Below are positions 1 to 64,000 of a stretch of DNA of 64,000 nt, in pieces. The position numbers were made by a program, and so were the translations under genes. The notes beneath the pieces were generated by a model. That model saw only the letters and a list, made by a program, of their open reading frames with translations, did not search any database and was not told where the DNA came from. Position 1 is the first letter of the stretch. Every line of letters starts with the position of its first letter. Source of the DNA: Bryum argenteum (taxonomy: Eukaryota > Streptophyta > Bryopsida > Bryales > Bryaceae); the NCBI GenBank assembly GCA_037043015.1, contig CM073328.1, positions 2,033,409 through 2,097,408 of the forward strand, read 5' to 3'.

Positions 1-642
1 GAGGAAGAGCCAGCAGACCCCGTAGCGATGGAGGAGCCAATCGCTCCACCTGTCCACAGCCCGGAGAAGGTTCCGACCAGGACAGGTACCCTGCCACTCC
101 TCCCCGAGCATAACCAAGGAGAAACAGAGACGGCCCGGGGAGGGATACACCCGGAGGGGGAAGTTTCCCGGATTGAGGCGGACAGCGATAGGGTAAGGGC
201 TTCCTCACCAGTTCCCCCTGATCGGGTAGTGGACCCCATGGACGAGAGCCCTGCTCCCGCCCTAGAGGCCACGATCCAACCAGGACAGGAAGGGGAAGCC
301 GATACCCGGCCACCCGGACCAGTAACCGAGGAGCCACAGACGCCTCGCTGTCCGGGTTTAGCCATTCCGTCGGAGCCCTCTGACCGCGAGGCCCTCCCCG
401 AGAAGGTGCTGACCGCGGAGGTCGCCCCCCTCATCCCCGAGGACTTGATTGATGTCCCGGAGATCGGAGAGGCACTCCCGGACACCTCAGCCCCGATGCC
501 TTCAGGGGATACTGAGATTCTAGGGAGCGAAGGGACCGCTCCAGTGCTCCAGGAGACAGGGAACGAAGAGGAGGAGGTCACCTCCCAACCCGGGCCGAAG
601 GCGCAGGAAGACGGCGCCTCCTCGACTGCCGAGGCGCTGTAA
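1..642 (+). CDS. Acidic Pro/Glu-rich reading frame, open at the left edge (probable LTR-element ORF tail)
   Basis: The frame is open from base 1, so this is the C-terminal 213 codons of something longer; the first ATG is at 28. The peptide is rich in Pro, Glu, Gly and Ala, with no cysteine pattern, catalytic motif or membrane segment that I recognise. Low-complexity acidic tails like this occur in plant LTR-element proteins and in disordered host proteins. A long GC-rich non-coding stretch follows at once, which fits the end of the internal region of an LTR element. Function unknown. Confidence 0.35.
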   Translation, partial: EEEPADPVAMEEPIAPPVHSPEKVPTRTGTLPLLPEHNQGETETARGGIHPEGEVSRIEADSDRVRASSPVPPDRVVDPMDESPAPALEATIQPGQEGEADTRPPGPVTEEPQTPRCPGLAIPSEPSDREALPEKVLTAEVAPLIPEDLIDVPEIGEALPDTSAPMPSGDTEILGSEGTAPVLQETGNEEEEVTSQPGPKAQEDGASSTAEAL

Positions 643-1815
643 CCGTCAGGATGGAGGAGGACGGTCAGGGCTGAGGTAGCGGTGGGCGGATATCTCGGAT
701 CGAGATTAGGTTAGAAGTAGTGCTTTTATTTGCAGATAGGAGAATGACGGCGCTAGGCTGACAAAGGGATAGATTTAGAAAGATTCCCTGGCAAGGAATT
801 TTTGTCCTCTTCTGGGACGCCAGGGAGGATCTGCTACTTAGCCGAGGGGAGGATACCCCCTCGGGGTCTTTTTGTGCCTTTTGCAGTACCCTAATGCAGT
901 TGCAAGTATGCCCCTTTCTCCATCCTCATTGCGTGTACGTGTGTGCGTGTGGGTGTTAGTGTGTGCAACCTTTCCTAGTTCCTGTCTTGTATGCTGTGCT
1001 GGGAGTGTTGCGAAGTCTAGAAGGCCCTTGCTGTCCGGGCAAGAGATAACGGTTCCGTCTTTGAACGGAGAGTAGTAAGGAGGGTAGAGAAGCTGGCAGG
1101 AGAGGAGTGCGGCCAACGAACGGCACCTCTTACTTAGGGCGCCGCCTAGTCTGTCCGTGCAGCTTCCAGGATTACAGCGGCCAGGGAGGGATTCCTGCCG
1201 TTTAACCGACTCCCGAGGCTGCGCTCGGTTGAGTCCCCCCGGGTGCTTAAGTCCGGATAGGCTGGTTGGTGTATAGGTAATAGCGGTGAACTCCGGGTCA
1301 GTCGCACCACCCCCAGTTCAGTAACCCGGGATCTACTAACCCGGGTATCGAGTTGCGATAACCGGACCATAGGAGAACCGGATACCAACCTTTGTGACAT
1401 GCGTGTGGGCCTAGAGTCCGGGCGTAGAGGGAGGTATAAGGGAAGTTCCTAACAGGGTAAGGAGAGAGAGAGTCTCGGTGACCTTTCCGGTCACGTTAAT
1501 CAACGGGAGCAGTGGTCTAATCCCCCCACTTATCCAAATCCGGGAAAACCCCTCTGAGGTGAATACAGAGGCTAAACTAAACCACAAAGACTAAATCCCC
1601 TCCCTTCTCCTGTCCGGGTAGCTTTTCCAGGACAGGATACAGGGCAAAGGGGTGATAGGACAGTACCCGGATAGCACAAATCCGGGTTGGCTAACTGGTG
1701 GAAATTGTTGTCCTTGCACTTCACAGGATCTCCGTCGACGAATACTCGGGTTCTTGTTTGGGAAACCTCTTTTACCACGAAAAAGGGTTATCCGGGCACG
1801 AATCAGGAAAGCACG
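643..1815. mobile_element. GC-rich non-coding block, probable LTR or 3' end of an LTR element (fossil)
   Basis: About 1.2 kb without a convincing coding frame. Purine-rich DNA (around 650-672) follows the upstream stop codon, and the block is full of short CCGG/TCCGGG strings unlike the AT-rich DNA further right. It ends where the copia fossil begins. A partner LTR is not in the window, so the LTR reading and its age cannot be tested here. Confidence 0.3.
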
Positions 1816-4430
1816 TTACGACACAGCTCCTTGAACCCCGACTGCCGGCTGTGGCAGAACCGCTGCGTGTCCCGCAGGCGGTGGCACGGCAGGGCCATGC
1901 ATGGGCGCTATGTCTCCCACTCGCAGTTGATCACCGGGGTATGTAAGCCATTCGAGGGTACCAACAGTCCCTTCGGTAGAAATGTCCTCATGAAAGATGA
2001 CGTCACGACTCTCCTCGATGCGTCGCAGCTCATTATTCCAAACACGGTATGCTTTGCTAGTTGGGGAATATCCCATAAAAATACACCCTTCCGACTTTTG
2101 GCATTCAGCTTCGTTCGAAATTCCTTCGGCACGTAAACATAAGCATCCGAGCCAAATACTCGCAGGTGAGCGACTGATGGTCTTCTCCTATACCAAAGCT
2201 CATATGGGGTGTTGCCGATGTCTGTCCTGGTGGCGGTGCGGTTCAACGTGTAGACTGCGGTGTGAGCAGCTTCGCCCCAAAACTTGTGGGCAACGTTGGC
2301 AGCATGCAGCATCGATCGAACTGCCTCGACTATCGTTCGATTGTCACGTTCAGAGGCCCCGTTCTATTCTGGAGTAGAAGGGGTTGTCAACTCTTGTTTG
2401 ATATTCTTGGCCGCCAAGAACTGTCGGAAAGACCCGCTAGTGTACTCAGTGCCACGATCACTGCGTACAGTCTTGATCGCATGACCAGTGTCTCGTAAAA
2501 GTTGAGCTGTGAACCGTTGGAATGCATGAATAGTCTCAGGTTTTTTCTTAAGGCACTCAATAACTCTGAATCCACTACTGTCATCTTTGAACAACGCAAA
2601 ATAAAGTGCCCCGCCCATTGAAGGAGTAGACATCGGACCACACAAATCTGTGTGTACGAGGTCTCCTGGTGCAGCTGATCGCTCTCTAGGATCATCATGG
2701 GGAAAAACATGTCGATGTTGTTTCCCGTATACGCAACCGGGACAGAACCGTCTATCTCGTTGAGTGATTTCCATGCCATCGACGAGTCCCTTCGCTGCCA
2801 TCATCTGGATGGTCGAGTAGCTAGTATGAGAAAACCTCCTGTGCCAAATCTCAAGTGACTGTTGACCTTCGGCTTGAGTGGGTACACCAAAAGATGTGGC
2901 GGACGTCATAGCAAGAACTGGTGGCTTCGGTACTTGGTGAATAACTTCGATTAACAACCGGTACATCCTATCTTGAATCATGCCGATCATCACCTTCTTG
3001 CCGTTTTCAAGCATATGGCAGCCCACATCGGTATGTAACGTGAAAATCTTCTTATGGGCAGCAACATAGGAAGAGAACAGATTACGCCCTAGCTTAGGTA
3101 CGAATAGGACGTCCTTCAGAACACCGAAGGTATCGCCCTCTGGCAAGTAGATCTTGATGTGGATGTCACCAACACCGACGGCTTGGAGTTGTATACCACC
3201 GATACCTTCCACCGAGCGAATATCTGTGAGGTCACGATAGACAGTGAAGAACGTGCGATCTTCTGCCATGTGCTCAGTGCATCCACTATCGACATACCAG
3301 AACGACAACAAGTCGCGCGGAATGTCTCCAATGTGTGCCATGTAGGCCTTCAGGTTACTAGTTGTGCTTGAATTGGTTTGCGCACCAATAGGCTTCCGCT
3401 TGGATTCTTGATGCTTACGCTGCTCGTCTTCAGTGGCTTGACACTCCTTGCCCCAGTGCCCCGTCCGACCACACTTCCAACATTCGGTGGTCTTCTTGCG
3501 ATCGGCAATCTCTTTCTTCCTGGCCGCTCGCTGCTCCGCGCTGTACTCAGAAGTATTCTTTCCCTTCGTGGATGCAGCGTATGCTTGTGCCGAGGCAATA
3601 GTTTCATCAGAGCGCATCTTGTTCATACCCTCCGTCTGAAGAAGCTGCAGTATCAGGTTCGAAAGAGTTTTGGAGGCGTCGGGCTGCATACGCCACGCAG
3701 GGAGCATGCTGTCGAAAGCACTCTGAAGATTACACAGAATCTTGGAGATCTGTGCCTGCTCATTAAAAGTGGTATCCCCACGGCTAGCTAGCTGTGACAC
3801 GATGAAGTCGAGCCTGCTCAGAAAGTCTGCAACATTCTCGCCTTCAGTCATAGTACACTTATAGAACTCTTCTTGTAGGGTGTGAATATTCTCCGACGTG
3901 TCCCGCTCATGAATGAGCTTCAGCTTATCCCAAATTTCCTTAGAGGTGGTACAAGACACGACATGCTTGAGTATCGACTCATCCAGGGCCTGACACAGAA
4001 GACTGAACGCCTGACTATCCCGCTTGACCCACTCAGACTTGACAGCAGCAGCTTCAGTAGCCGCTGGTTTAGGTAGTGTACCCGCGACAATGTCCATAAG
4101 CTCCTTGCCAAGAAGGATAGCACGCATTTGAAATTTCCATAAGTGGAAGTTTGACCCTTTAAAGCGAGTAATACTGCCCAAGTCACGACCAGCATCAGCC
4201 ATGGTAGCTGGTAGACTCGAGAAAAACAGGAAAAAGCGACAAAGAACTGTAGACACAGAATCTTAAACTGCATATACCAGACAGTAGACAAAGAAATGAA
4301 GATACACGAATCACTCTACCCCACCAAGAACTGTAGACTTAGAGCTACCAAGTTCATACACGAAGCTTCTACGTAGGGACAACGATACAGGTACCAAGAA
4401 TATACATCTAACACAATAGAGTGGCACAGC
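1816..4430 (-). mobile_element. Ty1/copia LTR retrotransposon fossil (gag-protease-integrase part)
   Basis: Read on the minus strand, it has a copia gag with a zinc knuckle (CWKCGRTGHWGKEC), an aspartic-protease motif (YVDSGCTEHM), a GAG-preintegrase segment (WHRRFSH) with a following C-x2-C, and an integrase core running towards the left end (EAAHTAVYTLNRT, SVAHLRVFGSDAYV). Reverse transcriptase and RNase H are not seen, because the left end runs into the GC-rich block. No LTR pair is recognised, so age cannot be estimated. The copy is incomplete and broken at least once. The right end is only approximate. Confidence 0.9.
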
Positions 4431-5842
4431 TTATCCGGAAACAAAGGAGCCCATAACCTATTGAATACTATTTATGAAGCTTGCAAAATTATCAATGGAC
4501 TGTGTCACCCCTTTGCTCATACGGTAAAGCAGACTCATACACAACGACAATGCTTTGCCAACAATCAGAATATAAATTATACCAAAGTATGCTGAGCTTA
4601 CAGTTCTGTACTAGGGCAATGGTAAGCTTGGGGTATCACTTTTTGGACACACTAATTAGGTTATTTTTATTGAAAGCCTCCAAAGTTTGTCTAATTTAGT
4701 CATTTTAATCAAGTAAAAAGACCCTAAAATAGAAAATAAAATATCATGCACCTCACTGAAATCAAAGTATATATGCCTATAGATTTTCTTTTAGATTTTT
4801 TATTTTTTTTGGATCCATTCATAGATGAGGGAAAAAGTGTTGAATTTGGGGATTTGCAGGCATTATAGTGCACAATGAATTAATTTTTTTATTATTAAAT
4901 AAATTATTTTGTATTCTATACAAGAAGATGTAGGTCATATTCAAAAATTATATTAAAATAAAAATGGTTGATATTCCATTTGCTTGATTCTATGGATTTT
5001 AGGTTATTGGGACATGACTTACTTTTTCAACTAAAAAATCAAATAAAATTACTTCAAAATATTTTTTTTAATTTTTAATTTTTTTTCTTGATACATTATA
5101 AGTATAGACAACTAAAACCACATCTAATGAAGTCTTATTGTATTACAGTTTAAAAATGGATATGTTTGTCACACCAGCATAGAGTGCAATTGTTCATGGG
5201 ACAACCTTTTTGGGTACCCCAACCAGACCATCACCCACTATACTACAAGTACAGAGCATACACATGTACTCAGATACACACACTGCACTATCACTCCTCG
5301 CCTTACACTCTAAATGAGAGAGACGATGCAGAGGTACAAATCCCCTGGTGGGCGCAACACTAGAACTCATGATTGCTAGAGTGTTGATGTGAGTTCGACA
5401 TGAACATGCCACCTCAGCTAATAATCCACCTGGCACGTTGTGTCTCGAGTTCTCACAGTGCTGATACTCCAATAGGGTGATATTACAAAATAGAAGTGAT
5501 ATGGTAGAACAATGCACCAAAATCATTACTATTCAAGCCCCCTAAAATGGCTCGTGGAACAAAATGGAATATTTAATCTACAAAAATGGCACATGGAAAA
5601 ATGTACCAGTCACAGAGCGAGCCATAGCAACATGGGAAGCTTTCATTACAACATGGTAGGACGGAGAAGTGTTTGCTGATGGATGTGAGAAGAAGTGCGA
5701 TGAAAAAATGTATGTAGTTTTTTGTGTTGAATGCACAGTCCTTGAGTTGTCCAAAAGGATGTTTGAGGGAATCGATGCGATGCTGCTCCAAACGACGATC
5801 ATTACAAACTGCATGTTTACAAAACCAGCGGTTTTGACTTAA
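4431..5842. other. AT-rich gene-free stretch
   Basis: Contains A/T runs (4,790-5,090) and a slightly GC-richer block (5,160-5,540) with short frames on both strands. None of these shows a family motif, splice-supported extension or coding-like composition. The part next to the copia fossil may include its leader or LTR, but I could not find LTR ends. Confidence 0.5.
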
Positions 5843-5985
5843 ACACCATATTCGTTAAATTGGCCCAATCCCCGTTATATTTGGCCGCACACTATTCAAA
5901 TAAATAGAGTAAAGTGTAACATAGAGGGGGTCTCAAATACTATGGGTATGGAAAATAGTAATATTTTTAATTGCTAAATGTGATG
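5843..5985. mobile_element. MITE family 1, left-end copy (partial)
   Basis: Begins with ACACCATATTCG followed by TTAAATTGGCCCAATCCCC and TATATTTGGCCGCACACTATT. The same terminal sequence opens the copies at 12,670 and 16,352. Inner bases also match the 16.4-kb copy (GGGGGT, then ATACTATGGGTATGGAAAA). The right terminal repeat is not found, so the copy is partial. Confidence 0.65.
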
Positions 5986-6390
5986 GTTGTGTGACGTGGC
6001 GATAATATGTTGAAAATGCAAATACAATGCGCGATAAAATATGGAGAAGATAAAGATTTTTTTCAGTAAAGAAAAGAGGTAAAGAAATACGGTATAGGCA
6101 AAAGATATGTCTGTATTTGTAAAAGAAACATATTGGAAAGAAAAGAAGCGGAAGTAAAAGATAAAGAAACCGAAAGATTAAGAAAAAGAAAACTAGTAAA
6201 GAAAAAGAAAAATAGTATAGAAAAAGAAGCACACAAAATGAAAAAGAAATGGAATGAGAACTCTAAGGCATAGATATATTGCAAATTGGTACGTTAAAGT
6301 GAACATATTCAAATAGATATCCTACTTGCAACAATCGAGCCTTAAAGAGAGCTCAAGCGCACATGTTGTATGAAGTGTGTCTCATTCTCA
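5986..6390. other. AAG-rich low-complexity DNA and 3' flank of the DUF7869 gene
   Basis: 6,060-6,260 is almost pure A/G with many AAAGAAAAAGAAA runs, so the frames seen across it on the minus strand are composition artefacts. The rest is the presumed 3' flank of the minus-strand gene ending at 6,391. A few AATAAA-like strings are present, but none is singled out. Confidence 0.5.
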
Positions 6391-9300
6391 CTAGGATTCT
6401 TCAAACTCTATGATGCGACGTAGATTGTCAAGAGCAAATTGGATCTGCGATGCCGCGGCAAATTGTATCCTCCCTTTTAGAGGCCTCCAAGAAGCAACAA
6501 CGCTATCTGTAGATATCGTATCTTCTGTTTTTGTTGAAATATCTAACTTGTATGGAAATTCGTGAATTGTATCCCATCCTCGGTACAACTCCGCAATAGG
6601 GTTGTCATTGTTGTCTGGCACCCACCAACGCACTTTGAATGTCTTGAAATTTGGTTGCGTTGGGTCCATTTGTGGTTGGTTCATAACCTTCCCTAGCCAT
6701 ATTGGTTCCTTGCAACCTTCTGCTGGTCTTACAAAAACCAAGAATCCCTTCAAAATATCTCGTCCTGTAGTGAAAGACGGCGGTGGTCTGTCATCTATTG
6801 TTCCAATATAATGGTCTTCTTCTTCCTCCACGTCGTCCTCTCCAAAGACCACCTCCGCTTCGTGTCCTTCTGCTATTCGATTTACTGATTGTACATCGTC
6901 TATGCAAAGTCGGCTTGTCGGCCAAAATCCACATTTCAACGGCACATCACCTTCAATACCAACAACACTTGTCATTGACCTAATTGCATCTCGAACCCCT
7001 GTCCAGTACTCCACGTAATGAGAATGCTCTCCTCTAAATGCGGGCGTCACGTTCGCATTCAGCAGCATATTGTAATGTGCAATGAATCCATCAATACCCT
7101 TCAATATCTCATCTTCATGCTTCAATCCTTTTGATTTCACAGCAAACGGCTCAGCATCCTCTGGAGGTAATATAGGCCTACCTGTTGCGTCAGCCTTCCA
7201 CAATTTGATCCCAGCTGAATGTGTTGGTTTCCATTTTTCTTCCGTACATGCTAATTTGTATTGCATCAAAGGCCATCCGTCCTCATGGATAAAGAATCTG
7301 AATTGACTTCCCTTGCTATGGCCTTTTAGCCTCGTCCTTCGAGCCTTTGCCATGTATGGAGCAATGAACTTCTTGAAATCCGGAACTTCCTCAATAAGGT
7401 GCGGAATCATGGGGCCATCCTTGTCTAGATCCAAGTAAGATTTCATTAGCATGGGAAGTGTTGGATGATTCTTCTCTTTCAAAACCACACTCCACCTCCC
7501 AAATGAAGCATCGATGTCTTCATGCGTATGTCCCACCATCATGAATGATACTACCACTTCTCTCACAATCCTCTTCGCCACTATCAACGACCAAAAACAA
7601 AAAGAGTATCTATTTTTATTCTCCCTCCAACAATTATCCAATTGGATATGCAATACCGGTGCAAGCGGTCGTGCTACTCTTGAACTCTCAGTTGGTTCCT
7701 TGAGAGATGCTAAACACATTTCTTTCCCCTGCAAAATAGCTCTATACAATGCGGTGCTTTCACTCTGTGGAAATAATGCTCTCGACGATGTTGCCGGCGT
7801 GTCTTCTATATCACGCAACAATTTGGCAACAGACCCAATTGTAAAGTTACTATCATTAGGAAACATATCCACTGTATAGTGAGCGTACCTTGAATCCCCA
7901 TGTCCATGAGCATACATGCCCGTCACGGAAATGGGTAGCTTCATCAGGGCATCCAAATCTTTTGTCCGAGATCTAAGACATGGAAGTGCAGTTTTGGAGT
8001 GGTCCATCTTATCGTGCAAAATGCTCACAAATTCCAGCGGTCTCTTCTTCGAATGTGTTCGATCCGACCAATATGCAACACGGGCCGCCGTTTGAGCATT
8101 TGTATGTTTGGTGTACTTCAATGCATACTCTTTGTGTTCTTCTGATCCAGGTACTGCTGATTGTTTCAACGTGTTATATGTATCGCACTTGGAACATCTT
8201 GAGAATGAGTCTCCCCTTCGCTTGATCCGGTACTCAGCAAATCTTGATATGCGTATTCGACTTAGAAGAGTTGCTGAGATAGGTCTTAGTCCGAATTCGG
8301 TATTCACCTAACAACAGTTTTGCACTTATTGAGTCACTAAAAAATCGAGGGTTGATTTGCAAAGTATATGACTAACGTACTCTTTTGAGACATGCAAGTA
8401 CTGCATACCTCATTCACTCGGGGAAGAAATTGATTCCATCGTATTCCAGTTGGAAGAATCTTTTGCGCAACACGTTCGCCGGATGGTAATGTACATGGAT
8501 AAGGCATTTGGTCAGCAAGGTTCATGATCATACTCTCCAAAACAAAAGCCGCATGTGCCGTAGATGCCCTCGGTTTAGATTTCCCCATATTGCCATGCGG
8601 ACGTGCCCTGGCCCCCTCTTTAGCCTGTTTCTCATACGGCCGGAATGTCCTATTCGATACTCCATGGATGAGCTTCCAACCTTTCACACACACCTCTTTG
8701 AATTGAAACCTCACAAGATCCTCATTGCCATCAACTGAACGAAACTTTGTACGATGAATGTCGAGGTTCTTCGAACGTCTCTCTTCAGTATCCCTTAAGA
8801 ATATTTCTTGACGTGCCACTCGGATTATACTCGGAGGGAACATTCTAATGCAATGACGGTCGCAACATTCTCCCATGTACACCTTAGCGATCTCGTCTTC
8901 GGATATCCTCCACTCTTGTGTTTTCTTAGTTTTGTACGCCCTATTAGTGGTGTCATAGCGGCGCTTTCCTTTACGGTCCAACTTTCTCATCTCATCCTCG
9001 TGTACGATATAAGCGTGCTTTCTAAGATGGTCGTAAACACTCACACTCTTTAGAAATAGCGACCGAATGGGCCAACAGATACACATGTTGCGGAGTGCCG
9101 AGTCCCCATCAAATATTGCACACACTTTAACGCCAAAGTTCATGTTACCTAGTTCATTCTCACCATCCATAGACAAGATGGGATTTGTAGCAGAAACAAG
9201 GACATCGGCAAATTTTCGCCCGTTGCTGTGCACAGCCTCTACCATTAGACCCTTCCACTCATCCCTACTAATACCATCACAATCAGGGATGGGAGAATTA

Positions 9301-9707
9301 TCAATGACATCCTCCACATTGAGATCATCTTGTCCCACATCTGCGGTTGATGCAGTACCCTATACACGACAATTTACGTGACTGTCTCAGTATATCGCAC
9401 CATTCTGATCAACGTATAGATCATTGCGGCTAACACACACCATGTACTAACATTATAAAACCTTTGAAACGGGAAAACTTTCGGTTCACCCAATCTTGTT
9501 ATTAAGTTCAATCATTTATACATGCAAGTTGATAAAGCTTTCTTATTCCTACTAAATCGGTTCCTACTTAGTTGAATCCGATGAGTAGTATATACTATAA
9601 AGAGAAAGGTATTGATATTACGAGCGTACCCATTCGCTCACATCATCTGCGATGCAAGGGCCAGACCCGTTCAACTCCTCATCCTCCCATACTGAAGCAG
9701 ATTCCAT
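6391..9707 (-). CDS. DUF7869-domain protein, three exons, 981 residues (possible transposase relative)
   Basis: Exons are 9707-9630, 9359-8409 and 8307-6391. Both introns (270 and 101 bp) are GT-AG, and every junction is in phase 0, giving one uninterrupted 981-residue protein. The start is the ATG at 9707 (MESASVWEDEEL); an upstream start in a further exon is not excluded. Landmarks are CCDRHC in exon 2, a VCVKGWKLIHGVS segment, CSKC at about residue 382, LHDKMDHSK near 440, LQLDN-type HIQLDNCW near 565, and the family signature GHTHEDID at about 602-609. Such proteins are common in seedless plants, oomycetes and cnidarians. Their function is unknown. The spaced acidic residues (HDKMD, LDN, HTHED) could be a DDE/RNase H-like triad; that is inference. 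I see no terminal inverted repeats of an enclosing transposon. Intact frames suggest recent insertion or selection. The leader region carries a palindrome array. Confidence 0.8.
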
Positions 9708-10027
9708 ACCTTGAACACCAGGACCTACACAACACACAACAATGCCTCTGCTTCCATTAGTTATTCGTAATCTTAATCACCTACGCTATCTTGCACGTAA
9801 TCGCATCCAGACCAGCGCTCTCCTACTCAATCTAAATTTGACACTACTGCATGTGCGGACCGCTAAGGATGCAAACATTGAAGGTGCTCGGACGACACTA
9901 AAATTGATGCAGGCGGTACGAAGCAGAGTTCATAAGTTCGTTATCATAGGAAGCAGACATTGCATTCACAATCAATGCATTGCGTCCAGTGCATCGGTAA
10001 AGAAAAACTCCATCGATCATCCACCAA

Positions 10028-10162
10028 CTTACGAACTGCGTTCTGTCAACTTAAGAACTGCAGTTCGTTAACTTTACGAATTGTAGTTCGTGAACTTACG
10101 AACTGCAGTTCGCAAAACTTATGAACTGCAGTTCGTCAACTTACGAACGGCAGTTCGTAAGT
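10028..10162. repeat. Six tandem palindromes, ACGAACTGCAGTTCGT type
   Basis: Six copies of a roughly 20-bp palindrome follow one another every 22-24 bp, starting near 10028, 10050, 10072, 10094, 10118 and 10140. The centre is CTGCAG in three copies, with one copy reduced to CTGCG and one with GGCAG. Most arms read TTACGAAC and GTTCGTAA. The array lies 320-455 bp upstream of the DUF7869 start codon and downstream of a minus-strand TATA box, so it is probably in that gene's leader. The same palindrome family recurs around the ParB/methyltransferase-like gene. Confidence 0.9.
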
Positions 10163-10167
10163 CGAGA

Positions 10168-10265
10168 TGACGTCAGCCGCTGACGACAGTCTGACACTGA
10201 CACGTCAGCAAAGTAACCTGACACTGACAGCTAATCATAATGACGTCATTAAAGTGATGACGTCA
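10168..10265. promoter_or_regulatory. Three perfect TGACGTCA palindromes (bZIP/CRE-type sites)
   Basis: TGACGTCA occurs at 10168-10175, 10241-10248 and 10258-10265, with a related ACGTCAGC near 10202. TGACGTCA is the classic binding site of TGA/CREB-type bZIP factors. Three perfect copies in 100 bp, beside the palindrome array and 100-190 bp downstream of the TATA box on the minus strand, look regulatory. The factor is unknown. Confidence 0.55.
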
Positions 10266-10355
10266 CGAAAATGCTAACCTCAACCCTCCAAGAGAGAACG
10301 ACGAAGTGAGCGGAAAAAAACTCATGAAATGGGAGCTCATTGTGAGGGGCGGGCC

Positions 10356-10363
10356 TTTATATA
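10356..10363 (-). promoter_or_regulatory. TATA box, probable promoter of the DUF7869 gene
   Basis: On the minus strand the sequence reads TATATAAA, preceded by a G-run and followed by GGCCCGCCCC. It lies 650 bp upstream of the ATG at 9707. A transcript starting about 30 bp downstream would carry the TGACGTCA sites and the palindrome array in its 5' leader. A leader intron ending near 9723 (TGTGTAG) is possible. Confidence 0.45.
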
Positions 10364-10497
10364 CCCCCCGAATTTTGGAGGAGGCTGCCCTGCCCGAATA
10401 TAAACTTTCATTGACCTGCCCGCAATGATGAGCCGCGCGCGGCATTCAATCCGGTCATAAATTATTGTGCGGCTCCCACATACAACGGGTTAAATAT

Positions 10498-10890
10498 GGT
10501 ATTTGTACCCATAACCACCAACATAAGGAAATTCGCCCATTTATAGCTGGTCTATTTATAATGGGTATTATTTTTTGGGTATCATGATACTTTTTAAGAA
10601 GGTTTACAACTTTTTCATATTTTTTTGTGAAACACACGAATTATTACAAATCTTCAAACAGTAAAGTAGTGGAGGACCCGTAATCAACCTCTGGGGTAAT
10701 TCTGCAAACACCACCTTAGCTCTTATAAATTTCCATTCATGATTCGACCCAAAATCAATAGCTTCTTTACTATTTTGATAGGTCAATTTAAATTGAGTGT
10801 TCTAACAATTCTAGTTTAGGCTAGGTGCGGTTATTGGGAGACCTACGTGTTGATAGTGGCGGTGCTAGTGGTTTTAGGTACTTCTACCAT
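10498..10890. mobile_element. MITE family 2, diverged copy
   Basis: Matches, in inverted orientation, the better-preserved element at 35,277-35,663. Shared blocks are GTACCCATAACCACCA at one end, AATTCGCCCATTTATA, GGACCCGTAATCAACCT, CATTCATGATTCGACCC and a degraded GTGGTTTTAGGTACTTC at the other end. It is non-coding and its ends are eroded, so it is older than the 35-kb copy. Confidence 0.7.
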
Positions 10891-13690
10891 AAATGTGTGC
10901 AAAAAACTAGATTTTGGTATGGCGAAGATCCACATATTCGGATATAAACCAAAATAGAATATTTGATGTGGTATATTTATTGAGCTCGTTAAGTGTTACT
11001 TGATTTATTCAATTGTTATTGAACATTGAAGTACAATATCTAAAATAATTTCTTATTTTAGCATGTGTTGCAAATTTGTTGTAATTTGGTATTGTATATG
11101 ATTTTCCTAAATAACAATATTAAGAATATATTTATGTCAATTGTAATTTTAAAACCTACCTTCACATATAATTAGGAAATTTAAAAGTTAATTCTACCTC
11201 GGTTTGTATGGCAATCTTTAAATTCAACTTTTTTCCTAGTTTAATTTAAGAACATATAATAGTTGCTTGTTTTTGGGCTTCAATCCTACCATATCTTTAC
11301 GACAGATGCATGATTGAGATATTGCTTAGGACATTTTACCACATATCCTAGAGCCAAACCCGTACACCCTAATCCCTAAACAACTAAAACCAAAACCGTA
11401 AACCCTTACTAGTCTCTCCCCTAATCCTCATTTATGATAGATCTAAAACAAATTGTATCCTGAACTTTAATTTTGACATACCTTCACAAACATGTGAATC
11501 TTGTGCAAAATAGTCATTTTGAGTGGATGGCCTCGAGATAACGTTTACGATATGTAATTTAGCATGTGTTGCAAATTTGTTCTTATTTGGTTGTGTATCT
11601 GTTCTAAAGAATAGAATTAGGATTAAATTTATGTGAATTAGGATTTCAAAACGTACCTTAATGTATAATTAGGAAATTTAGATTAAAATCTACCTTGGTT
11701 TGTATGGCAATCTTTATATTCAACTTTTTTTTCAAGTTTCATTTAAGAACAGATAATAGTTGATTGTATTGGGCTCCAAACCAATCATATCTTCACTGAA
11801 GTTGCATTATTGAGATTTTGCTTAGGATATTTTACCAAATACCCAAGAGCGAAGCCCGTAAATCCTAAACCTACACGACTAGAACCAAACCCCTACACCC
11901 GAATCTCTACTCTAGACCACATTAATATTAAATGTAAAAGATATTGTATCGTGAACTCAATTTTTGATATACTTTCACATATTTGGTTGTGTATATGTTT
12001 AAAATAACAAAAGTGAGAAAGAATTTATGTGAATTATAATTTTGAGGCGTTTCTTCACATATAACTAACAAATTCTGTAGTTAAATCTACCTCGGTTTGT
12101 ATCGCAGTCTTTAAGTCCAACTTGTTTTTCGTCCTTTAATTTAAGAACGAATAATATTTGCTTGTTTTGGGCTTGAAACCCAATATATCGGTACAAATGT
12201 TGCATAATTGATATATTGCTTAGGGTATTTTACCACATAGCATAGAGCGAAACCCGTAAACCCTAAACCCTAAACGACTCAAACGAAAACCCTAAGTCCT
12301 AATCCCTACCGTAAACCACATGTAAGGTAAATATAAAAGAAATATTATCGTGAACTCAAATTTTGACATACTTTTACATGAACATCATTTAATACCTTCA
12401 GAAACATTTGAATCATGTGTTATGAAGTCATTTTGAGTGTACAGAGTGGAGAAAACATTTACGATATGTAATTTAGCATGTATTGCAAAAAATTTCTAAT
12501 TTGGTTTTGTATATGTTATCACAAATAGAATTGGGAATAAGATTATGTGAATTATGATTTAAAAATGTACTTGTACATAATATTAGCGACTTTTGAAGTA
12601 AAATCAACCTCTGATTGTATGGCCATCTTGAAATTCAAATATTTATTCTAGTTTCATTTAAGAAGTAATACGCCATATTCGTTAAATTGGCCCCATCCCT
12701 TTTATATTTGGCCGCACACTATTGAAATAAGTAGAGTCAAAAGAAACGAAAGAGTTTTAAGATTGGAAAATATATTAATAATTTATTTTTGTCCACTCAA
12801 GGCATGTTGATTTCAATGCAATTATCTACATGGCATTGTTTTCATTTGTGCTATATACATTATTTCAAGCTGCCAAATTAATAGGGATTGGCCAATTCAT
12901 GGCGTCTAATAATAGTTGCTTAATTAGGACTTCAAACCAAAAATACCTTCATTAATGTTGCATTATTGAGATATGGCTTAGGATATTTTACCACATACCC
13001 TAGAGCCAAACCCGTAAATACTAAACCCTAAACAACAAACACAAAAATCTTAAACCCTAATTCGTACCCAAACCCACATTTAAGGTAACTAAGAAATTTT
13101 TTTTTCCGTGAACTCAAATTTGCTTCAGTCTACGTTCAAAAGAACAAAGTTGAAATAAGTTTATGTGAATTATGATTTCAAAATGTAACTTCACATATTA
13201 TTAGCAAATCTTGAAGTTCATTGCATCTCCGTTTGTAACGCAATCTTTAAATTCAACTTCTTGTTTGTAGTTTCATTTAAGAACTAATAATAGTTGTTTG
13301 TTCTGGGCTTGAAACCAAAAATATCTTCACGAAGGTTGCAATATTGAGATATTTTAGGATATTTTACCACATACCGTAGAACCAAACCCCTAAACGACTA
13401 AAAACAAAACCTTAAACCGTAATTCCTACCTTGGAAGACGCTAAAAAAGGCTCGAAAGTCTCTGAACAAGTCTCAGAAGTCGCTTAAGAAGTCTCGGTAG
13501 TAGCTTCGTATCTGGTGGTATATATAAGAGTCTTAACTTATATCTTGATATTCTAACTGAGTCTTCTTTGTTCGCGTTGTTTGTGTTCCCTTCTTTTGTT
13601 AATCTTAGTTTAATTAAGTTTGAGTTCTTATTCTCCTTTCATTTCATGTCCTTTACGTATTATTAGCGAATAATCTAATTTCGTTTCTAA
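10891..13690. repeat. Degenerate repeat units (375-490 bp) with CCCTAAAC-like strings
   Basis: The same passage recurs near 11,340, 11,830, 12,230, 12,990 and 13,365: ATATTTTACCACATA, then CCTAGAGCCAAACCCGTAAA, ACCCTAAAC and a block beginning GTGAACTCAAATTTTGACATA. Spacing is about 375-490 bp, apart from one gap of about 760 bp enlarged by the MITE at 12,670. The CCCTAAAC strings resemble the plant telomere repeat, but they are short and embedded in longer units, so this is not a telomere array. No gene is supported here. Confidence 0.7.
12670..12905. mobile_element. MITE family 1, full-length copy (236 bp)
   Basis: Starts ACGCCATATTCG then TTAAATTGGCC and ends with the inverted partner (GGGATTGGCCAATTCATGGCGT). 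Terminal inverted repeats are about 35 bp when the CCAAATTAATAGGGATTGGCC block is included. It is non-coding and inserted inside the degenerate repeat array. A clear target duplication was not established, so the superfamily is open. Confidence 0.8.
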
Positions 13691-13699
13691 TTTGTTCTA

Positions 13700-14790
13700 A
13701 ATAACAGAAGAATGAATATGCTAGTTCTAAACTTTTAGTTTTTTTTTAAATATGTTATAAATATAAAAATTGTGAATTCTAATTTCACTTCTTGAATACT
13801 AAATTAAAATATGCTAGTTCTAAACTTTTAGTTTTTTTCAAAATATGTTATAAATAAAAGAATTGCGAATAAATATTTGTGAATTCTACTTTCACTTCTT
13901 GAATACTAAATTAAAATATGCTATTTCTAAACTTTTAGTTCTTTTTAAATATGTTATGAATAAAAAAATTGAATTTTTTTTTCGTGAATTCTAAGTTCAC
14001 TTCTTGAATACTAAATTAAAATATGCTAGTTCTAAACTTTTAGTTCTTTTAAAACATGTTATAAATAAAAAATTTGCGAATTTTTTTTTGTGAATTCTAA
14101 GTTCACTTCTTCAATACCAAATTAAAATATGCTAGTTCTAGACTTTTAGTTTTTTAAAAATATGTTATAAATAAAAAACTTGCGAATAAATATTTGTGAA
14201 TCCTAATTTCACTTCTTCAATACCAAATTAAAATATGCTAGTTCTAAACTTTTAGTTTTTTTTAAATATGTTATAAATAAAAAACTTGCAAATAAATATT
14301 TGTGAATCCTAATTTCACTTCTTGAATACTAAATTAAAATATGCTAGTTCTAAACTTTGAATTTTTTAAAAATATGTTATAAATAAAAAAATTGCGAATA
14401 AATTATTGTGAATTCTAATTTCACTTCTTGAATACTAAATTAAAATATGCTAGTTCTAAACTTTGAATTTTTTAAAAATATGTTATAAATAAAAAAATTG
14501 CGAATAAATTATTGTGAATTCTAATTTCACTTCTTGAATACTAAATTAAAATATGCTAGTTCTAAACTTTGAATTTTTTAAAAATATGTTATAAATAAAA
14601 AAATTGCGAATAAATTATTGTGAATTCTAATTTCACTTCTTCAATACCAAATTAAAATATGCTAGTTCTAGACTTTTAGTTTTTTTAAAATATGTTATAA
14701 ATAAAAAAATTGCTACTTTTTTTTTGTGAAATCTAATTTCACTTGTTTAATACTAAAGTAAAATATGCTAGTTCTAATTTTTTTTATTTT
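13700..14790. repeat. 106-bp satellite array, about 10 copies
   Basis: The marker ATATGCTAGTTCTAAAC begins at 13808, 13916, 14021, 14127, 14233, 14339, 14445, 14551, 14657 and 14763. That is a period of 105-108 bp, mostly exactly 106; a shorter first unit starts at 13716. Units also share TATGTTATAAATAAAAAA and TTCACTTCTTGAATACTAAA. Copies at 14,339-14,650 are almost identical, a sign of recent local amplification. Confidence 0.95.
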
Positions 14791-14822
14791 ATTTTTCAAT
14801 TTTATACACTAAAATTGCCAAA

Positions 14823-14824
<2 letters not shown>

Positions 14825-14871
<47 letters not shown>
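14825..14871. repeat. Long T tract of nearly 50 bases
   Basis: An uninterrupted run of T follows AAAAGC at the right end of the satellite region. It could be a slipped homopolymer or a reversed poly(A) tail of a retroposed sequence, but no LINE/SINE body or retrogene is seen to its right. Length is likely to vary between individuals or assemblies. Confidence 0.8.
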
Positions 14872-14873
<2 letters not shown>

Positions 14874-16104
14874 GCAGGGCCCATGACCGCGCAAAGCAAT
14901 AAAATATTAAAAAAATATGGCCGAGGGCCCATGACCGAGCGCTTGGGTGCCCATGGCCGTGCAATGATTGCACGGTACGGGGGGCCGCATGATGACGGGA
15001 CTTAAAGTGCCCCGTTTTGGCGGCTGCCCGTCTTCCTCCCCCCGCCACCCCCCCCTGCCAGAGCTCATTCTCTTCATTCGCGCCTCGATTTCCGCACCGC
15101 TGCTACGGCCCCTTCCGCGCACCTCCATCGTTCATACTGTCTGCGTTTTTGGCGCCGCACCTACCGCAGCATCTGTGTTTTTGTTTGATTCTTTGCTTCT
15201 GCGCCGCGTTTTCGTTTGATTCTTTGCTTCTGCGCCGCGCCCACTTCCGTCTGCGTTTTTTTGCTGTCTGCGCCGCGCATTTGCTTCCATTCTCTGAATT
15301 TTTTGGCGGCGCAGCTCTTTGCTTCCGCCCAGGTCAGTTTTCTGGATTACTTTATTGTGCCGCATTTGTGTGCTTTTGCATTTTCGTTGTCGTTGTTTTT
15401 TGTTTCCGCGTTGGAGCTCTACGCCGCAGCTCACTGTGCATTCCGAGATTTTTGGAGCTCTACGCTATTCATCTTTTTTTTTATGTGTATTCTGCGCTCC
15501 ATAGCCGTGAGGTTTATTTCGTTTTCTTTTTTTGGATGCGTAGCTCAGCGAGGAGGTGACAACTGCGTCGATTTCGTTTTGGAGCTTGCAAGAGAGAAGG
15601 TAAGAAGCACGCTTCACTGCTTTTTGTAAATCGCAATTTCACAGGTTTTAATTTGTTGAAAACTACATTACTTGCATTGCGAATTTGTGCTTGGAATTGC
15701 CGTTTTCTACTTTTGTAGAATATTGTGATTAGTTTTCACAGTTTTGTGTATTGCAGTTTATTTTCTGATGTTATTTAGTTTTGTAGAATCCAGCAAGTTT
15801 TAGTTTGCATTGCATTTGAGGTTTTACATTGCACGTTTGTAGAACATTGAAGTACGATGTTGTTTGGAGATGAATGTGATGAACTTGTGTGCGTGTTTTG
15901 CAGGTGATCGTTTACTGTTTTTGGAAGCGGATCACATATCACCTAAGGTACAAATAAGAACCATTGTCTTTGAAAATGTGTGTTTTGATTGTGAATGCTT
16001 TTGATTTGAATGTCATTGTTTTTTGTTCACAGTTTTTTCCAGACATGTTAGAATAGTTGCAAAAGGCGTTTGGAAGTATTGACACGTTAGCATGTGTTTC
16101 AGAG
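14872..16104 (+). other. GC-rich island with probable 5' exons of the ParB/methyltransferase-like gene
   Basis: 14,872-15,600 is GC-rich, with a three-fold GGGCCCATGACCG-like motif (14,878; 14,925; 14,948) and a tandem TTGATTCTTTGCTTCTGCGCCG. Splice-like steps follow: donor after 15599 (GAGAAG/GTAAGA), acceptor before 15904 (TTTTGCAG), donor after 15947 (CCTAAG/GTACAA) and acceptor before 16033 (TTCACAG). No convincing protein is encoded, so these look like untranslated leader exons of the gene beginning near 17.1 kb. I infer a promoter in the GC island; no TATA box is assigned. Confidence 0.4.
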
Positions 16105-16105
16105 T

Positions 16106-17060
16106 TTACGAACGGCCGTTCGTAAGTTCTGCATCGGACTTTACATCAAATAAACGAACGGCCGTTCGTAAGTTCTTAAGTGGACTGTAGAAAAAAAAAC
16201 AAACGGCCCAGTTACTGGGAAAAAATTAATAACTTCTAACCAAAAACGAACGAACGTTCATAAGGTGCGTGTCTGATACCTCAGAAATTTACGAACGGCC
16301 GTTCGTAAAATGAGGTCACAAGTTAGGTCGCGAGATAGGTCAACAGTTCGTAACCCATGGTCGTAAAAATTGCCAAATCCCCATCATATTTGGCCGCACA
16401 ATATTAAGATGAATGGGCTAAAACGAAGAATAGTGGGGGTGCTTAATACAATAGTCATGGAAAACAAAAATACATTTGGTTGCTACAAATAAATCTATTC
16501 TCAATATCTACATGGCATTTTCTTCATTTATGCTAAACACTTTCAAGTGGTAAACATGATCGACATTGGCCACCCTAACGTATATGGTGTTTTAGGTAGT
16601 TAGGTAGTCAGTGAGGTAAGTGTCAGTTAGGTCCACGAAAGATACGAACGGCCGTTCGTAAATTTCGAGGTCGCAACCTCAAAAACTTACGAACGGCCGT
16701 TTGTAAAATTCGGTCGCGTGCTACGTTGGGATTTAGGTCAACTCTTAGTCAGCTGTTAGTCATCTGTTAGTTACGAACGGCCGTTCGTAAGCTGAGAAGT
16801 AACGACCTCAGTAACTTACGAATGCGCGTTTGTGAAATGGCGTTCGTGAAACGACGCCAGTTAGTTCGCAGTATTAGGCACTTACGAACGGCCGTTCGTA
16901 AGGTGAAAGGTCGAGTCAGTCACGTCTCGAGATCGCAAACTTACGAACGGCAGTTCGTAAAATTGTTCCCCGCTTGATGGGATGAATATTAATCACATCA
17001 AACCCCTTAGACTGATAGCAAGTCAATGTAGAAAACTACGAACGGGCGCCCGTGAACCAT
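16106..17060. repeat. Dispersed array of TTACGAACGGCCGTTCGTAA palindromes
   Basis: Perfect 16-mers ACGAACGGCCGTTCGT lie at 16108, 16154, 16291, 16644, 16773 and 16884. Close variants lie at 16689 (one change) and 16943 (GGCAG centre), and more degraded ones near 16246, 16335, 16817 and 17040. Arms usually extend to TTACGAAC...GTTCGTAA. Spacing is irregular (about 45-240 bp), unlike the tandem array at 10 kb. The stretch lies just upstream of the first long coding piece of the ParB/methyltransferase-like gene, in its presumed leader or first intron. Confidence 0.93.
16352..16590. mobile_element. MITE family 1, copy inserted among the palindromes
   Basis: Begins AACCCATGGTCG, then the CCAAATCCCCATCATATTTGG block, and ends GACATTGGCCACCCTAACG then TATATGGTGT, the inverted partner. 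Internal sequence matches the 5.8- and 12.7-kb copies. It separates two groups of palindromes, so it arrived after the palindrome field had formed or between two of its members. Confidence 0.75.
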
Positions 17061-17130
17061 GATATGCAAGTGACATACCTTGTGGTGATATCGGACCGCT
17101 TACAATTCCTACCTGTCTGAAATCTCAGGG

Positions 17131-17505
17131 ATGGATGATAATAGGTTCATGTCGCAGACGTCGAATTTGTCCCCCTACATCACAGAACTACAATCGTCAG
17201 ATCTTTCTGAATGGGAAAGAAGTGAAGTACTGGAATTGGAGACTGCAGTAACCCTTAACGGGGTTAGCAATTCTGCGTGGTCCATAGCCCCGGAGGCAAC
17301 AACCATGGATCACAATGTCATTTTCAAACTGGCAGTGGGGAAACCCATGGCCAATAACCAGTACCGCTGGAAGGCGTTCTGTGGTATTTCAATACATGGT
17401 TTAAATAGTTCCCCGGGCGTAATGATACTTACATTGGTGTCAAATATGATGATTGGTAAACTTATTATACGTCTAGATGACAACCATCCGTTCGATATTC
17501 AATAA
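17131..17505 (+). CDS. N-terminal piece of the ParB/methyltransferase-like gene
   Basis: 124 codons from ATG at 17131 (MDDNRFMSQTSNLSPYITEL), preceded by an acceptor-like AAATCTCAG. No known domain is seen. It is rich in Ser, Leu and Asn and contains a short hydrophobic stretch (SSPGVMILTLVSNMMIG). The same frame continues beyond its stop into the next piece, so the two probably belonged together. A small intron over the stop cannot be ruled out. Confidence 0.45.
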   Translation: MDDNRFMSQTSNLSPYITELQSSDLSEWERSEVLELETAVTLNGVSNSAWSIAPEATTMDHNVIFKLAVGKPMANNQYRWKAFCGISIHGLNSSPGVMILTLVSNMMIGKLIIRLDDNHPFDIQ

Positions 17506-18420
17506 TGCTTGAACGAAACAGCTAGACTAGAGGATCCATGGAAGATGCTTATATTCAACAACCTAGGACCTTGGCTTTCGTATCAACATGGATCGTACGA
17601 TGTAGCAAATGTTTGGACCCGCTTGATAAAGCAAATAGAAGGCCTTGTTGCATGTCGACTGAGGAAGTCTGCATCTGCAGCTAAACCCAGGAGCGAGTCA
17701 GAGCCGATCACCATGGGCAGACCGAAAGCGAAGACAGAGCCGAAGCCCCCGAAGCAGACAAAGAAGCCGGATGCAGAACGAGCACGAAGGGCACCGAGGT
17801 CATCAGTGGCGACCGAAAGCGACGTTCCTGCACCAACAACAGGGGTTCGTCCAAGTACAGCCGAATCTGCCCGTGGTAGTCATGTGCAGAGACCTCGGAT
17901 GGTAACCCATGTCGTGGAGAGTACCCAAGCTCAAAGCAACAGAGGAGAAGGATCAGGAGTTCCAGTTGCACGTGACGAAGCAGGTGCATCCGCATCTGTG
18001 CATGGCGAAATTTCTCCAGATCCGGAGGCAGCAGTCCAGACGGAGAGAATACCATCGACGCGAAGCACCCGCAGTTCCGGACTGAGTTCTCCGGTTCGAA
18101 ACATCACTGGCGCAATCCTTGCCGCGGCGCCAAGTCAGACCGGGCACAGCCCCGTGCAAGGCAGTGCACCATCCGGACGCGTAGACGACATCCGGAACAT
18201 CATTAACCTTCCGCAGGCGAAGCCAGCGAAGGTTACGTTGCTTACTGTGGACACTTGGTCTTCCTATCCGGCGGCCAGACCATTTGATGCAACCTTGGAG
18301 ATCCCGTATCACCTGGAGACCCAAGTTTCCACGACGGGACATCCGAAGAATGAAGACAAGGATGTCCTGCTACGCAGGAAGGCCGAACTCAATGAGAATT
18401 CATCAAAGACTCGGATTACA
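17506..18420 (+). CDS. Linker piece leading into the ParB-like domain
   Basis: Same frame as the preceding piece. After about 60 residues of ordinary sequence (LNNLGPWLSYQHG-type) it becomes a low-complexity Pro/Ser/Arg/Ala linker of about 170 residues, with basic tracts (KPPKQTKKPDAERARRAP). From about 18,180 it becomes structured (PAKVTLLTVDTWSSYPAARP), which fits the first strand of a ParB-like domain. The domain then continues in a shifted frame. Confidence 0.45.
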
Positions 18421-18986
18421 TGTATATATTTGGTCGCGACCAGCTGTTCGAGCTCGCCATCGGACACATGGAGCCCAGTGATCACCGCTCTGGGAAAATT
18501 TATCGTGACTACGAAGCATCTGGGGCGGAAGAGATCAAGCGCAGCCTACTCGTGCACAACTTCACGAAGCCAATTCTGACGGTGATGCCGAATCTTTCGA
18601 GGAGGCCAACGGACTCGATGGAATGTGTCAAAGCCGGAACTTTCAAGATCATCAATGGGCAACACACTTGGCATGCCGCGAAGTCCATCCTCGGAGACGA
18701 GACAATGCATAGGAGCTGCCACCGAGTGGAAGAGCTGAAGGTTTGGGACGTGCAGGTCGTCTGGACGGACAAGGTGCACCACTTGCACGCCCTATCTTTC
18801 AAGTGCAACGAGGGCCAGAACTAGGCGAAACACCTGGCGTCACTTCTCCGGGCTATTCTGCACTGTCGCGTGCTCTATGAGCAAGAGGGGAAACCCCCAC
18901 TTGTCAGGAAGAATGCCGTGACCCGAAAGAAGAAAGAGGCGGTGGAGGATGACAAGGTGGATCCGATCCTAAAACAAAAATACGAG
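18390..18986 (+). CDS. ParB/sulfiredoxin-like domain segment
   Basis: In the frame of ATG 18420 the peptide contains the ParB-type order of elements: IKRSLLVHNFTKPILTVMPN, then TFKIINGQHTWHAAKSIL (compare the family's GQHR-AA motif), then KVWDVQVVWTDKVHHLHALS and KCNEGQN. The frame carries on beyond a stop with AKHLASLLRAILHCRVLYEQ to a clean donor (TACGAG/GTAAGT) after 18986. ParB-like domains bind DNA or a nucleotide, and in some fusions act as nucleases. Which applies here is unknown. The usual GHR/GQHR arginine is replaced by Thr (GQHT). Confidence 0.55.
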
Positions 18987-19040
18987 GTAAGTACATCCAC
19001 ATCTTTCAGTACAAGCAGGATTGCATGTTAGAGTTAATTT

Positions 19041-19385
19041 ACGAATTGCAGTTCGTAAACTTTGGACTTCTTCTTGATAGTCTTGTAGAACAACGATAGG
19101 GATGCATATGAGATCTCAAAATGCACAGCAAGAAGTTAACGAACAGTCATGCGTATCCGAACATCTAACCGTTGAACGTCTTTAGTGAAGCAGTCATCAT
19201 TTCAAACAAGCAGGATAAAATATCAGTGGTTTTACGAACTGCAGTTCGTAAAACCAAGCAGGATAAAATATCATTGATTTTACGAACTGCAGTTCGTATA
19301 CTAAGGACAGCTTCATATTAGAGTAGCAAAGTCAGAAGACTTTCACATTACAGCACGCTGTAGTAGTTTACGAACGGCCGTGCGT
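19041..19385. repeat. Palindromes in intron between ParB-like and methyltransferase-like exons
   Basis: Intron 18987-19420 contains ACGAACTGCAGTTCGT at 19234 and 19282 (perfect), a one-change copy at 19041 and a GGCCG-centred copy with one change at 19370. The pair at 19234 and 19282 sits in a 48-bp direct duplication (AAGCAGGATAAAATATCA shared), so local duplication has spread the palindrome here. Confidence 0.9.
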
Positions 19386-19420
19386 ATAATTTCTAACCGC
19401 TGTATTTTTTTGTGCTGTAG

Positions 19421-20779
19421 TCGTTCCGCGAGAGAGCAATCCAATCCCTGAGCCACACCATCAAACAGGAGAATCCCAATCGACCGATTACTGTCGAGTG
19501 GGAGAAGAGGGGTGAACGCCAGATAATTATGGCACCCGACGACGTGTGGGAGAAATGGGAGAAAGTCCTCAAGAACTTCGAGTCTGGTGATTTGATCGAC
19601 CTCAATACGGGGAAAGAGATGAAGCATTCAGCGAACTTTAAAGAGCTGACGAACCTGAGTCTCATCTCCGGAACATCCCTCCGGGGACTCGCGAGCTTAA
19701 CGACGGCTCAAGTTGAGGAAGCCGCGGACTACATCCTCGCGAACCCCCCGCGTATTTATCTTGGAAAGGCCCCCCGGACTTGGACTCGGGCTCTTTCATT
19801 GGAGAAGCACTGCGAGCGGAGAAAGTGGAAGGACGTCATCCTCAAGACCATTGGGGATCGTATTGCGTACGTGGAGAAGGATCACAATCCCTTCTTCGAC
19901 GACAACCAGCAGGTGAAATCCGGAGCATGGAAGGAATGGAAGAAGAAGACTATGTTTTCTTCTTGCATCATGCAAGCAATCTACTTCAGTGAGGGGATGG
20001 AAAGCTTCATCAAGGATACCATTGCGGTCAACAAGAAGACCCCAGAGTTTCCCCCCAAGCAATGCCGGAAGAGAATCGACCAAGCCTTGGTGAACGAGTA
20101 TCGAACAGATATTGTCCGCTCGGGCAACTGGTCAGTATTTATTGCTTGGAAGCCCACGGAGAACAGGCTGTCGAACGGGACTGCAGAATTTGGTCCAGCT
20201 GGTCTGTTGGACAAGAATGTAACTAGGCCATTCAAGACGAAGAAACTTACCGCCGGCATTCTTGATCTCCGCCATTTCCCTCCGGTGTCGACAGCTGCCG
20301 AGATTACAACCAGTTGGCAGATGATGATCGACAACATCAAGAAGAGGACCGACAAAATTGGTTGCGCCAACGTCAAGGCGTGGATGATTATTGCCCCCGT
20401 GGACCGCCAGGGCTACGTGGACATGCTTCATGCAAACTTCTTCACGGAGTACCGTTGTAAGCATGTCCAGTACATATACATGCCGGGGGAGCCAATGGCG
20501 AAGGCAAAGAAAGTGCAGGTCGATTCCATCACGTACCTGGAGAAGAAGTTCACATATCCGGACGGCATCGAGCGCTACTTCTCTCATGACATCGCTGAAG
20601 AGACGTTGATCGGGAAGCAGTTCGAGAAGCAAGATTTCTATCGGGCCGAGCACAAGGACTTCATCTACAGTGCCGAATTGCGAATGGAGACGTATTTGCG
20701 GTTCCTTTCCCGCCACACGCAGAAGAACGACAACATCATTCTGGCTTTTGCCGGAATTAAAGCACTGCGCGCTTGCCGG
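19421..20779 (+). CDS. Methyltransferase-like exon, first part
   Basis: 453 codons, entered from acceptor TGTGCTGTAG and open throughout (SFRERAIQSLSHTIKQENPN at the start). About 20,258-20,285 encodes ILDLRHFPP, where N4/N6 DNA methyltransferases carry the DPPY-type catalytic motif. VKAWMIIAPVDRQGY, then FFTEYRCKHVQYIYMPG, fits the strand that follows. The exon ends NIILAFAGIKALRACR, resembling motif I (FxGxG) of the beta class, whose motif order puts the catalytic motif first. Both key motifs are altered (no DPPY, AGIKA for GxGxT), so catalysis is doubtful. The family call rests on motif order, not on a search. Confidence 0.5.
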
Positions 20780-20819
20780 GTAAGTTTCTGATCAATTCGG
20801 GTTTTGATGGTGCTTGTTT

Positions 20820-20875
20820 ACGAACGGCAGTTCGTAAACATCATAGTTCAGTGCATTTAACGAACGGGCGTTCGT
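20820..20875. repeat. Two palindromes in the second large-gene intron
   Basis: Intron 20780-20921 (142 bp) holds ACGAACGGCAGTTCGT at 20820-20835 and ACGAACGGGCGTTCGT at 20860-20875, each with TTTA or TTAA flanks. The two take up nearly a quarter of the intron. Confidence 0.9.
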
Positions 20876-20921
20876 AAGTTTTCCGACCTTACTAATTAGT
20901 TGTGGCATTGTTGTGTATCAG

Positions 20922-22613
20922 ATGATGGAGAGGAACACAATCTGCATTGAAACTTATTGGCAGAAGAATGTAGCCTTGTTCTTCAAGGCGGTGTCGGAGG
21001 GGCCTTCGATGTGGCCGATATATTTCCTTCCGAGGAAGGAACTAATGATCGGGGATCTCATTGACTCGTATGATTACAGGGTCGTTTACCCGCTTGTAAA
21101 TTACGAGGTCAAAACAGGTCTGAGGCCGGGTGCGTTTTACCCTGAGGACAGGGACAACTTCATTCGCCAGTCACAATCAAGTGTTGGAGCTGGGATATCT
21201 ACGCAGAGTTCTCAACGCCCGGACGAGAATGACGAAGTTCTGCCAGACGCAGAGACATCGCCAGGCTTAGCTGATCCGATCAGTCCTACAGCGGAGGATG
21301 AAGTCCTCTCCTTGAAGTCAGGATCCCGAGACAAGGACGATGTAGATTCGCGATCCGGTGATTCGGCAGAATCGGAAAGGTCTCCGGGATCGAAGGTGGA
21401 TGATTCGGTGTCCAGCAGGGGATTTGAACCAAGGGTGGAAGAGCAGCATGTGAATGCGGCCGACAAAGTTCCTGCGAATGAGGGTCCTCAACAGGAGGAC
21501 ACAAGCAGCAATTTCGCGGATGCCCAAGTCGATACTGAAGTGGAGGTCGAGGACGTCCAAGCGCATTCTCGGTATCGAATAGCTAGGATCGCAGAGGATT
21601 CTGCGGATGTCCTAACGAGCGGACTGGCACAGATATTGCTAAGTCCCGAGCAGTGCGCGATTGACTTGGGGGACGTGGATTCCCAATGGGCTGTGATACC
21701 TTGTACTTACGAACGGCCGTTCGTAAGTGCAGAGAGCGAGGACGCCACACCGGCGGACCTCGCAAGGGCCGAGGATGAGATGCCCACGACGGAGAGCGTG
21801 GATGCAGAGGCGATGGCTTCCATGGAGAGGGAAGAGTTGGCCGAGGCAGAGAAGAAGGCCTCGGCGGAGGCACATGCCAAGGCCTCGGTCGAGAGGGCCG
21901 AGGCTGAGGCGAAGGCCAAGAGAGAGTTGGCCGAGGCTGAGGCGAAGGCCAAGAGAGAGTTGGCCGAGGCAGAGGCGAAGGCCTCGGTCGAGAGGGCCGA
22001 GGCTGAGGCGAAGGCTGCGACAGAGTTGGCCGTTGTAGAGGAGAAGGCCATGGCTGAGCTGAAAGCCTCGAGTGAGTTGGCTGAGGCAGAGGCAGAGATG
22101 GCCTCGAAGGAGAAGGCTGAAGCAGAGGCGAAGGCAATGATGGAGAAGGCCGAGGCAGAGAATGAAATGATGGAGAAGGCCGAGGCACAGATGGCGTCGA
22201 AGGGGAAAGCCGTCGCGGAGGGAAGTGCGTCAACGTCACTTCAGCAAGATGCACCATTCTTGGAGCCAACCCCTATTGTGGCCCCCGCGGCGGTTGACGA
22301 CGAATGCATGGACGTAGAGGACGAGGAAGCCATGGCGAGGCGGATTGCAAAGGAAGCAGAACTGGCGTGGCGGGCCAAAGAAGAGGTTGCGCAGAGACGG
22401 AGGGAGGAAAGGGCCAAAGAGATCGAACTCGACAACGAGGTCTTTGCGAAGAAGTTCTCGAGGCCAGCCCCGGACCGTATAATCCTCAACAGTGACTCTT
22501 CTGATGATGAGGAGGATGAGCGAGTCAGGGGAAGGCTGTTTCAACGCTTCCAGTGCGTGCTTCCTCCCAAGGGAAACTTTGCCATTAATCGAGCAGGAAT
22601 CAGCCATGTTTGA
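20922..22613 (+). CDS. End of methyltransferase-like domain plus acidic linker and Glu/Ala coiled coil
   Basis: Starts at acceptor TGTATCAG. MMERNTICIETYWQKNVALFF completes the motif I/II region begun in the previous exon (compare GRN-IG-E in the family). After about 90 structured residues comes a Ser/Asp/Glu-rich linker. From about 21,840 to 22,220 there is a heptad-like Ala/Glu/Lys array with units such as AEAEAKAKRELAEAEAKA, built from an imperfect DNA repeat. A second charged helix (RRIAKEAELAWRAKEEVAQR) follows. The frame continues past its stop into the next piece. The coiled coil suggests oligomerisation or scaffolding. Confidence 0.55.
   Translation: MMERNTICIETYWQKNVALFFKAVSEGPSMWPIYFLPRKELMIGDLIDSYDYRVVYPLVNYEVKTGLRPGAFYPEDRDNFIRQSQSSVGAGISTQSSQRPDENDEVLPDAETSPGLADPISPTAEDEVLSLKSGSRDKDDVDSRSGDSAESERSPGSKVDDSVSSRGFEPRVEEQHVNAADKVPANEGPQQEDTSSNFADAQVDTEVEVEDVQAHSRYRIARIAEDSADVLTSGLAQILLSPEQCAIDLGDVDSQWAVIPCTYERPFVSAESEDATPADLARAEDEMPTTESVDAEAMASMEREELAEAEKKASAEAHAKASVERAEAEAKAKRELAEAEAKAKRELAEAEAKASVERAEAEAKAATELAVVEEKAMAELKASSELAEAEAEMASKEKAEAEAKAMMEKAEAENEMMEKAEAQMASKGKAVAEGSASTSLQQDAPFLEPTPIVAPAAVDDECMDVEDEEAMARRIAKEAELAWRAKEEVAQRRREERAKEIELDNEVFAKKFSRPAPDRIILNSDSSDDEEDERVRGRLFQRFQCVLPPKGNFAINRAGISHV
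21706..21727. repeat. Perfect 22-bp palindrome inside the coding exon
   Basis: A perfect inverted repeat with core ACGAACGGCCGTTCGT at 21709-21724 and CTT/AAG outer arms lies in the reading frame of the ParB/methyltransferase-like gene, just before the coiled coil. It is read as TYERPFVS without breaking the frame. Confidence 0.95.
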
Positions 22614-22988
22614 GTCCCGGGAGAAGCCATGAAGCCCGATCCGGCGGAGGAGGAGAATGACATTCCTTCAGGAGCTGCCTCATCCCAGAAGACAGGTCAA
22701 GATCTGCAGGATGTGAAGACTGAGAAAATCGAGGCCGAGTCTCGGAAGCGCAAAGCCGAGCTGCAAGAGGTGACTGAGAGGCTGGAGAAGAAGATTAGGG
22801 AGGAGGTCCTCCAGAGGGTGTACAAGGACCTTGAAACGGGGAAGATTACGTTCCCAATCCCTCATCAGGAATCCATTTCTGGCTTCCGGTCCGAGATACA
22901 ATCCGAGGTCTCCAACGCTGCTTCTCCTTCCATCATTGCGCTCTCGGATCCGCCCACCGTCACGGAGCCGGATTCTACAGTCCCATTG
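22614..22988 (+). CDS. C-terminal charged-helix piece of the same gene
   Basis: In frame with the preceding exon. It is a Lys/Glu-rich helix (VKTEKIEAESRKRKAELQEV, then TERLEKKIREEVLQRVYKDL), followed by a Ser/Pro/Thr tail, ending at the donor CCATTG/GTAAGT. It may be the tail of the long coiled coil. The ATG at 22629 gives an alternative internal start. Confidence 0.5.
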
Positions 22989-23115
22989 GTAAGTCCTCAG
23001 AACTAAGATTTTCCGTGTATGTCGAACGAACTCTCAGTACCTTACATGAATAACCAAGACATAGATGTTCCCATGTATGGTAAGGTTGTTGATGTTACCT
23101 GTTTCTTCTAAACAG

Positions 23116-23190
23116 GTACAATCCAGGATATTTGTCCCCGCCCATGTGGATATTGCGGGGGAAGACTCTGCTGCTGCTGGCAATCTATAG
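23116..23190 (+). CDS. Alternative terminal exon A of the ParB/methyltransferase-like gene
   Basis: Acceptor TTCTAAACAG leads in phase 0 to 24 codons (VQSRIFVPAHVDIAGEDSAA and so on) and TAG. The intron would be 127 bp. No known domain. It is supported only by splice signals and phase. Confidence 0.35.
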   Translation, partial: VQSRIFVPAHVDIAGEDSAAAGNL

Positions 23191-23500
23191 ATATTATATT
23201 GGGGCTGGAAACCCATTTGGGTAGTCCCAGTTGTTAATAGTTAGTCGGCCTGGGTTTTTAGCCATTCGATAGGGTGACACATATTTCCCTATCACAGATT
23301 TTGTTTCTTTTTTCCCCATAGCAGGGTTGTCCCTCTCCCTCAGCAAATCCAAAACTGTCCATACCATTCAGATTACCCGAGGGAGTGGAGCAACCATTCT
23401 TGTTAAGCATTGTACAGATTTATCAAAGGAATTAATGAAACCATGAACACGTTTTTCCGACCTGGGCTCATACTTCGAGTTGCACATGTTGTATATTCAG

Positions 23501-23710
23501 GTTCCCTATCTCCACAGCAATGCCACGCAAAAAATTCATGACCTTTGGACTGTCGGACAAATGCATTACGGCAGTTGTGATGGTGTAAAACGCAAGGACA
23601 TGGAGCCTATCGAATGTCCGGAGTATTCGATGGTGGTTTCCGTTAGCGACTCCTCTGGTACTCCGCGTGCGTATGAGGACGATGCGGACTCCGGTTCCTT
23701 CCCGGAATAA
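23501..23710 (+). CDS. Alternative terminal exon B of the ParB/methyltransferase-like gene
   Basis: Acceptor TGTATATTCAG opens 69 codons in phase 0 (VPYLHSNATQKIHDLWTVGQ at the start, ending DADSGSFPE and TAA). Its base composition is coding-like (GC-rich, C/G third positions in the tail), unlike the flanks. It could follow 22988 directly by skipping exon A. No domain recognised. Confidence 0.4.
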   Translation, partial: VPYLHSNATQKIHDLWTVGQMHYGSCDGVKRKDMEPIECPEYSMVVSVSDSSGTPRAYEDDADSGSFPE

Positions 23711-25430
23711 ATATGAACGAAGCCCACGTCCATGAGTTACATGTAAAGATTTTTAAAAAAACAATGTCAACCTATCTGAAATGCCTAACATAAGAAAGTA
23801 GCATAATGTTATATATTCCCAAGTGAATGCCAAACAATTAAAAATGAATACAGAAAAATAAAACTTGGGAGAACGTAGTATGTTAATTGACATCAAATGT
23901 ATTGTTCGATACATCTCCCGCTTACAAATTATTTTGGGCTTCCCCCCTTCACTTTACATTCTTAGAAAGGAAGTCACATTGACTTAGATGTTGATTAAAT
24001 TAGACAGTTATTTCTTAGTGCTGTATGACTCCAGCTTAGTGTGTAATGCAATAAGCATGTCCATGACGGTTGACATTTACCATACAGATGTAATTACGTG
24101 GCCGCAGTTGGCTATCTTCATGAATCACGCTGATATTTAAAATGTTGTTTACTTGATTATACGAACGGCCGTTCGTAAGCAGTGAATCAAATAGGAGTAC
24201 TAGTCCTTGGTACTCCCCATGGTTGTTCGAAGCGTTGAGACATGGTCCGGAATGACCCTAAACTAGCAGATGTGCCCCTCCTTCCCAATACCTGCAACCT
24301 TCGGGTCTCTAATTCATGCCTCCCTTGAGCTACTCGATCTCCTTTGCCCCTTATAGGTAAATGGTTGACTGTCTCCTGTCGCTCACAATTTTGCCTTTCG
24401 TAACCATTTGATGTCGAGTTCATCCAATGCAATAATCCTGACGCTAAACTTGAAGAGCATTTTCCGGCATTTGCTGGCTTGGTGGTAAAGAATAGACTCG
24501 GGTGTCCGCTACTTTCCGCTCTTACCCCGTACTTACATCAAATGAATTACAGGTTTCTCTCTCGCTATTTTCTCGTTGACTGGCACTTGGATTACAGAAT
24601 CAGTAGCACTGAACAGTGTTCAATTCTACTGATATTGTAATCCAAGTGCTCGACGCTAGGAGAATTCCGACAGAGAAGCTTGAAATTCGTTGGGTTTAAG
24701 TACTGAGCAAGAGCTGGAAGAAGCAGACACCCAAGTCTATCCTCTACTACCAAGCCTCCTCTCGCCTCAGATCCAGCAAGTGCTGGAAGATGCTTTTCAT
24801 GTTTCGCGTAAAGTTTATTGCCTTGGATGAAGTCGACATTACATGGATACAAAAGGCCAAATTGTAAGCTTCATTGTCAACCCATTACGTATAAAGCGCA
24901 GTGGAGACTGAGTATGTGATTTGGAGCATATGATTTGGAGCCCGGAGACTTGTTCGTATTGAGATAGAGTTGTGGCAAGGGAGTGAAAGAAGTATTATTT
25001 CTCCTCTTAGTTTTGCTTGCTCGTATCATATTCTCCTGACAACTCGGGCTACTTTGAAGTAGTGCTACTACGAAGTATAATGGCGTGAGTTAAGGATTGA
25101 TTGGAACTTTGTCCAAATATGGCCCTCATCGTTTTGTACCTTGAGTTGCTGGGAGAATATGGTACGAGTAAACATAACAAAGACGAGGAATCATGAGAGA
25201 ATTTGAACTGGGTTTCAAAGTCTTCAGTTGCTCACGAATCAGCTTTCATAACGATGTGATATGAAATTGATCGTCTGCAATCATCGTGACGTTGAGCACG
25301 AAGAGTATTTTCGGGCACCCCATTTTCAATGCCATTTTCGAGTACTGATATCCAGAATACTCGTGAGTGCTCTAAAATGCACTTCCTGCTGACCGTTAGG
25401 ATGTCTGCCATCCATCATCTTCATATTACA
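23711..25430. other. 3' flank without a supported gene
   Basis: AT-rich to 24,100, then mixed-composition DNA with a perfect palindrome at 24,161 and the first copy of the GACCCTAAACTAG motif. Reading frames on either strand are short, with no family motif. Whether the transcript's 3' end lies here cannot be told. Confidence 0.4.
24161..24176. repeat. Perfect palindrome downstream of the gene
   Basis: ACGAACGGCCGTTCGT, right arm extended to GTAAG. It is the last perfect copy in the window. Decayed copies follow at about 25,436 (ACGAAAGCTTGTTCGT), 25,602 and 25,668. Confidence 0.9.
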
Positions 25431-27073
25431 TTGTTACGAAAGCTTGTTCGTGAGCGACTACAGACTTAGGAGGAAATTACTGGATTGATGAGCCGATGAA
25501 TGCATGTTTGGTCCGGAACGACCCTAAACTAGGATACCTGCACTGCCGCACATCGTATCTGTTACATGATTCGTACAGGAATTCGAAGGCCGTAAACATT
25601 TACAAACTACCGTTCGTAAATATGGGCCGAGGCGGTGTATCTCAATTGCCAGCAGCCTTCCGTTTTGAACGAACCACCGTTCGTGGCCACTTGTTGTAAA
25701 GTTGTGATGTTGCAGGAATTGCAATGGAGATGAAGACTATACCGAAGTCCTCGACGATTTGGAGATCATATTAATTTGAGGAGATGGTTCAATAGGTGGT
25801 TCTCAAGCTGGTTCTCAAGGTGCTTCTTCATGCTTCTGCACGGATCTCATGGCCCGGCACCCACAAGAATTCAAGCGAGCGTGTACGTGTTCTTGTAGTT
25901 GAGGATTCCAACGGCGACAATACTCAGTTACAGAAAGTGAATGCTCGGACTTTGTTTCATTCACTGAAGCAGTTTACTTCTAGTCTATAGTTCATAGGTT
26001 AGTTTGCGTGGTCCCAATCACTTCAGTGAAGTTGGACTTGATATTTTTTAATAAATGGGGTCTCTCCTCCCTCACAGAAGGGGTAGAGTTTTTCGCATAT
26101 TGGTCTTTAGTCTGCCCTTTACCTCGCTTCTGTGCCCCACTACTCCGAGTCTTGTTTTGATTTTTTAGAGCGGCCGTTCATTTATTCAGTTGCTTGCTTG
26201 TGAATAATACTGTATGAGCAACATGGTTCTGCTCGTGTGTTGGTCCGGGACGACCCTAAACTAGCAGGCCTCGGTAGATTCATCCGTGCTGATCGACTTG
26301 CGTGATTATCGACGGTTGTTCGGAAGCCAGAGTGCTATGGTCCGAGACGACCCTAAACTAGCGTGCCCCGAAGATTCATCCCTGCTGACTTAGATGGTTC
26401 TTGATGGTCGTCCAGAAGTTTGAGGTGCGACGGTCCGGGACGACCATAAACTAGCAGTCCGTCCAGCACAAGATTTTGAAGTACAGAGGAGATGCATATT
26501 TTCTCATCATAAAAATAAATGTGATCAACGGAGGTTCAAAATAGGATCTGTGGACTTCAGAGGCAGCGGAGATGGAGTCAATGCGAGCGATGTCTTTGGA
26601 CCTGGTGGTGGATTACTTTGGAATTTACCAAGTATTGATCCCCCGTACATTTGAGTCTCGTTTGTTCAATTCGATGCCAGTCTAGTTTCATGTGGGATTG
26701 GCTTTCGGATGGATCCAAGATGGCAAAGGAACGAACCGGTGGCGGTAACAACGTTCGCTATCTCCCTCAGATCTTCCGGGGAGGGGATTCGATACATCGA
26801 CAGTTGTGCGGTGGACCACCAAGCTGAAGCACCCCAAAGGAAGCAACATTGACGGGAGTCCACTCGAAGCCATTTTTATCCACCTATGTAGTTTATTGGA
26901 CTCTGGCGATGGATGTAGAGAAGTTTTACGACTTGAATGAAACTAAGGGAAAAAAAAAATCATGTCTGACGACGAGTTGTTGGTGCATTGGTACCATTGA
27001 TTTGCTGAATTTTCATGATTCACGTTCAAATCCGTCGTTCAGATCCGGGGTCCGGAATGATCGTAAACTAGCA
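24244..27073 (+). repeat. Six copies of a GGTCCGGAACGACCCTAAAC-type motif
   Basis: The motif (about 25 bp, continuing CTAGCA) begins at 24244, 25510, 26242, 26339, 26432 and 27049, always on the plus strand. The three copies at 26.2-26.5 kb are spaced 97 and 93 bp and share flanking ATTCATCC and CTGCTGA words, so they form a short tandem array. Differences between copies are 1-4 bases. I do not recognise the motif. No coding frame links the copies. Confidence 0.85.
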
Positions 27074-27180
27074 GTACTGTGAGTCTCGCTTCAACTTCAT
27101 GAAGAAAGATGTTTGAGGATGTTTGAAGGAATATCAAAATTGCTCAAGAGATACGAATCCGACTAAGGCCCGGTAGGATG
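25431..27180. other. Gene-free stretch between palindrome relics and repeat units
   Basis: Apart from the repeated motif and three decayed palindromes, short frames occur near 25.5, 25.8 and 26.85 kb with no family signature. An isolated C/T-rich segment (26,040-26,160) is present. No gene is supported. Confidence 0.4.
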
Positions 27181-27627
27181 TTAATGTGGAGGTTTTGAAC
27201 GATGGTATAGGGAGAACGCTTTATACGTCGTGGAGATATGGAACCCGTCCAGCATTCATGCAGACTGACGGAGAACCAATGAAACGAAGGGGAAATAAAA
27301 ATGGCGCAGGCTGGAGAATGAGAACAAGCACACCTGTATACTTGTCGGAGTGTGGATGTTTTTTGCTTGCTCTCCACCCCGTGATTGATGCCTTGAGAGG
27401 AACGAAACTCAGGGAAAAAAACAAGACTACTCGGTTGGAGAGCGCAAAGCCATTCAAGGAAACTCAGGGAAAAAAAGGGAGACTATGGAGCTCGTTCAGT
27501 AGCACTCTGGATGTTGATGTGGGGGAACTCACCAATGAAATGAAGGGGAAATAAAAATGACGCATGATGGAGAATGAGCAAAAATGCGAAAAGGTTGAAC
27601 AGTATTAGTAGCTCACCGGATGAAGAA

Positions 27628-28711
27628 CAGAAATTGCTCAACATGAAAGCGCAGCGGTATGGAGCGAGGGGGGAATATAAGGAGAGAGCCGAGGCCATGG
27701 AACAAACACAATGCTCTTGAGTCATCTCTTTCGGTGCATGAATCAATGAATTTTATACATCCCAAGAGATAACTCCAGAACTTATTTCGTCTGTACCATG
27801 GCCCCGACTCTCTACTTTTATTTCCCCTTCGTTTCATTCCTCTCCGCATGTCATGTGTGGAGAGCAGATTGTATGAATCGAAGGGGAAATAAAAACAGGA
27901 AGTGGATTATTTTCGCATTCCACGCACTGGATTTCTGCTGCAACACTTACGGCAAGAAGAGCAGGAGAGCGAAGTTCGTCGAGGAGCTTGGACTGACGAG
28001 GCCGGGATCGAAGAAGAGGGATGCAGATGTAGAGAAACCCACCAATGAAACGAAGGGGAAATAAAAATGACGCAGGATGGAGAACGAGCGAAAATGCAAA
28101 AAGGTTGAACAGTATTAGTTCATGTAAACAGGATTTGCTTGCAGGCACGAAACTACAATGGGGTTTCGAGCAATATGTCGATTCTCTTTGCCCTGTCAAG
28201 TGGATTATTTTCGCATTCCACGCATTCGATTTCCGCCCCGACACTTGCGGCAAGGATAGCAATTGGCGAAGTTCGTCGAGGAGTACGGAACGACGAGGTC
28301 GGGATCGATGATGCGATACGCAGATGTGCAGGAGCCCACAAATGAAACGAAGGAGAAAAAGAAAAAGGGCTTCCACCAGACAGGTTCATCTGTGGTATCT
28401 CTCTTGCGTCGGTCCACCGAGCGGAAACGTGGGCTGTGGGATCAGAAATTGCTCAACATGAAAGCGCAGCGGTATGGAGCGAGGGGGGAATATAAGTAGA
28501 GAGCCGAGGCCATGGAACAAACACAATGCTCTTGAGTCATCTCTTTCGGTGCATGAATCAATGAATTTTATACATCCCAAGAGATAACTCCAGAACTTAT
28601 TTCGTCTGTACCATGGCCCCGACTCTCTACTTTTATTTCCCCTTCGTTTCATTCCTCTCCGCATGCCATGTGTGGAGAGGAGATTGTATGAATTGAAGGG
28701 GAAATAAAAAT
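27628..28711 (+). repeat. Near-identical 269-bp direct duplication (27628-27896 and 28443-28711)
   Basis: Both copies run from CAGAAATTGCTCAACATGAA to GAAGGGGAAATAAAAA and differ at about five positions, which makes them about 98% alike by eye. The offset is 815 bp. Each copy contains CTACTTTTATTTCCCCTTCG, the inverse of the word near its right end, so each has inverted repeats. No protein is supported. Confidence 0.92.
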
Positions 28712-29080
28712 AGAACTTCTTGAATGGGGCAATGGAAGTGAACGCAAGCAATCAATATAATACTAAGGACAGATGCAACTGAAGCCGTCACAATCCTCAT
28801 CATAGTTCTCACAACAGGCGAATTGCATCATAAATCTGGCCATGGTGGAGAAGGCTCGACATGTTGAAGAGAAAGCGGAGGTATCTTGAAACCAATTTTT
28901 TGGGGATTTGGGGATTATTTTCGCATTCCACGCATCGAATTTCTGCCCCAACACTTTCAGGAAGAAGCGCAACGGGGCGAAGTTCGTCGAGGAGTACGGA
29001 CTAACGGAGCCGGGAACGATGAAGCGATACACAGATGTGGGGGAACCCACCAATGAAACTAAGGGGATAAAGGAGATTCA
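27890..29080. repeat. Three-copy unit with GGATTATTTTCGCATTCCAC start
   Basis: Units at about 27,903-28,070, 28,199-28,350 and 28,911-29,070 share GGATTATTTTCGCATTCCAC, then AAGTTCGTCGAGGAG, then CACCAATGAAACGAAGGGG. Frames run through all three on both strands (plus strand: KFVEEYGLTEPG-type; minus strand: SVLLDELR-type), so an old coding origin is possible, but no family is recognised. Further copies of the closing word lie at about 27,277 and 27,531. Confidence 0.75.
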
Positions 29081-29985
29081 TCTGTTGTATCACTCTTGCG
29101 TTTTTTCCAGCAGGCTGAAACATGGGTTGTGTAAACAAAAGGCTCACGTACGAGTCTCGGATAATAAAGATTCATTGCGAGCCTAGGAGGTTGCGTAGTA
29201 TTTGTCTTCAGATCCTCTCACTTTGTTCTTGCTCTAGCGAGAAGCGTCCTTTAGATCCCCTCCATCTATCACTCGATAGGCAAGAATGGTTTAGGGTAGA
29301 TTAGTCACAAGGAGGTTCCTACTTTCGATACCTGTGCTGTATCCATTTGTCCAAGTGCACTCTTCGCAAGGGCGGACGATCTTTTGCAAGCAATGCACTT
29401 CGACATCCGTGATCATTCATAGTTGTTTTATGAGAGAACGTCCTTCTATCTAGGATTACAAGATATATTTCGTGGAGGGAAGATCGGCAGATGTAGTGGC
29501 ACTTATATTACGAAAAAAAACTTGAAAGTTCATGTGCCGTGTAATCATGTTTGACGACCGAAACGATGGTGATGAAGTGATTCGCAAGAATGTGTTGGAA
29601 ATCACCTTGTCTTTGCGATACACATTGTTGGATACACAAATTCCAATGGAGGTGTAACTAGTACCACTTATATTAGGAAATAAAATCTTGAAAGTGTATA
29701 CTGCAGAAAATTTACGAATGCACATTGCTTAAAAACTATATGAATCTTGGTCACTTTGGCCAGATTCTTGCCAAGTTTCATGGTTTTTGCTTCACAAATT
29801 CTGCCATATTGGCTGCCTATTTTCCATATAATCCTCAGAATGACCCCATTTCAAGTATATCTCTACATATTTTTCTCAATTTTTCACCCTAAAATTGTGC
29901 CATGTTATCGGATTGTTGCCATTTTAACTTGATTCAGGTTATCTAGACTAATCGTTAAGAACTATAGAGTAATGTTTGCTAAATA
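29081..29985. other. Gene-free AT-rich stretch
   Basis: Only short frames. Two related passages (about 29,495-29,525 and 29,660-29,700) share CACTTATATTA and CTTGAAAGT, an old local duplication. Nothing else recognised. Confidence 0.4.
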
Positions 29986-30510
29986 CATAGTAGGTGTGAA
30001 AAAATTTACGCTCATTGTAAAGAAATGTACAAATCGAAATATACACATGGTGTAAAGAATTATACGGTTAATATAAAGAATTAATACATTAATCGTAAAT
30101 AAATACTGTATAATTGTAAAGATTTATACGGTTATTGTACAATACGAATAAAGAAATACGTAGTATTTGTAAGGAAATATGCAATACTCGTATATTTAAA
30201 GATTTATACGGTATATGCAGTATTCGTATAGGAATATACGAATATTCACTAATAGTAAAGAAATACTCGATACTTGTAAAGAATTATACAATTAGTGTAA
30301 AATACGATAATTGAAATACATAGTATTTGTAAAGAAATACCAGTATTCGTATAGGAATGATTGTAAAGAAGTATTCAATACTTTTAAAGAAATTTACAAT
30401 AAGTGTAAAGAAATATACACTAATTGTAAAGAGTTTTACTTTTATTGTAAAGAATAATACGTATAATGCAAGAAATCTACTTTTTGTAAAGAAATTGTAC
30501 AATAAAGTTA
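29986..30510. repeat. Degenerate TTGTAAAGAAATA repeat field
   Basis: More than fifteen imperfect copies of (T)TGTAAAGAAATAYAC-like words occur in both tight and loose spacing, for example near 30,018, 30,170, 30,260, 30,330, 30,400 and 30,490. The region is over 75% A+T by eye and non-coding. Confidence 0.7.
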
Positions 30511-30544
30511 ACAAGGTATCAAAAATGCGTTAAATATTTCTTAA

Positions 30545-30695
30545 ATGGGAAAATATATTTAATATTTATTTGAGTTATCTCAATGCATGTTGATTTTAAT
30601 GTAATTATCTACATGGCATTGTTTTTATTTGTGCTACACACACTATTTCAAGCGGCCAAAATAATAGGGATTGGCCAATTTAACCAATATGATGT
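30545..30695. mobile_element. MITE family 1, right-half copy
   Basis: Matches the right part of the 12.7-kb element: TGCATGTTGATTTTAATG, ATTATCTACATGGCATTG, CAAGCGGCCAAAATAATAGG and terminal GGCCAATTTAACC...ATGATGT. The left end is missing or unrecognisable. Confidence 0.75.
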
Positions 30696-30774
30696 TCTTA
30701 GTTAGGAAAATAGTCTTGCGAGAGTTTCTCAATCATTCAGCAAGAAGTAGCGGAGTATAAATCCAATGATGAGA

Positions 30775-31050
30775 AAGTACGTGATACTTGCGAATGAGGA
30801 AAGCTAAAACATCATGCAATTGGATTTGGTGTTCAAGTTGCCACAATCACGTCTCTATTGCAGAGAATCTCCAACAAATGCAAAAGAATGTGTTTTTGCT
30901 ATTAAAGTTTGTTCAATTGAGTGCTTACTGCTTTTTGATCGTGAGTGTGAATTGCCGCCCCGTGCGCACCTACCCGCTCAGCTCAATCTGGTTGGGGGGT
31001 TTTGTCATTGCAAGAAACAACTCCACCCGATCCAAAGCCCTTTATTCTAA
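30775..31050 (+). pseudogene. PLATZ-like C-terminal fragment (decayed)
   Basis: Two frames together resemble the tail of the PLATZ-like protein at 40.2 kb: WCSSCHNHVSIAENLQQMQK in one (compare LLCLGCHSNFQ) and KVCSIECLLLFDRECELPPR in the other (compare KVCSIQCLLEYDLLRLPPP). The DNA word ACTTGCGAATGAG just upstream is shared with 40,790. One frame change separates the two halves, so it is a pseudogene fragment. No N-terminal zinc-binding part is seen upstream. Confidence 0.6.
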
Positions 31051-33960
31051 TTCTTGTATCGTTTTCATGTGAGTACATTGATTTGTCATTTGTTTGTGTT
31101 TCTTTTCACACTACTTCTTTTGATCCTTTATTGTCTAAAAACCTTATTGTATAGCTTGTTTTTTATTCTAAATTGTGTTACCTTTGTTAGTTTTCTTTCA
31201 AAGATCATGGCTTCATGGACTTAGTTCATGATAAAAATCTACTTGATTGAGTTTGCGTTTGGCACTGCTTAATTTGTGATTTTTTTGGAAACACAGGACA
31301 ATGCAAGATCAGAAACAACATGAAGCATTTCTTGTAATGTTGCTAGATTGCTAGATTGTACATAGTGCATTTGGGAGGCTACTTGTTTCTCTCAAACATT
31401 ATTGTAAATACACTCTCATGAAAGTCTTTGATTGTCACAATCTAAGGAATTGATGATTAACCCCTAAAGGTCCACGAAAGCGAAAACTCTCTGATTCCTT
31501 GTTGCAATATGGATGGAGGTGTTATGTGAGCGAGAGAAACCAACTTAAGATAAAATAAATTTGATATGAGTCTTCTGAAATTCTTGTTCTTGAGTGAGTG
31601 GTACATGTCTTCATGATTTTTATCTGCATAGGACCTATAAAACCTAGAGAAAAGCTTGATTTCTCACATGGAGCTATATTGAAATTCAAATACAAAGGTG
31701 AGTCTATGACAAATAAGTCATGTGAAGAATTATTGGGTTGGGAATTTGAATGGTGAGATCGTGCCTTAGTACGTTTTCTTTATGCGGATTTCACCATGTT
31801 GTGATAGTGTTTTGAAACTTTGAGAGTAAATATCTCGTAAAGTATGAGAAGTTTGAAGCATGAATGGTCTTGTTAGAAAGATATGGGAAAACTACTGGAG
31901 CCTCATTAAGTTCAACTTCTTACTATCCATATCTTATAACTAAGAGGTTGTCCAAAGTCAAAATGTCTCATTTCGGGCTTCAATTCCCTCAAGAGGTTAA
32001 TCTTTGTACTCACATATTTTCAACATTTTTCACTTTGATCATTAAAAGAGAGTGGTTGACACTGACCTCAGAGAGTTTATCCCTCAGAGAGTTTACGATT
32101 TTGAAAACCTCGCCACGTTCTCTTCCGTGAAATTTGTTTTTTTTCTTTATCTTTTTTACTTTTTTTAAGATAGTGTAAATGGGTCTGAGTTACTACCCGT
32201 CCATTTGAATACTCCCATGTGTTTGCATTATGTTAAATCAATATTAAAAGAAAAGTAAAACACAAATAGATAAAATATGAATCTTAATTTGTGTTATGAA
32301 TTAATGGCATGCGTTTTAGTGAAGACATTTCTTGTTTTGAGTTTTCAAACATGAGGCATGTTCCGTCATAGGAAGGTAATTATGGGAAATAAAAAAGATG
32401 TTTAAGTGATTTTTTTTTACATAATCATAATCTTAAGATGAAGGGCGACTACTTTTTATTAGGAAGATTTTTGATCCAAATATTATTGGTATTGGATTTG
32501 CAACGATGTTTTTATCTTGAAAGGAAGTGAATGAATAGATGATTTTTGAGGAGCTATATCTCCTTATTCCACTTTGGATTTTGACTTTATCTTTTGGGAT
32601 GGATACCAATTATAGATTGGTTTTAGTGATAGAAACCTTGACAACATTAAAGATATTTTGAAGATAAGGTATACATTTGAGTGCAAAGGGTTGAGTTTTG
32701 GACTATTTTTCCTTTGTAAATTCTTTGACATTTTTCACCATTGTAAGGTGATTATTTTTTCAGATAAATTTCTCTCATGACTTTATTTTGTTCAAGAGAT
32801 GAAAGTAAACACATTCGTACTTAGTGGTTTGTTTTGGAGGGTGCCCTTGTAAAATTGGTAAACTTTTTGACTTTAGATACTTTGGAATTTGAATATTAAT
32901 TTGGTAATGAACATTTTTCCAAAAAAAAATACTTAAAAAAAATTATTTTAAAGTGCCCGTTTTAGACTTGAAACCTAAAATTTCTAGATGAAGGTTATAA
33001 AATTAAAATTTGGCTTTGCAAATTATACCACATACACATTACACTATGGGGAGTGTCCAGTAAAAATCTTAGGCAAAAATATCAATTTAATTGCTTAAAA
33101 TGAGCTGCCCGAAATCTCAAAAAACCGAATCGGTTTTCCTGGATTTTTAGGGGTTAATGCAATGAATGCATTGGTAGCATTCTTGCTTCAAAGTGATTAT
33201 GTTGAGATTTTGTGATGTTGTTTCAAATACTAATATGATATGACTTTGTAATCTATGAAGCCTCATGACTCTAAATTTGACTCTAAATTTGACGCACATG
33301 ATGTACAGATGTACAATATGTCTACTACAAGATTTTACGGTTGAGATCTTATTAACTTACCTTCATTTCCACTCAAGACACTTTTTGAGAATGTCTTCTT
33401 TTCTTTACCAATGAGTCAAACCATTTAGGGGTTAACTTGGGTTTGTTATAGATTTACTAAGATTCGATAGAGATCAACTCTAGATCAAGTTTCTTCTACA
33501 ACTCTCGATTTACATTTAGGTGTATGAATTTCAAACATATGTATATATTCGCTCTAGGTGTCAATTTTCATGCGCGTTTTTCCTATTTTATTCATCAATG
33601 AACATAGTTGCAATGGATATGAAAGCATCGTGGATGAAACTTGAAACTCAAAGCTTTTATTCACATCAAATGAACACTCTATTTACATTGACATTAAAAT
33701 AGTTTTAATATTTTTCCTATACCAATATTGAATTTTTATAAATACAACAATGCCAAGCAATGTATCCGGCTCTTTAGGGTGAAAAGTAACTTGCGAGAAA
33801 AAGTGACACAAATTCAATTAGTATAGCAAATTTCTGATGAAGTTAGCCATACAAGAAATTTTGTTAGCATGGGCAAATTAAGTGGAAGATTGAACCAGTG
33901 GAAATTATTACTATAAAATTCTTGTAAAACATGCTATGAACTCTTGGAGTAGGACTTGTA
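31051..33960. repeat. Dispersed roughly 1.9-kb non-coding repeat, copy A
   Basis: 32,090-33,955 matches 46,860-48,447 at roughly 85% by eye (for example ACTACCCGTCCATTT, AAGTTTCTTCTACAACTCTC, AATGAACACTCTATTTACAT). The stretch 32,560-32,830 also matches the reverse complement of about 49,640-49,800. It carries no coding capacity. At 32,836-33,153 it holds the right half of a TTAA-flanked element ending TTAGGGG/TTAA. A left terminus of that family (TTAA/CCCCTAAAGG) lies at 31,457. Family and ends unknown; non-autonomous. Confidence 0.65.
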
Positions 33961-34586
33961 GTGTTCAAAAAATGGCGTACCCAAAAATGGTCACCAATAA
34001 TGACGTACATTAGTAATCAAACAACAAAACTATTATACACCTCACCATTAGTAATTGGGTATAGTGGCTATCATTGGTCCTTTGTCAATATTAAGCAATT
34101 CACCATACGCATTATTGAATACATAAGAATTATCCTACACGTACTCTGGAAAGTCTCTAAAGCCTTTATCCCACAAAGACAAGGCATGGTGGAAAAAAAA
34201 GTAAACACCATCTTTTAATTAACAAGAAAATGAGTACGAGATTCAAAGTATCACCAAAGCTATTGATGAGTGGAGTTTGAGTCTTTGGAGATTTTGGTTC
34301 AAGATGTGAAGATGTCTAATTCGTTTCTTTGGTTGAGTTCTTGTTTATCATAATAGAACAATGGCCTCAACTTCCACATTCAATTTGCAGAATTTTTATA
34401 GCCGTGTAAACTAACCGAATAGCCATAATCCATCCAATTTAAACGGAGAGTGATAGAAATTTGGGCGCGTGCTTTATCTCTTAGATGTCCCTTGGGAGGT
34501 GTAGATTAGTGACGGTAAACCAAGTGTATGTTCTTATTTTCAAAATTAGTAGGAATTAAATGCATGTTTGAAGAATTTAACAGTAC
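33961..34586. other. Gene-free AT-rich stretch
   Basis: No family motifs. One frame at 33,961-34,218 lacks any recognisable domain and has the composition of its surroundings. Confidence 0.4.
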
Positions 34587-34595
34587 GGATGTAAC

Positions 34596-34836
34596 AGGGT
34601 TGTCTTCTACGACACATTTTCAGCAATGTCTATCGAGTTGTCGTATTCGTCGTGTTCGTCAGGTGTCTGGTACGTTAAACAATTTGGATGAAATATGCTC
34701 GAATATCTAAGAATATGTGAGCATATTCTATAATATTCTAAGTATATTCTAGGAATATGGTATATTCTCAAACAAAGGGTTTGTTTAACATGTCGTGTTT
34801 GACGTCGTGTCGAGTTTGTCGAAGAAGACAACCATG
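34596..34836 (+). mobile_element. MITE family 3 (MULE-type), copy 1
   Basis: Ends AGGGTTGTCTTCTACGACAC and, inverted, TTGTCGAAGAAGACAACC. It is flanked by the 9-bp direct repeat GGATGTAAC (34587-34595 and 34837-34845). A 9-bp target duplication with long terminal inverted repeats is the Mutator-like signature. It is non-coding, 241 bp, with internal AGAATATGTGAGCATATTC-type inverted repeats. Confidence 0.9.
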
Positions 34837-35149
34837 GGATGTAACTAATAATGTGCACTATGTCCAGAGAATTTTATTAGAGAGTGATCGATCCCACGGT
34901 TTTCTAAAACTGCATGAAAAGAAACCAGAAGACATTGAGTTCACATTAGCAGAAAGCTCTTGAAGTTTTTAGAAAAATGCCAACCGGTGACAATATGACT
35001 CAATCTCAACACTACTTAGAAGTGTATATATGATGACTGTGCATGCCGGTATGAAAAAAATGCGGAGCAAATCTTTGAGCAAATTGGTTGCAATTTGGGT
35101 CTGTCTTCTCATATGTCTCTCCATACACGGTATCTAATGCCTTACAAGA

Positions 35150-36190
35150 ATCCGTGTGGATCACAAGGTATGTCACAAAATGGGGTGAGCAATGTATCAA
35201 TAGAAAACTATTTTTTTACATACAAACTTTTTTTTAAAGTAGACTCCAAGGTACAGACCGGAAGACATGCATATATGGTTGAAGTACCCATAACCACCAG
35301 CACCCCCACTATCAACATGTAGATCTCCCAATAACCCCACCTAGCCTGAACTACCATTGTCAGAACACTCAATTCAAACTGACCAATCAAAACGATCAAA
35401 AAGCTGGTGGTTTTGGGTCGAATCATGAATGGAAATTTGTACCAGCTAAGGTGGTTTTTGCATACCCTATAGGTTGATTACGGGTCCTGCAGTACTTTAC
35501 TGCTTGAAAATTTGTATTAATTCATGTGTTTTACAAAAAAATATTAAAAAATTACAAACCTTCCTAAAAACTATCTTGCCACCCAAAAATAATTATCCAC
35601 TATAAATAGACCATTTACAAATGGGCGAATTTTCTTATGTTGGTGGTTATGGGTACTTCAACCTTAACACACGATATATTGTGCACAACGACCTGCTCAG
35701 ACCTTTAAAGGTTAAGATGAGTAAAAGATACCTACTTGGGCATTCTTGATTATAAGAAGCCTGAATCTTCATGGGTTAGAGAGCCCCCTCCCTCACAAAG
35801 AACTCTCTAAATCCAAGAATGCCTTTGTAGGTATCCTAGGTACAGTGTTAAAAAGGGCATGAATTTCAATATAGGAAATCTGTGATAAAATAAAAAATGT
35901 GAGTATATTTTGTACAATTGGAAAGTAAGCGGAAGACTAGATCATCAATTTTAGATACCCCTATAGTTTGTAATGAATTTTTGAAATTGAATTGTAGGGT
36001 TCCTAAATTGGTGCTTGAAAATGACGCCCTAAGATCCTCATTTCCTGAATGAGGGCTTGGAAGATCTAATGAAACTGTAGGTTAAATGCTGTAGGGAGCC
36101 ATTTCTAGTCGTGCGTGGATTTCAAGCAGTGTACCTTACCCTGTACAAAACAGGGATCAACTGAACAGGTGATGAACCAAGGACCATACA
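35150..36190. repeat. Dispersed repeat B, copy 1 (interrupted by a MITE)
   Basis: Matches 51,775-52,980: GATCACAAGGTATGTCACAA, GCAATGTATCAATAGAAAAC, GAGAGCCCCCTCCCTCACAA, ATGAATTTCAATATAGGAAA and TCGTGCGTGGATTTCAAGCA. The copy here is split by the element at 35,277-35,663. A shorter relative lies at about 61,240-61,400. Non-coding. Confidence 0.85.
35277..35663. mobile_element. MITE family 2, well-preserved copy
   Basis: Terminal inverted repeats of at least 24 bp: GGTTGAAGTACCCATAACCA then CCAGC, and the inverse at the right end. It is 387 bp and non-coding. The matching repeat at 51.9 kb lacks it, which fixes the insertion near ATGCATATAT/CGATATATTG. No short target duplication could be read with certainty, so the superfamily is open. 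Confidence 0.88.
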
Positions 36191-36255
36191 TGGCATCTTT
36201 GAACACTGTGGGACAAATCCCCAATTCCATACCATACATACTATCCGTGACGGAT

Positions 36256-36378
36256 GTCACATTGGACACTTTACTATTCGACTATTCGTCACATTGGACA
36301 ATTTACTGTTTCGTCACATTGGACACTTTATTATTCGTCACATTGGACACTTTATTATTCGTCACATTGGACACTTTG
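36256..36378. repeat. GTCACATTGGACACTTTA tandem repeat
   Basis: GTCACATTGGAC begins at 36256, 36288, 36313, 36337 and 36361; the last three intervals are 24-25 bp. Non-coding minisatellite. Confidence 0.9.
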
Positions 36379-36691
36379 GACTACTTTATATCTTGGCCTT
36401 GTGATGGGGTCAATCTAAGGGTAGTAAATAGAACTTGTCCAATGTGTCAAATGTGATGAATAGTAACTTGTACAACGTGACAAACCTAATACTATTTACG
36501 TGGTTGTTATATTGTACAAATCACTATTCATTTCATGTCCTACACGACAAGTTACTATTTATTATATGTACAGTACATTCAATACATGTGATGAATAGTA
36601 ACTTGTCCTGTAAATCTGTAATACATGAATTCAATAGTGATTTGTCTAATATGACAACCATAATACCATCACCATACTGTACCATTATCAT

Positions 36692-36808
36692 GGCCATACC
36701 ATGACCCTCACCATACCCCTCACCATACCCCTCACCAAACCCCTCACCATACCCTCTCACCATACCCCCTCACCATACCCCTTACCATACCCCTCACCAT
36801 ACCCCTCG
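36692..36808. repeat. CACCATACCCCT microsatellite-like tract
   Basis: About ten imperfect 11-12 bp units of (CTCACCATACCC). The Gly/Tyr/Glu-rich frame on the minus strand here is an artefact of the repeat. Confidence 0.92.
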
Positions 36809-37075
36809 ATTCCATTAATTAATGAATGTCCCGTGGCAGGTAAGTTTTATCCCATAGCTTGTGAGATGTTGCTGCATAGTGACCTTCACTATGGAGCAAC
36901 ATTAATTAATCAAAATATGGCCTTTCTTGCCACATGGACCCCCTTAACGGGGTGCCACATGGACCCATGGGTGCGATTTATTTTGTAATTTTTTTTTGGA
37001 TGTGTAGCCCACAGCCCTCTTGTAGTTTCTCAGGGTAGGAAGAGCCACAAATGATATTGGTTAAACCGCTCCCAA

Positions 37076-37275
37076 GACCCCCCTGGCTCTAAGACCCCCC
37101 TGGCTCTAAGACCCCCCTGGCTCCAAGACCCCCCGCCCCAAGACCCTCCACCCCAAGACCTCATGCCCCAAGACCCCCGCCCTAAGACCCCATGCCCCAA
37201 GACCCCCGCCCCAAGACCCCCGCCCCAAGACCCCCGCCCCCAAGAGCCTCGCCTCAAGACCCCATGCCCCCAAGA
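37076..37275. repeat. C-rich CAAGACCCCC minisatellite
   Basis: More than a dozen units of (C)CAAGACCCCCnnCC with GCC, TGG or ATG variants. One strand is nearly free of G runs while the other is G-rich (GGGGTCTTGG), giving strong strand asymmetry in otherwise AT-rich DNA. The Gly-rich minus-strand frames here are artefacts. Confidence 0.93.
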
Positions 37276-39930
37276 CCCCCTTTCCATGCCCTCCGCGTTT
37301 TAAGGCGGGATTTGCGGCCCGCATTCCATGGCGTTACTGAGATTTTGAGAGATAGTGATACCAACTGCTGCACTTTTTCCGCCTTCATAACTTCTACAAT
37401 GTTCAGCTTCAATGTCTAAGTATTTATAAGAACACTAACGGTCCAAAAACTGTCGTTACCATCAATCCAGTGTCTCGCTCGTCTGGCACTCACAAGGGAC
37501 ATTAGAATTGTAGCAAATCAGAAATCAATTCAATTCTTCCGTCTCTGATTGGAACTGCTTGAGCAGATCGTCGGTGCAGTTCATGTGTGTATGTGTAGTA
37601 ACAGGAGCTAGTCGTCAATTACTTCGCGTAAATTTCCTTCGATCTAGATTGATAATATTACACCTCATACAATGTTCACCCGCCTTAATTTGACTGATAA
37701 TTCATCAATATATGGCTCGTTCTCTACACCTTTCCGCAAATTTTCCCCCTCAAAGCTCTATTAGCCCTTCCAAGGAGGTCCCATCTTGAAATATAGACTA
37801 GTGGACTTCAGGTTGGATCACGGGTTTTATTAGTTCTTGGGATTGCTGGTTTCTACATACAGCAGCTTTGTAGGCACACCGCACACTCAGCGAACATTGG
37901 GAGTTATTAAGGCATGGATCTGTAGACGATGAGGACGATAAACTTGATGTTGTCATCGTGGTTCTGGAAGGTCCACAGACTGCTCTACCTGTAATCAATT
38001 ACTGAAGATTATGAAGTTCCTTCAGGTTTCTATTAATATCCTAGACTATCAATTTCCATGCAAGATGTTTATATTTGAGGTTTAAATGAAGTGCTTTCAC
38101 AATTTGTTTGGTGGAAGAGTAGGATGAGAGGGACACCATGCTCAATATATCTATAGTTCTTAAATTAACTCATGATTGGTCGTCTAGGGGTTAAACCAAT
38201 CAGATTTTCATCCGTGCTCGTAAATCCTACCATCTGTTTGCTCTCTAATTGTGTATTCTAACAATTTTTGGTTCTGTTCTCCAATTACTACCATCTGTGA
38301 CGAGTTATTATTAGCAAGGCCTATCAACACCACTCAAGTGATCATATTCTGAAAATCCGGTGAATAATTAACGAGCATGCAATAACATACTTGCCAGTGC
38401 AAAAGTTGGACCTCACCCGAGCTAGTCACCGACTCGTTTGTGGGACAACGAAAAGTTAAAAGTTAAAAGTGCAATTCACACAGTACTTCTTTTAAGAAAA
38501 CCTTCATAAAAGTTACAATTTATTGCACATTTTGTAGCACTATCCACTGAAACTTGCCTGTTATCAGGGGCATTAATTCATTAGAGGCCTGGTTCGGGGG
38601 GAGTTCTAGGGGGGGCAAGGGGCCTGCATAATTTGGAGGGATTTATCCCATACTGTTTGGAGCCGCTTCCTCTCCCTAAAAATTATAAGAGGGTTGGGGG
38701 CAAGGCCCGACTAAACGATGTTTTGATTTTAAATGCACCCCACGTCCATGTGACACCCCCTGAAGGGTCCATGTGACAAAACATGCCCCCACAAGCTTAA
38801 TTAATTAAATAAAAAATATAGCCAGTGACACTATACACAATCAACCAAGTTTTTTCTCCATTGTTATCCCTCTGGCCTTAGGAGGCTACTATACAATTGC
38901 CTTTTGAAAATGACACAAAGTATACACCAGATTAAAACATGAAAAGCAAAATATAATTGGCCACAATTCTTATTTTTCTGGATGCCTTTTTTTTCTCTAT
39001 GGCCTTCCAGAATTGCACATGAGAATTATGATTCTATCAATATTCAAATTTTGAGTTTTTTAACATACGGTCCTTCAATCTCATCAGAAAAATCACTGAA
39101 TCACACAGTAGAAATGATCTGTTTGTCAGAAATGATCTCATCGTTGAACTCTATTCCTATGGTTGATAGTCTAGAGTGGGTGATGTGAGCCGTTCCTTTG
39201 AAGTCTACTTTTCTTCAATCGATGTAGTCATTTGTGATATAGACTTTGAGCACGAGAGTGATCAGGGAATTCCTCGGAGTGATCTTCCAATCATTGATTT
39301 CCACAAAATAAAATTGGGCCCATTTTCAACATTCAATCAAAATGGCATGCATGTAAAAAGCCATCAGTCATCAGTGGATTGAAAATCCAAACAATGAGAT
39401 CATGTCTTACTCCCTTTTCTACATCTGAAAAAAAACAAACCTTGAAAAATAATAAAATCTCAATTTTTGGTGAAGTTTGAATCACGGGAACATGCTAAGA
39501 GTAAATCAATAAATTTGCATATTCTTCGGTTTGGGAAATTTGGGGCAGATTTCAAATAATGTTTTCAACCTTTGACCTTTAATATCTCATAAGGTATGAG
39601 GAAAATTATGAAAAAACTCTTACTACAACCCCCAAAAGGTTTCAAGTTCAAGGGCTCTAAAAATAGTAATGCAGAGGCTCTCAAAAATCCACTAGACCGG
39701 ATCTGGTCCTCACTCCCCTCTAGGATTTAAAATAGAAAAAAAGAACAAAAAATCCAAAACATCAACCTCTTGCATTACTACCAATAAGTGTAAAAATACT
39801 TCATATGTGTGCCTTGAGGGGCTAACTATGACCAGTTACGAACCCCCAATGCTACCCACAAGTGCCTTTAGCAAATCCCTGTAATGAGAAATATCATAAC
39901 AGCAGATAAGATGAGTTAAATCCCGCCAAA
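37276..39930. other. Gene-free stretch with a decayed relative of the 41-kb PLATZ flank
   Basis: 37,826-38,420 shares words with 41,000-41,300 (TTAGTTCTTGG, GGTTCTGTTCTCCAATTAC, ATACTTGCCAG), so the two flanks look like old duplicates. A minus-strand frame at 37,998-37,800 follows an acceptor-like TTGATTACAG, but no domain is recognised. 38,600-39,900 is AT-rich with G-run patches (38,590-38,740) and nothing identifiable. Confidence 0.4.
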
Positions 39931-40152
39931 ATGGAATTCAAACTAGTCCTGGTTGTTCTTTTACCGCCTTTTGCGGATTTCAAACCCGCAACCGAGCTTG
40001 TGGAAACAGGCCGGCCAGTACAAGATCTAAGCAGCGACCCTATCATCGCATCGTCCGACCGGTGCCTGCCTCCCACACTCACGCTGTTGCTGTCTGCGCG
40101 ACGAATCATCAAAGCTCAGCACCCTTTCAGCTGTTTGTGGAGTGTAGTCTTC

Positions 40153-40746
40153 ATGGCCGCACCGAATCCACCAGCGGCGCCTGCGAATCCACCCCCAGCT
40201 CCTGTGTATGGATTGCTCTCACCCGACGATCGGGCTATGTTGACGGCTTGCGTTCAGGCACAGTACATGCATGAAATCCCATCTCAAAATTTTTGCAACC
40301 AACCGTATTGCGTTCAACGGCGGCCAGTAGACCTTTACTGCAGTCGTTGTTTCTTCGATAAAAACTGCCGAGTAGGCGGTCTTTGCGTAGAATGGTTTAA
40401 ACCTGAAGACGGTCTTCACGGTAAGCATATCCGTCTGAGGATTTACGCCAAGGCTGGGCAAGTCTGTGTAAGACAGAAAGACCTGCCAGGACTAGCTGAG
40501 ACTGCGATGGTAGCTGCGTTTCTTCATGGCCGGGACACAGTGTACTACTTACGAACAAGACCGCCAGCAATAACGAACCCTATGCTTCTTTGTCTAGGTT
40601 GTCATAGTAACTTCCAGAATGAGTTGAAAATTGTACTAAAACAACGGAATGATATGCAAGCCAAAGTGTGTTCCATTCAATGCCTACTGGAATACGATCT
40701 GCTTCGGCTGCCGCCTCCTCGTCCGCTTCGTATACCGACTCCGTGA
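40153..40746 (+). CDS. PLATZ-like zinc-binding protein, 197 residues
   Basis: Start chosen at ATG 40153 (MAAPNPPAAPANPPP). The frame is open back to an ATG at 39931, but the added residues look non-coding. Zinc-ligand candidates lie in PLATZ order: C48 and C53 (FCNQPYC), C63-x2-C66 (YCSRC), C72 and C78, then HIRLRIYAKAGQVCVRQKDL (residues 92-111, the usual IRRSSYHDVVRVxD region), VYYLRTRP (130-137, compare VVFLNERP), C147-x2-C150 and KVCSIQCLLEYDLL (171-184, compare FCSLGCK). PLATZ proteins are plant-specific, AT-rich-DNA-binding zinc proteins. The sequence is divergent, so DNA binding is inference. Single exon here; a spliced 5' part is possible. Decayed tails of the same family lie just downstream and at 30.8 kb. 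Confidence 0.6.
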   Translation: MAAPNPPAAPANPPPAPVYGLLSPDDRAMLTACVQAQYMHEIPSQNFCNQPYCVQRRPVDLYCSRCFFDKNCRVGGLCVEWFKPEDGLHGKHIRLRIYAKAGQVCVRQKDLPGLAETAMVAAFLHGRDTVYYLRTRPPAITNPMLLCLGCHSNFQNELKIVLKQRNDMQAKVCSIQCLLEYDLLRLPPPRPLRIPTP

Positions 40747-40767
40747 AGGAGTACGCCTTGTGCATTC

Positions 40768-40990
40768 ACTCTAGCATCGGGTATGTGCACTACTTGCGAA
40801 TGAGCGACAATACTGCTGGAGGCCCTCGGCTGTGGTGCTCTGGTTGTCAGAAAGACGTATCGAATTCATGGAATGTCACCACACAGAAATGAAATGTGGT
40901 TTTCACAATCTTGAGTGTGATCTTAACGAGTGTTTGCTGCTGTTCAATCTTGCATGTAGGACCTCCGACACCGACGCGATAAAAGAACGA
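40768..40990 (+). pseudogene. Second PLATZ-like C-terminal segment (decayed)
   Basis: Reads YVHYLRMSDNTAGGPRLWCS then GCQKDVSN, followed in another frame by KCGFHNLECDLNECLLLFN. The order YLR, CSxC, C-x4-C-LL repeats the end of the gene just upstream (VYYLRTRP, CLGC, VCSIQCLL). It is a tandem duplication of the last PLATZ segment, now frame-disrupted, or an unused alternative exon. Confidence 0.5.
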
Positions 40991-40999
40991 TTGTTCAAG

Positions 41000-42595
41000 C
41001 CATATTGAGCACTCGATGAGGAGTTCTTTACCTGTAGGGCGATCAGAATAGTGAAGTCCTGTGAGTAGGCTGTGACAGTATTCTTCAATCCGTTGCGTGG
41101 TTTTGTTCTCCAGTTACTTTCAACAATATGATTTGCCACTAGCGCACTGCTTGTACCACTCGCCAACCAATCACTCAGGTTGTTCAACCCGGGCAGTGTA
41201 TACTTGCCGGTTCTAGTAGATATGCATACAGATCACCATGGGCGGCATGCGGAATCCGGTCCGAACTCCGAACCACTCCTTAATTTAGTTCTTGGAGCTG
41301 CTAGATCTGTAGGGAAAGTTCAGGGCGAGTTATGCAATGCCAATAGTTTCTGAGGTTTAAGATACCAGTTAAAGTGATGTATATGCATCTTCAGTTGATT
41401 GGACCTTAAGTTGATGGCGTTGACAATGTCAACACTAGCATCAATGACCGGATCTGGAGCTTGTTTCTACGATATAGGTCGTTCTGTTATGAGCGTTGTG
41501 GTATTCGTGCATTTGAAGTGAATTGGTATGACCGTGATTACTTACGGTGGATGTAAGTGGACTAATGAGTGCCGATTATTCAAAATTTAAGTATGTGTTT
41601 TATGATTTCTCACTTCACGTGAATGGCAACCAGTGATGAACCTAACAGAGCGTGTATTCAATACACCTAGCGGTATTTTCGAGCTTCGCATGTTCCAGGA
41701 TGTTTAAATGCATAAGCGAAGACTTCAGCTATCTTTCCATGATCTATTTCCATGAACTGCAGTAATGTCTTGTACTGAAGCGCTGCCGACTTTTTCAGGT
41801 TGAGCCAATTCGTTGAACATGGCCAGTAGCACTTGAAAGGTTTCTTAGTGCAGATTGTTTATGAAATAAGAGGCATTGCTCTGCTCTGCTCTGGATAGCT
41901 CTGTTCTGGGGAGACTATGTGCAGTTACAGGGCTTAATGGAACAACTCAAAACATAACAACACTGTTAAGAATCATTTCATATCATGTGAGATATTTATT
42001 AAAACACTAAACTCTAAAATGTGATATTGATGTTTGCTTATTACATTAACCACTTAAAGGAAAATATTAGATTGAATAATCTTGAAATTAAATTTCCTTG
42101 AGTCCTTTACATGTATGTTTTTGGACTTTGTAGTGTGAGAAGACTTATGCATACATGACATTGGTTGGTAATTTATCACTCTGACCTTATTACATTTCAT
42201 AAAATTAAAATAGATTTTCTTATCTTTGTACACATTATATGATTCTACAACTTTTAGTGTAACTCTAAACTGATGTGAAGAATATCACTCTATTCTGAAA
42301 CTTTATATCAATTAGTCTATATTAATTTCTTAAACAATTTCTTTTTACAGCTAGTTCAGAACTTCGGATCAAGTTATTGATTTCACTCTCTCAAATTTTA
42401 TTAACTATTTTTCATTGAATATTCTTGAATTCTATTCGCTGATTGAATATAGTCCATAAAGATAGCTAGGCACTTGTTTGAAGGCATGCTTATATTGGAT
42501 TGTAGGTCTATTGTCAATGAGCCTTCCAGAATTGAAATGGTTCAATTAATGAGAATTTTAAAATTTTCAGAAATGAGATCTTCAATTTTATATTT
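41000..42595. other. 3' flank of the PLATZ-like locus, no gene
   Basis: Mixed composition to about 41,950, with a short CTCTG tract (41,878-41,910), then AT-rich. 41,080-41,300 shares words with 37.8-38.4 kb. No frame with domain support. Confidence 0.4.
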
Positions 42596-42599
42596 ATTT

Positions 42600-42960
42600 G
42601 TATTCAATATCTGAATCATACATTCTTTGGTACGATGAAATCCTCTTGCACTTTGTACAGGAGTAATAATGTACAGAAAGAGCCCCGATAGGAGGATATT
42701 CGGCAGAGGGAGATACTAGACCCAAAGGGCGGTAGCCCGACGCGAAGGATATCTCCCCGGCAGAATACTCTCCCCTCGGGGGCTCCCGGCCTTCCGCTAT
42801 ACGTAACACACTTCACTTTTCGGTTCCCGCTGCTTGCAGTTTTTTCTATAAGATGCGTTATCCGTAATACCCTCTCTAGAGCTCACGTCAACGGCCCGAC
42901 ACCGGAAAAGAGCTCACGGCACAAGAGCTCACGTCAACGGCCCGACACCGGAAATTGTGT
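42600..42960 (-). mobile_element. GC-rich island, possible solo-LTR-like fragment
   Basis: A sharp GC-rich block in AT-rich DNA. On the minus strand a segment reading TGTTACGTATAGCGGAAGG ... TTCAGATATTGAATACA (about 42,812-42,602) starts TG and ends CA like an LTR. To its right a 30-bp word (GAGCTCACGTCAACGGCCCG onward) occurs twice, at about 42,878 and 42,923. No coding domains, partner LTR or target duplication found. Low confidence; it could be a promoter-like island. Confidence 0.3.
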
Positions 42961-43818
42961 TACTTTAAGATTCAACAATCCTAATCAGTATAAATAACTG
43001 CTGAAGCAAGAATCAACATTCAAGGTGCCGAGATCCTCAATTTCATTAAAATGGCGTTATGCCGCTAAAATGGCACACATCAATTTTCGGAATTGAAAAT
43101 TGAAGTTCAAAAATCATGTGATATTACAGAATTTGAAGGTGATGATTATAATGGAACATGAGTGACAATGTATATTGTGTGAGATTTAGAACTGTATGGG
43201 AACTGGTAGACGTGTGAGGTGCTTGCAGTTGAGAAATTGATGGGGGAAGAAAACGGTTGGTAAGCGCTGTCATCTAGGTCTCTCGAGATCTGAGATGCTA
43301 CACGTAGTATGATGCATTGTTTCTAACTTTCGTGAACCTCATGGACAGAATTTGAATAAGAATGTCAGTGATATGATTCGATGAAAGCTAAAATCAGTAA
43401 TTGACCTTCAGTGCTCTGGCATTAAAAGCAGTACTCCAATTACATAGTCGACGACTCGACATAGGCTCCGTCTTTGATGCAGGCATGAATGAACCAGCTA
43501 ATTATTTTAGCACCATGGAAGTAATCACTCGTCAACTTTGAGATAGTTGAAGGTGAATCCCATTATACATCTATGATATGATCCAGTTCTTACTTTTTGA
43601 GAGATGGATCTTAACTTAAGTTTCTCACTGAGTGTAGGCTTTCAGTGATAAATCCTGCATCTCAACATATCTACAAAACAGTAGTAACCACAGATTAGGT
43701 TGTTTATGTATAGTTGTAGTACTAGACTAGTAGTTAACTTTGTGTATCCTTTTGATTAGTAGTTTGTGTAACATTTCGATTAGAAATAGGGAATTTCTGA
43801 GGTCTCTTTCTTCAGTGT
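42961..43818. other. Gene-free AT-rich stretch
   Basis: No domain-supported frame and no repeat that I can match elsewhere in the window. Confidence 0.4.
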
Positions 43819-43822
43819 TTAA

Positions 43823-44749
43823 CCCCTAAACGACCATGGTGTTTTGAGAGCTCCAAACTTCAAAACTGCGATTTCATACCACCATGTAAACTTTGGAGTA
43901 TGAGAATTTGTTTTACAATTTTTTGAAATTTTCAACCGTAGGATCTTAAAGATAACTACCATCGTAGGTAGTGTTTAAAATTTCAACCGTTGGATCTTTG
44001 CCATTTGTAAGATCGTAGCATTCAAAATTAATTCAAACATTTTTTCAGCAGACATAGTCTATTTTGTGCAAAGGATAACATCATGCTTAGTACCTCAAAC
44101 ATCTTGATTAAATTTTTTTCCATGTAGATAACTAAGTTGAGTATCACCACGCAAAATTTTAAACACTAATTTGGCTTTTTGAACCTTCATGCAATCTATT
44201 TACTAGAGGAAGGTAGAAATCAAAGATCTGGTAAAACATGCACCACATTTATTGTCTTTGGTTTAGGGGAAAAATGAATGGTGAGTAGGTGCCTTCATGA
44301 GTTTTTGAATTTTGAGAAAAAAAAAATTCAAAAAATTCCTAAATCTCAGATTTTAGCAAATTTTGAAAGAAAAATTGTAATATTCCAGAAACTTTGGATC
44401 TGATTATCATAAATTTTTGAAGGGTGCCCTTGTAGAATTGGTAAAAGTTTTTACTTGGGTCACTTGGAAAACTAAGTATAAAATCATTCAAGAAAAGATT
44501 AACTTTTAAAAATCTCAAAAAAAAGTTAAAAATAAAAAGTTTTTTTCTGCCCACTCCAAAGCCGAAAACAGAAATTCGCGTTTAAAAACTCCAAAAGTGG
44601 AATTTGACTTTGCAATTTTTCCCACATACACCTTGTAGTATAGGGAACATCCAGTAAAAATCTTAGGCAAAAGTATTGATTTTAGCCCCTTCATTTAGGC
44701 TACCCAAAATAGCAAAACAGCCAAATCGGAGGCCTTGGTCGTTTAGGGG
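43823..44749. mobile_element. TTAA-flanked element (family 4), 927 bp
   Basis: Bounded by TTAA on both sides (43819-43822, 44750-44753), with ends CCCCTAAACGACC and GGTCGTTTAGGGG, a 13-bp inverted match. Inner words shared with other copies: CAACCGTTGGATCTT, GCCCTTGTAGAATTGGTAAA, ATCTTAGGCAAAA. TTAA target duplication plus CCC-starting ends is the piggyBac signature. It is non-coding, so non-autonomous. Confidence 0.88.
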
Positions 44750-44753
44750 TTAA

Positions 44754-45007
44754 AACATTTGAAGGAAAGTTAAAATGGTGAAGTCCGAATTAGAAAATAT
44801 CTAGAAGTAGGTAAACCATATGGAAAGATAGATTAATTGAATGGTTGAGATTGGCATGAGAAAAATTTGTATACTACATGAATTAATGCCAAAATGACAT
44901 GTGCCTAGAATATTATTAATTTAGAGAATTGAAGTTCTTGCATTTTTTTATATAATTAAAGAGAGATAATGAATCAAAAGCATATTAGACACCACTCTCA
45001 TTCAAAT
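44754..45007. other. Short AT-rich gene-free stretch
   Basis: Nothing recognised between the family 4 and family 3 elements. Confidence 0.4.
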
Positions 45008-45254
45008 AGGGTTGTCTTCTTCGACACATTTTTGGCAATGTTTGTCAAGTTGACGTGTTCGTCGTGTTCGTCAGGTGTCTGGTACGTTATACAATTTGGA
45101 TAAAATATGCTCGAATATCCAGGAATATGTGGGCATATTCTAGAATATTCCAAGTATATCATAGGAATATGGTATATTCTCAAACAAAGGGTCTGATGTC
45201 TGTTTGACATGTCGTGTTCGACGTCGTGTTCACTTTGTCGCACAAGACAACCCT
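45008..45254 (+). mobile_element. MITE family 3 (MULE-type), copy 2
   Basis: Ends AGGGTTGTCTTCTTCGACAC and, inverted, TTGTCGCACAAGACAACCCT. The internal sequence is nearly the same as in the copies at 34.6 and 45.8 kb. The flanks are only a partial match to a 9-bp duplication, so this copy is probably older. Confidence 0.88.
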
Positions 45255-45745
45255 TCATTTAATAAAAATTCATGCAAAATTCCATGTATCATTGGAACAT
45301 TCTTGAAAATTGGTTGAAATATTATGGAAAAATATTTTTTTAGACCAATAATATGTGGAGCTCAACTTCCAAATTTTTAGCTTACATATATGGAGACAAC
45401 TCAAAAAATCATCATTCGTGCAGTTTCTTAGGTAGATTATAATTTTTATATAGAATGTTTTCAAACTTTTACTTGACATGGCTAAGTGATTTCATTTCTA
45501 ATGAAATGGTTGTAATCAATTAAAAAGGTTTAGAACTATTTACAATAATAAAAAAGGGACCGAAAACGTGTGAAATTAGATTATTTCCAGTCAAAAGTGG
45601 CTAAAATTTCAATAACATTCTAAAAGAGTGTCCTAAAAGGAAGGGATAAATTTGGGGAATTTATAAATATACAAGGACATAGGCACATGAATAGTTGAAG
45701 TGAAAGTGTTAGAGGAAACTATGAGAAATGATTCAAAACTACACC
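45255..45745. other. Gene-free spacer between two MULE-type MITEs
   Basis: AT-rich, no frame with domain support. Confidence 0.4.
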
Positions 45746-45754
45746 CCTTGCACC

Positions 45755-46019
45755 AGGGTGTCTTGTGCGACAAACTTGACACGACGTCAAACACGACATG
45801 TCAAACAGGCATCAGACCCTTTGTTTGAGAATATACCATATCCCTAGAATATACTTAGAATATTCTAAAATATGCCCACATATTCTTGGATATTTGAGAA
45901 TATTTCATCCAAATTGTGTAACGTACCAGACACCTGACGAACACGACAAACACAACGAATACAACGAATACGACAACCCGACAGACATTGCCGAAAATGT
46001 GTCGACGAAGACAACCCTG
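45755..46019 (-). mobile_element. MITE family 3 (MULE-type), copy 3, inverted
   Basis: Lies in opposite orientation to copies 1 and 2. It is flanked by the perfect 9-bp direct repeat CCTTGCACC (45746-45754 and 46020-46028). It carries an internal ACAACGAATACAACGAATAC duplication. 265 bp. Confidence 0.93.
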
Positions 46020-46859
46020 CCTTGCACCCAAATCCATTTATTATCTTCAAAACATCTTTAATTGGGTCAAGCTTTCTACTACTAAAACCGGACTCTAATT
46101 GGCATCTAGTCCAAAAAAGAAAGTTGGATGCCAACTATGAATGAAGAAAACTTGAATTCCAGCGTGGACTCCAAATTCATCCATTTTTTCACTTTCTTCA
46201 TAGTAGAAACATTGTTGCAATTCCAATACCAAAAGTATTTGGATCAAAACCTTCCAACTACAACATTTTTAGGAATCATCTCAAAATTGATACTTATGTA
46301 AAATTATTCACTAAAAACCATATTTGATTTCACATGATCGGCTTCCAATGTTCAAACCTGCTCAACATTTGAGAACCCAAAAAAAAAATGTTGCCTTCAT
46401 TAAATTGCATATCATGAATTTATACTCTACTATATGGGTATGCATACTTAATCACATAAACTTGATTTGCGACCCAATTCAAGCGAATTGTCAAGAATGA
46501 AGTCCAAATGAAGAAAGTATGAATTTTCAAAGTTTCAAACCTTCATCCAAAATGTCGTTCTTTGACATCGGTACATTTAGGGGTTAAATTATAATGTTTC
46601 AAGAAGTGAGCCACACGTTACTTATTCTTGGAATTTGAAGACAAACGATGATTAGGGTTTTAAGGATTACATAATCAACGCCACAATCACTTGGATAGTA
46701 TTTTTTGAAAAGTCTTGGATAATTTGTTCCAAACATATTTACATAACAAATCAGATTGGGTCGGTTGAGATTTCTTCTCATAGTGTGACCGAAAGTAAAG
46801 TAATAAATCACCAAAGATCTTGTAAGACCGTAATTGCACTTGAATAAGAGTTTACCGGA
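46020..46859. other. Gene-free stretch with a family 4 terminus
   Basis: Contains an isolated right terminus (TTTAGGGG/TTAA, TTAA at 46584-46587) without a matched left end, and words shared with the reverse complement of repeat A (GGACTCTAATTGGCATCTAG). No gene. Confidence 0.45.
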
Positions 46860-47013
46860 AAACGATTTTGAAAACCTCCCCACGTTCTCTTCCGTGCAAT
46901 TTGTTATTCTTCTTTATTTTTTTACTTTTTCTATGTTAGTGTGAATGGGTCTAAGTTACTACCCGTCCATTTAAATACTCCCATGTGTTTGAATTATGGT
47001 AAATCAATATTAA

Positions 47014-47275
47014 CCCCTAAAGATCCACGATGTTTTGGGAGCTGAAAATCCCAACACTAACCATTATGTACTAATGCGGGTACGTCCAATATTTTTGGAA
47101 ATTTTTGATAACTTCAACCGTAAGATCTTGAAGTAGGCTACCATATATGGTAGTGTGAAAATTTTCAACCGTTGGATCATCACTGAATGTGAGATCATAA
47201 CATTTGAAGTTGAATGTAAATTTTTTTTTGGCCTAGACCGTAAAAGCCGAATCGGTGGCCGTGGTCATTTAGGGG
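47014..47275. mobile_element. TTAA-flanked element (family 4), 262 bp
   Basis: TTAA at 47010-47013 and 47276-47279; ends CCCCTAAAGATCC and GGTCATTTAGGGG. Shares TTCAACCGTAAGATCTTGAA and TTTTCAACCGTTGGATC with the 927-bp copy, so it is an internally deleted version. The empty site is visible at 32,244 (ATCAATATTAAAAG). Confidence 0.9.
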
Positions 47276-47279
47276 TTAA

Positions 47280-47514
47280 CCCCTAAAGGTCTGAGCATGC
47301 CGTGGCGACCAGTAGAATACGGTGTATTTTGGTTGTATTAGGAGTGAATGCACACCTTTAATGGATTTGAGTTCAAAGAAGAAGTTGACATTTGAATTAA
47401 TGCGGTTCTAGTGAGCTATTACAATTTCAGTTTAGAGTTTCTTGTTAGTAGCAAATCCTAATTATACGACAGCGTACATACTATCCCCAAGGGACTTTTA
47501 AGGGTTAAAAGAAA
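47280..47514. mobile_element. Second TTAA-flanked element, abutting the first
   Basis: Begins CCCCTAAAGGTCTGAGC straight after the TTAA that closes the previous element, and ends GGACTTTTAAGGG before TTAA (47515-47518). Its left end is the inverse of the GCATGCTCAGACCTTTAA words at 35.69 and 51.93 kb, tying it to repeat B. Confidence 0.7.
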
Positions 47515-48450
47515 AGTAAGGTGAAGATAGATAAAATATGAATCTAAATTTGTTTTATGAACAAATGGCATGCATTTTAGTGAAGGCAACTCTTGTTTTT
47601 GAGTTTTCGAATATGAGGCATGTTTCGCCATATGGAGGTAATTATGGGGAATCATAAAGATGCTTTAGTGAATTTTTTTTACAAAATCATAATCTTAAGA
47701 GGAAGGGCAATAACTTTTTATTAGAAAGATTTTTTATTCAAATATTATTGGTATTGGATTTGCAACTCTGTTTCTATACTCAAAGAAAGTGAAGAAATGG
47801 ATGATTTTTGAGAAGCTATATCTCCTATTCTCCTTCATCCACTGTTGCATTTTGACTTTATCCGTAGAGAAAAACCATTTAGGGTTAATGTAAGTTTGTT
47901 GTAGTTTTACTAAAATTCACTGGAGATCAACTTCAAATCAACTCCAGATCAAGTTTCTTCTACAACTCTCGGTTTACATTTAGGTGTATAAATTTGAAAC
48001 ATATGTATAAATTCGCTTTTGATGTCAGTATTCATACGCGTTTTTTCCTATTTTATACGTAATGAACATGGGAGCAATGGATAATAAAAACATCACGGAT
48101 GAAAATTGAAACTTGGAGCTTTTATTTACACCAAATGAACACTCTATTTACATTGGCATTAAAATAGGTTTCATTTTTTTTCCTATACCAATATCGAATA
48201 AGATATTTATGTTACATTTCATAAATACATCCCAACAAACCTCAACTCAAGCAATGTATCCGGCCTTTTAGGTTGTAAAGTAACATGCTAGAAAAAGTGG
48301 CACAAGTTTAGTATGGAAAATTTCTAATGAAGTTAGCCGTACGAGCAATTTTGTTGGCATGGGCAAAGTAAGTGGAAGATTGAACCAATGGAAATCCTTA
48401 CTACCAAATTCTTTTAAAACATGCTATGAATCCTTGGAGTAGGACGAGGG

Positions 48451-51400
48451 GTGCTAAGTCTTGAGCAATGAGCAATACACAATTAACTCTTGAGCAGTAA
48501 GTACATGAATTTGTGACTAATTGTGGACATCTAACTGCATAAAATAATTATACCACAAAATGATGTAGAAGTGTAAAAGCCAAGGCTTTCATTTAGAAAT
48601 ACATTCAAAACTTGAAATAACTGAGAAGGTAGCCTATAACCGTGGTATGGTATATTGGTACAATTTTTAAAATTGTATAAATCAAAATTAAATTTACATA
48701 CATTGTATCACAATATACATACGCAATTATATACATATAAGAATATGTGTCTACGTATAAATGGTGATATCCGGACGGTATACAAACACATATAGAAGAA
48801 AGCAAAATGCGCACATATGTAATGCTAAGTAGATACATTGGAGTCACAACTACCCTCAATCAAAGAAATATTGAAGTTATTTTCCTCCTTAGGATGTATA
48901 TCTATGTATTTATGCACTTTAAGAATATATGTACATAGCTTCTAAACTAGAGAAGGTAAAGGGGCTTTCACTAAAGCCATAGCCAAATCTTGTGCATAGA
49001 GAGGTGATGTGAAGGTACTGTGGGGGCTAGCTAGGAGGGCCTCCGAAAAAGCTCTGAAACACAGTTTAGTATATACTTAGTGATATACAATGGGAAATAA
49101 AAAATAAAAAATAAAAAAACGTCTACATAAAATTTGCGGAGAGCTCATAAGTATACAACTTACACTCTAAAGAATGGAATGATATCAATTTTGATGAGGC
49201 TCTTGGAACTTCCATGCGCTTTTGTTGTGGTTGAGGAGGGAGGCTTAACCTCTGAATGGTTCGACTCATTGATAACAAAAAGAACACATTCTCAAAAGAA
49301 TTGTTATAAATGGAAAAGTAAGTTATTCGAATCTCAACTGTATGATCTTGAGTGGACATATTGTACTTCATGTCGCTCAAATTTTGAGTCATGAGGCCTC
49401 ATAGATTGCAAGATGGTAACATATTAGAACTCAACCAACATCACAAAATCTTAGCATTTTCACTTTGAAGTAAAAATGCTACTAATAGACTAATTGCAAT
49501 GAAAAAATCACCAACTACAAAGATGTTCAACTTCATCTCAATAGAACCCTTGAACAAAAAAATCCATGAGAAAAATTTCTTTGCCCAAATAATAATCTTG
49601 CAATGGTGAAAACTGCCAAAACTTTTACAGGGGAAAAATAGTCTAAGTCTCAACACTTTGCACTCAAATCTATGCCTTATCTTTGATACAACTTTGATTT
49701 TGTCAAGGTTTCTATCACTAAGCTAGACTCTAATTGGAACCTATGCCAAATACAAAAAAACCCAATAGTTGATGAAGGAGATATAGCTCCACAAAATTTA
49801 TCCTTACATTCACTTTCCTCATTGTAGGAACATCATTGCCAAAGTTATTTAATACCAAAGTTATTTGGATGTAAAATCCCCCAACTAGAAAGTTGTTAGT
49901 CTTCATCTTAAGATCACAATTCTATTAAAAAAGTGCATAGAAACATCTTTTCCATTTCCCATAATAGCCTCACAATGGTAAAACATGCACCATGTTTGAA
50001 ACTCAAAAACAAGAGCTTCCTTCACAAAAATGCAAACTAGTTATTCATAATTCATTTTATGGATATGTAATTTTCACCACACTAACTTGATTGAACCCAA
50101 CCCAAGAGATTTCATAAAAAATGGACTTCGGATGAAGAAGATATGGCTATTCAAAGTTATTGCCCTTCATCCACAATGTTGTTTTTTGCAAAAAAAAGTA
50201 GTTTTAGTTGTGGGGCCGCTTGCAAGGGGCCCATGTTCCGATTTCTCAAATAGAGCAAAAATTTGCAATATTAACAAGAAATATCGTTAGTAGATTTACT
50301 ACTTGGACAAGACGCGTGCATGCGGGCCATAGCCATGCCTACCTCACATAGCGGATTCAAACCAAAAACCATAGATTTTTTTCACAAAACAGCATTGAAT
50401 CCTTCACCGCATATACGCGGCTTGTCAAACGACACCGCTAATACAACAAAATACTAGTCAAATGTCACAAAAGGGGTTCTCAAACCACTTCTAACTCCTT
50501 ACCGAGTACATGGGGCTTGTCCTACGACACCGCTAATACAGCAAAATACTAGTCAACCGTCACAAAAGGGGTTCTCAAACCACTTCTAACTCCTCGCCGC
50601 GTACACGCGGACAAGACACACAATCTGCTAAGACAACATATATATGAGCTTCAACAACTCCCAGTCGCCCACTAAGTGATGTTTCACAATTTGTATCACG
50701 TGAGGTGTTGAAGGAATTGTCTCCAATTCTTAACTGCTTTCTTGCAAGGTCTCTTGTGCCTCTCAAGCTCCTATCTCTAGGCCACCTCACGCTCATATTT
50801 TGCGGCTACCTCGTCTTCTTTGCACATCAAAAATCTTAAGATCTTATCGCCTTCCCCCCACTGTGACAAGGTCCTCCACGAGCTGACGCTTGATTTGCCA
50901 TGTTAAATGTTCTTCATCTACAACACAAGGAAATAAGCAAAGAAAACTCCAAACTAGAAACTAATTTTTTTTCTTCACTAACGCCCCAAACTCAACTACG
51001 CTCTTGCCTTTATGCATGCACCAACTTGGAGCCACTTGCTACAATCAGCTCAGATAGTTGATTCTACTAGATAATTTTATTTTACATATGAATCATTCAT
51101 TTAATATAAATATTCAATTCTCACATCTTCATGTCAACTACAATATTTTATATGATAGAAAGACATGTTTACGCGACTCTCATGCTCCTATGACAATACT
51201 GTACTTGCATGACTATTTCAGCACAGAAGTGCCGAATAATTAATTGATTTTGTGTCTTTGAACTTGGCAAACCTATTTTCCTTGAGAATCCCGTTCTTTG
51301 GTACAAATATGTCTTTTCTATTTTTAATTTTTTTTTTGAATTTCTGGCACCTAAAAATAGGAGTTAATTTCTCCAGAATTGGCCATGCTGGTAGTACGGT

Positions 51401-51774
51401 AGTCTGCACTACTCATAAACTCATGCTTGAAGAAAAGAAACATATATGTATATTTTGTGCATTAAAGTCGTCTTATATTGAGTTTCAAATTACAATTTTT
51501 TTACGCGGTTTTTCTTGTGATGTATTTGTTTGATATGGCACCTAAACCCGTGGCATGATCTTTTGCATGCTGCATTGATTCACAGTTTTAGGCTACTATG
51601 TCCACGGTAATAGGCTCTCACAACCACATTTAAGCTTTTCAGAAGTAGCTATATTTTCAAAAAATTAATCTTAATTCATAATACTTTGTAAATTTCACCC
51701 TCATCTTAAGCTCACTGCTCAAGAGTTTCTGCTAACCACTCATTGCCCAATGCTAATGCGTCACTAAAATCCAT
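48451..51774. other. Gene-free AT-rich stretch
   Basis: Holds the inverted relative of repeat A (about 49,440-50,200), a 95-bp tandem duplication (50,417-50,610) and short frames without domains (for example 51,252-51,533). No gene is supported. Confidence 0.45.
50417..50610. repeat. 95-bp tandem duplication
   Basis: Two units share GACACCGCTAATAC, AAAATACTAGTCAA and AAAGGGGTTCTCAAACCACT. The period is 95 bp (GACACCGC at 50431 and 50526). A third unit begins and fades after the second CGCGTACACGCGG-like word. Confidence 0.88.
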
Positions 51775-52980
51775 GTCGATCACAAGGTATGTCACAAAAT
51801 GGGGCGAGCAATGTATCAATAGAAAACTATTTGTCTTACTATAAACTTCCTTTTGGAGTAGACTCCAATATACAAACCGGAATAAATGCACATAAGAAGA
51901 AAAAAAACGATATATTGCCTACAATGGCATGCTCAGACCTTTAAGAGTTAACCCCTAAATCTCCCTGGTGTTTCTTGGGAGCTTGAAACCTCAAAACTGC
52001 AATTCTCTACCCCTAAGCACTCGTGGGGGTTCGAACCAATTTCTTTTTCTTATTTAAAACATCCAACCGTAAGATCTTGTACCTAAGAATATGCTTGATT
52101 ACTGTTAAAAAAATTGACCGTTGGATGTTTACCATTTGAGAGATCATAACATCCAAAGTTTGTCTCCCAAGTTTTTTTGGGCATTGCGAAGATTGGTTTT
52201 GAAATTTTTGGAGGCTGCCCTTGTAAAATTGGTAAACTTTTTGACTTGAGTCACTTTGAAATTTGAGTAGTGATTTAGTAATGAACATGTTTCGAAAAAC
52301 AAATTTCAAAAAAGTTACTTCTTTAAGCTGCACCATCTCGGCTCGCAACCCAAGGATCGTCCTAGAAGACTCAAAATTGGAATTTGACTTTGCAAATTTT
52401 ACCACATACACTTTGCAGTATAAGGAGGACCCAATAAAACTCTTAGGCAAAAATATTACTTCTAACCCCTTCATCTAGGTTGCCCGGAATTTCCAAAATC
52501 CATTTTGGGCTTCAAGGAGAGTTAGGGGTTAAGATGAGTAAGGACACCCACTTGGACATTTTGGATTACAAGAAGCATGAATCTTCAAGAGTGAGAGAGA
52601 GCCCCCTCCCTCACAAGGAACTCTCTAAATCCAAGAATGCCCTTGTGGGTATCCTTTAAGACACAATGTTAAAAAATGGCATGAATTTCAATATAGGAAA
52701 TGTGTAATGGAATAAAAATTGTGAGTATATTTTGTACCATTGGAAAGTAAGTGGAAGACTAGATCAAGTAGAAAGACTCTCTCATAATTTGCTATGAATT
52801 TGAATTTACAAAGTTCCTAAAATGGTGCCCTGAAAATGACGCCTAAAATCCTCATCATCGGTACATGTCGAATTGGGCTTGAAAGATATAATGAAACTGG
52901 AGAGAGCCATTTCTGGTCGTGCGTCGATTTCAAGCAGAAGGGATCAATTGAAGAGGCGATAAACCATGGACCATAAGTCC
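51775..52980. repeat. Dispersed repeat B, copy 2 (interrupted by a TTAA element)
   Basis: Counterpart of 35,150-36,190. It lacks the family 2 MITE but carries a family 4 element at 51,952-52,528. Non-coding. Confidence 0.85.
51952..52528. mobile_element. TTAA-flanked element (family 4), 577 bp
   Basis: TTAA at 51948-51951 and 52529-52532; ends CCCCTAAATCTCC and GGAGAGTTAGGGG. The matching repeat at 35.7 kb has a single TTAA (35712-35715, AGGTTAAGATGAG) and no element, a clean empty site. Shares CATCCAACCGTAAGATCTTG and GCCCTTGTAAAATTGGTAAA with other copies. Confidence 0.93.
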
Positions 52981-55900
52981 ATAACCTTAGGGTTCAACTA
53001 CACTCGGTATTAATTTTAGATTACTTGAACCTCTAAACGGCAACTCCAGGGTAGGGTATTGACTTGACTGCAAAATTGGTGCCGCTAGAGATGAGGAGAA
53101 TGCCATGGTGGTGCATGCAAGAGACGACACCTGGTGTAAGGCAATAGGATTTATCAACAGATCCATGCTTATCTCCTTCAAACGGGCTACGGCAGTCACG
53201 ACAGCAACTTCATGGATGAGATTTGCACATATTCTCCTCGTATCAACCCAAATGCAGTTTCAGGAGTGCTATTTCATAAGGTGTTCATTTTCACTGTTTC
53301 ATTTTTCTATGATTGCCTGATGTTGTCCTTTTAGATACTTGAGCCTAGTTTTGAACGTTCAGAAGAACTTGTTCCGAACTTGTCCTCTAAACTCTTGAGT
53401 TAGAGTGGTTTTGTGATGGGTTTGCAATGAAAACTCAAGGTGGGAACTTGACTGTTGAAAGTCAGCAAGAATGCTAAAAGAATTTGAGTTTGGCAATGAG
53501 CTTGTGAAAATAATCACCCTAACTATATCAAATCATCCTTTGAGTCAGTGTAGGACATTTGTAGTGGTGTGAATGGCTCTGCAAAGTTTTGAGAAAAAAT
53601 TAATAGGTACAAGAACATTCTACGACATTCCTTGTAGCAAACAAGAGACACATTAATGATTCAATAAGCATGGACTCAAGTATTTGAAGAACAACTTTAG
53701 GCACTCATATCAGATTTGCAAGTGAGAATGAATATTGTAATTGAAGCAAATAGTGACAGTGATCAATTGGAAGTGGTGCATGTAGATTTATAACTTTTTG
53801 GGAAAAAAATCAAAAATGAAGGGATTATTGCAATGATACTATAAAACACTCCAATTTGGTTCCAGTGCCTTTTACTCAATGCAATTCCAATCATTTTTGA
53901 GTACACATGCACATTTCATTTTGTAGGCCATTGTAATGCATCATCTCTCCATATTGAGATAGATAGTTTGTTATGTTTGTTTGTGACGATAAGATTTTGG
54001 GGACTACGGTTGGCTTAAGGGGCGAGAGTTGCGGTTGGAAGTGTATATTTTTGTAAGGGTCTAGAGAAAAATTACTGTGCGGATTGAGCATGCAGATTTT
54101 GATACATCAAATCTTGAAGTATTCATGAAAAATGGCCTAATATTATGAAGGCAATTCTCACGCAAAATCTTCATTATATATTATGAAACCCTAAAACATT
54201 TATGACATTTCTTGAAATCTTAAAATGTTCATGACAATTCATCAATATTTTAGCTCGTAACGCTTGGATTACCACTTGGAACACTCATTAGTACAAGAAT
54301 AGCATTAGACTCATTTCCCTCATGTTGAGACTGTAAGGCACTTTCTACTAAGATGCTTATTGTGTTTACATAAAATGAGCAAACTCATTGTAGAATGTAC
54401 CTCATGGGTACCTCCGCCTAGGAATAAATATTTGGTGTCGCTCAAATATTAAGTACGTTATGTTAGTCTCATAATGTTCTAATGCTTAAATAAGACGTTG
54501 TGGATAAAGGGGTAAACTTTTGAAGAGCCAAAGAAGATATGAATTTGACAAAAATTGTTGATTTGATTCCGAAATCATGTATAGTCTTAGTGATAATGAC
54601 TGTAGTTCCGACATGAATTTATGGCATGTATTATGGCAGAAGGAGCTTTTGGTGTTGTGTGTTGATACATTGGACATGTTTTACAGGTTCACGCCAATTA
54701 TTTACACCAAAATTTTCTATGTCATGACATTAGTCTCCCAATGAGCTTTTACTTGGAAGATATTTTGATTGGAGTAATTTTGGTGTAAGTGGCACATAGT
54801 TCTTGAAGAGTTGTATTTTCTTTAGTCGTCACTGGATTTCAACATTCTTTGTTGACTTGGATTCCAAAGAGTCTAGATTTTGTAGAGAAAAACTTAACTC
54901 AATCTAAATATTTTTAAAATAAGGCATGGATTTTAGTGCGAAGGATCCAGTGTTGGACTATTCATTCTTTACAAAGTTTAAGGCAGTTTTTCACCATTGC
55001 AAAGTTATCATTGGAGCTCCAAAAGAAATTCATGAATTAATGATACAAGTCATTGACAAGATGAAGGTGAACAACTTTTTTTGGAGATTTACTTTTTGTA
55101 CTTCATAGTGAAATAATGAATTCAAAATTCTTTTTAGGGTACCAATACATTATGATCTTGCAATTTGTAGGGCCTTACAGCATCAAAATCAATTCAGAAT
55201 TATGCGCTATCTAGGTCTATTGAAATATTCTATGGTCAATATCAGAATGGCTTGAGTTGCTCACCCTAAGTTTGACTTCGTGAGCCTCACACTCTTAGAA
55301 AAAAAGATTCACAACATTTTTGAGAGGTGAATCCTCAATACATTACTTTAAACGAAACAACCCCTTTTTCCATCAATATAGTGCAGTGTTTGAGGCATTG
55401 GCACTCTTCTTCTTGTTATATTTTACTTTTATTGCCCTTTTTTTACTCCACTTCCAAAATATCTACATTCTTTCAAAAAAAATTATGAACTTAAAAGTTA
55501 TTGTTTATCTTTGAAATCAATACAAAGTTAATAACAAACAACAAATTTGAGTGGAATTAATTCGAAAAACTACACAAATTATAAATTACAACAAAAAACT
55601 CCTAAGAATTTAATCTTAGAACTTTCCAAAATATACTTAATACTCCTTATGAATGGAATGGCCTTAAAAAAATATAGTTTACTATCAAAACATTTCCAAA
55701 TTATTTTTATTCTTATTTGAATACAACACGTATATAGCTTAGGGTTTGCGCTAGACTAGAAGTGAGAAGCCAAGAGAAAATGCATTTGACCCAATGAAAG
55801 TGAGAAGCCAAAGAAATGTCACTTGACGCTCAACTTTTCAAGGGAGAAGAGGAGGAAAAAATGACATTGACAACACTTTTCTTCTCCGTGGCAACAAAAA

Positions 55901-56580
55901 TGCACAATGATGGGGCCACAGGAATTGTAGTCAGACATACCTAAATGTGATGAGCCTAACTACAAATCCAGGGTTCATTGGTTTAAGAAAAAATCTTTAA
56001 TTTATTATTATACCTAGAGATTATTTTAGAAAATTTATTTATTAAACAAAACACATGTGTGCTTTTGTCCTTCTCCCACTTTACACTACACCCAAAAGCC
56101 ATGGCTTCTCAAGCATTGACTTGGACCAATACCCAAGTGAAGTTTAGCCGGAAACTTCTCATTTGTAATGTAAAGAGGGCCTAAGTTACACCAAGACCAA
56201 GATACATTTATGTAATACTTCTTACTAAACTCGAACTCAATGGATTAAGATGACAACAGGATTTTTAAAAACTAGGACACACAGCAATTGAGACGCACGT
56301 TCTCATATTCCTCAAAGATCCCAGGTGTCGGTTACCCGGTAAGGGTGCCATGCCCTCTTTCCTGGTAACCCAGGTATCCGGTAGCTTCATGCGCCCAAGC
56401 ACATGCATGTGCGCCCGGCGCGACAAGCCCGTGGCTCACTCATGACTTCGGACATGGCAAACATCGTCTATTCTCAAGTATCCATCAGAATTTCCTTTAA
56501 ATGATTCTGTACTGTTCGACGGACAGATTAGAATGAGACGTTACAGATCACGTGCACGAGAGCGACATTTCGAGTCTTGA
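52981..56580. other. Gene-free stretch up to the WAT1 promoter
   Basis: AT-rich, with relatives of repeat A (about 54,920-55,030: CAGTTTTTCACCATTGCAAAG). Short frames lack domains. From 56,300 the DNA becomes GC-richer and probably holds the promoter of the transporter gene. Confidence 0.45.
56399..56412. promoter_or_regulatory. RY-type palindrome GCACATGCATGTGC upstream of the WAT1-like gene
   Basis: A perfect 14-bp palindrome about 265 bp before the start codon. It contains CATGCATG, the RY element bound by B3 factors of the ABI3/FUS3 type. Flanking GCGCCC words sit on both sides. A role is inferred from position only. Confidence 0.4.
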
Positions 56581-56676
56581 TACAATGCTAGTAAGATAGC
56601 ACAAGGGATTGATTTCGATCCAGCCAATTCTTAGCAGATAGTGGCCGATCGGGGAGCGGCTCCAGTTCGATCCGAG

Positions 56677-59373
56677 ATGGACCGCACAGTGGAGGAAGAT
56701 GTCGATGCAATTGGGAATTCGTTGCAAAAAGAGGGCTCAAGGATGCTCCCATCGTCGCTGGTGCAGCCCAAGACCCACAGCATCCGAACGGTGCACGCGG
56801 CGCTGGTGTTGGTGCAGCTCGGATACGCGGGCTTACAGATGTTATCACGCGTGGCGCTCGACGCAGGACTCAACCAGTTCGTGTTGTCCATGTACCGGAA
56901 CATCATTGCGTTCGCCATTTTAGGCCCAATCGCTTACTACTACGAAAGGTATTCGCCATAGCCACCACGTTACCATAGCCTCCATCATTCTTCTTCTGAC
57001 GAATCTCGTCTTTTGCAGAGAATCTAGACCGCCGATGACTCTCAAGATCTTCGGTGGATTGAACCTCCTTGCGTTGACGGGGTAAGCTCGATCACAATCC
57101 AAGTCCCGATTTCACCGAAGAACTTGTGTAATCGACATAGAAGACGTGGATGATCCACTAGAAACTGAACAACCTCTGATTACTCTTTCTTGCAGAGTAG
57201 TGGGAAGTCAACAATTATTTCTAGCTGGTCTCCAACTCACATCACCCCTGATGGCTGCAGTATCGCAGAACATGATTCCTGTGTGCACGTTCATTCTTGC
57301 CGCCGCACTTGGGTACGTACTACATCACTACCAATATAGCACTGAAAACTTCCAGTTTAGATCTAACTTACGGCGTGCAGATTAGAGGAAGTGAAACTGC
57401 GGCGGCGTGAGGGCATGGCGAAGGTGATCGGCACAGCAGTATGCATAGGTGGAGCTGTAATTATGTCCGTGTACAAAGGTGCGGCACTTTGTGGAGGTGG
57501 GGCGGACACCCCGGACGCCGGGTACACGCAGCCGTTCGGCAATCTGGGTGCCTTTCTTCCGAACGATATTGTGCAGTTCAGTGTAAACAACTATCATCTC
57601 GGCCTCTTCTTCCTGGTCATGAACTGCGTCTCGTGGGCTGTCTATCTCACGTACCAGGTACAATCTTATCACCTATTACTTGCTTTTCCACCATTCACGA
57701 TTATTCGCTCATGAAGTGATTGGTGAGCAGGCTCCAGTGATGAAGATGTATCCAGTTCTTCTCAGCATGACAGCCGGCACGTACTTTTTCGGTTTCATTC
57801 AAGTGGGTATACTGGGAGTTATTGCCGCCGGGAAGCTCCACTTTGCTAAATTCATCGTCACTTCTTGGGCACAGATTATTGGCATCCTGTATGCGGTGAG
57901 CCTTCGTCAATCTGCCCGTAGTCCCTTAAATCATCACACGGACTAAAAAACGCTCTTGCAATGTTAAGCTGACTCAAGCGCATTATGTTTTCAGCAATCA
58001 GAGGGTGTGGAATTTAATTTAGGAAATTGAATTCCTTTCACTAGTCAATGCAACATTGCAATTCACTTTGAACACCTAAAGTATGATCTCTGAATTTGTA
58101 GATTAGAAGATTTTGTGACGATAAGAACTCTTGCAAGAGCACGGAAGTCTACTAACTACATTGGGACTTTAAGTAAGATACTGTCATGAAATGGTTAAAT
58201 CATGAGATGTTTCGAAGGCCAAAGCTTTGACAAACTCTTCAATGTAAATGAATAAGTTAGTGAGTGTGTTGTAATTCTTTTGGGTCAATATGAGATTGAC
58301 TTTTTTGCGGTGCCTTGTTCTCCCACTATCAAGATGCATTTCCCTGAATTTTTTTGCCAATTTAGTGATTTATTTGACAAACATTTTTCTTTCTCATCTG
58401 ATTCACAACGATCTTAACAGCTATGAAAAGTTTGTAACTCTATGAATTGTGGTGACGAGCATGATGTGTATGTGTGCAGGCATTGATAGCCTCGACACTG
58501 AATTTGCTGTTGCAATCCTGGTGCGTGAAGAAGGGAGGTCCCTTCATCGTGTCGCTATACGTTCCGCTGCAGATGCTCATGGTGGCTGTATTATCTGTGC
58601 TTCTGCTCAAGGACACGCTTTACCTTGGAATGTAAGAACCTGCTAACTCCATGCTATGATTTGCTGTGTTTTCACTTTTCATTTCGAAGACTAGACTGTA
58701 ACTCACTCATTTGGGACATATTCAAACAAGTGCACCCAACTCACCAATAAAAGTCTCCCAGCTAATTAATCCATGGATCATCCAAGATGGCACATCAAGT
58801 CTTTTTTCTGATATGTCGATTAAAATTTTCATATTGTTGAAGAACACGACATTTGTTAATTTTCTTTGTTTTCAAAAGTGTGCTTCTCCTAAATTACCAA
58901 TGGTAGCCCTCACTAACTACATTCACGTGATGTGCCACTTCAACCGATTCTCATACTTACATCCCTCTTAGCATCCCTCCTGAGGTTGAAGACAATGAAC
59001 AAGATCATAATGCCCTCCACTTCAACTAAAAAAGTCCCTATATACAGATAATGAACAACTTCTGTCTACTCTTAATCAATGTGATTACTCAAAAGAACAT
59101 CGCACGAAACTGAAAATTATTTGTCCGATCAAGAGATACTTTATCTAAGAAGGGTTGAAAGATCACTAATAATTGTGGAATGTGGAATGCAGAGTGCTGG
59201 GAGGCGCACTGACAGTGGCAGGATTCTACCTGGTGGTGTATGGCCAAGGACTGGAGCGCCGACGCAAGCGCGTTCTCTTCTCTCGCATTCTGGAGCCTCA
59301 CCACGACGTCTACAAGATTGACATTCGCCAGATGTCCATGGATCTCCGAGAACACCTCCTCGACGACAAGTGA
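56677..59373 (+). CDS. WAT1-related drug/metabolite transporter (EamA family), seven exons, 408 residues
   Basis: Exons 56677-56948, 57019-57081, 57196-57312, 57381-57657, 57731-57895, 58480-58631 and 59193-59373. All junctions are GT-AG with matching phase, giving 408 residues, the usual WAT1-like length. The start is ATG 56677 (MDRTVEEDVDAIG). Family landmarks: LVLVQLGYAGLQMLSRVALD (first helix), SMYRNIIAFAIL, LAGLQLTSPLMAAVSQNMIP, KVIGTAVCIGGAVIMSVYKG, NCVSWAVYLTYQ, then the second EamA repeat with SWCVKKGGPFIVSLYVPLQM and LGGALTVAGFYLVVYGQGLE. About ten transmembrane helices are expected. Members export or transport auxin, amino acids or other metabolites across the tonoplast or plasma membrane. 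The substrate cannot be read from sequence. The C-terminal tail is cytosolic and charged. Looks intact. Confidence 0.93.
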
Positions 59374-60431
59374 TACAACATTCTACTCCGCTTTACAGCA
59401 ATTTTGTTATATCGAGACAGCATAGGTTCCTTCAGAGGGAGAGGAGACAAGCAGGGGAATATATAGATCAGTCGATCAACCAATATGATTGATTCAGTTG
59501 TAAGGGTTGAGTAAATTTTAGGTGAAATGGGAAATGGATAAATTTCAGGGACATGTGCAAAGCTTGTGAGAGACTACTCTAAGTGGAAACATAAATTTTG
59601 GAGGTTTTCTCTGATAAGTTATGGATTAGATAACCGGTTGAGCCGTTTAGCGGCGAGTCGGTTATCGTTCATAACCGGCTATGCACTCTTCAATTATCCT
59701 TGATCTTCATGATCCAAGGGTGTAGGATACAAGTTGATAGGAGAGAAGGTTGTGAGTTGTAATTTGTGATGGTGATGGGACGGGTTGCGCAATGGGATGA
59801 AGCCACGTAAGCATTGACAACGACAGCAACCGGTTATGAATTTTGAAACGGTAATAGTAGGGGTTTCCTAGATTGTTCGTCAAATTGGTACGAACAAGAG
59901 TTGTATCGTTTCCCTAGGTTGTCACAATTTTGTCAAAATTGTTAACTTCTAAAGTCAATTTCTTCATCCTTCTCTTGAATTTTGGTTCTATTCACCTTCA
60001 TACCAATGTTGATCACCCTCTACATTTTAACACAACGCTTGATATAATTCAATTCAACTATAATGCCTTTTCATTTCATTCGTTGCCATAGTTATAATAA
60101 TCGTTCAACTCTAACCGTGAAACAAATCTAAAGTTTTAATATGGTCCAGTTTTGTAATAAATGAACTAAGATTATTAATTAACATGTTTGATGATTTTTG
60201 TAACTTATGGCATACGAGATGCTCTCAATAATAATGAACATGCAATATCGTATAACAATTCAACTTTATCTCAATATACCTGCTCAATTTATTAATGGCT
60301 TTTTCAATAAGGTTTTAATTATTGCTTATAACCTTGCTTTGGAATTAATTCACTATACTTTGGTTAGTCAATGAATGAATATATACAAGATGATGTGCAA
60401 ATTTGTAACCATTGGATTATATAAACCACTA
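59374..60431. other. 3' flank of the transporter gene
   Basis: Presumed 3' UTR just after the stop, then a patch with repeated AACCGG/CGGTTAT words (59,630-59,850) and AT-rich DNA. No gene. Confidence 0.4.
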
Positions 60432-60648
60432 CACTAAATTTGTTAGTTAGTGTTAGATTATTATAAGATTTAAAAATGCTATAAGTTTTTACTTTTATTT
60501 TAAAAAAATTACCAAGAGCATGGATTCTGATACTATATAAGGACCCCCATCTTGGCCAATATAGTGGGTAAAATTATTGAACAACAGTAAAAACTTATAA
60601 CATGTTTATGTAAATTAGTGTATCTAACACTAATTATCAAATTTAGTG
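60432..60648. mobile_element. TA-flanked fold-back MITE (family 5), 217 bp
   Basis: Flanked by TA on both sides. Ends CACTAAATTTGTTAGTTAGT and, inverted, CACTAAATTTGATAATTAGT. The inverted match continues inward (TATAAGTTTTTAC against its complement), so most of the element can fold into a hairpin. The TA duplication fits the Tc1/mariner group, but the CACTA-like ends leave this open. Confidence 0.75.
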
Positions 60649-61529
60649 TAGTTTGAGAAGTTTTACTTCAAGAAATCAGATTTTTTTCACGGCACAAATT
60701 GGGAGATTTAAGTATTGAATGCAAATGAGCTGAAATTTTTTGGCAACTAACTTCAAACAAGCATGAGACAATTACTTACCACTCTCCTATTCATTATAGA
60801 ATAATTTAATGCGTACGAAATCACTTGTAAGGCTTGCACTTGGTGAAGGTTTACAAACACTCAACATTTAATAGAAAAATTAAAAACATGATAATCATCT
60901 AGACAAGTTTGACACAAACAGTTGTCTTAAGGGACCTTTCATTTGACTTCTTCTGAACACACTTTGCATAAACTAACCATCCATAACTACTATCTCTATT
61001 TGACAAACTCATGTACATCTATGTTAAGAGAACAATCATTTCTGCTTAGGGATATAAGAGCTTCACTAAGATGATCACCCGTGTCCACTCTTCTTGTATT
61101 TTATTTATTTATCTAGATTCTTGAGACAGTTAATATATTATCACTTGAAAAATACATTTGTACCATATGGGAGAGTGCTCAAAAATGGTTCGAAGTTTCC
61201 AATCTTAATGAAGATAAAAGTGATAGTAATTTTCATGCATGGAGAAAGTAAGTGGATGGATAGTTAAAGGGGATTAGTAAGTTTTGGCCTCTTCTACAAT
61301 TTGCTATGAATTTTTAAAGGTGGACTTATAGGTGTTTCTAAAATGGTGCCCTAATTTTCCGCCCTATGATGTTTGTCAAGAGTACATGCTATTGTTGAGT
61401 ATAGAAGCTATTATTGTGTACCTCAGGGTGAAGAAACCTAGTGCACCATTATTGACACCGCTCGAATTTCGAGCACTCTCCTTTGGTAGTCAATTCGTCT
61501 TAAGAATCAAGTGCAAGAAGAACTCTATG
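60649..61529. other. Gene-free stretch
   Basis: AT-rich. 61,240-61,400 is a short relative of repeat B (GGAGAAAGTAAGTGGATGG, TTTGCTATGAATTT, AAATGGTGCCCT). A frame at 61,332-61,562 crosses it and is not supported. Confidence 0.45.
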
Positions 61530-61531
61530 TA

Positions 61532-61633
61532 CTCCCTCTGTCCCATTATGATTTTCTGGTAGGTTCTGTCAAATCTACCTTTGGAGGTAGATTTGAGAGA
61601 ACCTACCGGAAAATCATAATGGAACAGAGGGAG
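61532..61633. mobile_element. Stowaway-type MITE, 102-bp near-perfect hairpin
   Basis: TA target duplication on both sides (61530-31, 61634-35). Ends CTCCCTCTGTCCCATTATGA and the inverse, matching the plant Stowaway consensus CTCCCTCCGTYCC. The two halves pair almost throughout (GGTAGGTTCT against AGAACCTACC). Confidence 0.93.
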
Positions 61634-62494
61634 TAGTATTCAGAAAGTGACGGGGGAGATGCGTCCCTTAGGCAACTTCTTGACTTTATTTGATGTTGGG
61701 CTTTTGAGTTATTACCCACTTCCTTCCAATACTAAATTTGACAAGTCCACAAAGTGAACTCCTTGTGAAAAGGATTATGCTTTCATTGTGTTTGAGGCTC
61801 ACTACATATGATCTAATTTACATGAAGATTTATAAATGCATATGACCCTTGACTCACCAACTTTTCGTTTTCAAGAAAATTCTACTTTTGAATGTGGGAA
61901 CCTTTCAAAGTTTTGTATCACCAAAGATGATCATCTGGGCACTCAAGGATTATCCATGATTGCATCCTCAAAATTTTGATCCTAGAATTATGTAAGTCTT
62001 GACTAATCTAAGATTTTAGGATGAGCTCCTAGTAGCGGTTGACTAAAGCCTTTCTCCATCTTGGGATAACGGTCCGTATTAACTTGTGTTGCAATAGCAT
62101 CTATTCTACCTTTCTGTACAGCTGAATGTCCTTGCTTAGAAAGCCCCATATGCTGCCACAAAAAATTCTAAATATTAGAAAATAGTCATAAAGAGTATGT
62201 ATACCGAAACTAAGAGATTCATACCTAGTCACAATAGCAAAGATCACAACTCCATTATGAACACTATTAACTTGAGTATATGATTCAAAACAAGAGTGCC
62301 TTGTCAGAATGTAGGAACAACTTATCATGCGTATATACCCAACACGAAGAAAATCCATAATTTACTTGCAAGATGCTCAAATGATGCATGCCAAAATGCA
62401 TCAAACATCAATTCTTAAAACTTTAACTATCCAGCTTTAGAGAAAAATGGTCGGTGCACTAGAAGATAAATTTGTTTCAATGCTTTGAAGTCTT
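61634..62494. other. Gene-free stretch and 3' flank of the CNNM/DUF21 gene
   Basis: AT-rich. The last part may be 3' UTR of the minus-strand gene ending at 62,495. A short frame at 62,101-62,358 is unsupported. Confidence 0.4.
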
Positions 62495-64000
62495 TCAGAT
62501 CTGCATAAAAGAATAGAGCTTAGTAGGAGGAAACTCACAATGTTTGGGACTGAGGCACGGCGACCCACTGAGCCACTTCTAGCCATTTGTGCGGCTGCTA
62601 CAGCAACAACTCGGATCCTAGAAATCCACAACAAGAAATAAGTTGATTAGTATGGAAGGGATCAAATTCAAGATAATAAAACTAGCTAGAAATGGTTATT
62701 TTCACAAGATTTTCATTATACTTTGATCATGCATGAGCTCTAGTGCTCTACTACATAAAGTAGTGAATCAAGAACCAAAATAAACGCCAATCCCTAAGAA
62801 TAAAGATTAAGAGTTCTTTTTAAAACCCTCTTGAATCACAATAACCTATGATGATAATGATGAGAAACTTGGATATTACAAACCAACTTTTTGCACGTAG
62901 GTCCTTATTGCCTCCTTTCAATGATAGATTCAGGAGTTCCAAAACAACCATACTATTGAATACACATCAAATTTGACAATGCATGTTTTGCTAAAATCTC
63001 AATTTATAGATGATCCAAAAAATAATCTCACCTCTTATGCACATCTATGTACTCATCCGTCTCATCCACAATCTCCTCCTGTAAGACCATAACCAACATA
63101 ATAAGCAATCCAAAGTCTTATGCAAGGTACTTGAAAGCACATTTGTTACAGTAAAAGCAGCTTCCTAGGGAGGTGGGGCACCTGCAGAAGCTCTTCCATG
63201 ACATCCTCCATGGTGATGATGCCAATGACATCCCCATTCTCGATGTCATTCTTAGCATCACTTTCCATCTCCACTTTCCACTGATCGTAATCGAAGTCGA
63301 TGAGTCCACCGTTCTGATGTGGTTTCTCATCGCCTTTCTCAACATCCGATTCAGCCACTTGGTACTCCTTCACGCCTTTCCTGTCCTCGTGAGTGCCACT
63401 ACCACGACGAGTGTGCTTTCTCTTCTTGTTCTTCACCGCCACCACTGCAGCCATGTGGCTACTCCCTTTCTGAAACTCGTTCATTATGTCGTAGAGCGGC
63501 ATGTCCTCCGGTACCCTGCAAGTCTCCAGCCCCGCTTATCATCCACCTTTGCTAGATTCCAATGAACTAGCTTATAATCTCAAGATAGAATCAAGGATAT
63601 CAGGATTTGATAGATGATAGTAATATCAATCGGACGTAATGGACATGTTTTGAGAGGGTTACCTGGGCATTCTTCTGATGGATACAGCGCTGATAGGGGT
63701 ATTATCTTCAGCACGGACCATCAACAAATTCTTCACCTGCGCATGTTGTGGGAACGGTAGACAAATTGAGTGAGAACATTCAAAACTTATGACTGAAAAT
63801 CGATTCTAAACTTGCCCTTGTTCAAACTCCCAAAGCTACTGGGCGTAAACACTAGACAATAAGGATAAGTTGAAGGAAAATAGGTAGTAGAAACTTACCA
63901 GTAATAAGCCCACAATGTTTTTTGGGCTGTGATTATATACAGGAACACGACTGTGTCCTCGTGCCATGATTTTACCTAGCGTGTCCCTGTGAGCAGACCC
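62495..64000 (-). CDS. CNNM/DUF21-CBS-domain protein, C-terminal part (runs off the right edge)
   Basis: Exons 64000-63899 (partial), 63736-63663, 63516 or 63515-63182, 63078-63032, 62617-62539 and 62500-62495, all GT-AG and phase-consistent. CBS-pair landmarks in order: LGKIMARGHSRVPVYNHSPK, NIVGLLLVKNLLMVRA, TPISAVSIRRMPRVPEDMPL, YDIMNEFQKGSSHMAAVV, a basic insert (KNKKRKHTRRGSGTHEDRKG), GDVIGIITMEDVMEELLQ, EEIVDETDEYIDVHKRIRVV. This is the plant DUF21/CBS architecture, a relative of CNNM/CorC proteins linked to Mg2+ and other cation handling at membranes. The membrane-spanning DUF21 domain lies beyond the window. The final exon adds one residue and TGA, so the C-terminal end is the least certain part. 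Looks intact. Confidence 0.9.

Follow-up and report, generated by a model that had tools for sequence, protein, structure and literature searches.

Palindromes within a giant bryophyte DNA transposon as probable binding sites of its own ParB-like accessory protein

The palindromes found in a 64,000-nt stretch of the Bryum argenteum genome (the window) sit within a 24.9 kb terminal inverted repeat (TIR) DNA transposon, at window positions 5842-30696, and are probably the cognate binding sites by which the ParB-like accessory protein of this same transposon recognizes its own DNA. A symmetric protein, probably a dimer, would read both 6-8 bp arms of each palindrome and tolerate the centre, at sites in the leader, to either side of exon B of its gene, downstream, and close to where the minus-strand ORFs have their 5' side, and through these sites would recognize its own family. 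More tentatively, such recognition may lead to anti-silencing of the element or to its autoregulation, in the manner of VANC of the VANDAL transposons. The association of motif and gene does not by itself prove binding, because the two move together in one element. Protein binding, one of the options raised in a sequence-only reading of this DNA by comparison with ParB and parS, is favoured since the arms are kept while the centre varies and since the motif tracks the paralogous protein genome-wide, from which we infer direct binding to the palindromes.

A perfect 4-bp target-site duplication (TSD) was present in all 11 element copies whose flanks were read (three of them by eye from the flanks) and, together with TIRs common to the copies, this constant TSD length identifies a cut-and-paste TIR DNA transposon (Table 1). 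Elements of the Sola superfamily have a 4-bp TSD, and the present element agrees with them in TSD length, the one feature compared, with DUF7869 as the domain found. MULEs have TSDs of about 9 bp; the element could not be placed with VANDAL/VANC, given its 4-bp TSD and the absence of a MULE or VANC domain among the Pfam matches of the eight ORFs scanned. The DUF7869 ORF presumably encodes the transposase, and the ORF adjoining it may represent the 5' portion of that gene. A PDB search with the DUF7869 ORF gave no match, no viral-contig relatives of this ORF or of exon B were confirmed, and neither Rfam (at gathering threshold) nor tRNA scans of the window gave a match.

Table 1. Features of the transposon copy and its palindromes, in window coordinates
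Feature	Position	Strand	Remarks
Whole TIR DNA transposon copy	5842..30696	.	24,855 bp; both ends common to many genomic copies; TIRs and 4-bp TSD
Left TSD, CTTA	5838..5841	.	TSD check
Right TSD, CTTA	30697..30700	.	TSD check
Left TIR, AACACCATATTcGTTAAATTGGCC...	5842..5888	+	Inverted match to right end; shared by copies
Right TIR, AACATCATATTgGTTAAATTGGCC...	30652..30696	-	Inverted match to left end; shared by copies
DUF7869 ORF, candidate transposase	6391..8307	-	Pfam DUF7869, E 1.4e-42; strand opposite ParB-like gene
ORF adjoining DUF7869 ORF	8337..9338	-	No Pfam match
Left palindrome array	10029..10160	.	About 22-bp spacing; 3 of 5 best sites CTGCAG-centred
Leader palindromes	16106..17055	.	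6 of 8 exact copies, plus variants
5' exon(s) of accessory gene	17131..18988	+	ParB-like stretch 18420-18821; stops/frameshift interrupt window copy
Intron with palindromes at 19039, 19232, 19280, 19368	18989..19420	+	Splice sites read from sequence
Exon B, 453 aa	19421..20780	+	Query for paralogues; no palindromes inside
Intron with palindromes at 20818, 20858	20781..20921	+	
Exon C	20922..22612	+	Exact palindrome 21707-21726 translated in frame; acidic repeats
3' palindrome, exact core	24159..24178	.	
Three less perfect 3' palindromes	25434..25686	.	

All eight exact copies of ACGAACGGCCGTTCGT reported for the window were recovered where they had been placed, and 24 sites lie within three mismatches of this sequence, as compared with 0.04 expected from 100 dinucleotide shuffles. 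Allowing at most one mismatch to ACGAAC-N4-GTTCGT yielded 25 sites (0.11 expected). All such sites are confined to 10.05-10.16 kb or 16.1-25.7 kb, so that the previously described limits of 10.0-10.2 and 16-25.7 kb hold; just outside them occur only much weaker look-alikes, matching 12-13 of 16 letters, at 9916 and 26306. The sites occupy the leader, both introns of Table 1, one exon (21709) and the 3' region. The sequence-only reading was right about the leader, introns and exon, and missed the transposon, including that the array at 10 kb is part of the same element as the 16.1-25.7 kb sites. The composition of this left array appears to differ among element copies, and palindromes are gained and lost as units between copies. 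Palindrome lists drawn up from unaligned loci show, in four copies, a second exon palindrome some 200 bp further downstream, which has the appearance of a local duplication. Internal duplications are also present in the leader.

About 0.7 kb separates the left array from the 5' end of the minus-strand ORFs, on their upstream side. This position, and the occurrence of family-specific palindromes in the same mobile element, would suit binding by the transposase (the DUF7869 protein and the neighbouring ORF), with sites that are needed for transposition and diversify together with it. We consider this rather unlikely, as the palindromes are not subterminal (no site with at most one arm mismatch lies <4 kb from the left end or <5 kb from the right end) and cluster around the accessory gene in the loci examined.

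The part of the 5' exon of the accessory gene that is covered in other copies (e.g., L010 and L012) is open, and in L010 and L012 exons B and C are open as well. In the window its ParB-like stretch gave its best PHROG score with PHROG_723 (E 5.4e-4), and two of four paralogue exons matched ParB phrog_1033 (E 0.0098 and 0.22). Searches of Pfam, NCBIfam and PDB with the accessory protein gave no firm match, the Pfam and PDB profile searches having used an alignment (A1) that includes one junk row (L011, wrong strand), and a phage tblastn with a ParB-like exon gave none. At its end, exon B can be aligned with two PRMT7 chains over their AdoMet motif I region (E 0.09 and 0.11), both ranking below a chance-looking cytochrome match (E 0.025). 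The AlphaFold model of exon B, made from single-sequence input, was unusable (mean pLDDT 31.8). Methyltransferase domains carry a DPPY-like catalytic motif and an FxGxG motif; where the DPPY-like residues are expected, D-[LF]-R-x-x-P is conserved in the ten paralogues aligned, and a K replaces a glycine of motif I in all eight paralogue rows that reach it. The catalytic motifs thus look degenerate, and the protein appears to be ParB-like, by weak profile similarity, and possibly methyltransferase-derived; of the earlier ParB/methyltransferase label, the first half draws weak profile support and the second is suggestive only. Were the protein an active adenine or cytosine N-methyltransferase, the palindromes could be modification sites with which the element marks itself by 6mA or 4mC, as has been proposed for a protein of the ParB-methyltransferase type encoded by a Sola1 element of Ectocarpus (PMC12477816). 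The PRMT7 alignment points the same way and the substituted catalytic positions point against it, making this quite improbable.

The palindrome arms are under constraint. Among element copies, minor-allele cells amounted to 32/1785 in the arms, 32/592 in the centre, 908/8495 in the intron flanks and 991/29681 in exon B. Intronic arms vary by 1.9%, roughly one-sixth of the value for random intronic windows (11.5%), and none of 20,000 draws was as low; this permutation used six of the seven sites, leaving out the exon site. Against the ~80% subfamily, 23/24 was kept in the arms, 47/87 in the rest of that intron and 1082/1349 in exon B. CpGs were kept in 350/363 cells of the arms versus 146/198 of the flanks. 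Of the 27 aligned rows, the arm tests cover 22; the ~80% subfamily rows L030 and L031, and L006, L016 and L017, which align poorly to the window, were dropped. The sites tested were picked as window palindromes, which biases them toward conservation of the reference form. Functionless drift of tandem repeats, to which one might ascribe the leader duplications, the 22-bp array at 10 kb and the repeated palindromes that also occur in non-element flank DNA of one locus (L035), is already contradicted by the arm and CpG constraint, within the limits of the test, and is scarcely credible.

Many diverged paralogues of the ParB-like accessory protein are encoded in the genome, and repeated palindromes surround the gene in all 13 protein-chosen loci beyond the window family (L037-L047, L071 and L072), two of which were added last as a prediction test. 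The palindromes fall into classes by protein clade (ACGAAC-N4-GTTCGT, CTGGGCGNNCGCCCAG, TTCAACTCGANTCGAGTTGAA, TTTAGCTCGANTCGAGCTAAA and TTTAGGTCGNNNCGACCTAAA), with TTACGAAC-N4-GTTCGTAA as the family-A form and a one-base centre in C and D. The matrix of motifs by loci, drawn without L048, L049, L071 and L072, is essentially diagonal. On an exon-B tree of 15 rows (L049, L071 and L072 left out), motif class required three changes, the minimum, and none of 200 shuffles was as low; class D spans two protein branches that this tree does not unite. In 12/13 loci there are sites upstream, in the 700 bp preceding exon B and in the 450 bp that follow it, and in 0/13 inside it; these bins are distances from exon B and may or may not coincide with introns in a given locus. 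The remaining locus, L045, has sites 3' of exon B only; L071 has only four, in two forms, and the counts for L046 merge two motif forms, so that a site may be counted twice. An initial, strict scan overlooked 4 of the 11 paralogue loci, and in L045 it picked up a different, 3-copy palindrome; some of the paralogue scans had no shuffled null. The related elements examined carry their own palindrome versions at corresponding positions, which would be expected of elements that each encode a protein recognizing its own DNA. Sites for host transcription factors driving the element could likewise lie in leader and introns. A host factor would be expected to keep its motif fixed across families, and related elements of this one genome carry at least five palindromes sorted by the element's protein clade, which makes host factors very improbable.

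The perfect dyad symmetry and the unit-like gains and losses are also what DNA or RNA hairpins, or small mobile palindromes, kept for structure and not for sequence, might show. In family A, complementary two-sided arm changes were about twice as frequent as expected (32 versus 16.6), and in the C and D scans 152/159 and 84/84 two-sided changes were complementary, mostly owing to cross-matching of the C and D forms in these scans. One-sided changes, however, dominate in family A (572 versus 69 two-sided), the arm sequence itself is unchanged across diverged families, and the one-base centre of the C and D palindromes would leave no space for a tight loop. We therefore give the hairpin, an option of the sequence-only reading, only the slimmest chance. 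Its variant, a palindrome that inserts itself, is disfavoured by the flanking of exon B in 12/13 diverged-family loci and by the second exon palindrome, with its appearance of local duplication.

The well-described transposon self-recognition code that we found in the literature is that of VANC in Arabidopsis. VANC proteins of VANDAL transposons are anti-silencing proteins with short family-specific motifs, which are non-coding, lie in the upstream region of VANA and within VANB and VANC introns, are gained in tandem repeats and diversify between families together with the protein (PMC5735166, PMC10398659). Family-specific non-coding motifs that co-diversify with the element's protein were found here too. 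In the available parts of those papers, VANC motifs are 8-9-mers in one orientation and palindromes go unmentioned, whereas in the present system palindromic motifs of 15-22 bp go with a ParB-like protein and a 4-bp TSD; loss of DNA methylation of the family is an effect of VANC. Sola1-1_Ec32 of Ectocarpus is a giant DNA transposon of 21.5 kb, encoding a protein with ParB-like and DNA-methyltransferase parts, and such proteins were suggested to bind and modify their own transposon (PMC12477816). The two elements share their giant size (21.5 versus 24.9 kb), and in both the ParB-like accessory gene and the transposase, here a candidate, are on opposite strands. As far as the available parts of the paper go, it describes neither target sites nor motif co-diversification, with no word in "palindrom-" in the main text; here, the methyltransferase motifs look degenerate and the host is a bryophyte. 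Fungal DNA transposons encoding TET/JBP carry chromatin-modifying accessory genes (PMC12730594). Judged by the available text, the likeness lies in such genes, and the enzyme class is unrelated. We know of no self-target motif for these transposons. Bacterial parS is a 16-bp palindrome. The present element resembles ParB-parS in its ParB-like stretch and 16-bp palindrome, and differs in having no visible partition context, many dispersed sites and several palindrome classes in one genome. A bolder version of the binding-site reading, a eukaryotic parS, is unlikely: the ParB-like protein would load on the family palindromes, spread along the 25 kb element and mark self in the nucleus, and host silencing pressure would have driven the invention of one palindrome-protein pair after another, so that a single plant genome would contain several self-recognition codes blind to each other. 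In our literature search no target sites were found described for ParB-like accessory proteins of this kind. It has been suggested in print that accessory proteins of the ParB-methyltransferase type bind the transposon that encodes them, and the palindromes are candidate targets for such binding. If cognate binding is true, they would form a code independent of VANC, one that combines palindromes with a ParB-like protein and exists as several cognate pairs within a single genome; on these pairs sequence-specific epigenome control could be tested, and they would be a natural experiment in the evolution of DNA-binding specificity.

The 16-mer occurs 237 times in the genome, and among the matches listed 50/50 belong to this element or to its 80% relative, contrary to a common scattered repeat, the outcome named beforehand as speaking against a link to the gene. 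Palindrome counts were 237, 875 and 5,878 genome-wide, versus 0 for reversed controls. Both loci chosen by motif alone (2/2) held the accessory gene. Eight of nine motif-C clusters on C1 adjoin a family-C gene among the matches listed, the ninth, at C1:2.69 Mb, having no gene among them. In the flank DNA of L035, outside the element, two unrelated repeated palindromes were seen (n = 4 and n = 3).

All eight perfect copies of the 16-mer ACGAACGGCCGTTCGT reported for this window by the sequence-only reading were found again at the same coordinates, and its claims of rarity by chance and of restriction to about 10 and 16-25.7 kb held as well. Twenty-four sites occurred within three mismatches of this 16-mer, as compared with 0.04 expected, and 25 matched ACGAAC-N4-GTTCGT when one mismatch was allowed (expectation, 0.11), all such near-match sites being confined to 10.05-10.16 or 16.1-25.7 kb. 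The window lies in a genome of 258.8 Mb and 25 contigs; contig C12 carries a plastid rbcL that matched a land-plant RbcL fragment at 93%, with tRNA-Arg(CCG) after it, a plastid gene order that points to a bryophyte. Across this genome we detected 237 copies of the exact 16-mer and none of its reversed control. The 50 listed copies formed seven clusters, one of them in L030, a relative of about 80% identity, and each had a copy of exon B of the accessory gene no more than 10 kb away, in agreement with the suggested clustering near the ParB-like gene.

The palindromes are carried by a 24,855-bp element whose right boundary was abrupt when copies were compared. Searching the genome with its left end revealed 25 other places beginning at window positions 5833-5842, mostly 5841 or 5842, and searching with its right end gave 38 places ending at about 30691-30708, many at 30696. 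The ends are inverted repeats (AACAcCATATTcGTTAAATTGGCC) common to the copies, and a perfect 4-bp duplication flanked the element in 11/11 copies with two flanks read (the window copy and ten picked among copies with both ends located); the element is therefore a cut-and-paste DNA transposon. Its minus strand contains a DUF7869 open reading frame (E = 1.4e-42), a candidate transposase, and its plus strand a multi-exon accessory gene, which is interrupted in the window copy and whose exons are open over the covered parts in some other copies (e.g., L010 and L012). Of the ParB/methyltransferase-like character initially ascribed to this gene, the ParB part received weak support from a match of the window protein to PHROG (E = 5.4e-4), weaker or absent in paralogues; for the methyltransferase part, the end of exon B gave a motif I-like match (E ~0.1), and no DPPY-like motif was found in the alignment of paralogues.

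Variation among 22 of the 27 aligned copies points to constraint on the palindromes, with figures that are indicative rather than exact probabilities because the copies are related and the sites were chosen in the reference: minor alleles occupied 32/1785 arm cells, 32/592 centre cells, 908/8495 intron-flank cells and 991/29681 exon B cells, and at six intronic sites the arm mean was 1.9% as compared with 11.5% in random intronic windows (0/20,000 draws as low). Against the ~80%-identical subfamily, the palindrome arms of the second intron matched at 23/24, the remainder of that intron at 47/87 and exon B at 1082/1349. CpGs were retained in 350/363 palindrome cells, 146/198 flank cells and 1736/1935 exon B cells. 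In four copies (L014, L015, L019 and L028), exon C has a second exact palindrome ~200 bp 3' of the first, which probably arose by local duplication of coding sequence.

Paralogues of exon B reached down to ~20% identity (93 scored of 542 candidates). Thirteen loci beyond the window's own family were picked by protein (L037-L047, and L071 and L072, fetched last as a test of the prediction), and repeated palindromes were present in all of them (table). A strict first scan, for which shuffles gave clusters of 0-2, missed L042, L043, L044 and L046 and in L045 picked up nothing but another palindrome, in three copies; odd-centred palindromes appeared in a second scan, which, like that of L071 and L072, had no shuffled null. 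Four control segments of 8 kb from the window had no cluster of three or more palindromes, and the flank DNA of L035, outside the element, contained two unrelated ones (n = 4 and n = 3).

Features of the window and palindromes of related loci (window positions unless marked)
Feature	Position	Description
Transposon	5842-30696	
MITE-like sequences	12674-12910; 16354-16593	~240 bp each, with ends like the termini of the transposon itself; the second sits in the leader, with relatives at roughly a dozen other genomic places
Tandem array	13715-14800	~105-bp period, AT-rich; within the element, upstream of the leader
Leader	14850-17130	68-93% identity between copies, patchy (exon B of full-length copies, 92-97%)
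Exon B	19421-20780	453 aa
Internal duplications	27275-29130	3' part of the element; several, including a 274-bp one (97.8% identity)
Other repeats	32000-55000	outside the element; both orientations, ~67-92% identity
~80% subfamily	G000:C2:22055851-22056016	exact palindrome as array of seven, 25-bp period
Flank of C1 copy	L035:163-344; L035:3417-3751	outside the element; TCGGGCGATCGCCCCA-like and TAACTCGTACTAGTTA repeated palindromes
L037-L040		45-56% identity; ACGAAC arms in common
L039, L040		ACGAAC arms with TTAA-type centres
L041, L047, L072		CTGGGC/CTGAGC-type palindromes
L046		looser GAACGGCCGCCC-type palindrome
L042, L043		TTCAACTCGANTCGAGTTGAA
L044, L045		TTTAGCTCGANTCGAGCTAAA
L071		four sites, two forms, chiefly TTTAGGTCGNNNCGACCTAAA

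The matrix of motifs against loci was essentially diagonal: motif A, that of the window, was absent from loci of the paralogous classes B, C and D, and motifs C and D, two symmetric substitutions apart, cross-matched 1-2 times at two mismatches. In a set of 13 loci that included the window and L048 and left out L049, L071 and L072, sites occurred upstream, at most 700 bp before and at most 450 bp after exon B in 12/13, and inside exon B in 0/13; with the reversed motif as control, two loci had a single site each and the other eleven had none. When the four motif classes were placed on a tree of 15 exon B protein rows, three changes were enough, which is the minimum and was matched by 0/200 shuffles, in a test favored by near-copies among the rows. 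Class D is not united on this tree, and its deep joins are unsure, with several long branches meeting.

Genome-wide counts were 875 for motif C and 5,878 for motif D, and 0 for both reversed controls. The 50 listed motif-C places on contig C1 formed nine clusters (joined within 15 kb, by eye). With 92 of 1125 candidates scored, a listed family-C exon B was present no more than 5 kb from eight of them, and none was listed at that distance from the cluster at 2.69 Mb. All eight listed family-C genes in that stretch have motif C. Both clusters fetched by motif alone contained the gene. In L048 this was an exon B 35% identical to family C; in L049, also one of the nine C1 clusters, it was family-C 5' exons at 86%.

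Symmetric palindromes with fixed arms and a freer center would be suited to self-recognition. In the gene for the co-varying protein they occupy the leader, the introns and the 3' part, and further ones lie close to the minus-strand ORFs on their 5' side, a layout such as a self-recognition system needs. We infer that the protein probably binds the palindromes as a dimer and may act in anti-silencing. A literature search, with subscription journals mostly outside its reach, showed no report in which ParB-like proteins of transposons have palindromic target sites, and DUF7869 was named in none of the papers listed. Arabidopsis VANC is such a system, with motif repeats upstream of VANA and in the VANB and VANC introns that differ between families and multiply within tandem repeats (PMC5735166); by analogy, the sites described here, which co-vary with the element's protein, would be self-recognition sites. 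The ParB-like accessory protein with its motif I-like end also appears to fit the ParB and methyltransferase protein of a giant Ectocarpus Sola1 element, for which binding and modification of the transposon that encodes it have been suggested (PMC12477816).

Contig C1 (44 Mb, 17% of the genome), possibly a sex chromosome or rich in repeats, contained 80/98 listed family-C rows and 75/98 listed family-D rows. These shares may be biased, since the candidates scored were 92 out of 1125 for family C and 95 out of 1136 for family D.
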